Shown: positions 1-39,246 of the stretch, in pieces
Layout of the letters: the number at the start of each line of letters is the position of its first letter
How positions within the stretch are numbered: position 1 is the first letter of the stretch
Assembly: GCA_001820055.1 (NCBI GenBank)
Contig: MHOK01000024.1
Coordinates: 1 to 39,246 of the forward strand
Length of the DNA: 39,246 nucleotides
Source: Candidatus Spechtbacteria bacterium RIFCSPLOWO2_12_FULL_38_22
GTDB taxonomy: Bacteria > Patescibacteriota > Minisyncoccia > Spechtbacterales > 2-12-FULL-38-22
Direction of reading: 5' to 3'
Notes under the pieces: model-generated
What the model saw: only the letters and a program-made list of their open reading frames with translations
Told to the model about the DNA's origin: nothing
Database searches by the model: none
Program-made: the position numbers and the translations under genes

Positions 1-1
1 A

Positions 2-403
2 GAAGGAATTATAAATACTCCCAAAAAAAGGGCTCACTCTACACGCGATAGAAAGAAAGGAGAATCTAAAGAGGATAAACCTAAGGTTGTGATACAAAAC
101 GAACCCTCTATTAAAACTGACGATACAAAACAAGTGGAGGCAACTTCTCAAGAGGTAGATACTAAAGATGAAAAAGAGGAAGTAGTAGAAGATAAGCAGG
201 TAGTAGAAGATAAGCAGGTAGCAGAAGATAATAAAGAGGCGGTGGTAGAACTGACAGTAGAACAGGAGGTAGTCAATAAGGAGGTGAGCGAAAGCAAAAA
301 AGAAGAAGAAATTGAAAACAGCAGCCCTATCACGGACGGTATTCAAGAAAAAAAAGAACCCGAGGTCAGTATAGATAATATGGATAAGAACGCTGAAGAA
401 TAG
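2..403 (+). CDS. rpsP: Probable 30S ribosomal protein S16, C-terminal part with long charged tail (5' end outside window)
   Basis: The frame is open from the left edge, so the start lies outside the window; the stop is TAG. The first visible residues (EGIINTPKKRAHSTRDRKKG) fit the basic C-terminal end of bacterial S16, which binds 16S rRNA in the 30S subunit. The remaining roughly 110 residues are a low-complexity Glu/Lys/Val tail with a short tandem repeat (VVEDKQ, then VAEDNK) and no fold I recognise. The identification rests mainly on context: S16, KhpA and TrmD are neighbours in many bacteria, and khpA and trmD follow here. RimM, usually found between them, is missing. Acidic tails on ribosomal proteins occur in CPR genomes, but the S16 core itself is not visible, so this could be another basic protein with an acidic tail. 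Confidence 0.5.
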   Translation, partial: EGIINTPKKRAHSTRDRKKGESKEDKPKVVIQNEPSIKTDDTKQVEATSQEVDTKDEKEEVVEDKQVVEDKQVAEDNKEAVVELTVEQEVVNKEVSESKKEEEIENSSPITDGIQEKKEPEVSIDNMDKNAEE

Positions 404-445
404 AAGTGCTGATATGTTTTGTCGCATACTTTTATTGGATAATGC

Positions 446-474
446 TTGACAGAACCATAAAAGTAGAGTACAAT
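446..474 (+). promoter_or_regulatory. Sigma-70-type promoter for khpA
   Basis: TTGACA at 446-451, a 17-nt spacer and TACAAT at 469-474. It implies a leader of about 62 nt before the khpA ATG. No Shine-Dalgarno sequence lies just before the start. Confidence 0.75.
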
Positions 475-543
475 TACACAAAAGAAAAAGAAAGGTCGCC
501 TGTTTGTATATAATCTTGAATTACAATTAATCACGAAATCAGT

Positions 544-882
544 ATGGCTAAAACACAAGTAGATCAAGAATTTCTTACATTTCTTGTTCAATCATTAGTA
601 GACAACCCAGACGATGTAACAGTTGACCGAAAGGTTGACGAAATGGGCGTTCTACTTACACTTAAGGTTAATGCGGCTGACATGGCTCAAATTATTGGCC
701 GACAAGGCGCTACTGCTCATGCGATTCGTTCGCTTTTGAGAATTGTAGGGCTAAAGAATAACGCTAGGGTTAATTTGAAGATTGAAGAGCCAGAGGGATC
801 AACAAGAGTTCCAAGACCAGAGGGATCAACAAGAGTTCCAAGGAAGAGTGTTGATGTAGAAAGTGCTGTGGGCGACTTATAA
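544..882 (+). CDS. khpA: KH-domain RNA-binding protein KhpA (YlqC family)
   Basis: A 112-residue protein with a single KH fold. The N-terminal helix (FLTFLVQSLVDNPDDV) and the nucleic-acid-binding loop IIGRQGATAHAIRSLL around residues 50-65, with the GxxG signature GRQG, are typical of KhpA, which binds RNA and in other bacteria partners KhpB in cell-division and envelope control. The length is slightly above the usual 75-90 residues because the C-terminus contains a perfect 27-bp tandem duplication (790-843) giving two copies of PEGSTRVPR. The gene has its own consensus promoter at 446-474 and a strong terminator right after it, so it appears to be monocistronic. The ATG at 544 fits the domain start and is not preceded by a Shine-Dalgarno motif. 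Confidence 0.88.
   Translation: MAKTQVDQEFLTFLVQSLVDNPDDVTVDRKVDEMGVLLTLKVNAADMAQIIGRQGATAHAIRSLLRIVGLKNNARVNLKIEEPEGSTRVPRPEGSTRVPRKSVDVESAVGDL
790..843 (+). repeat. 27-bp tandem duplication inside khpA
   Basis: Two head-to-tail copies of a 27-bp unit, each encoding PEGSTRVPR in frame, lie downstream of the KH fold in a part of the protein unlikely to be structured. Confidence 0.9.
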
Positions 883-910
883 TATTTTACATTTCAACTT
901 ATAACAAAAA

Positions 911-942
911 GAAAACAATCCGCATTTATGCGGATTGTTTTC
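911..942 (+). terminator. Rho-independent terminator of khpA
   Basis: Perfect 14-bp arms (911-924 and 929-942) with a 4-nt loop. The arm ends in TTGTTTTC. It separates khpA from the trmD promoter only 8 bp downstream. Confidence 0.85.
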
Positions 943-949
943 TTGATAG

Positions 950-955
950 TATAAT
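950..955 (+). promoter_or_regulatory. -10 box of trmD, probable leaderless start
   Basis: A perfect TATAAT ends 6 nt before the trmD ATG at 962. Transcription should therefore begin at or next to the start codon. I see no good -35 box. Confidence 0.65.
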
Positions 956-961
956 AAATAT

Positions 962-1960
962 ATGTCCAATAAACCAAAGATTATTTTTGATGTTTTAACG
1001 ATATTTCCGGAAATGTTTCCATCTTATTTTGGTGGTTCTATTTTAGGCAAAGCCCAAGAGGCTGGATACATAAAAATAAACGTACATAATTTGCGTGATT
1101 TTGCCCAAGGCCTACCTGCGCCGCGGCCGGGTACCTATTTTGTGTATGCTATTTTGTGCGATAATGAAGATATTTATATTGGCCAAACAGGTAATTTAGA
1201 ATTAAGGTGGCGTAGACATATTGAGGGTACTGCGGCACAGCACACAAAAAAGCATAAGCCTAAGCAACTTATTCATTATGAAATATATGATAGTCGCGAA
1301 AAAGCTGTTGAAAGAGAAAAATGGTTAAAAACTGGATTTGGTCGAAAATGGCTAAAAAAAGAGTGGAAAGCCGGCCGGACGCGGCAGGCAGGCAAACATA
1401 AAATAACAGATGATATGGCATACGGAGGAATAAGCGGTATGGTTATGAAAGTAGAACCTATATATTATGCGGTGGAAGCTTTAAAAAAGAAGGTTAGAAC
1501 TCGTAAGCGTAGGATAATTTTACTTTCTGCTAAGGGTGAGCTATTAAAACAAAAAAAAGTTCGTGAACTTGGGGAATTGAAACACATAATTTTAATTGCT
1601 GGCCATTATAAGGGGGTAGATGAAAGAGTCGCAAAATATATCGCCGACGAGGAACTTTCGGTAGGTGAGTATGTTATTACCGGAGGCGAGGTTCCGGCAA
1701 TGCTTGTTGTAGATGCGGTAAGTCGTATGGTTTCTGGAGTAATAGGGAAAGACGAAAGTAAAAAGGGTGAATCGTTTTCCTCGGGGGTTAAATATGAGCA
1801 CGGAGTTTATACGCGGCCAGCCGAGTTTTCGCCTAAAAAGGGAAAAGCATGGAAGGTGCCGGATGTTTTACTCTCTGGACATCATAAAGAAATAGCTTCT
1901 TGGCGTGACGCTAATCGAGAGACCACGTCCATAAAAAAGCGCGGGAGGCATGGGGGGTAA
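962..1960 (+). CDS. trmD: tRNA (guanine-37-N1)-methyltransferase TrmD with an in-frame GIY-YIG nuclease domain
   Basis: TrmD methylates G37 next to the anticodon using S-adenosylmethionine. Residues 1-50 and 145-332 are TrmD: N-terminal IFPEMF, MAYGGISGM around 152-160, and the trefoil-knot SAM site with GHYKGVDERV (214-223) and VGEYVITGGEVPAM (234-247). Arg255 matches E. coli Arg154. The catalytic Asp169 of E. coli aligns without gaps to Glu270. Residues 51-144 are a complete GIY-YIG domain inserted between the positions matching E. coli residues 44 and 45; the frame is kept and there is no stop. The C-terminus ends about 35 residues early compared with E. coli. The gene may make a fusion enzyme, or function may be reduced; neither can be decided from sequence. 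The start at 962 fits both the family and the -10 box just upstream. Confidence 0.9.
   Translation: MSNKPKIIFDVLTIFPEMFPSYFGGSILGKAQEAGYIKINVHNLRDFAQGLPAPRPGTYFVYAILCDNEDIYIGQTGNLELRWRRHIEGTAAQHTKKHKPKQLIHYEIYDSREKAVEREKWLKTGFGRKWLKKEWKAGRTRQAGKHKITDDMAYGGISGMVMKVEPIYYAVEALKKKVRTRKRRIILLSAKGELLKQKKVRELGELKHIILIAGHYKGVDERVAKYIADEELSVGEYVITGGEVPAMLVVDAVSRMVSGVIGKDESKKGESFSSGVKYEHGVYTRPAEFSPKKGKAWKVPDVLLSGHHKEIASWRDANRETTSIKKRGRHGG
1110..1393 (+). mobile_element. GIY-YIG cassette with inverted ends inserted in trmD
   Basis: About 282 bp (94 codons) interrupts TrmD. Its ends are imperfect GC-rich inverted repeats of about 22-24 bp (1110-1131 and 1370-1393), and a GGC codon stands at both junctions, as a short target duplication would leave. 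Inside is a GIY-YIG fold: FVYAI for the first motif, IYIGQTGN for the second, Arg82 and His86, and the catalytic Glu119 in EREKWLK. All expected catalytic positions are present, so the domain could be an active endonuclease. The GC-rich ends differ in composition from trmD. There are no intein splicing motifs. Confidence 0.8.
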
Positions 1961-1971
1961 AAGAAATCTTA

Positions 1972-2059
1972 CAAAATAAAAACGCACATTTTGTATTTCA
2001 CTTTCGCTCGCTATGCTCGCTAGCGTTTGCAACGATATAAAATGTGAGTTTTTATTTTG
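1972..2059. repeat. Long hairpin repeat, copy 1
   Basis: Arms of about 26 bp (near perfect) around a 36-nt loop containing CTCGCTAGCGTTTGCAAC. The same loop and the inner arm recur at 35242-35343, but the outer arms differ between copies. It lies just after trmD and ends in a T-rich run, so it may also terminate trmD transcription. Confidence 0.8.
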
Positions 2060-2172
2060 CGAGTATCATATTTGCTTTTTATTTTGTTTATTGCTACGAT
2101 ACCTTTGATACAAATATAAATTGTAACTAATTTTGCATCACTTACGGTTACGATGTGATGGCGGTATTTAGT

Positions 2173-2201
2173 TTGACAATAAAAGTTGCAAGTATTATAT
2201 T
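2173..2201 (+). promoter_or_regulatory. Promoter of the 16S rRNA unit
   Basis: TTGACA at 2173-2178, a 17-nt spacer and TATATT at 2196-2201, about 280 bp upstream of mature 16S. A second TTGACA at 2218 has no well-spaced -10. Confidence 0.7.
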
Positions 2202-2331
2202 GTTATAGGCAAGTTATTTGACAATTTAATAGTAGATTAAAACAACTATTTGTCTTAGTAGCTAAGAGGCTACAGGTGATAGGTGCTTAGGAACCTAAAA
2301 CCTAGTAACCTAAAACCTAGTTTATGACATT

Positions 2332-2349
2332 TAATAGTTGTTTCGGATA
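2332..2349 (+). other. 5' arm of precursor-16S processing stalk
   Basis: These 18 nt are complementary to 4595-4612 with one G-U pair. The pairing encloses the whole 16S gene and is the expected site for RNase III-type processing. Confidence 0.8.
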
Positions 2350-2483
2350 AGTTTTTGTTTTAAACAAAAACACCGAGTGCTTTAATATGTATATTTATAT
2401 TAGAGTGTTCTGGTTCTATTTTTTAGAGTTTATACATTTAATTATGTAGAAGCGAATCATTTAATGAGTCGCAAGTCAACTCT

Positions 2484-4432
<1,949 letters not shown>

Positions 4433-4594
4433 GTTTTATTTTTCTTTTTATCTTGCCAAAACATTATGTGGCGGCGGATATGAATTTTAAAGCGATGGTC
4501 GGTCAGATATCGAGATACGGAATTTCTATCTCGATCTGCAAGCGATGACATATCACGCTTAATATATGTCTGCTTATAGGAAAGCTATTTTAGA

Positions 4595-4612
4595 TATCCG
4601 AAGCAACTATTA
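4595..4612 (+). other. 3' arm of precursor-16S processing stalk
   Basis: Complementary to 2332-2349. Its position before the terminator at 4641 shows that the 16S precursor is closed without the 23S. Confidence 0.8.
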
Positions 4613-4640
4613 GGTGTTTATCTACTAAAAATCTACTATT

Positions 4641-4674
4641 AACTAAAAATCTCCCTATAGGGAGATTTTTAGTT
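4641..4674. terminator. Terminator of the 16S unit
   Basis: A perfect 34-nt palindrome (17-bp arms, no spacer between them) with a T-rich 3' arm. It lies 29 nt after the processing stalk. Confidence 0.8.
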
Positions 4675-4711
4675 AATGCAGTATTCAAAACGACAAGCAG
4701 GGTAAGTGTTG

Positions 4712-4717
4712 TATAAT
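4712..4717 (+). promoter_or_regulatory. -10 box upstream of the phosphatase gene
   Basis: TATAAT about 51 bp before the ATG at 4769. No clear -35 box. The leader contains TAGGAG ending 9-10 nt before the ATG, one of few Shine-Dalgarno-like sequences in the window. Confidence 0.5.
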
Positions 4718-4768
4718 AAGCAAAAATATGGCATTATAGCGTAAGTTCTGTTCTAGGAGCATAATGCG

Positions 4769-5860
4769 ATGAAAAGAAAGGTTTTGCCATTCTTGCTTTC
4801 TATTTCTGTTTTAGCAGGAAGTTTTATAAACCAATCTTCATACGCGCAAGATAGTGTCGCAAACGACACCACAAGCTCATTTACAATTGTCATTTTACCA
4901 GATACTCAATACTATTCCGAAAGTTATCCAGAAATATTTATGTCGCAGACAAGATGGATAAAAGAATATGCGCAAGAACTAAATATAAAGATTGTTCTGC
5001 ACGAGGGAGATATAACAAATACAAATACAGCTTCAGAATGGATTGTTGCTCAAAGAAGCATGAGAGTTTTAGATGGTACCATTCCCTATGTAATGTCCGT
5101 AGGGAATCACGATATGGGAAAAAACGGAAGAGCAGACACCAGAGATACTCGTTTGTTTAATAGATATTTTCCCCAGTCAAGATACGAGAGTTCAGAAAAT
5201 TTCGGTGGGGTTTTTGAAGAAGGTAAGCTAGACAACGCTTTTTATTTATTTACCGCAGGGAATAAAAAATGGTTAGTGCTAACTTTAGAATTTAGACCGC
5301 GGAATAATGTCCTTGTGTGGGCAAATTCTGTTGTAGAAAAATACAGTGATAGGTTAGTGATAGTGGTTACCCATAGCTACCTGAATGAGAAAAACGTAAG
5401 GACATCAAATTCGGGCCTGTCAGGGTCTCAATATGGAATTATAAACGATTCGCAGGGAGCAAATAGCGGTCAGGATATGTGGAAAAAATTTGTAAGTATT
5501 CATGAAAATATTTTATTAGTTTTTAATGGTCATCACGGAGGTGATGGAACAGGAAGGCTTGTAAGCAGAGGTGAAAATGGAAATCTTGTTTATCAAGTCT
5601 TTGCTAATTATCAAGGAATGAAAAACGGAGGAAATGGATTTTTACGAATAATAAAGATAGATACGCTAAGCGGGGAGATTCGCGCTAGAACCTACTCTCC
5701 TTATCTAGATTTATATCTAAGAGATTCAAAAAACCAATTTAAGTTTAAGTATGTGCGTTTTTTGAAAGAAGCTAGTGAGTGTGTGTATTATGAGAGTAAC
5801 TCCCATTCTTTAATTTATAATATGATTTTTTTTAATTGCCTGGGTCCGGTTGCGTTTTAA
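4769..5860 (+). CDS. Secreted calcineurin-like metallophosphoesterase
   Basis: A 363-residue protein with a signal peptide: basic MKRK, a hydrophobic stretch, then SSYAQ around residue 26 as a likely signal peptidase I site. The binuclear-metal motifs of calcineurin-like phosphoesterases follow in order: LPDTQYY (about 44-50), HEGDITN (about 78-84), VGNHD (about 111-115), VTHSY (about 200-204) and NGHHGGD (about 252-258). The enzyme should hydrolyse a phosphoester outside the cytoplasm; the substrate cannot be told. The last 35 residues after KFKYVRFLKE are unrelated to the fold and look degenerate. It sits between 16S and tRNA-Ile, where no protein gene is expected, has its own -10 box and terminator, and so is probably a single-gene insertion into the old rRNA spacer. 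Confidence 0.85.
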   Translation: MKRKVLPFLLSISVLAGSFINQSSYAQDSVANDTTSSFTIVILPDTQYYSESYPEIFMSQTRWIKEYAQELNIKIVLHEGDITNTNTASEWIVAQRSMRVLDGTIPYVMSVGNHDMGKNGRADTRDTRLFNRYFPQSRYESSENFGGVFEEGKLDNAFYLFTAGNKKWLVLTLEFRPRNNVLVWANSVVEKYSDRLVIVVTHSYLNEKNVRTSNSGLSGSQYGIINDSQGANSGQDMWKKFVSIHENILLVFNGHHGGDGTGRLVSRGENGNLVYQVFANYQGMKNGGNGFLRIIKIDTLSGEIRARTYSPYLDLYLRDSKNQFKFKYVRFLKEASECVYYESNSHSLIYNMIFFNCLGPVAF

Positions 5861-5885
5861 AATCCTAAGGTTTCTTAGGATTTTT
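5861..5885 (+). terminator. Terminator of the phosphatase gene
   Basis: AATCCTAAG (5861-5869) pairs with CTTAGGATT (5874-5882), followed by T residues. It starts directly after the stop codon. Confidence 0.8.
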
Positions 5886-5938
5886 ATTTACTGACCCTTT
5901 TATGATTTATTAAAGTACTTAATTAAGTGTTAAAATTA

Positions 5939-5967
5939 TTGCAAGCGTGATTAAATTTTAGTATAGT
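5939..5967 (+). promoter_or_regulatory. Promoter of tRNA-Ile
   Basis: TTGCAA at 5939-5944, a 17-nt spacer and TATAGT at 5962-5967. The mature tRNA begins 15 nt after the -10 box, so the tRNA is independent of 16S transcription. Confidence 0.6.
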
Positions 5968-5981
5968 GTATCTTATGATGC

Positions 5982-6056
5982 GCGCGTGTAGCTCAGTTCG
6001 GTTAGAGCACGCCTCTGATAAGGGCGAGGTCCTAGGTTCGAATCCTAGCACGCGCA
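5982..6056 (+). tRNA. tRNA-Ile (GAU anticodon)
   Basis: Full cloverleaf: 7-bp acceptor stem (GCGCGTG with CACGCGC), D arm GCTCAGTTCGGTTAGAGC, anticodon loop CTGATAA with anticodon GAT, and T arm CTAGGTTCGAATCCTAG. Discriminator base A. CCA is not encoded. It is one of the two tRNAs normally found between 16S and 23S. Confidence 0.95.
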
Positions 6057-6125
6057 CTGATTTTTGTCCAAATCTTTGATTTGGTTACAAAAATCAGTGC
6101 CAGCCGTAGCGTAGCGAAGGCTGGC
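6055..6125. repeat. Two nested palindromes directly after tRNA-Ile
   Basis: First hairpin 6055-6099: outer arms of 13 bp (CACTGATTTTTGT and its complement) and an inner CCAAATC/GATTTGG hairpin. Its first two bases are the last bases of tRNA-Ile. Second hairpin 6099-6125: GCCAGCC/GGCTGGC around a loop with GTAGCG twice. A related sequence with GCGAAGGCTGG lies inside ssb at 31956-31990. Together they form the 5' flank of the GIY-YIG ORF and could terminate tRNA transcription. Confidence 0.75.
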
Positions 6126-6134
6126 TAAACAACT

Positions 6135-6380
6135 ATGATATATTATGTGTATGTATTGAAAAGTGAACGTGACGGCAAAAGATATATCGGTATTACTAAA
6201 AATGTGAACGTCAGATTGAAGGATCATAATAGGGGCAAGGTAAGGTCAACATACAAACGGCAACCATTAAAACTTCTATATCAGGAAGAATATGCGACAA
6301 CGGGGGAAGCTAAAAATCGTGAGCGATATTTAAAGTCAGGAGCAGGCAGAGAATGGTTAGATCGTAGAAGTATTAAGTAG
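6135..6380 (+). CDS. Stand-alone GIY-YIG nuclease (UPF0213/YhbQ-like), next to tRNA-Ile
   Basis: An 81-residue protein that is just one GIY-YIG domain: YYVYVL near residue 3 for the first motif, RYIGITKN for the second, then Arg and His in VRLKDHN and the catalytic Glu in NRERYLKSG. This matches the small GIY-YIG family that is abundant in CPR genomes; such proteins have a nuclease fold but mostly no known target. The ATG at 6135 opens directly into the first beta strand; there is no Shine-Dalgarno motif. It is bracketed by palindromes (6055-6125 and 6381-6428) and lies 78 bp after tRNA-Ile. The flanks suggest a mobile cassette rather than a resident gene. Confidence 0.85.
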   Translation: MIYYVYVLKSERDGKRYIGITKNVNVRLKDHNRGKVRSTYKRQPLKLLYQEEYATTGEAKNRERYLKSGAGREWLDRRSIK

Positions 6381-6428
6381 TCCGCCTACATTTCATTACG
6401 GCGGACAAATTTTGCAAGGCGAAATTTG
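6381..6428. repeat. Paired palindromes after the first GIY-YIG ORF
   Basis: TCCGCC (6381-6386) pairs with GGCGGA (6400-6405), then CAAATTT (6406-6412) with AAATTTG (6422-6428). The second ends on the first base of the truncated tRNA-Ala copy. Confidence 0.65.
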
Positions 6429-6462
6429 GGCCCGTAGCTCATCTGGTAGAGCGCCTCACTTG
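6428..6462 (+). pseudogene. 5' half of a broken tRNA-Ala
   Basis: These 35 bases equal 6770-6804 of the intact tRNA-Ala exactly. The copy stops after anticodon bases 34-35 (TG of TGC), where the cassette at 6463 begins. Its other half restarts with base 36 at 6858. Confidence 0.9.
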
Positions 6463-6485
6463 TCCCGATTTCTACAAATTTTGAA

Positions 6486-6731
6486 ATGTTTTATTTTTAT
6501 ATTCTAAAATCTAAGAAATTTGGTACATATTATATCGGTATTTCTGGTAATATTGAAGAACGTTGGAAAGCCCACAACAATGGTTTGGTTAAGTCTACTA
6601 AATATAAAAGACCCTGGTCAGTAGTTCACAAAGAAGGTTTCTCAACATTGAAACAAGCAAGAAAAAGAGAATTATATATGAAATCTTTAAAGAGTAGGAA
6701 AGCGATTGAGGGCTTAATAAAACATATTTAA
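6486..6731 (+). CDS. Stand-alone GIY-YIG nuclease inside the tRNA-Ala cassette
   Basis: An 81-residue single-domain GIY-YIG protein: FYFYIL at the N-terminus, YYIGISGN for the second motif, Arg and His in ERWKAHN, and Glu in KRELYMKSL. It is clearly related to the protein at 6135-6380 and to the TrmD insert but not identical, so these are older relatives rather than fresh copies. The start codon lies 6 bp after the left inverted repeat and the stop directly before the right one, so the ORF fills the loop of a long hairpin. No promoter or Shine-Dalgarno motif is clear; it could be read from upstream tRNA transcription. A role as the homing nuclease that cut the tRNA-Ala gene is a hypothesis. 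Confidence 0.85.
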   Translation: MFYFYILKSKKFGTYYIGISGNIEERWKAHNNGLVKSTKYKRPWSVVHKEGFSTLKQARKRELYMKSLKSRKAIEGLIKHI

Positions 6732-6769
6732 AATTTGTTTAGAAATCGAGGATTCTCGATAACAAAGGT

Positions 6770-6842
6770 GGGCCCGTAGCTCATCTGGTAGAGCGCCTCA
6801 CTTGCACTGAGGAGGTGGCAGGTTCGAGTCCTGTCGGGTCCA
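6770..6842 (+). tRNA. tRNA-Ala (UGC anticodon)
   Basis: Complete cloverleaf: acceptor GGGCCCG with CGGGTCC (one G-U), anticodon stem CCTCA/TGAGG, loop CTTGCAC with anticodon TGC, and T arm CAGGTTCGAGTCCTG. Discriminator A. CCA is not encoded in full. Flanking 12-bp inverted repeats extend the acceptor stem to 19 nearly perfect pairs, which is unusual for a bacterial tRNA precursor. Confidence 0.95.
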
Positions 6843-6857
6843 CCTTTGTTATCGGAA

Positions 6858-6878
6858 CACTGAGGAGGTGGCAGGTTC
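6858..6878 (+). pseudogene. Fragment of the 3' half of the broken tRNA-Ala
   Basis: These 21 bases are identical to 6805-6825 of the intact tRNA (anticodon base 36 to the start of the T arm). The fragment begins exactly where the 5' half at 6428-6462 stops, then is cut off by another palindrome starting TTCCGAT. Confidence 0.85.
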
Positions 6879-7034
6879 TTCCGATTTTGTCTCCGCAAGG
6901 CGGAGTAACAAAATCGAGAATCCTCAATATTTCATCAAAATCAAAGATTTTGGAAATATCGGGAGAGTCTTGTTGTGTCCAACAAAATAAACGTTTCAAT
7001 CCGCCAGCTGGCGGATTGAAACGTTTATTTTGTT
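6876..7034. repeat. Stack of palindromes downstream of tRNA-Ala
   Basis: Three structures: CCGATTTTGTCTCCGC against GGCGGAGTAACAAAATCG (about 6881-6914); ATATTTCATCAAAATC against GATTTTGGAAATAT (about 6927-6960); and a perfect 54-bp palindrome without a loop at 6981-7034, centred on CCAGCTGG. The last is followed after 15 bp by the tag -10 box. No gene is seen here. Confidence 0.8.
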
Positions 7035-7049
7035 TAGTAGTATTGATGG

Positions 7050-7055
7050 TATAAT
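7050..7055 (+). promoter_or_regulatory. -10 box of tag, probable leaderless start
   Basis: A perfect TATAAT ends 7 nt before the ATG at 7063, which is also where homology to Tag begins. This decides the start: an ATG at 7057 would lie upstream of the expected transcription start. Confidence 0.65.
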
Positions 7056-7062
7056 TATGCAT

Positions 7063-7647
7063 ATGGAAAAAATTAAAAAACGTTGTCCGTGGGTTCCAAA
7101 GGATAACTTACTATACGAAAAATACCACGATATTGAATGGGGTGTTCCAACACACAACGATAGAAAGCTGTTTGAATTTTTGGTCCTTGAAAGTGCCCAA
7201 GCGGGTCTTTCGTGGGAAACAATATTAAAAAAGAGAAAAGGTTACAAAAAACTATTTGCTAATTTTAATCCTCAAAAAGTTGTAGTTTTTACGAAACGGG
7301 ATGTTACAAGATTGCTTAACCTTACAACATCAGAAATTATAAGAAATCGTTCAAAAATAGAAGCAACGATAAATAATGCAAAAAAATTTTTGGAAGTTCA
7401 AAAAGAATTCGGTACTTTTTCAAAATATCAATGGGGTTTTGTGGGTGGCAAGCAAATTGTAAACAAAGTACGCAGAATACAAGATTATAAAGTTTCAACA
7501 TCGCAGTCAGACGCGATGGCAAAGGATATGAAAAAACGCGGATTTAAATTTTTAGGTTCAACCACGCTTTATGCTCATATGCAGGCCGTTGGCATGGTGA
7601 ACGATCACGCGGTTGATTGTTTTAGGTATAGGGAAGTTATGAAGTAA
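7063..7647 (+). CDS. tag: DNA-3-methyladenine glycosylase I
   Basis: A 194-residue protein close in length to E. coli Tag (187). It removes 3-methyladenine from alkylated DNA as the first step of base excision repair. Family marks run along the protein: KKRCPW with the first zinc cysteine, YHDIEWGVP with the zinc histidine, LESAQAGLSWETILKKR with the catalytic Glu, KIEATINNAK, KKRGFKFLGSTTLYAHMQAVG, and NDHAVDC giving the last zinc His and Cys. The start at 7063 is set by the TATAAT 7 nt upstream. It stands alone after a palindrome stack and before the hom promoter; nothing suggests an operon. Confidence 0.93.
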   Translation: MEKIKKRCPWVPKDNLLYEKYHDIEWGVPTHNDRKLFEFLVLESAQAGLSWETILKKRKGYKKLFANFNPQKVVVFTKRDVTRLLNLTTSEIIRNRSKIEATINNAKKFLEVQKEFGTFSKYQWGFVGGKQIVNKVRRIQDYKVSTSQSDAMAKDMKKRGFKFLGSTTLYAHMQAVGMVNDHAVDCFRYREVMK

Positions 7648-7696
7648 ATTGTTAAACTTGCGATAGGTCGCCATTTAAAAAAGCATAATAGAGTGC

Positions 7697-7702
7697 TATA
7701 CT
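7697..7702 (+). promoter_or_regulatory. Extended -10 promoter of hom
   Basis: TGCTATACT (extended -10 TGn plus TATACT), then a leader of about 22 nt in which AGGA stands about 5 nt before the ATG. Confidence 0.55.
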
Positions 7703-7730
7703 TTTTTTAGTTAATAAAAGCAGGAAAAAA

Positions 7731-9008
7731 ATGACAAAAAAATTACAAGTAGCGTTGGTCGGGTGTGGAACAGTGGGAAGCGCGGTAGCTAAGTTTTTGT
7801 TAGCTCACAGACTCGATTTGGTTGTTACAAGCGATGTGGATATCAAGTTATCTAAAATTTATACACGCAACCCAAACGGAAGAAAGTCGCAAGAACTTTA
7901 TACCACACACCCAGAGTTATTTGTGCAGGATTTTGACGAAATTTTACAGGATTCACAAATAGACATCGTCATAGAAACCATAGGAGGCACGGACTTTGCA
8001 AGAGAAGTTGTTGTAGGCGCTATAAAAAGCGATAAAGATGTGGTGACGGCAAACAAAGCGTTGCTTGCAATTTACGGAGAGGAGATATTTGCTTTACTAA
8101 GACAATACGGCAGGCAATTAGGATACGAAGCCGCAGTTGCGGGGTCCATACCTATAATCTCTACTCTAAGAAACCATTTGGTTGGAAGAAGAGTTAAGGC
8201 GATTGCCGGAATTCTAAATGGTACTTGTAATTACATATTAAGCAGAATGCAGGAAAGCGGATGTTCTTTTGGGGATGCTCTTAAAGACGCTCAAGAGTTA
8301 GGGTATGCGGAAGCAGATCCTAACGAAGATATTAGCGGTGCTGATACAAGAAATAAAATTTCTATTTTGGCACATACCGCATTCGGGTTTTACTTTAATC
8401 CGGCAGATATATATACGCAGGGCATAGAAGAAATTATTCCAGAAGATTTTAAATATGCAAAAGATAAGTTTAACTCTACTATTAAACTTATAGCGTACTG
8501 TACAAACGAAAGAGTTATATATGTTTGTCCCATGCTTGTTCCCAGGAATAGCTTTTTGGCAAATATATCAGACAATAGAAATGGGATTAGTATATATGGA
8601 GAGTATTTTAATGAAATTGGTTTAACTGGCCCAGGTTCAGGAGGAGAGCAAACTGCGGTAAGCATTATTGCAGATTTAGTAAGTATTGCCAGTGGTACTC
8701 TAAAAAGTAAACACTTGACTACGTTTGAACCACATAGTTTCGAAGAGCTATATTTTACGCATACTTTAAGATTTGTTATAAAAGATCAGGTGGGAATTCT
8801 AAGAGATATTACTGGGATATTAGCGCAGGAAGGTATTAGTGTTAGAGCTGTAGAGCAAAATGAATATACAGAAGATGACAAGGATAGTTTGCCATTTTTT
8901 ATTACGTTGGAACCCGCGCAGGAAAAGAATGTGCAAAAGGCCGTACATAAAATTAATCAGCTTCCCTATATGGTGCGTCCAGTAGTTATATTTCGTATAT
9001 TAAAATAG
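7731..9008 (+). CDS. hom: Homoserine dehydrogenase with C-terminal ACT domain
   Basis: A 425-residue enzyme, normal length for the monofunctional Hom. It reduces aspartate semialdehyde to homoserine with NAD(P)H on the way to threonine and methionine. The N-terminus has the nucleotide-binding VGCGTVGSAVA (residues 10-20). VTANKALLA, AGSIPII, ILNGTCNYIL and the catalytic block LGYAEADPNEDISGADTRNK follow, then GPGSGGEQTA closing the dehydrogenase fold. The last 80 residues (from LRFVIKDQVGILRDITGIL) are an ACT regulatory domain, usually a site for threonine feedback. No other threonine-pathway gene is in the window, which is notable for a CPR genome, where amino-acid pathways are usually lacking. 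It has its own promoter and terminator. Confidence 0.95.
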   Translation: MTKKLQVALVGCGTVGSAVAKFLLAHRLDLVVTSDVDIKLSKIYTRNPNGRKSQELYTTHPELFVQDFDEILQDSQIDIVIETIGGTDFAREVVVGAIKSDKDVVTANKALLAIYGEEIFALLRQYGRQLGYEAAVAGSIPIISTLRNHLVGRRVKAIAGILNGTCNYILSRMQESGCSFGDALKDAQELGYAEADPNEDISGADTRNKISILAHTAFGFYFNPADIYTQGIEEIIPEDFKYAKDKFNSTIKLIAYCTNERVIYVCPMLVPRNSFLANISDNRNGISIYGEYFNEIGLTGPGSGGEQTAVSIIADLVSIASGTLKSKHLTTFEPHSFEELYFTHTLRFVIKDQVGILRDITGILAQEGISVRAVEQNEYTEDDKDSLPFFITLEPAQEKNVQKAVHKINQLPYMVRPVVIFRILK

Positions 9009-9017
9009 ATTAAATTT

Positions 9018-9052
9018 AATACCATCCGTATTTTATCGGATGGTATTTATTT
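9018..9052 (+). terminator. Terminator of hom
   Basis: AATACCATCCG (9018-9028) pairs with CGGATGGTATT (9037-9047), followed by a T-rich stretch. Confidence 0.85.
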
Positions 9053-9080
9053 TAAACAATTCTGATTAACAAAGTTGTAC

Positions 9081-9118
9081 AAAACAAAAACATGTGCCTA
9101 AGCACATGTTTTTGTTTT
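9081..9118. terminator. Terminator between hom and the RRM gene
   Basis: Perfect 17-bp arms (9081-9097 and 9102-9118) with a 4-nt loop. Both arms end in A/T tracts, so it can work on either strand and should end the minus-strand RRM transcript. Confidence 0.85.
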
Positions 9119-9139
9119 GATTTGAATTACGAAAAATAA

Positions 9140-9400
9140 TTATTCTCGCTCTTCTCTTGGTCTTGCCTCATTAACAACAAGTGTTCTACCGCCAAACTCA
9201 GTTCCATTTAGAGTTTCAACGGCTTTTTTTGCTTCATCGTCGCTACTCATTTCTACGAAACCAAAACCTCGGCTTCGGCCACTGAACTTGTCAGTGATGA
9301 TTGCAGCTGATTCCACAGAACCCGCAGAACTAAAATGTTCTCTTAGGTCGTCTTCTGTTGAAGTATAAGGAATTCCACCAACATATAATTTTTTACCCAC
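9140..9400 (-). CDS. RRM-type RNA-binding protein
   Basis: An 86-residue protein made of one RNA-recognition motif. RNP2 is LYVGGI (5-10) and RNP1 is RGFGFVEM (about 44-51), with the aromatic residues that stack on RNA bases in place. The short tail RPREERE is charged. Single-RRM proteins of this sort in bacteria (well known from cyanobacteria) bind single-stranded RNA and are often cold-induced. The start is a GTG at 9400. The leader is about 135 nt if the minus-strand promoter at 9542-9570 is used, with a hairpin only about 10 nt before the start, which could be a site of temperature or self-regulation. It is the only minus-strand gene between positions 1 and 31445. Confidence 0.92.
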   Translation of the reverse strand: MGKKLYVGGIPYTSTEDDLREHFSSAGSVESAAIITDKFSGRSRGFGFVEMSSDDEAKKAVETLNGTEFGGRTLVVNEARPREERE

Positions 9401-9410
9401 AATGATATAT

Positions 9411-9443
9411 AAGTATCTTCAAAAAACATTTCTCAAGATACTT
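9411..9443 (-). promoter_or_regulatory. Hairpin in the leader of the RRM gene
   Basis: AAGTATCTT (9411-9419) pairs with AAGATACTT (9435-9443) around a 15-nt loop. On the minus strand it ends about 10 nt before the GTG start. It could gate translation; it lacks a T run and is not a terminator. Confidence 0.5.
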
Positions 9444-9541
9444 ATAATTAAACTTATATCCATAAACTCTTATTTTCGACTCGCACTTATTTTTAAAGTT
9501 GATAACCTACAATGGGTTATGAAATAGAATTTACGCTATTC

Positions 9542-9570
9542 TTTATACTATATATCCAAATAAATTGCAA
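9542..9570 (-). promoter_or_regulatory. Minus-strand promoter for the RRM gene
   Basis: Read on the minus strand: TTGCAA (9570-9565), a 17-nt spacer and TATAAA (9547-9542). The rest of 9401-9747 holds no gene: the leader hairpin, this promoter, and on the plus strand an AT-rich region before the membrane-protein gene. Confidence 0.55.
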
Positions 9571-9747
9571 TAGCAAAGCAGAAAAATAGGCAAATATTTA
9601 AGTATTTTCTTTTCCACAAGGAAAATTTGCAGATTACTGATATAATAATAATAGAGAAAAGTACTCAAAAAGGTCGTTTTTGATTTAAGAATTGACCATA
9701 AGGTCTTTAAATTAAGAAAAATCTTAATTTTTTTACTATAAACGTTT

Positions 9748-10431
9748 ATGTTAGTACAAGGTTGGATAGAAATATTCGTTTTTTCCTTGCAAGATTTGTG
9801 GCTACGTTTTGTGAATTTTTTCCCAACAATTTTTGGAGCATTTTTAGTGTTCCTATTAGGTTGGATCGTGGCAGTTTTTCTTGGAAGGGGAGTTACAAAA
9901 CTGTTTCAAACACTTCAAGTTGACAAACTATTTGATCAACTAGGTGTTATGAAACAAGCTCATAAAGCTGGGCTTGAATGGGAAGCTTCAGTACTTTTTG
10001 GAGCTTTAGTCCGATGGTTTTTTATCATCGTGACATTCCTTGCCACAGTTGACATTTTAGAATTAGATCAACTTTCGGGATATATTTCAAGTATATTACT
10101 GTATGTGCCAAACATTATTATTGCGGCCTTGATATTAGTCGTGGCGGCAGTTTTGGCTTCATTTCTTGAAAGACTAGTAAAAGCAAGCATGAAAGCTACA
10201 GAAGTTGGTCCCGTAAAATTTGTGGGTGCCACAGTGCGTTGGAGTGTTTGGGGATTTGCATTTATTGCAGTCCTTAACCAACTGGGTATAGCTTCTGCAT
10301 TGGTACAAGTTCTATTTATGGGATTTGTTGCCATGTTGGCACTTGCTGGAGGTCTGGCTTTTGGACTTGGCGGACAGGGAGTTGCAAAAGAAGTTTGGGA
10401 AGCTGTGAGAGATGATGTAAAAGGTAAGTAA
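9748..10431 (+). CDS. Membrane protein of the MscS / CmpX (conserved TM-helix) type
   Basis: A 227-residue integral membrane protein with about five hydrophobic segments: around residues 24-48 (FFPTIFGAFLVFLLGWIVAV), 85-105, 113-140, 165-185 and 190-212. The pattern of a TM helix followed by GRGVTKLFQ and the final AGGLAFGLGGQGVAKEVWE match the conserved-TM-helix family related to small mechanosensitive channels (CmpX in Pseudomonas). The Gly/Ala-rich last helix resembles the MscS pore helix. The soluble beta domain of true MscS is missing, so channel activity is inferred. A TATAAA/TACTAT box at 9735-9742 lies 5-7 nt before the ATG, suggesting a leaderless mRNA. Confidence 0.8.
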   Translation: MLVQGWIEIFVFSLQDLWLRFVNFFPTIFGAFLVFLLGWIVAVFLGRGVTKLFQTLQVDKLFDQLGVMKQAHKAGLEWEASVLFGALVRWFFIIVTFLATVDILELDQLSGYISSILLYVPNIIIAALILVVAAVLASFLERLVKASMKATEVGPVKFVGATVRWSVWGFAFIAVLNQLGIASALVQVLFMGFVAMLALAGGLAFGLGGQGVAKEVWEAVRDDVKGK

Positions 10432-10450
10432 AACAAACAATACTAATTTG

Positions 10451-10490
10451 AAATCTAAAAATCCTTCGTACGCGAGGGATTTTTAGATTT
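10451..10490 (+). terminator. Terminator of the MscS-like gene
   Basis: AAATCTAAAAATCC (10451-10464) pairs with GGATTTTTAGATTT (10477-10490). The loop is GC-rich and the end T-rich. Confidence 0.8.
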
Positions 10491-10560
10491 TAAGAAAAAC
10501 TGTTGAGCCACTACATTGAGCTTGAAATTCGCCTAAGTGTATGAGATGCTAAAAATAAAC

Positions 10561-12681
10561 ATGATTGAAAGTATAACTTTTTTCAAAAAAAATAGAAAAG
10601 ATAAAAAAGACAAACATCCACCTAATCCTGAAGGTGATTTAACCAGTGAGCAGAAAGGGGCTAGGGATATTATCGTATTTTATCTCCACAATGGAGACAT
10701 GGACAATGCTCTAAAAACTAAAGAGAAGTTTAACCTCCCGGATGAAATAGTCCACGAAGTTGTAAAAAATAGAATTATATCCCTTCTCCGCGATGGATAT
10801 ATAAATGAAGCTCTAAAAATCAAAGAGGCGTTTAACCCCCCAGACGAGATGTTGTCTTCTCCTGAAGTTTACGAAGCAGCCAAAGATGGAATTATATACT
10901 TTCTCAGGAGAGAAAACATAGACGACGCCCTCAGAGTTAAAGAGAAGTTTAACCTCCCAGATGAAATAGTCCACGAAGCGACTAAAAATGCAATTATATA
11001 CCTTCTCCTTAACGGAGGCCTAGATATCGTTCCAGAAATCAAAGAGGCGTTTAACTTCCCAGACGAGATGTTGTCTTCTCCCGAAGTTTACGCAAGGGTC
11101 AAAGATGAAATTATATCCCTTCTCCGCGTGGGGTACATAGACATCGTTTCAAAAATCAAAGAAGCGCTTAATTTCTCAGACGAAATGTTGTCTTCTCCTG
11201 AAGTTTACGAAGCAGCCAAAGATGGAATTATGCACTCTCTCCGCAACGGGTACACAGACATTGCTTTAAAAATCAAAGAAGCGTTTAATCTCTCAGACAA
11301 AATGTTTTACTCGCCCGAGATTAAAGAAGCGTTTCTGATGGGGTTTATGTTTTGCCTAGCAAGAAAAAATGACGTTGAAAAAATTTTTGAAATTAAGGAA
11401 AAATTTGGTATTTCCGATGAGGCGCTTTTTCCACCCACGCATAGAAGGGTAGTGATAAAACAGTTATTACAAAGACAAGCTTATCAGCAACTTCGTAAAA
11501 TTACGGAGATACTGGGGATAACGGATGGAGAGATACAGGGAATAGACGCGGAGTTATTAAAACTTGATGTAAGCGCGAAAGACCCATATGCAGAGCACGA
11601 ATGGCTTTTTAACGGGGAAAAGATAAAGAGGTCTGTTTTATTAGCCAAGGTATTAAATGGAGAGTTGGGTATTGAGCAAGTTGTTTTGGATTTTGAAATT
11701 GCTGAAAGCGATTTGCCTCGTATCAAAGAAGCATTAAGAATGATCAAAGAGGTTGTATACAGAAAATACTCTGTTTTTGAAAGAGAAATAACAAACTCCC
11801 CGCATATATCAGAAATAGAAAAACATTCTCTATTGAGCGCAGGCAATGGCCGTAGGACCGCTCTATTAAATACCCTTTTTGAATTAACTTCTCGATTATT
11901 TATTCAAACTGGGGAGTTCCGTGATTTTAGTACCAATTTGTCTGAGAATAATTTTGCAAATATGCTTAATACTACCGAATCATGGTTCTCGGATATTATC
12001 AAGCGTGGGATAGAAGCGTTTTTAAAAGTTTACGAAATTGATATCCCTTTGTACGATCGGCTATATGATGAATTTGATTTAGCTAGAGGAATGGGAAGTC
12101 ACCCGATGGAGGTATATTTAGGTAGGGACGGGATTTATGCTTGGCTTGGCAGGAGAGTGCAAGATATTGCCCGAAGGAGAAGAATGGGTCCGCAAGCAAG
12201 AAAAAGGATAAAAGAAAGCGGTAAAGTGCTTGAGATAAAGCCACGATATTTAGTTTATCCTCGTTATATGAGAGATCGTCTTGGTTACATTGCCAAGAGA
12301 GATTATCTAGCGCAAGAGAGAATTACTCCTGACCAAGATCCATTTTTCTTTGATACCGGATATACAGGTACTATCCCAGAGGATATTATGAAGGTTATGG
12401 GATTTACCAGCGAAGAAATAGAAAGAAGGATTAAATTATTGTCAGCGACAAAAGAGAGTAGGCGAATAAGGGGAATAGGGGATAGCGCGAGAAAAGATAT
12501 AGTGGAGTATATAGAAGGAAATGCCCAAAGCGAGAACAGCGCGGAAGGATTAATCATAGATCCAGGCACGGGTAAAATAAAGCACATAGCCCAACCCGCT
12601 AGTCCAAAAGATCAATTTACATTTCAAATGGTACGCCAAGCTATAGTTAGGCATTACTGGTTTGAAGAGATGAATAAGTAA
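10561..12681 (+). CDS. Helical-repeat protein A with a conserved C-terminal domain, unknown function
   Basis: A protein of about 706 residues with no signal peptide or membrane segment. The first 300 residues hold seven units of 34 or 39 residues (the long form adds SSPEV). A typical unit reads AAKDGIIYFLRRENIDDALRVKEKFNLPDE, two helices with an LPDE/FPDE turn, resembling TPR/PPR-type alpha-solenoids. Neighbouring units are very similar in DNA, which points to recent tandem copying. A linker follows, then a C-terminal domain of about 230 residues shared with the protein at 18350: VYLGRDGIYAW, VYPRYMRD, FFDTGYTGTIPEDIMKVMGF, and RQAIVRHYWF at the end. I do not recognise this domain; RDG and DTGxTG motifs recall HAD-like fold proteins, but that is weak. 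The start at 10561 is chosen because it aligns with the paralogue; a GTG at 10537 is possible. Confidence 0.8.
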   Translation: MIESITFFKKNRKDKKDKHPPNPEGDLTSEQKGARDIIVFYLHNGDMDNALKTKEKFNLPDEIVHEVVKNRIISLLRDGYINEALKIKEAFNPPDEMLSSPEVYEAAKDGIIYFLRRENIDDALRVKEKFNLPDEIVHEATKNAIIYLLLNGGLDIVPEIKEAFNFPDEMLSSPEVYARVKDEIISLLRVGYIDIVSKIKEALNFSDEMLSSPEVYEAAKDGIMHSLRNGYTDIALKIKEAFNLSDKMFYSPEIKEAFLMGFMFCLARKNDVEKIFEIKEKFGISDEALFPPTHRRVVIKQLLQRQAYQQLRKITEILGITDGEIQGIDAELLKLDVSAKDPYAEHEWLFNGEKIKRSVLLAKVLNGELGIEQVVLDFEIAESDLPRIKEALRMIKEVVYRKYSVFEREITNSPHISEIEKHSLLSAGNGRRTALLNTLFELTSRLFIQTGEFRDFSTNLSENNFANMLNTTESWFSDIIKRGIEAFLKVYEIDIPLYDRLYDEFDLARGMGSHPMEVYLGRDGIYAWLGRRVQDIARRRRMGPQARKRIKESGKVLEIKPRYLVYPRYMRDRLGYIAKRDYLAQERITPDQDPFFFDTGYTGTIPEDIMKVMGFTSEEIERRIKLLSATKESRRIRGIGDSARKDIVEYIEGNAQSENSAEGLIIDPGTGKIKHIAQPASPKDQFTFQMVRQAIVRHYWFEEMNK

Positions 12682-12784
12682 ATTTTGTTTGTCTGTGAAG
12701 TTTATTTTAGAGATTATATCGGCTTAATAATACAATATACTTTTTGTATATTACTAACGCGAGTAACTCACAAGTAATCCACAC

Positions 12785-12814
12785 TTGACAAGTTGTATGT
12801 ATTTGGAATAAAAT
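12785..12814 (+). promoter_or_regulatory. Promoter of the 23S-5S unit
   Basis: TTGACA at 12785-12790 and TAAAAT at 12809-12814 (18-nt spacer). This shows that 23S is transcribed independently of 16S. Confidence 0.75.
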
Positions 12815-12893
12815 GAGTAACATGCGAAATAGTGAATTTTTAAGAAATAAAACAAGCGGAATCTAGCCAGCCATTTTTTTATGCGCTGATATG

Positions 12894-12919
12894 AAATCGC
12901 TTGGTAAGCGATTTTTTTT
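12894..12919 (+). terminator. Intrinsic terminator inside the 23S leader (possible attenuator)
   Basis: AAATCGCTT (12894-12902), loop GGT, AAGCGATTT (12906-12914), then a run of T. It lies about 80 nt after the promoter and 260 nt before 23S, so rRNA synthesis must pass it. Confidence 0.7.
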
Positions 12920-13104
12920 GTTCATTCCTCACTGCGTTCGGTGCAAGATAGTGCGTAGTTTGTATTTGGTAGTTCGTAGAATATTTAGTTTGCTTAAGAT
13001 AGTTTTTCTACTGACTACCCACTACTCACTACCAACTAGCTTCGAGCGTAGTGAGGAGAGAAAAAAATTGCACTTTAACAATTGAATAATGTTATCTACA
13101 AAAT

Positions 13105-13125
13105 AAGAACATTTTGTAATTCCGC
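13105..13125 (+). other. 5' arm of precursor-23S processing stalk
   Basis: 21 nt complementary to 16764-16784 with one mismatch. It closes the 23S precursor on its own. Confidence 0.85.
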
Positions 13126-13409
13126 GGTTTTGTCCGAAGGTATAACCATAGTGGTATGGATTTACCTTTGGATTTATCAACAATATTAAAACTCAAGGGC
13201 ATATGGAGGATGCCTTGACACCAAAAGGGGAAGAAGGACGTGGTGTAGCTGCGAAAAGCCTCGGGTAGGTGCGTAGCAACCTTTGATCCGGGGATATCCG
13301 AATGAGGAAACTCGATGCGGCAAAACCGCATCACCCTGTCGTAAGACATGGACCGTACCCGCTGAAGTGAAACATCTTAGTAAGCGGAGGAAAAATATAC
13401 CGTAAATAT

Positions 13410-13507
13410 AGTGTGCTTTGCACATTGTACGTCGTTGATTGCAAATAGCTTGTCATTTTTATGATTTGCTATATTTGCGATATGCGATTTGCTGTGCATA
13501 GCACACT
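13410..13507 (+). other. Insertion in 23S near E. coli position 210
   Basis: An extra stem AGTGTGC/GCACACT encloses about 84 nt absent from E. coli between GAGGAAAA and ATTCCC. It resembles the intervening sequences that RNase III removes in other bacteria. Confidence 0.65.
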
Positions 13508-13787
13508 GGTATTCCCTTAGTAGCGGCGAGCGAAAAGGGATTAGGACCCCTTAGGGGGTCCGTAGCCCAAAATCTGCGAATTGTTTACAATACGCAGGTG
13601 GTAGTAGGACTATTTTTTCGCGAGCGAAATTTTAGAAAAATAACTCTGGAAAGTGTAACCAAAGAGGGTAAAAGTCCCGTATTTAAAAAAATTGAACTCG
13701 TTAAATAGTATCCTGAGTAACTCGAGACACGACCACCTCGAGTGAATCATCCCGAACTATCGGGAAAGGCTAAATACTTTTGGTGAT

Positions 13788-13824
<37 letters not shown>

Positions 13825-13882
13825 CAGCCCGGTTAGGGCGGTGAAATAGAACCTGAAACCATATGCCTACAAGGAACAGGAG

Positions 13883-13963
13883 CCCCTCACTTGGTTTTAT
13901 GAATTATTTAATTATAGTTTTTTTTAAAGCTAAAATTATTTGTTCGTAGATCCAAGTGAGGGG
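13883..13963 (+). other. Intervening sequence in 23S helix 25
   Basis: A perfect 12-bp stem (CCCCTCACTTGG and its complement at 13952-13963) closes an AT-rich loop of about 57 nt. Helix 25 is a classical site of excised intervening sequences. Confidence 0.75.
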
Positions 13964-14621
13964 TGACTGTGTGCCTTTTGTAGAATGATCCAACGAGTTA
14001 TTTTATACTGCAAACTAAGTCCTGATAAGGATGTAGTTACAGGGAAACCGAGTGTTAATAGCGCGAACATGAGTTTTTTTGATAGGAAAAATCCTATCAA
14101 AAAAATTCAAATGTAGTATGAAATAGACCCGAAGCCAGGCGATCTACCCATGACCAGGGTGAACCCCGAGTAATATCGGGGGGAGGCCCGAACCCACTTC
14201 CGTTGCAATAGAAGGGGATGAGTCGTGGGTCGCAGTAAAAAGCTAATCGAGCCTGGTAATAGCTGGTTCTCTCCGAAATAGCTTTAGGGCTAGCTTTCGG
14301 TTATAGATTTATGAAGGTAGAGCACTAATTGGTCTATCAAGGCTTATGCTGAGATTGATCAGATAAACTCCGAATTTCATAAATTGTTTCCGAAAAGTTA
14401 GAATATGGGGGCTAAGCTTCATATTCAAAAGGGAAACAGCCCAAATCGCAGTCTAAGGTCCCCAAATGCAAGCTCAGTGGGAAAGGATGTGAAATTTCTT
14501 GAACAGCTAGGAGGTTGGCTTAGAAGCAGCCATCCTTTAAAAAGTGCGTAACAGCTTACTAGTCGAGAGATTTTGTGCCTAAAATTTAACGGGGCTTAAG
14601 CTTGCTACCGAAGACGCGGAT

Positions 14622-14726
14622 GCCACCGCATCTCATTTTGTTTGATATGAAATTTAAAATTTCTAATTTTCAATTTAAAAATTGTTTAAAAATTTTTTCA
14701 TATCGAGCACAGCGAGATGTGGTGGC
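14622..14726 (+). other. Intervening sequence in 23S helix 45
   Basis: GCCACCGCATCTC (14622-14634) pairs with GAGATGTGGTGGC (14714-14726, one G-U). The 79 nt inside are AT-rich with a second stem (GATATGAAA against TTTTCATATC). Helix 45 is another classical intervening-sequence site. Confidence 0.75.
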
Positions 14727-15429
14727 GTGGTAGGAGAGCATTTCTATTGCGCTGAAGTTGCATCGTAAGGTGTGATGGAGCGATAGGAAGAGAGAATGTT
14801 GGAATGAGTAACCACAAGTAGGATGAGAGATCCTACCGCCAAAAGCCTAAGGTTTCCTTGGCAATGACAATCAGCCAAGGGTTAGGCGGGCCTAACCCTG
14901 ACTCCGAAAGGTGGCAGGGGATGGACAGCCGGTTAATATTCCGGCCCTTCCTATTTACATGATGGAGTGACGGAGACTAATAAGGAGAGCATATTATTGG
15001 ATTTGTGTTTCTATTCTGGAGAGGTTCTTGGGAGAAATGCCCAAGAGGCTTAATTGCAACTTCAATTGAATGGAAAAAGTTTCGCTACGGCGAAGCTATT
15101 CTCCCCAGCAGTCTTCCGAGAAAAACTTCTAAAGTTAATAAATAGGAACCCGTACTGCAAACCGACACAGGTGGGCAAGTAGAGTATACTAAGGCGAACG
15201 AGTGAATCTTCGTCAAGGAACTCGGCAAATTAGCTAGGCGTAAGTTCGCAATATGCCTTCCCCGATTAAAACCGGGGCGCAGCTAAAGTTTTCCTAGCGA
15301 CTGTTTATCAAAAACACAGGTCCCTGCGAACTCGTAAGAGTATGTATAGGGGCTGACGCCTGACCAATGCTGGAAGGTTAAGAGTCGTTTGTTGTTCGAT
15401 TTATCGTGCAGCTTGTGACTTAAGCCCCA

Positions 15430-15480
<51 letters not shown>

Positions 15481-16031
15481 TGGTAACTTCAGACCCGCAC
15501 GAATGGCGTAACGACTGGGAAACTGTCTCGACGAAGAGCTCGGTGAAAATGCAATGAGGGTAAAGATGCCCTCTACCCGCGGAAAGACGGAAAGACCCCG
15601 GGAGCTTTACTATAGCTTTCTATTGTTTTGGCGTTTTAGATGCGTAGCGTAGTGGGGAGACTTTGAAGTTCCGCTTTTGGGCGGAATGGAGTCATCAATG
15701 AAACACCCATCTTTTGAAATGCCATAACTAACCTCGATTTAATAAATCGAGAGACAGTGGATGGTAGGTAGTTTAAGTGGGGCGCTTGCCTCCTAAACAG
15801 TAACGGAGGCGTTTATTAAGGTCAGCTAGCTACGGATGGAAATCGTGGCGGTCGTGCAAAGGCATAAGCTGGCTTAACTGCAAGGCATATTTGCCGCGCA
15901 GATGCGAAAGCAGAACTTAGTGAACCGACCTTCTTTTATAGAAGAGCGGAAGATCATCAGATAAAAGCTACCCCGGGGATAACAGGCTGGTCGCCTCCAA
16001 GAGTCCACATCGACGAGGCGGTTCGGCACCT

Positions 16032-16369
16032 TTATTAAACATATTGGGGTGCTACAACAGTAATGTTGTACCTGTTTTTCAAGAAAAGCATACTTGAAGA
16101 AAAATAAAAATTCGGCTTATAACGGTGAACTCCGTATATAGACACTATCGAAAGGTAGAATGCATATACGGACAATATCGTGGGAAGTTCGACCTAAAGT
16201 GTCGAACCCCTTAGAGACTGACCCGAAAGGGAAGGTTCTTCGAAAAAATTCGAAGGACAACACGCCGACTCCTATTACAAAAAGCGAGACTATGGCCAAG
16301 AACACCTAATGTCCGCAATAGGATGAAGATATAGTCCGAACCTCTTGGTAACAAGAGAAAAATCGACAG
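16032..16369 (+). ncRNA. Group I self-splicing intron in 23S (after E. coli U2500)
   Basis: The exons GGCACCT and CGATGTCGG join to the normal peptidyl-transferase loop sequence. P1 is clear: exon GCACCT pairs with GGGGTGC at about 16056-16062, leaving the required U-G pair at the 5' splice site. The intron ends in G. The P7 strands GAGACTAT and GATATAGTCC (about 16285-16292 and 16327-16336) have the classical sequence. There is no homing-endonuclease ORF inside. Confidence 0.88.
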
Positions 16370-16455
16370 CGATGTCGGCTCATCGTATCCTGGGGCTGGA
16401 GCAGGTCCCAAGGGTTTGGCTGTTCGCCAATTAAAACGGTACGCGAGCTGGGTTC

Positions 16456-16486
<31 letters not shown>

Positions 16487-16763
16487 TCCGTGGGCGTTGA
16501 ATCTTGAGGTGGGTCGCTCCTAGTACGAGAGGACCGGAGTGAACGAACCTCTGGTGTACCAGTTGTCGTGCCAACGGCATAGCTGGGTAGCTAAGTTCGG
16601 AAGGGATAAGTGCTGAAAGCATATAAGCACGAAGCCTGCACCAAGATTAGGATTCTTAGATTCCCGCTAGACTAGCGGGTTGATAGGCTACAGGTATAAG
16701 CTCCGTAAGGAGTTAAGCCGAGTAGTACTAATAAATCATTTTTAAGTTGTTGTTTTTAAAACA

Positions 16764-16784
16764 GCGGAATTACATAATGTTCTT
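16764..16784 (+). other. 3' arm of precursor-23S processing stalk
   Basis: Pairs with 13105-13125. It lies between 23S and 5S, so 5S is released separately. Confidence 0.85.
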
Positions 16785-16816
16785 AAATGTAGAATAAAAT
16801 TCTTATTAAAAAACAA

Positions 16817-16933
16817 GTATAAGGCATTTACACTGAAAGTGCTCCACCCGTTCCCATTCCGAACACGGAAGTGAAATCTTTCAAGGCCGATGGTACTAGC
16901 TTTGCGCTGGGAGAGTAGGTAGATGCCCTATAT
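16817..16933 (+). rRNA. rrf: 5S ribosomal RNA
   Basis: About 117 nt with CCACCCGTTCCCATTCCGAA, CACGGAAGTGAAA and GCCGATGGTACT in the usual order. The terminal stem is GTATAAGGCAT with ATGCCCTATAT. A T run directly after the stem probably ends the transcript. Confidence 0.95.
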
Positions 16934-17003
16934 TTGTTTTTTTAATAATTTTAACCATACGCTATTTAATGCTTGGCGCCTAGAATCTAGTTTGATTTTT
17001 TGT

Positions 17004-17009
17004 TAATAT
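17004..17009 (+). promoter_or_regulatory. -10 box of rodA, probable leaderless start
   Basis: TAATAT ends 7 nt before the ATG at 17017. A good -35 is not evident. Confidence 0.45.
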
Positions 17010-17016
17010 TATTTTA

Positions 17017-18171
17017 ATGAATTCAAAGTGGGTTAGGGGTATATTTAGAAACAATGATTGGTTGTTATTTTTTACAGCCATAACATTAACTGTCATAGGG
17101 TTGGTTTCTTTATACAGCACAACACAGTACAGCTACACTAATTTTTTTAATAAACAACTAGTGTGGTTGGCTTTAGGTATTGTGCTTTTTTTTATATTTA
17201 GCTCGATAGATTACAGATTTTTTAAAGTCCATTTTTCTCCTATTATAGCGCTTTATCTTTTAGAACTTCTGGGACTAATTGCAGTTTTTTTATTTGGTAA
17301 CTCTGTCCGTGGCGCGCAAAGTTGGATATCGTTGGGTCCCATTAACATAGAACCGGTGGAGCCCTTAAAAGTAATATTGATTTTAATATTTGCGAAATAC
17401 TTTTTTGGAAGGCATGTTGAGATATATAGAATAAAACATATAATAGTATCTGGTATTTATGTTTTTTTACCGTCTGTTTTAGTTTTATTACAGCCTGATA
17501 TTGGGTCGTTTTTAATACTTGTGGTTATTTGGCTGGGAATAACGGTTGTAAGTGGTATAAAACTAAAACACATATTAGCCCTTGTGCTTATAGGGTGTGT
17601 ATTGTCTGTACTCGCTTGGAGTTTTTTGTTGCTGGGTTACCAAAAGGCTAGAATTCTAACCTTTTTAAATCCTTACCTTGATCCTTATGGTGCAGGTTAC
17701 AATTCTATACAGTCTTCGGTGGCTGTGGGATCAGGGGGTTTTTGGGGCAAGGGATTGGGCAACGGAACACAAAGCCAGTTGGGTTTTTTACCCGAGGCGC
17801 ATACAGATTTTATTTTTTCTTCCATTACCGAAGAGTTCGGCATAGTTATTGCGGTTGTTGTATTAATTTTGTTTGGCTTGCTATTTTACAGAATGATGCG
17901 CATAACTCAAAAAGCTTCTGATAACTTTGCAAGGCTCGCGGCTGTTGGTATAAGCATAATGATAATTTTTCAAGCATTGTTTAATATATCCATGGCGATA
18001 GGCTTAATGCCGATTACCGGATTGACTTTGCCGTTTGTAAGTTATGGAGGCAGTAGTCTTTTAACTGTGTTTTTATCTATTGGTATATTAAATAGTATAT
18101 ACAAAAATTCAACGGAGAGTATTTCTATAGGAGCTAAGGATTTGATTAGAGACGGCGACAGTGTCGGGTAG
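17017..18171 (+). CDS. rodA: Peptidoglycan glycosyltransferase RodA (SEDS family)
   Basis: A 384-residue polytopic membrane protein with about ten hydrophobic segments. SEDS proteins polymerise lipid II into glycan strands; RodA does so in side-wall growth with a class B penicillin-binding protein. Landmarks: GAQSWISLGPINIEPVEPLK (about 99-118), LLQPDIGSFLIL, the large outer loop GAGYNSIQSS to LPEAHTDFIFSSITEEFG with the conserved catalytic Asp in HTDF, and GLMPITGLTLPFVSYGGSS near the C-terminus. PEAHTDFIF favours RodA over FtsW. A RodZ-like gene lies farther on in the window, in line with a rod-type elongation system. The start at 17017 follows a -10 box by 7 nt, without a Shine-Dalgarno motif. 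Confidence 0.9.
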   Translation: MNSKWVRGIFRNNDWLLFFTAITLTVIGLVSLYSTTQYSYTNFFNKQLVWLALGIVLFFIFSSIDYRFFKVHFSPIIALYLLELLGLIAVFLFGNSVRGAQSWISLGPINIEPVEPLKVILILIFAKYFFGRHVEIYRIKHIIVSGIYVFLPSVLVLLQPDIGSFLILVVIWLGITVVSGIKLKHILALVLIGCVLSVLAWSFLLLGYQKARILTFLNPYLDPYGAGYNSIQSSVAVGSGGFWGKGLGNGTQSQLGFLPEAHTDFIFSSITEEFGIVIAVVVLILFGLLFYRMMRITQKASDNFARLAAVGISIMIIFQALFNISMAIGLMPITGLTLPFVSYGGSSLLTVFLSIGILNSIYKNSTESISIGAKDLIRDGDSVG

Positions 18172-18210
18172 AGCGTTTTTTTATCCTTTGCATAAGTTAA
18201 TAAAAATGTG

Positions 18211-18219
18211 TGCTAAAAT
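18211..18219 (+). promoter_or_regulatory. Extended -10 promoter of helical-repeat protein B
   Basis: TGCTAAAAT (extended -10), with TTGCAT at 18188-18193 as a possible -35 at 20-nt spacing. The leader would be about 124 nt and shows no ORF. Confidence 0.45.
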
Positions 18220-18349
18220 AAGCGTATTAGTATTTTGTATTAGTTTTGGGTATTTATTGTCCAATGGTCTTGGTGTAGCGACCGCACGCACGGAATTGCA
18301 TAGCAAAGCTACAGAGTAACTGCGTTTTAGTGTCAAATATAAAAAAACT

Positions 18350-20206
18350 ATGATAGAAAATCCTTTTAAAGAAATTCAAGTTGGAACAACTAAAGACATA
18401 CCTTCGGATGTTAAAACTGAACAGATAGAGTTGACCCTAGAGCAGCAATCAGTCAGGGGGGATATTATGTTTTGGATTGCGCAAGGGCGCATAGACCGCG
18501 TCCTTGAAATTAAGAAGAAATTTAATCTTCCTGACGAGGTATTTCAGGAAATGGCCGCGGGGGGTATTGAATCTTTGATTAGGAACAAGCAAATAGACAC
18601 CGCTCTAAAAATAAAAAGGAGTCTTAAAATGTCTGATGAAGTATTTCAGGAAGCGGCCAAAAAGGGGATTGTGTATCAGGTCAAGATTGGAGGCATAGAT
18701 ACCGCTCTCAAAATGAAAAGGAAGCTCAAAATGTCTGAAGGTGCATTTCAGGGAGCAGTTAAGGAGGGGATCGTGCCATGGCTTAAGAATGGAGACGTAG
18801 ACACCGTTCTTAAGATGAAAAGGAAGCTCAAGATGTCTGACGAGGCATTTCAAGAAGCAGCTAAGGAGGGGATTAAATATTTGCTTAACGGTGGGAATAT
18901 AGATGCTGCACTTAAAATCAAAGAGAAGTTCAAGATAGCTGATGAGTTCTTTTTCCTGCCAGAAGTCCAAGAAGCAGCTAGGGAGGGGATTAAACATTTG
19001 CTTAACGGTGGGAATATAGATGCTGCACTCAAAATAAAAGAGAGGCTCAATGTATCTGATATAGATATATTTGATGAATTAGAGAGTGTAAAAAAAAGCA
19101 ACCTTGAGAAGGGTAATCCATACGAGAATCATGAGTGGCTTATGGGTGTTGACAAAGCAAGGGAGTCTTCAGCCCTAAGCTCTCTTTTATGCAGGAGGGA
19201 GGAGGATATAAGGACAGCGATGGGGATAACAAATACCCAAGAGGAGGGCGAAATATCGGATGAGCAGATAGCAGTTCTAACAGAGAGAATTAAAAGAATT
19301 CAGGAGATCATCCAAGAAGAGTGGGTGAGGTTTGCTGAAGACATAGCGCAATCTATCCATATTGCAGAGCTTGAAAAAAGAGTTCTCGTCCCAAACGACA
19401 CAAGAACTGGGCCTACATTGTGGAGGGCTATAAACGGTCTGGTGTCTCGATTTATTGTATTGGAATATGCGGGAGTCAAGGGGCTTATAAATAACTTGCG
19501 TGAACAGGAATTAATAGAGGTCATAAGAGACGGAATGAATGCTTTTTTGAAAGTATATGAAATGGACATTCCTCTTTACGATAAGTTATATGAAGAGTTT
19601 GATGATGCTAGGGTAGGACAAAACAGGCCGATGGAAGTCTATCTGGGCAGAGATGGAGTCTATGCATGGACTGGCAGAAAAATTCAAGATATTGCCCGTT
19701 GGCACAGAATGGATCCGAAGGTCAAGGAAAGAATCAGGGCAGAGGGTAATATTTTAGAGATACGACCAAAATATATCGTATACCCTCGGTATATTAAGAA
19801 TAACGTTCCCTATATAGTGAAAAGAGCTTATCTGGAGCAGGAGCAGATCTCAATAGATCAAAATCCTATGTTTTTTGATACAGGATATACAGGATCCATA
19901 CCCGAGGATATTATGAAAGTTATGGGTTTTAAACCCAAAGAAATAGAGAGTAGGATAAGGTTACTCTCGACAGACACAGCGGACAGGAGAGTTAGGGGTG
20001 TTCCAAAAAATATGAGAACGGGAATTCTTGAATATATTGAGAATAACGCTAAGGGAGAACACGGCGCAGAGGGTCTATGGTTGAATCCTAAGACTGGCAA
20101 GATAGAACACATAGCAGAACCAACTAGACCAAAAGAGCAGTTCAGGTACCAGATGGTCAGACAAGCCCTAATGAGGCACTACTGGTTTGTGGAAAACAAT
20201 CGATAA
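18350..20206 (+). CDS. Helical-repeat protein B, paralogue of the protein at 10561
   Basis: A 618-residue protein with the same plan as the protein at 10561: six units of about 34-39 residues (for example AAKEGIKYLLNGGNIDAALKIKEKF), a middle region beginning ENHEWLMG, and the conserved C-terminal domain VYLGRDGVYAW, VYPRYIKN, FFDTGYTGSIPEDIMKVMGF, RQALMRHYWF. The last two full repeats are almost identical over about 70 bp of DNA, so the array still changes by duplication. No signal peptide or membrane segment is visible, so it probably works in the cytoplasm. The two paralogues stand on either side of the 23S-5S unit and share orientation. Function is unknown; binding of RNA or protein by the solenoid is the most plausible use. 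The C-terminal domain has more identity than the repeats, suggesting it carries the activity. Confidence 0.82.
   Translation: MIENPFKEIQVGTTKDIPSDVKTEQIELTLEQQSVRGDIMFWIAQGRIDRVLEIKKKFNLPDEVFQEMAAGGIESLIRNKQIDTALKIKRSLKMSDEVFQEAAKKGIVYQVKIGGIDTALKMKRKLKMSEGAFQGAVKEGIVPWLKNGDVDTVLKMKRKLKMSDEAFQEAAKEGIKYLLNGGNIDAALKIKEKFKIADEFFFLPEVQEAAREGIKHLLNGGNIDAALKIKERLNVSDIDIFDELESVKKSNLEKGNPYENHEWLMGVDKARESSALSSLLCRREEDIRTAMGITNTQEEGEISDEQIAVLTERIKRIQEIIQEEWVRFAEDIAQSIHIAELEKRVLVPNDTRTGPTLWRAINGLVSRFIVLEYAGVKGLINNLREQELIEVIRDGMNAFLKVYEMDIPLYDKLYEEFDDARVGQNRPMEVYLGRDGVYAWTGRKIQDIARWHRMDPKVKERIRAEGNILEIRPKYIVYPRYIKNNVPYIVKRAYLEQEQISIDQNPMFFDTGYTGSIPEDIMKVMGFKPKEIESRIRLLSTDTADRRVRGVPKNMRTGILEYIENNAKGEHGAEGLWLNPKTGKIEHIAEPTRPKEQFRYQMVRQALMRHYWFVENNR
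18845..19045 (+). repeat. Near-identical tandem repeat units inside helical-repeat gene B
   Basis: Two blocks of about 70 bp starting GAAGCAGCTA (near 18857 and 18971) differ at only a few positions, about 114 bp apart. They are protein-coding repeats, not CRISPR units. Confidence 0.8.
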
Positions 20207-20287
20207 GTTTAGGTTGCTTAATAACTTTTTCTAATTTTAATTTTGAGCCCAAGCACTTTGTAAAAGATAAGCGAGTTTACCGCCCCC

Positions 20288-20316
20288 TTGACATATTTTT
20301 TGTACTTATATATAAT
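20288..20316 (+). promoter_or_regulatory. Consensus promoter of rpoBC
   Basis: Perfect TTGACA (20288-20293) and TATAAT (20311-20316) with a 17-nt spacer. It is the best promoter in the window and gives a leader of about 150 nt. Confidence 0.85.
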
Positions 20317-20392
20317 GACAAAGAACACCAACTAATTTTTGAATATCTAACTTGTTGGGCTTGGTTAAGTAACAACTGAATATTTTATTTAG

Positions 20393-20418
20393 ACTCCACT
20401 ACAGAATGGAGTTGTTTA
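20393..20418 (+). promoter_or_regulatory. Terminator-like hairpin in the rpoBC leader
   Basis: ACTCCA (20393-20398) pairs with TGGAGT (20407-20412), followed by TGTTTAATTT. The stem is short, so attenuation is only possible. A second weak pairing (CTTGTT with AACAA) lies upstream. Confidence 0.35.
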
Positions 20419-20471
20419 ATTTGCTTTCAATATTGGTCCCAGAACTTTATTAATTATGTAAAACATAAACT

Positions 20472-23400
20472 ATGTTACCTGTAAAAGTTTTTTCTAATCA
20501 TACATATAAAGAAGCAGATTTGCCGAATTTGCTAAGCATACAAAAGGATTCTTATAGGTGGTTTTGGGATAAAGGACTTAGAACTCTATTTGATGAGATT
20601 TCTCCGGTAAAGGACTTTAGTGGAAAAGATCTTGAGTTGTATTTTGGTGACTACAGATTAGAAGATCCAAAGTACACAGAAGTTACAGCAAGGCGGCAGA
20701 ATGCTTCTTACGAGGCCGCTTTAAGGGTTGCTGTTAAATTGCATAATAAAAAATCTGGAGAGGTAAAAGAACAAGAAGTTTACTTGGGCGATTTTCCGAT
20801 TATGACATCTAGGGGTACTTTTATAGTAAATGGTGTTGAAAGAGTGCTTATTTCTCAATTAATACGATCTCCGGGGGTTGTTTTTGTATCCTACATGGTT
20901 AGAGGAGTAGAGCTATTTGGATCCAAAGTAATTCCTAACCGAGGTGCTTGGCTTGAATTTGATGTTGACCATTCAGGTGTCATATACGTGAAGGTGGATA
21001 GAAAAAGGAAAATTACCGCAACAACCATGCTTAGATTGTTTGGAATGACCGACTTAGATATTAAAAAAGCTTTTAAAAAAGTAGACAGCAATACGGATAT
21101 TAAATATATTGAACGGACACTAAAACAGGATCCCTCAAAAACAGCGGAGGATGCATATTTGGAGATATATAAAAGAGTGAGGCCTGGAGACTTGGCTACA
21201 CCAGATAACGCCAAGAGTTTAATAGATAATATGTTTTTTAACTTTGATAGATACGATTTATCAAATGTGGGAAGATGGAAATCCAACCAAAGGCTTGCTG
21301 AGACTTGGGAAATTCTTGGGATAAAGACACCAAAAGCGTCTAATACGGAATATTCTACTGATGAAAGAACTCTAAAAAAAGAGGATATTCTAGGTGTTAT
21401 GGCTGAAATAATAAGAATGAATAATAACCCCGACGCCAAGGCAGACGACATAGATCACCTTGGAAATAGAAGAATTAGGTCAATAGGTGAACTTTTACAA
21501 AATAGATTAAGAGTTGGGTTAACAAGAATGGAAAGAAATACTAAAGATAGAATGTCTACCTTAGACATAAACACAGTAACTCCAATACAGCTTATTAATG
21601 CTCGCCCCGTGGCTTCTATAGTCAAAGAATTTTTTACAACCGGACAGCTGTCTCAGTATATGGATGAAACTAATCCCTTAAGCGAGCTGGAACACAAGCG
21701 CATTTTGTCAGCTACTGGACCCGGCGGACTTACAAGAGAACGCGCAGGATTTGAAGTGAGGGATGTGCAACCTTCACACTTTGGGAGAATTTGTCCTATT
21801 CAAACTCCAGAAGGTCCAAATGTTGGTATAGTAACGCGACTTGCCACTTATGCTCGTATAAACGATTTGGGGTTTTTGGAAACCCCATATTTTGTGGTAG
21901 AAAATGGACAAGTTACAGGAAAAATAGAACACCTAAATGCGCTTCAAGAAGAAAGATCTGTCATAGCGTCTTCCGCTACAAGGGTGGATAAAAGTAAAAA
22001 AATCGTCGATAGGCAGGTTCAAGCAAGAATTCGCGGGGTGCCTACCTTTGTAGACAGAAAAGAAGCAAAATATCTAGATGTATCTCCAAGACAGTCAATA
22101 TCTGTTGCTACAGCCCTAATTCCATTTTTGGAACACGATGACGCAAACCGTGCAATGATGGGATCTAATATGCAAAGACAAGCTGTTCCTTGCATAAGGC
22201 CAGAGGCTCCTTTGGTTGGCACAGGGCTTGAAGAGAAAGTGGCTCGCGATTCCGGACTTGTGTTAATAGCAGAAAAAGATGGAGTAGTTGAAGAGTCAGA
22301 CGGATATCATGTATCAGTACGTTATAAAGGCGCAGGTTCAAGTAAAAAAGGAAAAACAGTATATAATTTAAATAACTTTGTACACTCAAACCAATATACT
22401 GTAATACATCAAACCCCAAGAGTTAGGCCGGGAGATAAAATAAAACAAGGCGATATCTTAGCAGATACTTCTTCGGTTAAGGATGGCGTTTTGTCTTTGG
22501 GTAAAAATATACTTGTGGCATTTATGCCATGGAGAGGAGGCAATTTTGAAGACGCAGTATTAATAAACGAAAAACTTGTTAAGGAAGACATTCTTTCTTC
22601 GGTACATCTAGAAGACTTTTCCATGGATATTAGAGAAACCAAACTCGGCCCTGAAGTTAATACCCCAGATATTCCTAATGTTGGGCAGGAAAAACTAAAG
22701 GACTTGGATGAGGAAGGTATTATACGAATAGGAGCAGAGGTGGACGAAAACGATATTTTAGTAGGAAAAATTACGCCAAAGGGTGAAGCAGATTTAACTA
22801 GTGAGGAGCGTTTGTTGAGAGCTATCTTTGGAGAAAAGGCTAGAGATGTTAAAGATACATCTCTCCGAGTGCCCCATGGAAAAAGAGGAAGAGTGGTTGG
22901 TGTTACAATTTTTTCACGCGAAGACGGTGATTCAAATTTACCCACGGGAGTTATAAAAAGAATACAAATAGACATTGCTCAATTAAGGAAGATTGAAGCA
23001 GGGGACAAGATTGCGGGTCGTCATGGAAATAAAGGAGTGATATCGAGAGTATTACCGCAGGAAGATATGCCATTTATGCCGGACGGAACACCTGTGGACA
23101 TTATACTCAATCCTTTGGGAGTGCCATCTCGTATGAATATAGGTCAAATTTTGGAGACCCATTTAGGCTTTGCTGCAAAGACATTAGGGTACAGAGCAGT
23201 GACACCAGCTTTCTCTGGCGCGACGGAGCAGGATATTAAAGAAGAGTTGAAAAAAGCAGGATTGCCACAAGACGGTAAAATACTACTTAGAGACGGACGT
23301 ACGGGTGAATCTTTTGCACAGCCAGTAACCGTAGGATATATGTACATGTTAAAACTGGTTCATATGGTTGAAGATAAAATTCACATGCGTTCTATAGGTC

Positions 23401-23687
23401 CTTACTCATTAATAACGCAACAGCCACTGGGAGGCAAGAGCCAGTTTGGAGGTCAGCGTTTTGGAGAAATGGAAGTGTGGGCTCTTGAGGGTTATGGCGC
23501 AGCACACAATTTGCAGGAAATTTTAACTATAAAATCCGATGATGTAATGGGTCGTTCTGCGGCTTACGAGTCTATTATAAAAGGCGAGGAAATTAAAAAA
23601 CCAAACATACCGGAATCATTTAATGTTTTGGTTAATGAATTGAAAGGACTTGGTCTTAATGTCGAGTTAGAGCAAGACGATTCTTAA
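20472..23687 (+). CDS. rpoB: DNA-directed RNA polymerase subunit beta
   Basis: A 1071-residue beta subunit, shorter than the 1342 of E. coli because lineage-specific insertions are missing, as usual for CPR. It forms one side of the polymerase active cleft. Visible family marks: ADLPNLLSIQKDSYRWF at the N-terminus, VNGVERVLISQLIRSPGV, the rifampicin region with LSQYMDETNPLSELEHKR and RRIRS-type context, PSHFGRICPIQTPEGPNVG, ILVAFMPWRGGNFEDAV, the catalytic-cleft GRHGNKGVISR near residue 849, and GGKSQFGGQRFGEMEVWALE near the C-terminus. In the rifampicin region the usual Gln and His are present as SQYMD and LEHKR. rpoC starts 9 bp after the stop, so they share the promoter at 20288. No ribosomal-protein genes precede it. 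Confidence 0.98.
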   Translation: MLPVKVFSNHTYKEADLPNLLSIQKDSYRWFWDKGLRTLFDEISPVKDFSGKDLELYFGDYRLEDPKYTEVTARRQNASYEAALRVAVKLHNKKSGEVKEQEVYLGDFPIMTSRGTFIVNGVERVLISQLIRSPGVVFVSYMVRGVELFGSKVIPNRGAWLEFDVDHSGVIYVKVDRKRKITATTMLRLFGMTDLDIKKAFKKVDSNTDIKYIERTLKQDPSKTAEDAYLEIYKRVRPGDLATPDNAKSLIDNMFFNFDRYDLSNVGRWKSNQRLAETWEILGIKTPKASNTEYSTDERTLKKEDILGVMAEIIRMNNNPDAKADDIDHLGNRRIRSIGELLQNRLRVGLTRMERNTKDRMSTLDINTVTPIQLINARPVASIVKEFFTTGQLSQYMDETNPLSELEHKRILSATGPGGLTRERAGFEVRDVQPSHFGRICPIQTPEGPNVGIVTRLATYARINDLGFLETPYFVVENGQVTGKIEHLNALQEERSVIASSATRVDKSKKIVDRQVQARIRGVPTFVDRKEAKYLDVSPRQSISVATALIPFLEHDDANRAMMGSNMQRQAVPCIRPEAPLVGTGLEEKVARDSGLVLIAEKDGVVEESDGYHVSVRYKGAGSSKKGKTVYNLNNFVHSNQYTVIHQTPRVRPGDKIKQGDILADTSSVKDGVLSLGKNILVAFMPWRGGNFEDAVLINEKLVKEDILSSVHLEDFSMDIRETKLGPEVNTPDIPNVGQEKLKDLDEEGIIRIGAEVDENDILVGKITPKGEADLTSEERLLRAIFGEKARDVKDTSLRVPHGKRGRVVGVTIFSREDGDSNLPTGVIKRIQIDIAQLRKIEAGDKIAGRHGNKGVISRVLPQEDMPFMPDGTPVDIILNPLGVPSRMNIGQILETHLGFAAKTLGYRAVTPAFSGATEQDIKEELKKAGLPQDGKILLRDGRTGESFAQPVTVGYMYMLKLVHMVEDKIHMRSIGPYSLITQQPLGGKSQFGGQRFGEMEVWALEGYGAAHNLQEILTIKSDDVMGRSAAYESIIKGEEIKKPNIPESFNVLVNELKGLGLNVELEQDDS

Positions 23688-23696
23688 TATTTAATT

Positions 23697-26600
23697 ATGT
23701 CCCAACAAACTTCTAGTTTAAAATCTATACAGCTTAAGGTTGCGTCTCCAGAAGATATTTTATCTTGGTCACATGGCGAGGTTACAAAACCGGAGACCAT
23801 AAATTATCGCACACAAAAACCAGAGAAAGATGGTCTATTTTGTGAAAGGATATTTGGTCCAGAAAAAGATTATGAGTGTTACTGCGGTAAATATCGTAGG
23901 GTCAGGTATAAGGGTGTGGTATGTGATAAATGCGGAGTAGAAGTAACACGAAGCAGTGTTAGAAGAGAAAGGATGGGCCATATTAAATTGGCTACTCCGA
24001 TAGCGCACATATGGTTTTTAAGAGGAGTGCCAAGTAGAATCGGTACCTTGTTAGATATTCCGTTGCAACAACTGGAAAAAGTTGTTTATTACGCTAACTA
24101 CATAGTTATCAAAGTAAACGAGAATAAAAAACAGGACGCAATTAAACAAATTAAGACAGAATATAATAGAAAGCTGAAAGAAAAAAAAGATGAAAAGGAA
24201 AAACAGAGCTTGAAAGTTTTGAAGGACAGAGAGTTAAATAGGTTGAATAATTTAAGCAGATTAACTGTTTTAAATGAGTACGATTATCATCAGATGAGCT
24301 TGAAATACGGAGAAATTTTTGAAGCGAGCACTGGAAGCGAACCTGTAAAAAATATTTTAGAGGAATTAGATTTAAGCCAACTAATCAAGAACCTAGGAGA
24401 AGAGCTAAACGCCAAAAAGTTATCTAGCATTGTTAAGAAAAAAATCCAACGACGCTTAATTTTAGCTCAGAGAATGCTCGAGGTTGGGATAAGGCCAGAA
24501 TGGATGTTTTTGACATATTTGCCCATAATTCCACCGGAATTGCGCCCAATGGTACAGTTGGATGGTGGTAGGTATGCTTCAAGTGATTTGAACGATTTAT
24601 ACAGAAGAGTTATAAATAGAAACAATCGATTAAAAAGACTTATAGAACTAAATGCGCCAGAAGTTATAGTTAGAAATGAGAGAAGAATGTTGCAGGAAGC
24701 AGTGGATGCTTTGTTGGACAACTCTTCTCGTACTGGTAAAACAGTTGTTACAGCTACTAGCGGAGGGAGGAGAGCGCTTAAATCTTTGGCAGATATGCTT
24801 AAAGGAAAACAGGGTCGTTTTCGCCAGAACTTGCTAGGAAAGAGAGTAGATTATTCTGGAAGATCTGTGATTGTTGTTGGTCCAACATTGAGTTTGCATC
24901 AATGTGGTTTGCCTAAAAAAATGGCGCTTGAGTTATTCAGGCCATTTGTTATCCACCAGGTAATAGAACGAGAGCTTACATATAATGTGCGAGCCGCAAA
25001 CCACTTGATTGATGAAGCATCACCGGAAATTTGGGCTATACTGGAGGAGGTTATTAAGGGAAGGTATGTTCTTTTAAATAGAGCACCAACCCTGCATCGT
25101 TTGGGAATACAAGCATTTCAACCAATACTTATAGAAGGGAACGCCATACAGTTACATCCGCTTGTTTGTACTGCATACAATGCAGACTTTGACGGTGACC
25201 AAATGGCCGTTCACTTGCCGTTATCTAAAGAAGCGCAAGAAGAGGCCGGAATGTTGATGCTTTCTTCTAAAAATTTGAGTAAACCGGCTACGGGAGCTCC
25301 AATCGTCAATCCAGCCAAAGATATGGTTCTTGGGTGTTTTTGGATGAGTAAGATTAAAGAAGGATTAGACGGAGAGGGTAAAGTATTTTCTTCTCTTAGT
25401 GATGCACGCTTAGCCTATGATATGGGTCTTATAAATATAAAAGCAAAAATTAAAGTAAGAAAAGATCGGGATAGTTTGAAATTTAAAAGAATATCTGTAG
25501 ATAAGTCAGATAAGTCTGTCGCCAAGGATAAAGACGATAGTAATTTTATAGAAACTTGTGCAGGTCGTATTATATTTAACTCAATTCTCCCCGACGACTT
25601 CCCCTTTGTTAACGAAGAGTTAAGCTCGAAGGTCTTGAAGGATGTAACTTATAGGTTGTATCAATCTTGGAGCCCGCAAGATACAGTTGGAGTATTGGAT
25701 AGTATCAAAGAAATTGGATTTCATTATTCTACAATTTCCGGAACCACCTGGAGTATGGATGATCTTCAGGTTCCAGATGAAAAACCGCAAATTCTAAAAG
25801 AAGCACATAAAAAAATTGATGAAATTCAGTCGCAGTTTGATGATGGTTTGTTAAGTACGCAAGAACGAAGAAATAAAATTATAGAAGTTTGGGCGCAAAC
25901 CAAACATGAAATAGAAAAATTAATTCCTAAATATCTAGATCCTCATGGTCCTGTGGCCATGATTATAACTTCAGGCGCTAGGGGTTCTTGGTCCCAGCCG
26001 GTTCAAATGAGTGGTATGAAAGGGTCAGTGGTAAACCCGGCGGGTCAAATTATGGAAATGCCCATAGAAAGTAGTTTTAAAGAAGGATTTACAGCCCTTG
26101 AATATTTTATATCTACCCACGGAGCAAGAAAGGGTATGGCAGATACAGCTTTGCGTACGGCACATGCAGGGTATCTTACTCGCAGACTGGTAGATGTGAC
26201 ACAGGACTTAATTATTCGCAGAGAAGCCTGTTCAGACACGAAAGGAATAGTAGTAAAAAGGCAAGATATTAAAGATACTGGGCAAACTTTTGAAGAAAAA
26301 GTATACGGACGTACCGCGTTAGCGACAGTTAAGGGTTCAAACGGAAGTACAATAGTTCAAAAGAACGAAATTATAGATCACAAAAAAGCGGAGTTAATAG
26401 ATGAAGATAAATCCGTAGAAGAAATATCAATATATAGTACGTTATCATGTGTGGACGACACTATTTGTGCTAGATGTTATGGATTAGATTTAGGTAAAAA
26501 TAAGCTTGTAGAATTGGGTGAGGCAGTGGGAATAGTTGCCGCACAGGCCATAGGAGAACCGGGTACTCAGCTTACTATGCGCACCTTTCACACCGGTGGT

Positions 26601-27329
26601 GTTGCTGGAACTAGTGACATCACACAGGGGTTACCTCGAGTAGAAGAAATTTTTGAAAGGCGTACGCCAAAAGGAAAGGCTCTTATGTCAGAAGTTGAAG
26701 GGAAAATAGAAGATATAAAAGAAACAGACAAAAATAAAATACTAAAAATTCAAGTCCAATCAAAGCTTTCTAGTAAGAAAACAGTAAAAGAGTATAAAGT
26801 TCCATTAAATCTTTCCCTTTGGGTTGAGAAAGGGGATTTAGTTGTACCCGGGACTCAACTTACCGAGGGTCATGTGGATTTAGACGAGTTATATAAAAAC
26901 ACAAGCAGAGAAGAAGTGCAGAGATATATAGTTAGAGAGGTTCAAAAAATATATACAGTACATGGAGCAAGTGTAAATGATAAGCATATTGAAATTATAG
27001 CAAAACAGATGTTTTCAAGAATTAGGATAAGTGACGCCGGTGATTCAAAATTTAGTTCTGGGGAAATTATTTCTTACATAAACTTTAAAGAAACAAACGA
27101 ACGCTTAGCCAACGGCAAAAAAGAGTTAGCTAAGGGCAAAAGAATGTTATTAGGTATTACCAAAGTGGCACTTAGTACAGAGAGTTTTCTTTCTGCCGCC
27201 TCCTTTCAGGAAACTCAGAGGGTATTAACACGAGCTGCTATAGAGGGTCGTAGAGATGAACTTAGGGGTTTGAAGGAAAATGTTATAATTGGTAAAATGA
27301 TACCAGCGGGTACTGGTGTCAAAAAATAG
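23697..27329 (+). CDS. rpoC: DNA-directed RNA polymerase subunit beta'
   Basis: A 1210-residue beta' subunit carrying the catalytic magnesium site. Marks in order: N-terminal zinc ribbon CYCGKYRR...CDKCG (about residues 62-80), the lid/rudder region, VDYSGRSVIVVGP, RAPTLHRLGIQAF, the absolutely conserved NADFDGDQMAVHLPLS (about 493-508), GARGSWSQ and MSGMKGSV of the bridge-helix area, HGARKGMADTALRTA of the trigger loop, the second zinc-site cysteines (CSDTKG, CARCYGLD), and GEAVGIVAAQAIGEPGTQLTMRTFHTGG near 940-965. It follows rpoB by 9 bp and its start has no Shine-Dalgarno motif (TTAATATTTAATT precedes it). Standard arrangement; nothing is missing. Confidence 0.98.
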   Translation: MSQQTSSLKSIQLKVASPEDILSWSHGEVTKPETINYRTQKPEKDGLFCERIFGPEKDYECYCGKYRRVRYKGVVCDKCGVEVTRSSVRRERMGHIKLATPIAHIWFLRGVPSRIGTLLDIPLQQLEKVVYYANYIVIKVNENKKQDAIKQIKTEYNRKLKEKKDEKEKQSLKVLKDRELNRLNNLSRLTVLNEYDYHQMSLKYGEIFEASTGSEPVKNILEELDLSQLIKNLGEELNAKKLSSIVKKKIQRRLILAQRMLEVGIRPEWMFLTYLPIIPPELRPMVQLDGGRYASSDLNDLYRRVINRNNRLKRLIELNAPEVIVRNERRMLQEAVDALLDNSSRTGKTVVTATSGGRRALKSLADMLKGKQGRFRQNLLGKRVDYSGRSVIVVGPTLSLHQCGLPKKMALELFRPFVIHQVIERELTYNVRAANHLIDEASPEIWAILEEVIKGRYVLLNRAPTLHRLGIQAFQPILIEGNAIQLHPLVCTAYNADFDGDQMAVHLPLSKEAQEEAGMLMLSSKNLSKPATGAPIVNPAKDMVLGCFWMSKIKEGLDGEGKVFSSLSDARLAYDMGLINIKAKIKVRKDRDSLKFKRISVDKSDKSVAKDKDDSNFIETCAGRIIFNSILPDDFPFVNEELSSKVLKDVTYRLYQSWSPQDTVGVLDSIKEIGFHYSTISGTTWSMDDLQVPDEKPQILKEAHKKIDEIQSQFDDGLLSTQERRNKIIEVWAQTKHEIEKLIPKYLDPHGPVAMIITSGARGSWSQPVQMSGMKGSVVNPAGQIMEMPIESSFKEGFTALEYFISTHGARKGMADTALRTAHAGYLTRRLVDVTQDLIIRREACSDTKGIVVKRQDIKDTGQTFEEKVYGRTALATVKGSNGSTIVQKNEIIDHKKAELIDEDKSVEEISIYSTLSCVDDTICARCYGLDLGKNKLVELGEAVGIVAAQAIGEPGTQLTMRTFHTGGVAGTSDITQGLPRVEEIFERRTPKGKALMSEVEGKIEDIKETDKNKILKIQVQSKLSSKKTVKEYKVPLNLSLWVEKGDLVVPGTQLTEGHVDLDELYKNTSREEVQRYIVREVQKIYTVHGASVNDKHIEIIAKQMFSRIRISDAGDSKFSSGEIISYINFKETNERLANGKKELAKGKRMLLGITKVALSTESFLSAASFQETQRVLTRAAIEGRRDELRGLKENVIIGKMIPAGTGVKK

Positions 27330-27383
27330 AATCCTGCCCTCTTATTTTTCAGTTCTGTATTTTTAATGCCAATTAACTTGGTA

Positions 27384-27389
27384 TATATT
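27384..27389 (+). promoter_or_regulatory. -10 box of ftsK, probable leaderless GTG start
   Basis: TATATT ends 8 nt before the GTG at 27398, in the 68-bp gap after rpoC. Confidence 0.4.
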
Positions 27390-27397
27390 TTAATATC

Positions 27398-29584
27398 GTG
27401 GCAAAAAAGAAAAAGAAAAAATTATCCTCAACTTCTCAAGGTAAAAAGTCTGAAGGCAAAAAAGTACACCCCGAAATTACAAAGGGTATATGGGCTATAA
27501 TAATGGCCTCACTATCAATTCTTAGTGTGTTGAGTTTTTTTGGCAAAGCGGGATCTTTTGGTAGTTTAATTAAGGGCGTCCTTATATTTGTTTCAGGGTG
27601 GGGCATGTATATAGCCCCTGTCTTGTTTTTGGTAGTGTCTGTATTGCTTATTTTTTCTTGGGAGAGAAATACCAACAAAGCCATAGTTTTTTCAACACTT
27701 TTATTTTTTTCTAGTATTTTGGGTATTTTTGCTTTGACGAGTTCCACACGCGAAGAGGCAATTATTAGGGGAGGTTATTGGGGTCATTTATTTTCTTTGC
27801 CACTGAATGGTTTTTTGGGAACAGTAGGAGCGTACGTTGTTTTGTTTGCTCTTGTGGTAATATCTATTATTCTTGGATTTCATCTTAAAATGGGAGAAAT
27901 ACTTTTTAACATCAGGGAAAATAGAAAATTAAAAAAGGGCGCTTTAGAAATTAAGGTTGGGGGTGAAAAAATAAAAGAGAAAATAGAAAAAGTTGAAAAA
28001 ATTGATAATGAAGGTGGCGCCGTAGCTATAAAAGATTATCAGGATGTACAAAAAGACGAGAGAGCTAAAGTTAATAAAGATAAGGAGAGCAAAAAAGACT
28101 TTTTTGTTGCTTCGCTTCAAGATACCAGGTTTAAAGATTTTAAACTGCCAACTCTTGCGCTTTTAGAACAAGAAACTGGAAAGCCAACTAGTGGAGATAT
28201 AATAGCAAACGCAAATATCATCAAGAGAACTTTGCAGAATTTTGGTATGGATGTAGAAATGGGTGAGGTCAACGTGGGTCCAACAGTAACACAATATACG
28301 CTTAAACCAGCGGAAGGCGTAAAACTATCTCGTATTACAGCTCTTAACAACGATTTATCTTTGGCGCTTGCCGCACACCCAATTAGAATTGAGGCTCCGA
28401 TACCGGGCAAATCTTTTGTTGGAATAGAAATTCCAAATAAATTAAGCAGTCAAGTTCGCCTCGGGTCCCTTTTGGATAATTCTGAATTTATGGAGAACCG
28501 TGGTAATCTTGTTTTAGCCCTAGGCAGGGATGTTAAAGGCTCTCCTGTGTATGCAGATCTTTCAAGAATGCCCCACATGCTTGTCGCGGGAGCTACTGGT
28601 TCCGGGAAAACAATTGCGTTGAACGCTTTAATTTTAAGTTTACTATTTCGTAATCCTCCGCAACTTTTAAGATTTATTTTAATTGACCCAAAACGTGTTG
28701 AATTTCCAGTATATTCGGGAATACCCCATTTACTTGCGCCAATCATAGTAGACAATAACAAAGCGGTTAACGCACTAAAATGGTCAGTTGGTGAAATGGA
28801 AAGGAGGTTTGAGGTGTTAAGCCAAGCTCGAGTAAGAGACATTCATGGTTATAATAGCGATAAAAAAGTTATTAAAAATAGTGAACAGCTTCCTTTTATA
28901 ATTATAATAATAGATGAATTGGCAGATCTTATGAGTTCTAAAGGAAGGGAGGTAGAGGCGTTAATCATTAGGGTTGCCCAAATGGCGCGTGCAGTTGGAA
29001 TTCACTTGGTGCTTGCAACACAAAGGCCATCTGTGGAGATTATAACAGGTCTTATAAAGGCAAACATAACAGCTCGTATGGCATTCCAAGTTGGTTCACA
29101 TGTAGATTCTCGCACTATTTTAGACATGGGTGGAGCTGAAAAATTATTGGGTAGCGGAGATATGTTGTTTTTATCTCCGGAAAAGTCCAAGCCTTTTAGA
29201 GTTCAAGGAGCTTATATTTCCGAAAAAGAAGTTAAGCGAGTGGCAGAACATTTAAGGTCGCAAAACACCGCAATAGAGGGCGAAAAATTGGAGGACTTAA
29301 ATAGTAAAAAAACTACAGAAACTATAGATTTTGACAACATGGAAATAGACGCTGACGATGAATTACTCCAAGAAGCAAAAGATTTAATAATTAAACAAGG
29401 AAAGGCTTCCGCGTCGTATTTACAAAGAAGATTAAGAATTGGTTATGCTCGTGCCGCTAGACTATTGGACATATTGGAAGATGCGGGCATCGTTGGACCT
29501 GCAGATGGAGCAAAACCGAGGGACGTTTATGTTAGCCACGACGAAGATAATGAAGATGAGTATGGAGACATACCATTAGTATAA
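27398..29584 (+). CDS. ftsK: DNA translocase FtsK/SpoIIIE
   Basis: A 728-residue protein with a GTG start, normal for short FtsK/SpoIIIE. It pumps chromosomal DNA through the division septum. The first 170 residues hold four membrane helices (for example WAIIMASLSILSVLSFF and VSGWGMYIAPVLFLVVSVLL). A charged linker follows (about 175-245), then the motor: alpha domain with GMDVEMGEVNVGPTVTQY, Walker A AGATGSGKT (about 395-403), DPKRVEFPVYSGIPHLL, Walker B FIIIIIDELADLM (about 500-512), and LATQRPSVEIITGLIKANI. The C-terminal gamma domain (ASYLQRRLRIGYARAARLLD) is the winged helix that reads DNA polarity sequences. Spacing to rpoC is 68 bp; the -10-like box suggests its own transcript start. 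Confidence 0.95.
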   Translation: MAKKKKKKLSSTSQGKKSEGKKVHPEITKGIWAIIMASLSILSVLSFFGKAGSFGSLIKGVLIFVSGWGMYIAPVLFLVVSVLLIFSWERNTNKAIVFSTLLFFSSILGIFALTSSTREEAIIRGGYWGHLFSLPLNGFLGTVGAYVVLFALVVISIILGFHLKMGEILFNIRENRKLKKGALEIKVGGEKIKEKIEKVEKIDNEGGAVAIKDYQDVQKDERAKVNKDKESKKDFFVASLQDTRFKDFKLPTLALLEQETGKPTSGDIIANANIIKRTLQNFGMDVEMGEVNVGPTVTQYTLKPAEGVKLSRITALNNDLSLALAAHPIRIEAPIPGKSFVGIEIPNKLSSQVRLGSLLDNSEFMENRGNLVLALGRDVKGSPVYADLSRMPHMLVAGATGSGKTIALNALILSLLFRNPPQLLRFILIDPKRVEFPVYSGIPHLLAPIIVDNNKAVNALKWSVGEMERRFEVLSQARVRDIHGYNSDKKVIKNSEQLPFIIIIIDELADLMSSKGREVEALIIRVAQMARAVGIHLVLATQRPSVEIITGLIKANITARMAFQVGSHVDSRTILDMGGAEKLLGSGDMLFLSPEKSKPFRVQGAYISEKEVKRVAEHLRSQNTAIEGEKLEDLNSKKTTETIDFDNMEIDADDELLQEAKDLIIKQGKASASYLQRRLRIGYARAARLLDILEDAGIVGPADGAKPRDVYVSHDEDNEDEYGDIPLV

Positions 29585-29694
29585 AATTTAAAACTTGAAA
29601 CCTGTAATACGTATCATTGATTTAATATGTTCTACGTTATATGTTTCATGCCTTGCCCGTCCGTAGTTTTTAACGAAGGAGGGTTATATGTTAT

Positions 29695-30324
29695 ATGAGC
29701 TTAGGTGAGCAACTAAAACAAGCAAGAGAAGATGCGGGTTTAAGCATAGAAGATTTGGCAACCGTTACTAAAATTCAAAGTAAGTATTTGAAGCGATTAG
29801 AAGTGGAAGAATATGATAAATTGCCGACCCCAGTCTACATAAGAGGTTTTATTCAGAAATGGGCAAGAGTTTGTGGTGTAGATTCAGAAAAGTTGTTATT
29901 GCAGTTTTATAGAGAAAATAAACCGCTTATCAATAGATTGGAGGATAGAAACTTATCTTACACTTCCAAAGACAGATTTATTATTACATCTAAGCATTTA
30001 ATATATTCATTTATAGTTTTAATGTTAATATCCCTAGGTGGATATTTGGCATACCATCAAATATCGTTTCAGGTTACTCCCAAATTACACATATCATCCC
30101 CCAAGGATTTTAACAGTGTCAGTGAAGACGGTAGCGTATTGGTAGAAGGCAAAGCAGACAACGCAGAAAAGGTATTTGTAAACGATAGAGAAATAAGTTC
30201 GGGGGAAAATGGTTCTTTTGAGTATAACTATGAACTTTCTTCGGGATTAAATACAATAGTTATTAAAGCTCAAGGAAGCACTGGGGTGAAGGTAGAAACC
30301 ATAAGAAAGATATTGCGCCCCTAA
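29695..30324 (+). CDS. RodZ-like membrane protein with N-terminal helix-turn-helix
   Basis: A 209-residue protein. Residues 1-75 are an Xre-type helix-turn-helix (LGEQLKQAREDAGLSIEDLA, then IQSKYLKRLE and LPTPVYIRGFIQKWA) in the version found in RodZ, the link between MreB filaments and the wall machine. One membrane helix follows at about 101-122 (LIYSFIVLMLISLGGYLAYH). The outer part (about 130-205) is a small beta domain with a GKADNAEKVFVND pattern. In this family the HTH binds MreB rather than DNA. GAAGGAGGG stands about 11 nt before the ATG, one of few Shine-Dalgarno-like sequences. It lies between ftsK and recA; rodA is 12 kb upstream. Confidence 0.85.
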   Translation: MSLGEQLKQAREDAGLSIEDLATVTKIQSKYLKRLEVEEYDKLPTPVYIRGFIQKWARVCGVDSEKLLLQFYRENKPLINRLEDRNLSYTSKDRFIITSKHLIYSFIVLMLISLGGYLAYHQISFQVTPKLHISSPKDFNSVSEDGSVLVEGKADNAEKVFVNDREISSGENGSFEYNYELSSGLNTIVIKAQGSTGVKVETIRKILRP

Positions 30325-30350
30325 GGGAGCAGGATTCAACAATTCAACAT

Positions 30351-30380
30351 TTGACACATAGCTTTTATCAGTAGTAACAT
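30351..30380 (+). promoter_or_regulatory. Promoter of recA with a leaderless start
   Basis: TTGACA (30351-30356), an 18-nt spacer, TAACAT (30375-30380), then 8 nt to the ATG at 30389. Both boxes are present, so this is the best-supported leaderless case in the window. No LexA-like operator is evident. Confidence 0.65.
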
Positions 30381-30388
30381 TAATCAAT

Positions 30389-31408
30389 ATGACAACAAAA
30401 AAGGATAAAAAAGATAAGGTTTCCGTCAGGGATAGCAAAGATAAAATTTTAGCTATAGTAATAAATGAAATTAGACAGAAGTTTGGAGACGGCGCTATTA
30501 TGCAGATGGATTCTGCACGTAAAATTTCCGTAGATACTATTTCAACAGGTTCTATATCACTTGATATAGCCCTTGGAGTTGGAGGAGTGCCACGCGGTAG
30601 AATTATAGAAATATACGGTCCAGAAAGTTCTGGAAAAACAACCCTAGCTCTTCATATAGTATCTAACGCTCAACGTTCTGGTGGCATAGCTGCTTTCGTG
30701 GATGCGGAGCATGCGCTGGATCCCGAATACGCTAAAAAAATTGGCGTTAATGTAAAAGATCTGCTTATTTCCCAGCCAGACACAGGAGAGCAGGCGTTAG
30801 ATATTGTAGAGAGTTTGGTGAGGAGTAACTCGGTGGATGTTATAGTTGTTGATTCTGTTGCAGCCCTTACTCCACGAGCAGAAATTGAAGGCGAGATGGG
30901 GGATCAACAGATTGGTCTTCAAGCGCGTCTTATGAGTAAAGCTTTACGCAAGCTTACAGCTGTTGCAAATCAAAGCCATACAGTGATTATTTTTATTAAC
31001 CAGATGAGAATGAAAATTGGTGTTATGTTTGGAAACCCGGAAACGACCACAGGAGGAAAAGCGCTTAAATTTTATTCATCGGTTAGAATAGAGGTTCGTC
31101 AAGCAGCAAAAATAAAAAGCGGCGAAGAGATAATAGGCAACAGGGTTAATGCAAAAATAGTTAAAAATAAAGTAGCGGCGCCATTTCGTAAAGCAGAGTT
31201 TGATATTTATTACAACGAAGGCATTAGTTACCTAAGTGATTTAGTAAATACTGGCGCAAAGTACGACATAGTTAAACGTTCTGGTGCTTGGTATCATTTT
31301 GGCGATATAAAATTAGGGCAGGGATTGGAGGGTGCAAAGGAATTTTTAAGAGAAAATCCAAAAGTGACTAACGAAATAGAAAAAGGAATTAAAAAAGCCG
31401 TGTCGTAA
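30389..31408 (+). CDS. recA: Recombinase RecA
   Basis: A 339-residue recombinase of normal length. It forms filaments on single-stranded DNA, drives strand exchange and stimulates LexA-type self-cleavage. Marks: GDGAIMQM near the N-terminus, Walker A GPESSGKT (77-84), [20 protein letters not shown], Walker [13 protein letters not shown] (about 150-161), loop L1 [19 protein letters not shown], and loop L2 [23 protein letters not shown], which binds DNA. The C-terminal tail is short and basic instead of acidic. The promoter lies directly upstream with its -10 8 nt before the ATG. The stop codon sits in the loop of the terminator hairpin. Confidence 0.98.
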
Positions 31409-31422
31409 GACACGGCTTTTTT
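31391..31422 (+). terminator. Terminator of recA, overlapping its stop codon
   Basis: AAAAAAGCCGTGTC (31391-31404) pairs with GACACGGCTTTTTT (31409-31422). The TAA stop (31406-31408) is in the loop. Symmetric, so it can also end rpsR transcription from the other side. Confidence 0.9.
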
Positions 31423-31445
31423 GTTATTGAACAAAATATTATGGA

Positions 31446-31664
31446 CTATTTTTCTACTAGCGTTGTATAAGGTACAATTCCCATTTCCCTTGCTCTTTTT
31501 ATTGCTTTTGCAACGCGTCTTTGGTGTTTTGCGCAAGTTCCAGTTCGGCGAGGTTTTAGTATTTTAGAATTTTCGTCCATAAAACGACGCAGTAATTCTG
31601 CATCTTTCCAGTCAACTTCCGCGCTCTGCCATTTATTTGTACAAATTTGACAATGTCTTATCAT
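31446..31664 (-). CDS. rpsR: 30S ribosomal protein S18
   Basis: A 72-residue protein of normal length that binds the 16S platform together with S6. The core reads [32 protein letters not shown], the standard S18 signature. The N-terminus has CQIC (residues 5-8) and the core has another Cys; this resembles the zinc-binding version of S18. It is the last gene of the minus-strand unit rpsF-ssb-rpsR. The 138-bp gap to ssb is filled by a hairpin repeat. Confidence 0.95.
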
Positions 31665-31689
31665 AATTTTTTATTCACTAGCGCTCATA

Positions 31690-31802
31690 AAAAGTAACTA
31701 GTAATCAGTAACTCGTAATCAGTAATTTTTGATTTGCCAAAAGCAAATGTTTTTTACTAGTTACCCAGTTACTTGTTACTCGTTACTGTTCGCGAAGCGA
31801 AC
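31690..31802. repeat. Inverted repeat rich in GTTACTAG/GTAACTAG units between ssb and rpsR
   Basis: Both arms are built from short units of the AGTAACTAGTAATCAGTAA kind (31693-31725 and 31754-31787), closed by ATTTGCC/GGCAAAT-like bases at 31732-31749. A small GTTCGC/GCGAAC hairpin (31788-31802) follows and reaches the ssb stop codon. Confidence 0.7.
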
Positions 31803-32360
<558 letters not shown>

Positions 32361-32445
32361 TCAGTCAAATGTAAAGATAATAATGAAAAGTGTAAAGTGA
32401 CAAAGAAAAGCTGAAAATTAATTATAACTTAAATTTTGAATTGTT

Positions 32446-32478
32446 CCGACTTTGTCGAGAATCCTCGCTGAAATCGGG
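32446..32478. repeat. Repeat related to the tRNA-Ala cassette ends, between rpsF and ssb
   Basis: CCGACTTTGTCGAGAATCCTCG to CGGG encloses CGAGAATCCTCG; the same block occurs near 6748-6760 (reverse) and 6912-6923. The outer CCGA.TTT and AAATCGGG are complementary. Confidence 0.5.
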
Positions 32479-32515
32479 ATAATTTTAACTTTTTAATTTT
32501 AATTTTTTCATTCCC

Positions 32516-33052
32516 TTATAGTGTGTCCATTATTTCATCCAGCTGTTTGTCAATATCGTCTAGCGTTACTCTGTCTTTTGTTTCCACTGATTTCTCTGTG
32601 CTTATTTTTGTTGGTTCTGATACAGATCCAACCTTGCCACGGATACGTTCTTCAGACTCGCGTTCTATTTTGTCTACAACCGCTCTTGTTATGGTTTTGG
32701 TTTTAAATATCTCGGGTGTAGTTTTAGTTAGCATAAATCGCAATATATCTTGTTCCAATTCTTTAATTTCATTTTGTACGTTTTCTATCTTCTCAGGTTC
32801 CATCCAAAAATATACAGAGCTGGAGTATGCGCTACGCGATCCCTGCACAGCATGTATTAGTTCTTTTTTGATAAATTTATTGGTTTTTTCAATTTTCCCC
32901 TCGTTTTTTTCTATAATAGTTTTTATGGTATTTTCTAAAGTTGAGATATTTTCGTCTATTATAGTTGGACTGAGTATAATGTATAAATCATAAAAAGACC
33001 CAGTATTTTTGGTTTGTGTGTTTTGTATTGTTTTTTCAGCTGTTTCTACCAT
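32516..33052 (-). CDS. rpsF: 30S ribosomal protein S6 with C-terminal extension
   Basis: A 178-residue protein. Residues 18-115 are the S6 fold (YDLYIILSPTIIDENI, NEGKIEKTNKFIKKELIHAVQG, YSSSVYFWMEPEKIENVQNEIKELEQDILRF), which pairs with S18 on the 30S platform. The last 60 residues are a charged extension (ERESEERIRGKVGSVSEPTK...) of unknown role. First gene of the rpsF-ssb-rpsR unit, divergent from the phosphomannomutase with only 51 bp between starts, so the promoters must overlap. 170 bp to ssb hold an AT-rich stretch and a repeat. Confidence 0.9.
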   Translation of the reverse strand: MVETAEKTIQNTQTKNTGSFYDLYIILSPTIIDENISTLENTIKTIIEKNEGKIEKTNKFIKKELIHAVQGSRSAYSSSVYFWMEPEKIENVQNEIKELEQDILRFMLTKTTPEIFKTKTITRAVVDKIERESEERIRGKVGSVSEPTKISTEKSVETKDRVTLDDIDKQLDEIMDTL

Positions 33053-33103
33053 ATACTTAAGTATGCTATCATAACTAAGATAAAAATCAAGAGATATTTA
33101 ACC

Positions 33104-34486
33104 ATGGAATTAAGTAAATCAATTTTTCGAAAAAATGATATCCGCGGTCGCGTTGACAATGGGGAGTTAAGCGAGGAGCTTTATGAATTGTTGGGCAAGG
33201 CGTACGGAACTTTTTTATTGGAAAATAAAGTTGCAACAAAAGCTGTCGTCGGAAGAGATAACAGAGAAACATCTGAAAAATTCGCGCAGGCGTTTATAGA
33301 AGGGGTTCTATCAACGGGTGTAGACGTTATAGACTTAGGAATTGCATTAAGTCCGATGGTTTATTGGTCGCAATTTAGTTTTGATACCGGAGGCTCTGCG
33401 ATGGTTACGGCTTCGCATAATTCAAAAGAGTGGAATGGTTTAAAAATATCTTCAGGAGTTGGTGGGGTATTGTCTGGAGAAGATTTATATAAGGTCGTTG
33501 AAAGGAGTTCATTTAAACAGGGTATCGGACAGCTAACCCACAATAGTGTAAAAGAGGAATATATTAAGGACTTGGTTTCACGCATTAATATAGAAAAAGA
33601 ACTGAAAGTCGTGGTTAACACGGGAAATGGCACTGCTGGTTTTATTGTTCCGGATTTAATGCGCGCGGCAGGGGTTGAGGTTGTGGAACACAATACAAAG
33701 TCCGATCCAAGCTTTCCCAATTATACCCCAAACCCAAAAGATCCCCAGATGGTGGAAGATACAGGCAAAATGGTTTTGAAAAATAAAGCGAACTTTGGTC
33801 TTGCTTTTGATGCTGACGGCGATAGATTAGGTTTGACAGATGAAAATGGAGAGTTTGTTCCGCCAGATTTGTGCTTGATTTTTTTGGCGCGGGATATTTT
33901 AAAAAACAAACCAGCTTCATCTATAGTTTGCGATGTTCTGTGTTCGCAGGCAGTTAAGGACGAGGTGGAAGCTTTGGGTGGAGTTTTATATACTTCACCG
34001 ATCGGATATTTTCCTATAAAACAAAAAATGTTGGAAAGTGACGCCGAACTGGCAGGAGAGATAAGTGGACACATTTATTACAAGTATAATTACTATGGAT
34101 TTGACGATGCTTGTTTTGCGGCATTAAATTTAATCCAATATTTTTCTAATCAAGAAAAAAGTGTTTCACAGTTGGTCGCAGAGCTTCCAAAATACGAATC
34201 GTCGCCGGCTTATTATATAAATGTAGGCGATAGCAACAAAGAGCAAATTGTAAAAAGTATTATTGAAGAATTTAAAAAACAAGGTTTGGAGATTTTAGAT
34301 ATTGATGGCGGTAAGATAATTTTTCCTAAGTATAAGGGTTGGGGGTTAATTAGGCAATCAAACACCTCTCCCTCAATAGTTTTGCGTTTTGAGTCAAAAA
34401 CCAAAGAAGGGTTAGGAAAAATAGAGGGATTTTTTAGAGAAAAACTTGAAAGGCGGGAAGTAATGGGGGAATGGAGAGCAGGTTAG
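33104..34486 (+). CDS. Phosphomannomutase/phosphoglucomutase
   Basis: A 460-residue alpha-D-phosphohexomutase, which moves phosphate between C1 and C6 of glucose or mannose for envelope sugars. Four family sites: FRKNDIRGR near the N-terminus, the active serine in VTASHNSKEWNG (about 100-111; the usual Pro after TASHN is Ser here), the metal loop AFDADGDRLGLTD (about 234-246), the sugar-binding GEISGHIYYK (usual form GExSGH), and phosphate-binding RQSNTSPSIVLRFE near the C-terminus. The ATG at 33104 is preferred over longer starts because homology begins there. It ends in its own terminator. The isomerase at the right edge acts in the same sugar-phosphate pool. Confidence 0.94.
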   Translation: MELSKSIFRKNDIRGRVDNGELSEELYELLGKAYGTFLLENKVATKAVVGRDNRETSEKFAQAFIEGVLSTGVDVIDLGIALSPMVYWSQFSFDTGGSAMVTASHNSKEWNGLKISSGVGGVLSGEDLYKVVERSSFKQGIGQLTHNSVKEEYIKDLVSRINIEKELKVVVNTGNGTAGFIVPDLMRAAGVEVVEHNTKSDPSFPNYTPNPKDPQMVEDTGKMVLKNKANFGLAFDADGDRLGLTDENGEFVPPDLCLIFLARDILKNKPASSIVCDVLCSQAVKDEVEALGGVLYTSPIGYFPIKQKMLESDAELAGEISGHIYYKYNYYGFDDACFAALNLIQYFSNQEKSVSQLVAELPKYESSPAYYINVGDSNKEQIVKSIIEEFKKQGLEILDIDGGKIIFPKYKGWGLIRQSNTSPSIVLRFESKTKEGLGKIEGFFREKLERREVMGEWRAG

Positions 34487-34515
34487 TAAAGCTGTATTTT
34501 AGCTTTACTTTTTTA
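34487..34515 (+). terminator. Terminator of the phosphomannomutase gene
   Basis: TAAAGCT (34487-34493) pairs with AGCTTTA (34501-34507), then CTTTTTTAT. It starts directly after the stop codon. Confidence 0.8.
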
Positions 34516-34559
34516 TAAAAATGTGCTAGAGTTTTTTTAGTTGGCTTGAACGGAGGGCC

Positions 34560-35192
34560 TTGAAAACTAAAAAGAGAAAGCACATATGTTGTTATCCAAA
34601 CGACGGTAATTATGGACACAGCATGTGCGGAAGAGCCGCTGAAGAATACTTTATGCTCGCTATGGTAAATGTTGGTTTTCAAGAAATAAAGGACACAGTA
34701 TTTGAAAGAGATGAGACGGGCAAAAAGAAAGCAAAAAAGAAAGCAGAAAATAAAGCAAATATGAGAAAGCAACATAAAAAAATGGACCCCAGTACCTTTA
34801 GGCGTACTACACGAGGAGAAGAGGCGCAGAAAAAAGATTTTATAGTTAGATTGCCAGGCAGTTATATAAAAGGATCGCAAGTAGTGTTAATGCCACTTAT
34901 ACCAATTCAACTAACTTTGGCGTGGTATGAAAATGGCTACACTTTAATAGATAAGATAAAAGCATCAGAAGCAGGAAAGATCGCTCTTATCTGGGCAGAT
35001 GAGCGATTTGGCACAGGAGCTCAAAGACACAGAAACCTTTTTAAACTTTTGAGAGATGCGGCAGAAGGTCAAAAGGAAGCATTGAAGAGTTTTGTAGAGT
35101 TACTTAAAGAGAGCTGTCGTAATTATCTTAGAAAACAGAATGGTATTACACATGAAGAAATAGAGTCAGCCCTTGTGTTGATTACTGTATAA
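34560..35192 (+). CDS. Unknown protein, 210 residues
   Basis: I do not recognise it. The TTG start at 34560 is supported by CGGAGGG about 3 nt upstream, though such motifs are rare here. The N-terminal part has HICCYPNDGNYGHSMCGRAAEEYF with three Cys and two His that could bind metal. A strongly basic stretch (KKKAKKKAENKANMRKQHKK, about 57-76) follows, then a part with LPGSYIKGSQVVLMPLIPIQLTL and an end rich in predicted helices (RNLFKLLRDAAEGQKEALKSFVELL). No signal peptide. The basic middle hints at nucleic-acid or ribosome contact. It is isolated between two terminators. TATAAA at about 34515-34520 could be its -10. Confidence 0.6.
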   Translation: MKTKKRKHICCYPNDGNYGHSMCGRAAEEYFMLAMVNVGFQEIKDTVFERDETGKKKAKKKAENKANMRKQHKKMDPSTFRRTTRGEEAQKKDFIVRLPGSYIKGSQVVLMPLIPIQLTLAWYENGYTLIDKIKASEAGKIALIWADERFGTGAQRHRNLFKLLRDAAEGQKEALKSFVELLKESCRNYLRKQNGITHEEIESALVLITV

Positions 35193-35195
35193 AAC

Positions 35196-35224
35196 AAAAA
35201 CCCGATTATCCTCGGGTTTTTTTA
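35196..35224 (+). terminator. Terminator of the 210-residue gene
   Basis: AAAACCCGA (35197-35205) pairs with TCGGGTTTT (35212-35220), followed by TTT. Confidence 0.85.
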
Positions 35225-35241
35225 ATTTTCCAGAAGCTATA

Positions 35242-35343
35242 GCAACACTCGGTAAAAAACTCGCATTTTATATCTCACTTTTGCTCACTACGTTCGCTAG
35301 CGTTTGCAACGATATAAAATGCGAGTTTTTTACCGAGTGTTGC
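35242..35343. repeat. Long hairpin repeat, copy 2
   Basis: Perfect 33-bp arms around a 36-nt loop. The loop and the inner arm (GATATAAAATG) match the repeat at 1972-2059; the outer arms (GCAACACTCGGTAAAAAAC) are unique to this site. Confidence 0.85.
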
Positions 35344-35430
35344 ACTTACTTGTTGAACTTGCGACAACAAAGCTTGCAAAAAAAACACTTTATTGGTATG
35401 ATATGGGTATAGAATTAAAATTACAAAAAT

Positions 35431-35799
35431 ATGGGAAAAGAAGAAATGCCAGTTGTGCCTGGTCCAGAAGAATGGGATCCAAATACTGAACAAAAGCTAA
35501 TCGATAAACTTTACGACCGAGACATGGATTTTGAAAGCGATGAGCGATCTTTAGAACTCTCACGAGCTTTAGGGTTTCCGTCCGTTGAAGCGGCTAAAAT
35601 TTATAAAAAAATGGCTAGTCCATTCTATAATATTGAAAATAAAGAATTTTCCAAAGATCCTGTATCCTTTGTTCTGCCCTGGTATAGGGACGAGGCTGGT
35701 TGGGATGAGCTGCCTGAAGAAGAAAAGTTAAAAAGAACGAGAGAGTTTATAGAAGAAATGCGCGCAAAAGCTGATGAGATTTTAAGGGCATACGAATAA
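35431..35799 (+). CDS. Unknown small acidic protein, 122 residues
   Basis: I do not recognise it. The protein is soluble, acidic and mostly helical: PGPEEWDPNTEQKLIDKLYDRD, then LELSRALGFPSVEAAKIYKK, then a Trp/Pro-containing part FVLPWYRDEAGWDELPEEEKL, ending in the helix REFIEEMRAKADEILRAYE. No membrane segment, signal peptide or metal motif. ATG at 35431 follows ACAAAAAT without a Shine-Dalgarno motif; TATAGA about 20 nt upstream could be its -10. A perfect palindrome after the stop separates it from the convergent rnj gene. Confidence 0.6.
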   Translation: MGKEEMPVVPGPEEWDPNTEQKLIDKLYDRDMDFESDERSLELSRALGFPSVEAAKIYKKMASPFYNIENKEFSKDPVSFVLPWYRDEAGWDELPEEEKLKRTREFIEEMRAKADEILRAYE

Positions 35800-35825
35800 G
35801 GTGCTAGAAAATAATAAAATACATA

Positions 35826-35861
35826 AATCAAAAATACCCCGTATACGGGGTATTTTTGATT
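35826..35861. terminator. Bidirectional terminator between the 122-residue gene and rnj
   Basis: A perfect 36-bp palindrome (18-bp arms) centred on CCCCGTATACGGGG, with A and T tracts on both sides. It overlaps the last codon of rnj. Confidence 0.88.
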
Positions 35862-37680
35862 AAACTTGTATAATCACGGGCAACACCATTGGTCGCCTTT
35901 GGGTTTTTTGAAATAAAAGTTTGCCAAGCTGGTCTCTTATATTATCTTTTACATAATCCCAGTTTGTTGTACCCGCTGAACTTGCGACATGTTCCACGAT
36001 TGCTTTTGTTTTTGTGCGTATTTCTGCGAGTAGAGGTTTGTTCTCTCTTAGGTAGACAAACCCGCGGGAAATAATATCTGGATTACCTTTAACCTTTCCA
36101 GTATTTGTATTTACTACAGATATTATAACTATCATGCCGTCTTGGCTTAACGCTTGGCGGTCACGCAAAACAATTTGGCCCACGTCTCCAACTCCAAGTC
36201 CGTCTACCATTACATAATGCGTGGGCACGGATTCTTTAGTTATGGTTAGTTTTCCGTTATTTAATGTCATTACGCGCCCATTGCCAACCACTGCGATATT
36301 ACTTTCTGGCATACCCACGCTTTGAGCAATTTCAGAATGAAGTTGAAGCATAAAACGGTGGCCATGTATGGGTATTAAGTGGCGTGGTTTTACTAAATTT
36401 ATCATTAGTTTTAAGTCTTCTTGTTGAGCATGTCCGGAGGCATGTATATCCATAAGTTTTGAATGGTATATCTTAGCGCCCTGTGTCATTAAAATATCTT
36501 TAAGCGCTTGTATGCTTCTTTCATTGCCGGGAATTACAGAAGAGCTAAAAATAACAGAATCTCCCTTGTGCAATTGGACCTGTTTATGTTCGCGATTTGC
36601 AATACGCATAAGCACTGCCTCGCCCTCTCCTTGCGCTCCGGTGCAGATAACTATTATTTTACTGTCAGGATGTTCACCTATATCTTTTATGGGTATAATG
36701 GTTCCCTTTTTAACTTTTATGTATCCCAATTCGCGCGCTATCTCAAAGTTTGTTTTCATAGAGTATCCGTCTAACGCTATGTATCTATTTTGTCGTTCAG
36801 CTATATTTATAAATTCCTGTACTCTGTTGGTTAGGGAACCAAATGTAGCAGCGACTACTCGTCCACCAGCGTTTTTTATAAGTTCTTCTAAATTTTTTTC
36901 AACCTCGCTTTCGCTGATTGTGTATCCTTCGTCTTCTGCATTAGTGGAGTCGCTCATTAATACATCCACACCTCTGCTTGCAAGGTCCACAATGCGGGGT
37001 ATGTCTGCTGGTTCATCGCCTATGGGAGAGTGGTCAAATTTAAAGTCGCCGGTGTGCATTATGTTTCCCGCTGGAGTTTTTATCAAAAGACCTACGCTGT
37101 CTGGGATATTGTGATTTACATGAAAAAATTCTATTTCAAAGGGGGGCAATTTTATAACGTCATTTTTATTAAATTCACTTAGGTTTAATTTCCCAGCTTC
37201 AGGGTGATCTGATTGTTTTTTTAAAATTAGCGCTTTTGCAAGACGAGTGGCAAATATGGGCGGGTTGCCAATGCGGGGCATTACGTGGGATATGGCGCCA
37301 AAGTGGTCTAGATGTCCGTGTGTAATTATTACCCCAACAATATCTTTATCTTTGTTTTCACTTAGATAAGATGTATTTGGAATTATATAATCAATTCCAT
37401 GCATATCTTCTTCTGGAAACTGAAGCCCCACGTCAACGATAAGAACCTTATTGTTGTATTCAAATAAGGTCATGTTGCGTCCCACTTCTTCAAGACCGCC
37501 AAGCGGAATTATTTTTAACTCGTTGGGAGCAGATTGTGTCAGAGTAGTTGTGGCTCCGCTTTCGGTTTGGCCGTTTCTAATGGGTCTTGACTCTCGCCTA
37601 TGGGCAGGACGGCGTCCGTAAGCTCTGGTAGGTTTAGATTTTTTTCTGTTATCTTGCGGTTTAGGTTTTTGAGGTGTCAT
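35860..37680 (-). CDS. rnj: Ribonuclease J
   Basis: A 606-residue metallo-beta-lactamase/beta-CASP nuclease, which degrades mRNA from the 5' end and matures rRNA. The zinc motif is THGHLDH (120-126), with GGLEEVGRNM upstream (60-70), MHTGDFKFDHSP and the DSTNAE motif around 240 typical of RNase J, the beta-CASP part with GSLTNRVQEF and IVICTGAQGEGEA, and PIHGHRFML near the C-terminal end of the core. The first 52 residues are a basic tail (RAYGRRPAHRRESRP) that probably binds RNA. It converges with the gene at 35431. In a genome with rRNA introns, insertions and leaderless mRNAs, this is a likely rRNA-end processing enzyme, which is inference. Confidence 0.95.
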   Translation of the reverse strand: MTPQKPKPQDNRKKSKPTRAYGRRPAHRRESRPIRNGQTESGATTTLTQSAPNELKIIPLGGLEEVGRNMTLFEYNNKVLIVDVGLQFPEEDMHGIDYIIPNTSYLSENKDKDIVGVIITHGHLDHFGAISHVMPRIGNPPIFATRLAKALILKKQSDHPEAGKLNLSEFNKNDVIKLPPFEIEFFHVNHNIPDSVGLLIKTPAGNIMHTGDFKFDHSPIGDEPADIPRIVDLASRGVDVLMSDSTNAEDEGYTISESEVEKNLEELIKNAGGRVVAATFGSLTNRVQEFINIAERQNRYIALDGYSMKTNFEIARELGYIKVKKGTIIPIKDIGEHPDSKIIVICTGAQGEGEAVLMRIANREHKQVQLHKGDSVIFSSSVIPGNERSIQALKDILMTQGAKIYHSKLMDIHASGHAQQEDLKLMINLVKPRHLIPIHGHRFMLQLHSEIAQSVGMPESNIAVVGNGRVMTLNNGKLTITKESVPTHYVMVDGLGVGDVGQIVLRDRQALSQDGMIVIISVVNTNTGKVKGNPDIISRGFVYLRENKPLLAEIRTKTKAIVEHVASSAGTTNWDYVKDNIRDQLGKLLFQKTQRRPMVLPVIIQV

Positions 37681-37746
37681 ATGAAATTAGGTTCTAGGTA
37701 TTAGGAACTAGGTGCTAATGATTAATTCTGAATGAGAACAAAAATT
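37681..37746. repeat. Short repeats upstream of rnj
   Basis: Units of the TTCTAGGTATTAGGAACTAGG type (37690-37711) resemble the CCTAAAACCTAG units in the 16S leader around 2290-2320. The function is unknown. Confidence 0.4.
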
Positions 37747-38301
37747 TTAGTTTAATTGGAATTCTTTAATAAGGATACTTTTTGTGAAATCATCGTTGAT
37801 TTCTACGAGGGATAGTTTATTTACTGTAGAATTATAGTCAAAATTGAGTTGTTTAACTTCTTTTAGGGCGTCTTCGTATGTATTTTTATCAAAGTTGGTT
37901 TTCTGAGGATCTTTTAAGTCATATACCGCAACTTCTTTTATAAATAGACCAATTGCAATATGGGGTATATATTTTATGTCTTTTCTCAAAAATGGTTTTA
38001 GCATACCCGAATAAAGCTCATCGTGCAATTTATTTATTTCCGTATTACCTTTTTCTAGGAGTAAAAACATCCAGTGGTCCCAAGCTTTTTCTGTGTCTTT
38101 TATGTGTATATCAAAACTTTTCCAATTTTGCAGGATTTTGTTAATGTGGTTAATTAGTTGATCTTTTGTCACGGAACCTGGGACAGGAAAAATTATTGTT
38201 ATATGAGCATCTATTAAATTAATATACGGATCATATTTTTTTCTGAAGTTATTTATTTGGTTTTTGTCTATATTTGGAAAGTGAACAAGCGAATAGTACA
38301 T
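37747..38301 (-). CDS. 2H phosphoesterase (2'-5' RNA ligase-like)
   Basis: A 184-residue protein of the 2H superfamily, whose members cleave or close 2',3'- or 1',2'-cyclic phosphates and 2'-5' bonds. The first motif is AHITIIFP (about 32-39). The second, IPHIAIGLF (about 112-120), has Ala where the usual Thr or Ser follows His, so activity may be changed. The length and the LVHFP start fit the family of about 180 residues. It shares strand with rnj downstream (66 bp) and the isomerase upstream (70 bp), so the three could be co-transcribed. The substrate cannot be told; RNA end repair fits the RNA-processing neighbour. Confidence 0.75.
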   Translation of the reverse strand: MYYSLVHFPNIDKNQINNFRKKYDPYINLIDAHITIIFPVPGSVTKDQLINHINKILQNWKSFDIHIKDTEKAWDHWMFLLLEKGNTEINKLHDELYSGMLKPFLRKDIKYIPHIAIGLFIKEVAVYDLKDPQKTNFDKNTYEDALKEVKQLNFDYNSTVNKLSLVEINDDFTKSILIKEFQLN

Positions 38302-38371
38302 TATTAGTTTCTACTTAAAAATAAGCGTAAAAAATTTTTTAAATTACCGACCACTAGTTATTTTTTACTTG

Positions 38372-39246
38372 TTACCGCAAACGTAACAAGCCTTTGAATT
38401 CTTCAATTAGATTAACTGGTTTTGGGTCTATGCCAGCGTCAATTGCTAGGTAGTAAGATAACCAGTTGGTAAAGAGTACACTATGTATTACTTTATTATA
38501 CCAATTAACATTACTTACGTCAACTACTTTTACATGGTATCCCTTTTTTTCTATTAATTTCGCGGTTAAGTTCATCTTACGCACAATTCTTTTATCATCG
38601 CTTTTGTCTTTAAGCATTATTATCACGAATTGTTCCATGTTCCATGCTTCATGTTCCATGTTCCATGCTTCTAACTCGTTGTGGTTAAGTTCTGGGAAAA
38701 TATTATAAAATGCATGGCGTTTTGCAGTTTCGTTTGTTTGAATTTTAGCTATATACGCAAGGGCTTTATTTTGAGTTGATGCATAAAATAGGGGAATAGA
38801 AGTATTTATTTTTTTTGCTAGTAACTTTGCGTCTTGTTCTATTTTTTTTGCATCTATATTGATGTTTTGTGGCTTTGGAGCTTTTGTTAATTCTACTAGT
38901 GCCATGAACTGATAGCCCAAAGCAATACGAGGCTGTATTTCGCTTGGAACTTTAATATACGCAGTTTTATCTTTTTGCGTTAGTTTTTCCAGTTCGCCAC
39001 CGCTAGCTACTGCCGCTAGCGGTAGATTTTGTTTTTTTGCGGTTTTGTACGCAGAAATTGCTTCCTCTGTATTGCCAGAATAGGACATAACTACAACAAA
39101 AGTGTTTTTGGTTATATTTTGGGGAAGTTCGTAATCTCGATGTACCGTTATTTTTTCGCTTGCCATTAAAGATTCTAGTAGCAAACCGGGAAGAGCTGAT
39201 CCACCCATGCCGCAAATTAAAAGACTGTCCCAAGTGGTTGGAAGCT
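38372..39246 (-). CDS. Bifunctional phosphoglucose/phosphomannose isomerase (start outside window)
   Basis: The C-terminal 290 residues or so of a SIS-domain isomerase, which converts fructose-6-phosphate to glucose-6- and mannose-6-phosphate. The frame runs past the Met at 39208 to the right edge as WDSLLICGMGGSALPG, the standard first SIS motif, so the real start is outside. Further marks: VVMSYSGNTEEAISAY, the conserved NIFPELNHNELEAW, and VIHSVLFTNWLSYYLAIDAGIDPKPV at the C-terminus. A 21-bp tandem repeat (38632-38671) puts EAWNMEH and EAWNMEQ after NHNEL, replacing a normally conserved stretch. It works with the mutase at 33104. Confidence 0.9.
   Translation of the reverse strand, partial: LPTTWDSLLICGMGGSALPGLLLESLMASEKITVHRDYELPQNITKNTFVVVMSYSGNTEEAISAYKTAKKQNLPLAAVASGGELEKLTQKDKTAYIKVPSEIQPRIALGYQFMALVELTKAPKPQNINIDAKKIEQDAKLLAKKINTSIPLFYASTQNKALAYIAKIQTNETAKRHAFYNIFPELNHNELEAWNMEHEAWNMEQFVIIMLKDKSDDKRIVRKMNLTAKLIEKKGYHVKVVDVSNVNWYNKVIHSVLFTNWLSYYLAIDAGIDPKPVNLIEEFKGLLRLR
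38632..38671. repeat. 21-bp tandem repeat inside the isomerase gene
   Basis: Nearly two copies of a unit made of TTCCATG pieces, period 21 bp, encode EAWNME twice in frame next to the NHNE active-site region. Confidence 0.8.

Follow-up and report, generated by a model that had tools for sequence, protein, structure and literature searches.

How does a complete nuclease domain come to lie in the middle of a tRNA methyltransferase, and does it serve the enzyme there or simply travel with it? The question arises in the window studied here, the whole stretch of 39,246 nt that makes up contig C24 of a 623,063-base genome (24 contigs, 93.67% complete) from a tiny uncultured Patescibacteria-like bacterium. 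Alignment with uninserted relatives shows that the trmD reading frame is interrupted between ...NLRDFAQG and KHKITDDMAYGG, with a GGC codon repeated at both borders of the insert (1109-1111 and 1391-1393). This is the place that a preliminary description of the DNA puts between the residues matching E. coli TrmD 44 and 45. In the chimaeric frame, Pfam recognizes TrmD (PF01746) in residues 144-327 (profile 23-194, E 6.8e-39) and GIY-YIG (PF01541) in residues 59-126 (E 2.8e-14). Alignment and Pfam thus bear out a 94-residue in-frame GIY-YIG insert in TrmD, as first described. Both TrmD halves also remain recognizable, as the chimaera scores above the cut-offs of the two NCBIfam TrmD equivalogs, NF000648 (234.8 bits vs 220) and TIGR00088 (222 bits vs 195). 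A second complete trmD was looked for across the whole genome with PF01746, which returned this frame and no other. The host gene is therefore present in a single copy, and TrmD is presumably essential in this organism. As a separate observation, the KH protein encoded directly upstream carries an in-frame direct duplication (window 786-843) in which PEGSTRVPR is encoded twice.

Table 1. Features of the chimaeric trmD gene and of the nearby tRNA genes in the window.
Feature	Position	Strand	Remarks
KhpA-type KH protein gene	544..882	+	directly upstream of trmD; PF13083
TrmD-GIY-YIG-TrmD chimaeric ORF	962..1960	+	332 aa, stop included
TrmD N-terminal part, codons 1-50	962..1111	+	from alignment with relatives; last codon GGC
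Left GC-rich arm (inverted repeat)	1109..1131	+	
In-frame insert, 282 nt = 94 codons	1112..1393	+	from alignment with uninserted relatives
GIY-YIG catalytic domain, UPF0213/YazA (Slx1-like) type	1136..1342	+	residues invariant in 17 relatives kept
Right GC-rich arm (inverted repeat)	1369..1393	-	
TrmD C-terminal part	1394..1957	+	anticodon-binding loop, knot, C-terminal domain
tRNA-Ile(GAT)	5982..6057	+	followed by free-standing GIY-YIG ORF
Free-standing GIY-YIG ORF, same kind	6138..6338	+	3' of tRNA-Ile
Second free-standing GIY-YIG ORF	6486..6698	+	between 5' tRNA-Ala fragment (broken in anticodon) and whole tRNA-Ala
tRNA-Ala(TGC)	6770..6844	+	

The insert is absent from the trmD genes of all six other genomes of the order and from all 80 other TrmD loci in our genome collection. 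Each of the six order relatives has one TrmD gene, in frames of 230-278 aa whose profile matches start at position 2 or 3. In five of them the insert site is empty in the alignment, and the sixth (G006) was counted as lacking the insert because a frame of 239 aa leaves no room for 94 extra codons. Among the 80 collection loci the longest match is at most 744 nt, and two whose matches start past the insert position (L165 and L228) are ordinary TrmD on inspection. The alignment with close relatives, which the preliminary description had proposed as a search for an uninserted allele, thus finds the empty allele to be the rule. Other in-frame additions to TrmD occur in the order. One relative (G004, locus L024) has a 24-residue insert at another place, because of which its TrmD profile match falls into two pieces, and a same-order TrmD (L023, 1933-2031) carries a short in-frame palindrome (ILGRSGRPRER) in another loop.

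The cargo belongs to a defined branch of the GIY-YIG nucleases. A profile of 17 rows, the insert first, matches the UPF0213 structures 1ywl (E 5.8e-18) and 1zg2 (E 9.1e-18) and, next, SLX1 (E 2.5e-5). These are its best structural relatives by profile, but they do not lie inside another protein. Twelve columns are invariant across the 17 rows and all 12 are present in the insert, in keeping with the earlier remark that the catalytic residues are complete; judged by these residues, the nuclease looks catalytically competent. Against TIGR01453, the group I intron GIY-YIG endonuclease family, the insert scores 24.4 bits, below the cut-off of 56.05. No in-frame ATG is present near the start of the insert (a GTG is), so the nuclease is probably made only within TrmD. 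Two other origins were considered. Inteins begin with Cys, Ser or Ala and end in His-Asn, followed by Cys, Ser or Thr. The insert runs from LPAPRPG to RTRQAG, with KHK following; the splicing residues are missing, and a direct reading of its ends upholds the view that it is not an intein. A viral origin was rejected as well, as two single-protein scans of viral contigs yielded no relative, and tblastn of the insert against 50,697 phage records gave no match.

The ends of the insert are unusual in composition. Just 12 of the 39,226 20-mers in the window reach at least 85% GC and all of them lie at these two ends, while the cargo between the arms has 34% GC. Between the left-end GCCTACCTGCGCCGCGGCCGG and the right end, pairing involves 2 mismatches and a gap of 2 nt. 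When both arms are shuffled with their composition kept, the alignment score is reached 170 times in 20000 and the duplex energy 103 times in 5000, so the complementarity of the arms is real but modest. The duplex energy is -34.0; window sequence, a control not matched for GC, averages -6.2 (sd 3.1, minimum -26.7, n=3000), and with the same scoring the arms' alignment score is also reached at 27 of 7786 window positions. The GC-rich inverted repeats that had been described are therefore present at both ends, as in mobile elements with inverted terminal repeats, with striking GC blocks and a pairing of modest significance. One further candidate, CCTGCCTGCCGCGT as a genome-wide motif, was discarded: it has nine sites in the genome, of which the one in trmD alone is exact, and the others are parts of longer repeats of another kind.

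The insertion had been presented as an isolated case, which it is not, as it is a member of a widespread nuclease group. GIY-YIG matches occur in 270 of the 285 genomes of the class, and relatives of the insert at E 1e-6 or better in 216. Among the matches listed from the 285 genomes there is no close copy of the insert at another site, the best identity outside its own gene being 49%, for a genome that belongs to the same family; the closest GIY-YIG elsewhere in its own genome is at most 43% identical. We studied 69 loci (60 listed relatives, eight from the same genome and L087), chosen by similarity and not at random. Most relatives of the insert are free-standing and near tRNA genes, not inside proteins: a tRNA gene lies within 150 nt in 43 of the 69 loci, the nearest being on the same strand in 42 of these 43, whereas in pseudo-sites placed in the same stretches the mean fraction was 0.059 and the largest 0.130. 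Several loci show a 5' tRNA fragment, then the ORF, then a whole tRNA. Some of the fragments are broken in the anticodon (L099, L116 and L008). Since breaks also occur towards the D-arm or further on, and a partial tRNA copy is lacking in many of the 69 loci, the anticodon is not the sole break point. The window itself contains such an arrangement (Table 1), in a stretch with a metallophosphatase-like ORF (by eye), tRNA-Ile, two GIY-YIG ORFs, tRNA-Ala and several protein ORFs. Elsewhere in the window, long ORFs at 10537-12681 and 18350-20206 have ALKIKE-type repeats and a similar C-terminal part, and by eye they appear to be paralogues.

Entry into a protein gene is nonetheless not confined to trmD. 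Among 150 matches listed, three lie in open frames longer than 175 aa (336, the gene studied here; 491; and 888). The 888-aa frame, from G047, is a type I restriction R subunit (HsdR; EcoAI family, 784 bits vs cut-off 550) with an internal in-frame GIY-YIG domain. It is flanked by the arms TTCGACAAGCTCA and TGAGCCTGTCGAA, which are inverted and palindromic and whose score is reached by 7 of 20000 shuffles. The 491-aa frame (G167) is an N-terminal fusion of GIY-YIG to a gene that we label pilin-like, and a C-terminal GIY-YIG fusion (L243) was the sole further real fusion among the other long frames inspected. In our tree a group of six rows, the HsdR insert among them, is the sister of the TrmD insert (94/82, not starred); this tree holds 66 of the 69 rows (those with stops or fewer than 55 residues were dropped) and a small number of columns, and the bootstrap had not converged.

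Palindromic DNA carried in frame within protein genes is familiar from the Rickettsia palindromic elements, which are not known to have a nuclease inside. In-frame GIY-YIG invasion is also already known. According to the available part of Dunin-Horkawicz et al. 2006 (PMC1564403), the HsdR protein MCA0838 of Methylococcus capsulatus contains an in-frame Slx1-like GIY-YIG domain that an 80%-identical homologue lacks, and the authors considered the insertion recent and perhaps unimportant. MCA0838 shares with the trmD chimaera the in-frame Slx1-like insertion inside a protein. However, its host is a restriction subunit and not a normally essential single-copy tRNA enzyme, and that part of the account reports neither palindromic ends nor a tRNA-gene neighbourhood. 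Likewise, mobE of phage Aeh1, one of several homing endonuclease genes that split their hosts, lies inside an essential-type gene, nrdA, whose product is active, but MobE is an HNH nuclease and its host is split into two polypeptides, whereas the trmD chimaera is one continuous chain with a GIY-YIG domain (PMC2988022, in the sections available). No TrmD-GIY-YIG fusion was found in the literature treating trmD and GIY-YIG together, as far as the accessible portions of it extend, and the available text of PMC11187310, on TrmD fusions, does not mention GIY. Relative to the literature found, what is new is TrmD as the host, palindromic ends at both borders, and kin of the insert that lie near tRNA genes and palindromes.

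What would the insertion do to the enzyme? The columns invariant over 47 TrmD rows are retained in the chimaera. An AlphaFold model (mb8d6601fe5f9; mean pLDDT 83.6, pTM 0.72, TrmD parts mostly above 80) predicts that the insert folds as a domain, and it aligns with tRNA-bound H. influenzae TrmD (4yvi_B) over 225 residues (Z 24.2, rmsd 3.3). The modelling that had been suggested as a check on the knot and active site thus predicts a TrmD fold that is kept, and the chimaera would presumably still methylate G37. Confidence is low at residues 144-146, the far border of the insert, and 154-156, in the anticodon loop just after it. In the H. influenzae enzyme, Asp50 reads G36, Gly59 holds the A38 phosphate and Arg154 is catalytic (PMC5372744, available part). 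By our own mapping these correspond to D150, G159 and R255, all in columns invariant over the 47 rows. The position of the catalytic Asp169 is occupied by Glu (E270), as in the uninserted order relatives shown. Because the insert directly precedes the loop with D150 and G159, the nuclease should sit a few residues from the anticodon pocket.

This position makes it tempting to speculate that the nuclease works with TrmD at the anticodon, by cleaving tRNA, by quality control of unmethylated tRNA or by targeting tRNA genes. The placement directly before the loop that would contact G36 and the A38 phosphate (PMC5372744, as far as available) fits such a role, as does the proximity of 43 of the 69 relatives to a tRNA gene (within 150 nt). 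Moreover, a fusion between GIY-YIG and a TrmH-like SPOUT methyltransferase is on record, as are fusions and shared operons with COG4123 methyltransferases (PMC1564403, in the part available), and yazA overlaps the gene for the tRNA1(Val) A37-N6 methyltransferase in Bacillus subtilis and Radiobacillus records. Because of these fusions and overlaps, a tie between the nuclease and tRNA methyltransferases has to be taken seriously as a rival. However, the fusion occurs in one genome, being absent from the six order relatives and the 80 other TrmD loci, the palindromic arms point to insertion, and the same nuclease branch entered HsdR, which has no tRNA role. In addition, the model is of low confidence at the very loop concerned (144-146, 154-156). 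We consider a working partnership at the anticodon unlikely.

A second alternative is that the insert is removed at the RNA level, either as an intron of unknown type or through RNase III cutting the paired arms without ligation, which would leave TrmD in two pieces. The arms could pair in the mRNA, and there are precedents in rRNA: the available part of PMC11270868 describes CPR rRNA insertions that are removed from transcripts, with GIY-YIG-containing ones that fit neither the group I nor the group II intron type, and RNase III cleavage known for some rRNA intervening sequences. These rRNA insertions come from the same bacterial radiation and, like the trmD insert, are not introns of known kind. 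They occupy sites of low sequence conservation, but their host is rRNA and not protein, and that part of the source mentions no terminal repeats at their ends. Against removal, all 94 codons, both arms included, are open in frame, which would be needless if they were cut out of the transcript, and no Rfam intron family reaches its gathering threshold (window 1-16000; L006), so that a group I or group II intron was rejected. Removal from the RNA seems to us very improbable. Hardly any weight falls on an assembly error or strain mixture, with the insert missing from the living genome, or on a decaying trmD pseudogene: the assembly is fragmented (24 contigs, 93.67% complete), but the frame is kept at both junctions, TrmD scores above its cut-off with conserved columns kept, and a repeat-driven misjoin within the genome is unlikely because the junctions are open in frame and the insert shares no more than 43% identity with the nearest other GIY-YIG of its genome.

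Of the two readings that the preliminary description offered, it is the tolerated selfish insertion that is better supported, by the empty alleles, the foldable TrmD, the palindromic arms and the HsdR case, and not the nuclease that serves with TrmD. We consider it likely that a palindrome-ended nuclease gene of UPF0213/YazA type inserted in frame into the sole trmD and is carried there as a tolerated selfish passenger. In this scenario a small gene with palindromic ends would have entered the only trmD, and the fusion would be read through in frame, since the 282-nt insert is open throughout, arms included, lengthening a TrmD loop by 94 residues. TrmD would keep its fold and methylate G37 as before, with the nuclease, itself possibly active, as a passenger. 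The nuclease's kin in this class, which sit beside tRNA genes and in palindrome-bordered sites, fit this scenario. As to the route, the nuclease may have helped the element to insert at or into a palindrome that can form a hairpin. Such a palindrome could already have been present in trmD as a short in-frame element, like the one found elsewhere in the gene of a relative, or the palindromic arms could have arrived with the element. Several findings speak against the selfish insertion: the complementarity of the arms is imperfect and exceeds composition only modestly, most relatives are free-standing near tRNA genes, and the association of GIY-YIG domains with RNA-type methyltransferases (PMC1564403, available part) also fits a functional role. 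Nor is movement of the trmD insert itself seen, since no copy exceeds 49% protein identity among the matches listed, and with no clear ATG of its own the insert looks stranded rather than active.

The repeats around the kin of the insert count in favour of the selfish insertion and also invite a broader speculation. Inverted repeats that join the two flanks and score at least 28 are present in 17 of the 69 loci; the share is 1.3% among 1667 mispaired flanks and 0.8% among 1380 positions elsewhere. Since its arms pair only across a gap, the trmD locus does not appear among the 22 top-scoring rows. Perfect hairpins with GC-rich stems are found within 250 nt in 12 of the 69 loci, vs a mean of 0.75 and a maximum of 2 in 20 sets of pseudo-sites, and repeats of the TTCGACAAGCTCA type occur seven times near GIY-YIG ORFs and not at all in 324 kb far from them. 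The palindrome CCTGCCTGCCGGCAGGCAGG, with up to 3 mismatches, has 11 sites in the genome of the trmD chimaera (reversed control, 0), two of them within 35 nt of GIY-YIG ORFs. By eye, CCTGCCTGCCGGCAGGCAGG was also noticed in the D-arm of tRNA-like sequences (L251, L252) that ARAGORN did not call. The hairpins near GIY-YIG ORFs might instead control translation, by analogy with phage T4 endonucleases (PMC2988022, in the sections available).

A visible example for a reading of these ORFs as hairpin-targeting mobile elements is a family of about 285 nt with shared ends, of which ten GIY-YIG copies lie at nine loci, in different genes and genomes (L060 twice, L071, L132, L143, L145, L147, L148, L150 and L157). 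Their cores, a left AAATAATTTTAAATTT-like and a right CAAATCTTA, are 257-273 nt apart. In the ends ACCCTGTTAAATAA...TTATTTAACAGGGT the outer arms pair and change together (GTTAA/TTAAC, GTGAA/TTCAC, GTCAA/TTGAC), with the stem's fourth base mismatched in several copies. By eye, one copy (L145) interrupts a gene for a four-helix-bundle-type protein and another (L157) comes after a gene start of which about 70 nt are duplicated. The family forms one side of a branch in the tree (89/89). A relative without the shared ends (L141) lies, again by eye, inside a 16S rRNA gene. We could speculate, and only tentatively, that the small UPF0213-type GIY-YIG ORFs of the class move autonomously, as elements of about 285 nt with self-pairing ends. 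They would insert at the tips of hairpins (tRNA arms, rRNA stems, coding palindromes) and also mobilize the short palindromic repeats found within genes, and the trmD chimaera would have arisen when such an element happened to enter an essential gene in frame.

Should the chimaera prove active, a knotted and essential tRNA enzyme would be able to accommodate an entire nuclease domain beside its anticodon pocket, and the gene would be a natural test of how selfish DNA survives in essential genes without splicing. Moreover, the wider pattern, in which tRNA genes, palindromes and Slx1-like nucleases occur together, suggests what might move short palindromic repeats and how YazA nucleases might be connected with tRNA position 37, and both ideas are testable.

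Follow-up and report, generated by a model that had tools for sequence, protein, structure and literature searches.

Integrative elements with tRNA attachment sites insert into a tRNA gene by means of an integrase and restore one end of it, and engineers have devised home-and-rescue drives as a way round resistance in essential genes. The synthetic home-and-rescue (HomeR) drive is an engineered Cas9 system in Drosophila (PMC7968924). In fungal mitochondria, mobile endonuclease ORFs (mORFs) bring with them a foreign 3' end for their target, as in atp6 of Allomyces and in atp6, atp9, cox2 and nad3 of Glomus (PMC3630166). The mitochondrial DNA of Allomyces also contains double-hairpin elements (DHE; Paquin 2000, as cited in PMC2800124), described as two hairpins located in genes and spacers, without target duplication. 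Phage T4 SegB is a free-standing GIY-YIG homing endonuclease of a tRNA region (PMC2988022). The rRNA genes of CPR bacteria hold insertions with homing endonucleases, among them many introns; the endonucleases are mostly LAGLIDADG, and the sparse GIY-YIG genes were judged to lie outside homing (PMC11270868).

The window, by which we mean the whole stretch of DNA analysed here (39,246 nucleotides), is contig C24 of a 623-kb genome in 24 contigs (G000). It contains a tRNA-Ala(UGC) gene, hereafter the outer tRNA, that is interrupted within its anticodon by a 395-nt element bearing a GIY-YIG nuclease gene and a second, complete tRNA-Ala(UGC), the inner tRNA (Table 1). The original prediction placed the split at anticodon base 35/36, and the alignment confirms it: the two outer fragments are identical to the inner tRNA at 35/35 and 21/21 positions, and both break exactly at G35/C36. 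Because the matches are exact, adjoin the same base and recur in the same layout in independent assemblies, they cannot be attributed to chance. The insert likewise has precisely the predicted length and short inverted ends (TCCCGAT...ATCGGAA). The 3' fragment does not stop at 6878, as had been proposed; there a second insert of 86 nt breaks the T-loop after GGTTC, and the tRNA resumes beyond it. Once joined, the outer tRNA is complete at 73 nt, matches the inner copy at 70/73 positions and is read by ARAGORN as tRNA-Ala(tgc). Its three differences from the inner tRNA, C62U, C66U and G68U, each weaken pairing, and the predicted fold goes from -33.4 kcal/mol for the inner tRNA to -21.3 kcal/mol for the joined outer one. 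A match search found no intact tRNA-Ala(UGC) in the window's genome other than the inner copy, whose completeness had also been predicted. Across the genomes searched, one Ala(UGC) tRNA per genome is the rule, and in G000, G064 and G126 that tRNA is the inner copy.

Table 1. Features of the interrupted tRNA-Ala locus and its upstream neighbours, in window coordinates.
Feature	Position	Strand	Evidence
tRNA-Ile(GAU), upstream neighbour, usual Ile-Ala pair	5982..6057	+	ARAGORN; Rfam 71.6 bits
GIY-YIG ORF number 1, 81 aa	6135..6380	+	Pfam PF01541 57.2 bits
Outer tRNA-Ala(UGC) 5' half, last base is anticodon base 35	6428..6462	+	35/35 identical to inner tRNA
Whole inserted element, 395 nt, ends TCCCGAT...ATCGGAA	6463..6857	+	Same ends in relatives
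Unit 1: first hairpin, loop holds GIY-YIG gene	6466..6748	+	Complementary arms; inverted repeats
GIY-YIG nuclease, 81 aa	6486..6731	+	PF01541 55 bits
Central motif ATCGAGGATTCTCGAT between the two hairpins	6745..6760	+	Exact pattern in 15/132 relatives
Unit 2: second hairpin, loop holds complete tRNA; arms ATAACAAAGGTG/CACCTTTGTTAT	6757..6854	+	Complementary arms; inverted repeats
Inner intact tRNA-Ala(UGC)	6770..6842	+	ARAGORN; Rfam 65.6 bits
Outer tRNA-Ala middle part, anticodon base 36 to T-loop	6858..6878	+	21/21 identical to inner tRNA
Second element: 86-nt miniature double hairpin without genes, in outer tRNA T-loop	6879..6964	+	T-loop miniatures also in L059/L161, L144
Outer tRNA-Ala 3' tail GAGTCTTGTTGTGTCCA	6965..6981	+	14/17 identical to inner tRNA tail

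Several further features were observed around the locus and elsewhere in the genome. GIY-YIG ORF number 1 ends 47 nt 5' of the outer tRNA-Ala and may represent an earlier insertion of this type. The 16S (2484-3915) and 23S (13183-16750) rRNA genes of the window lie 9 kb apart, with the Ile and Ala tRNAs and protein genes between them; the 23S rRNA match runs ~640 nt beyond the length of the model, so the 23S gene probably contains insertions. A perfect 27-bp inverted repeat without a loop (6981-7034), immediately 3' of the outer tRNA, is probably a terminator. The palindrome CCTGCCTGCCGGCAGGCAGG sits in the D-loop of several G000 tRNA genes (L011, L014; contigs C2, C3), the hosts being tRNA-Leu 5' fragments and a tRNA-like gene near L011 806-881. 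At L012 (G000:C1), positions 770-1075, a tRNA-Gly-like gene holds a group I intron in its anticodon loop (RF00028, 83.7 bits).

The predicted 81-residue nuclease is present in the block, and its PF01541 score compares with a cut-off of 22.6 bits. It meets the signature of the GIY-YIG superfamily with the catalytic Tyr, Arg, His and Glu, and Tyr5, Tyr16, Gly18, Arg26, His30 and Glu62 are invariant in 13 relatives. Relatives in the PDB include UPF0213, SLX1 and I-TevI. The protein consists of the catalytic domain alone; no module for DNA binding could be recognised, which counts against the home-and-rescue reading set out below. Its gene is the only plausible one of the 395-nt element. An integrase-type tRNA-integrating element was rejected because there is neither an integrase nor an att duplication restoring one tRNA end. 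Nuclease lineages group by target tRNA, requiring 36 label changes as compared with 65 after shuffling. Between two nuclease copies in one genome (L147 and L150) dN is 0.026 and dS 0.41, which we take as a sign of use.

The 395-nt and 86-nt inserts have a common double-hairpin plan: TCCCGAT, a hairpin, ATCGAGGATNCTCGAT, a second hairpin and ATCGGGA, with variation at the ends (T(C/T)CCGAT on the left, ATCGG(G/A)A on the right) and a centre resembling ATCGAGGATNCTCGAT. In the larger insert, the 12-bp arm of hairpin 2 continues the acceptor stem of the inner tRNA-Ala. The arms are paired at pair 9 in 35/41 and 34/38 instances, against ~19-21 when shuffled. The pairing counts of the arms are otherwise biased, as elements were selected for stems of at least 8 pairs and pair 9 alone lies outside that selection; some palindromic copies, moreover, were entered on both strands. 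Exact copies of the central motif reach at most 12 sites in one genome, and a reversed-pattern control gave 0. Further copies of the block ends, for which the original prediction had called for a search, were found in four forms: miniatures of ~50-90 nt without genes, nuclease only, nuclease with tRNA, and tRNA only. The nuclease-bearing copies that lack a tRNA have the same ends as the others. The base at the left junction is preferentially G (31/38) and that at the right junction C (22/38). No direct repeat longer than 1 nt was found at 46 junctions, and hence no target-site duplication such as a classical IS or MITE would be expected to leave. Miniatures occur in many kinds of gene, unrelated ones included, and also within the open reading frames of UvrA and LeuRS, where the frame is kept; their presence in unrelated genes implies some transposition beyond homing, by means that remain unexplained. 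At L050 (G003:C9, minus strand ~1447-1264) a tRNA whose acceptor stem is of the Ala type is split at its anticodon loop by a hairpin (CCCGTTAGACAT/ATGTCTAACGGG) enclosing an entire tRNA-Ala(CGC); no nuclease gene is present there.

A tblastn search with the window nuclease found it in 86/132 genomes, and a separate scan of GTDB contigs yielded 80 named loci. Among 107 distinct nuclease relatives, 58 have an intact tRNA on the same strand that starts 0-120 nt downstream. With ~43 tRNAs per genome this would happen by chance at a rate of ~0.4% per locus, so that ~0.4 loci would be expected. In another 25 an intact tRNA ends within 130 nt upstream, and 24 have neither arrangement. The downstream arrangement is typical of Patescibacteria (26/33 named loci), while the upstream one is found in Acidobacteriota, Chloroflexota, Armatimonadota, Bacteroidota and others (20/30 named loci), the nuclease there often being followed by a 3' relic of the same tRNA. 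Loci L183, L187, L189, L207, L210 and L211 (Armatimonadota, Acidobacteriota) have this mirrored order of full tRNA, GIY-YIG gene and 3' tRNA fragments. At L210 and L211, tRNA bases 44-77 are repeated ~93 nt apart, as if successive insertions had each rebuilt the 3' end.

The arrangement was worked out for thirteen tRNA-Ala loci, counting that of the window, and the 5' break is at base 35/36 in every case; at L136 and L200 the outer 5' half alone was recovered. The plan is seen in Ryan-, Yanofsky-, Kerfeld-, Moran- and other Patescibacteria. The anticodon of the inner tRNA equals that of the outer one in 13/13 (ten UGC, three CGC), and the intact tRNA sits in the loop of hairpin 2, whose inner arm is GGTG/CACC in most. 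In 11/13 the inner tRNA is only 46-86% identical to the outer halves, which indicates that it came from elsewhere and is not a local duplicate; the exceptions are the window (100% over the halves) and L149 (94% over the 5' half). Other tRNAs are broken at other points: Glu after base 11, Gln after 12-25, Met after 25, Trp after 36 and Lys after 39.

An uninterrupted target, which the original prediction had expected among relatives, does exist. In G126 the cassette is present together with a T-loop miniature element, and G086, of the same family, has an uninterrupted tRNA-Ala in which GGGCCGATAGCTCAGTTGGTAGAGCACCTCGTTTG is joined directly to CAACGAGGGGGTCTGGAGTTCGAATCTCCATCGGTCCA, at TTTG/CAAC. 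Both genomes have a tRNA-Ile upstream, with 88.6% identity around it. Only three genomes of the window's own family were available, and the comparison stands at family level, not at strain level. A homing element should have its own target occupied while an empty allele exists; judged from sequence, this criterion is met at the family level for a homologous cassette, not for the window's family. At L049 (G001:C30, minus strand, ~1475-1425) a complete tRNA-Ala 3' half from base 36 is preceded by a window-type right end (TTATCGGAA / TGTTATCGGAA); the contig stops ~240 nt upstream, before the 5' half. An intact tRNA-Ala(UGC) was not found in the available contigs of G001.

The targets extend to protein genes. 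At L061, L147 and L150 a nuclease element lies in a Cys codon (TG/C) near the start of a zinc-ribbon gene, and an intact gene of the same kind follows directly, with a different spelling at the break (e.g., CAAAACTG and CAAAAAAG on the two sides of the break, as against CAGAATTGTAAATCTG). L142 has the same layout in rpmE (Ribosomal_L31, 104 bits), with a broken 5' piece, the element and an intact, differently spelled copy. Unlike at the tRNA-Ala loci, the intact copy at these four loci is outside the hairpins. L147 and L150, from one genome, are nearly identical between the ATG that opens the broken piece and the point where the intact gene begins, after which identity drops, so this stretch appears to move as a unit; their hairpin 2 has one compensatory pair change.

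Whether the element itself brought the intact tRNA can be questioned. If it inserts anywhere, and tRNA cases are seen only where a nearby duplicate already existed, then no rescue is carried. The variety of genes hit by miniatures would suit such survivorship, as would the intact copies outside the hairpins at L142, L147, L150 and L061 and the near-identity of inner and outer tRNA in the window. Against this, the intact tRNA of the Ala loci lies inside the element, mostly within the same inner arm of hairpin 2, and is usually of a different tRNA lineage from the outer one; the nuclease is kept in frame and under constraint, and the same-anticodon pairing in every locus is not expected from random capture. 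We consider survivorship unlikely, though not to be dismissed. A local tandem duplication, a recombination artefact or an assembly error near a tRNA gene adjoining a nuclease could explain the 70/73 identity in the window, but would leave unexplained why the break, the ends and the order are repeated in many genomes that were assembled separately and in different projects, why inner and outer sequences differ in most loci and why the second insert has the same ends. Such an origin is barely credible.

The insert might instead be an intron, spliced from the outer tRNA by itself or by proteins, in which case both tRNAs would be made. The precision of the insertion is compatible with this, ARAGORN still reads the joined outer halves as tRNA-Ala in L062, L137, L138, L146 and L174, and at L012 this genome does contain a group I intron in another tRNA gene. 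The insert, however, matches no intron family: a group I or II intron in tRNA-Ala was rejected for want of an Rfam match (no RF00028 in the region) and because the insert is preceded by G and ends in A, where group I introns would be expected to have U and G. In addition, the window's outer tRNA carries a second insert and three pairing-weakening changes, outer genes elsewhere are damaged (L056, L059, L149, L067 and others), the miniatures in UvrA and LeuRS lie in open frame, and an intron would make the inner spare tRNA needless. We regard splicing as quite unlikely.

The reading we favour, and hold to be probable, is that a small mobile endonuclease element of Patescibacteria has inserted into an essential tRNA-Ala gene and carries the replacement with it, as a natural home-and-rescue element whose cleavage, homing and rescue-copy resistance are inferred. 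Its body consists of two adjoining hairpins, the first of which has the GIY-YIG gene in its loop, and it has entered the tRNA-Ala(UGC) anticodon at the 35/36 boundary without target duplication. An insertion that destroys this tRNA would be lethal, were it not for the tRNA-Ala with matching anticodon that hairpin 2 encloses in its loop; the spare tRNA would take over and the outer gene decay. By inference, the nuclease would cleave the anticodon of tRNA-Ala genes that lack the element, and the cassette would be copied in when the break is repaired from a filled gene, the tRNA halves serving as homology arms. That an insertion brings a full tRNA copy, as the original prediction had it, is supported by the recurrence, the empty site, the divergent inner tRNAs and the sole intact copy, with cutting and movement remaining inferences. 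What goes beyond that prediction is the wider double-hairpin family defined by the ends, the T-loop miniature, and the similar disruption of other tRNAs and protein genes.

The outer site is broken in every filled locus, and the inner tRNA differs from it in most; a diverged or recoded replacement fits a copy that escapes the nuclease, its resistance being inferred. The window departs from this pattern, as its inner tRNA is identical to the outer one over 56 nt around the break (L149 is similar in the 5' half), so that a nuclease whose recognition is confined to this sequence would be expected to cleave the rescue copy as well. The unrecoded inner tRNA thus weakens the homing part of the proposal for the window copy. 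Gene conversion may have overwritten it, the nuclease may recognise sequence outside the tRNA, or the window copy may have lost the ability to home.

On a broader scale, these elements could represent natural home-and-rescue drives: a widespread bacterial double-hairpin class whose GIY-YIG nucleases home into essential tRNA and small protein genes with a diverged replacement of the same function, so that native tRNAs were replaced repeatedly across Patescibacteria, and with a mirrored form (tRNA, nuclease, 3' relic) in Acidobacteriota, Chloroflexota, Armatimonadota and Bacteroidota. For this wider proposal we see the chances as even. If the engineered drives do have a natural counterpart in many lineages, with genes as essential as any for its targets, selection has reached the same solution and natural nuclease-rescue pairs are available for testing. 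Such a counterpart would further account for the frequent position of intact tRNA genes in these tiny genomes, directly after a small GIY-YIG gene with tRNA debris, and would provide a route by which a foreign tRNA replaces the host's own. The miniature double hairpins would offer a bacterial, enzyme-linked model for the mitochondrial double-hairpin elements, whose mobility is unexplained.

Comparison with the described systems places the element among several partial likenesses. As with SegB, a GIY-YIG gene adjoins tRNA genes, and SegB promotes inheritance of its region, but it sits between tRNA genes, splits none and has no spare copy inside hairpins. The rRNA insertions of CPR bacteria resemble it in that homing elements occupy genes for structural RNAs, and the bacteria are the same; the text of that study does not mention tRNA (PMC11270868). 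Elements using att sites share insertion into a tRNA gene with restored function, whereas the window element has no integrase and no duplicated att core and carries a whole tRNA. The mitochondrial double-hairpin elements also consist of two hairpins without target duplication, a likeness only, as no sequence relatedness was shown; no encoded enzyme or gene cargo is reported in the accessible portion of that source, while the bacterial chromosomal elements have nuclease-bearing and tRNA-bearing forms. In the open-licence literature, which leaves out most subscription papers and bioRxiv, we found no description of GIY-YIG elements in CPR tRNA genes, nor of a tRNA-nested nuclease element that contains a spare tRNA. 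The principle that an endonuclease element restores its target with a carried part is already known; the bacterial double-hairpin class itself appears to be undescribed. A parallel in the way of working comes from the fungal mORFs, where an endonuclease in an essential gene is accompanied by a divergent replacement of the disrupted part and a native relic. By analogy the criterion they set (endonuclease, divergent replacement, displaced remnant) is met, as a likeness of working and not as membership, with the reservation that the window's replacement is undiverged. The mORFs differ in replacing a C-terminal coding end to give a hybrid gene, whereas the bacterial element contains a whole tRNA between double-hairpin ends. 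HomeR, which is not natural, shares the logic of an essential gene disrupted by homing and a functional replacement carried along.
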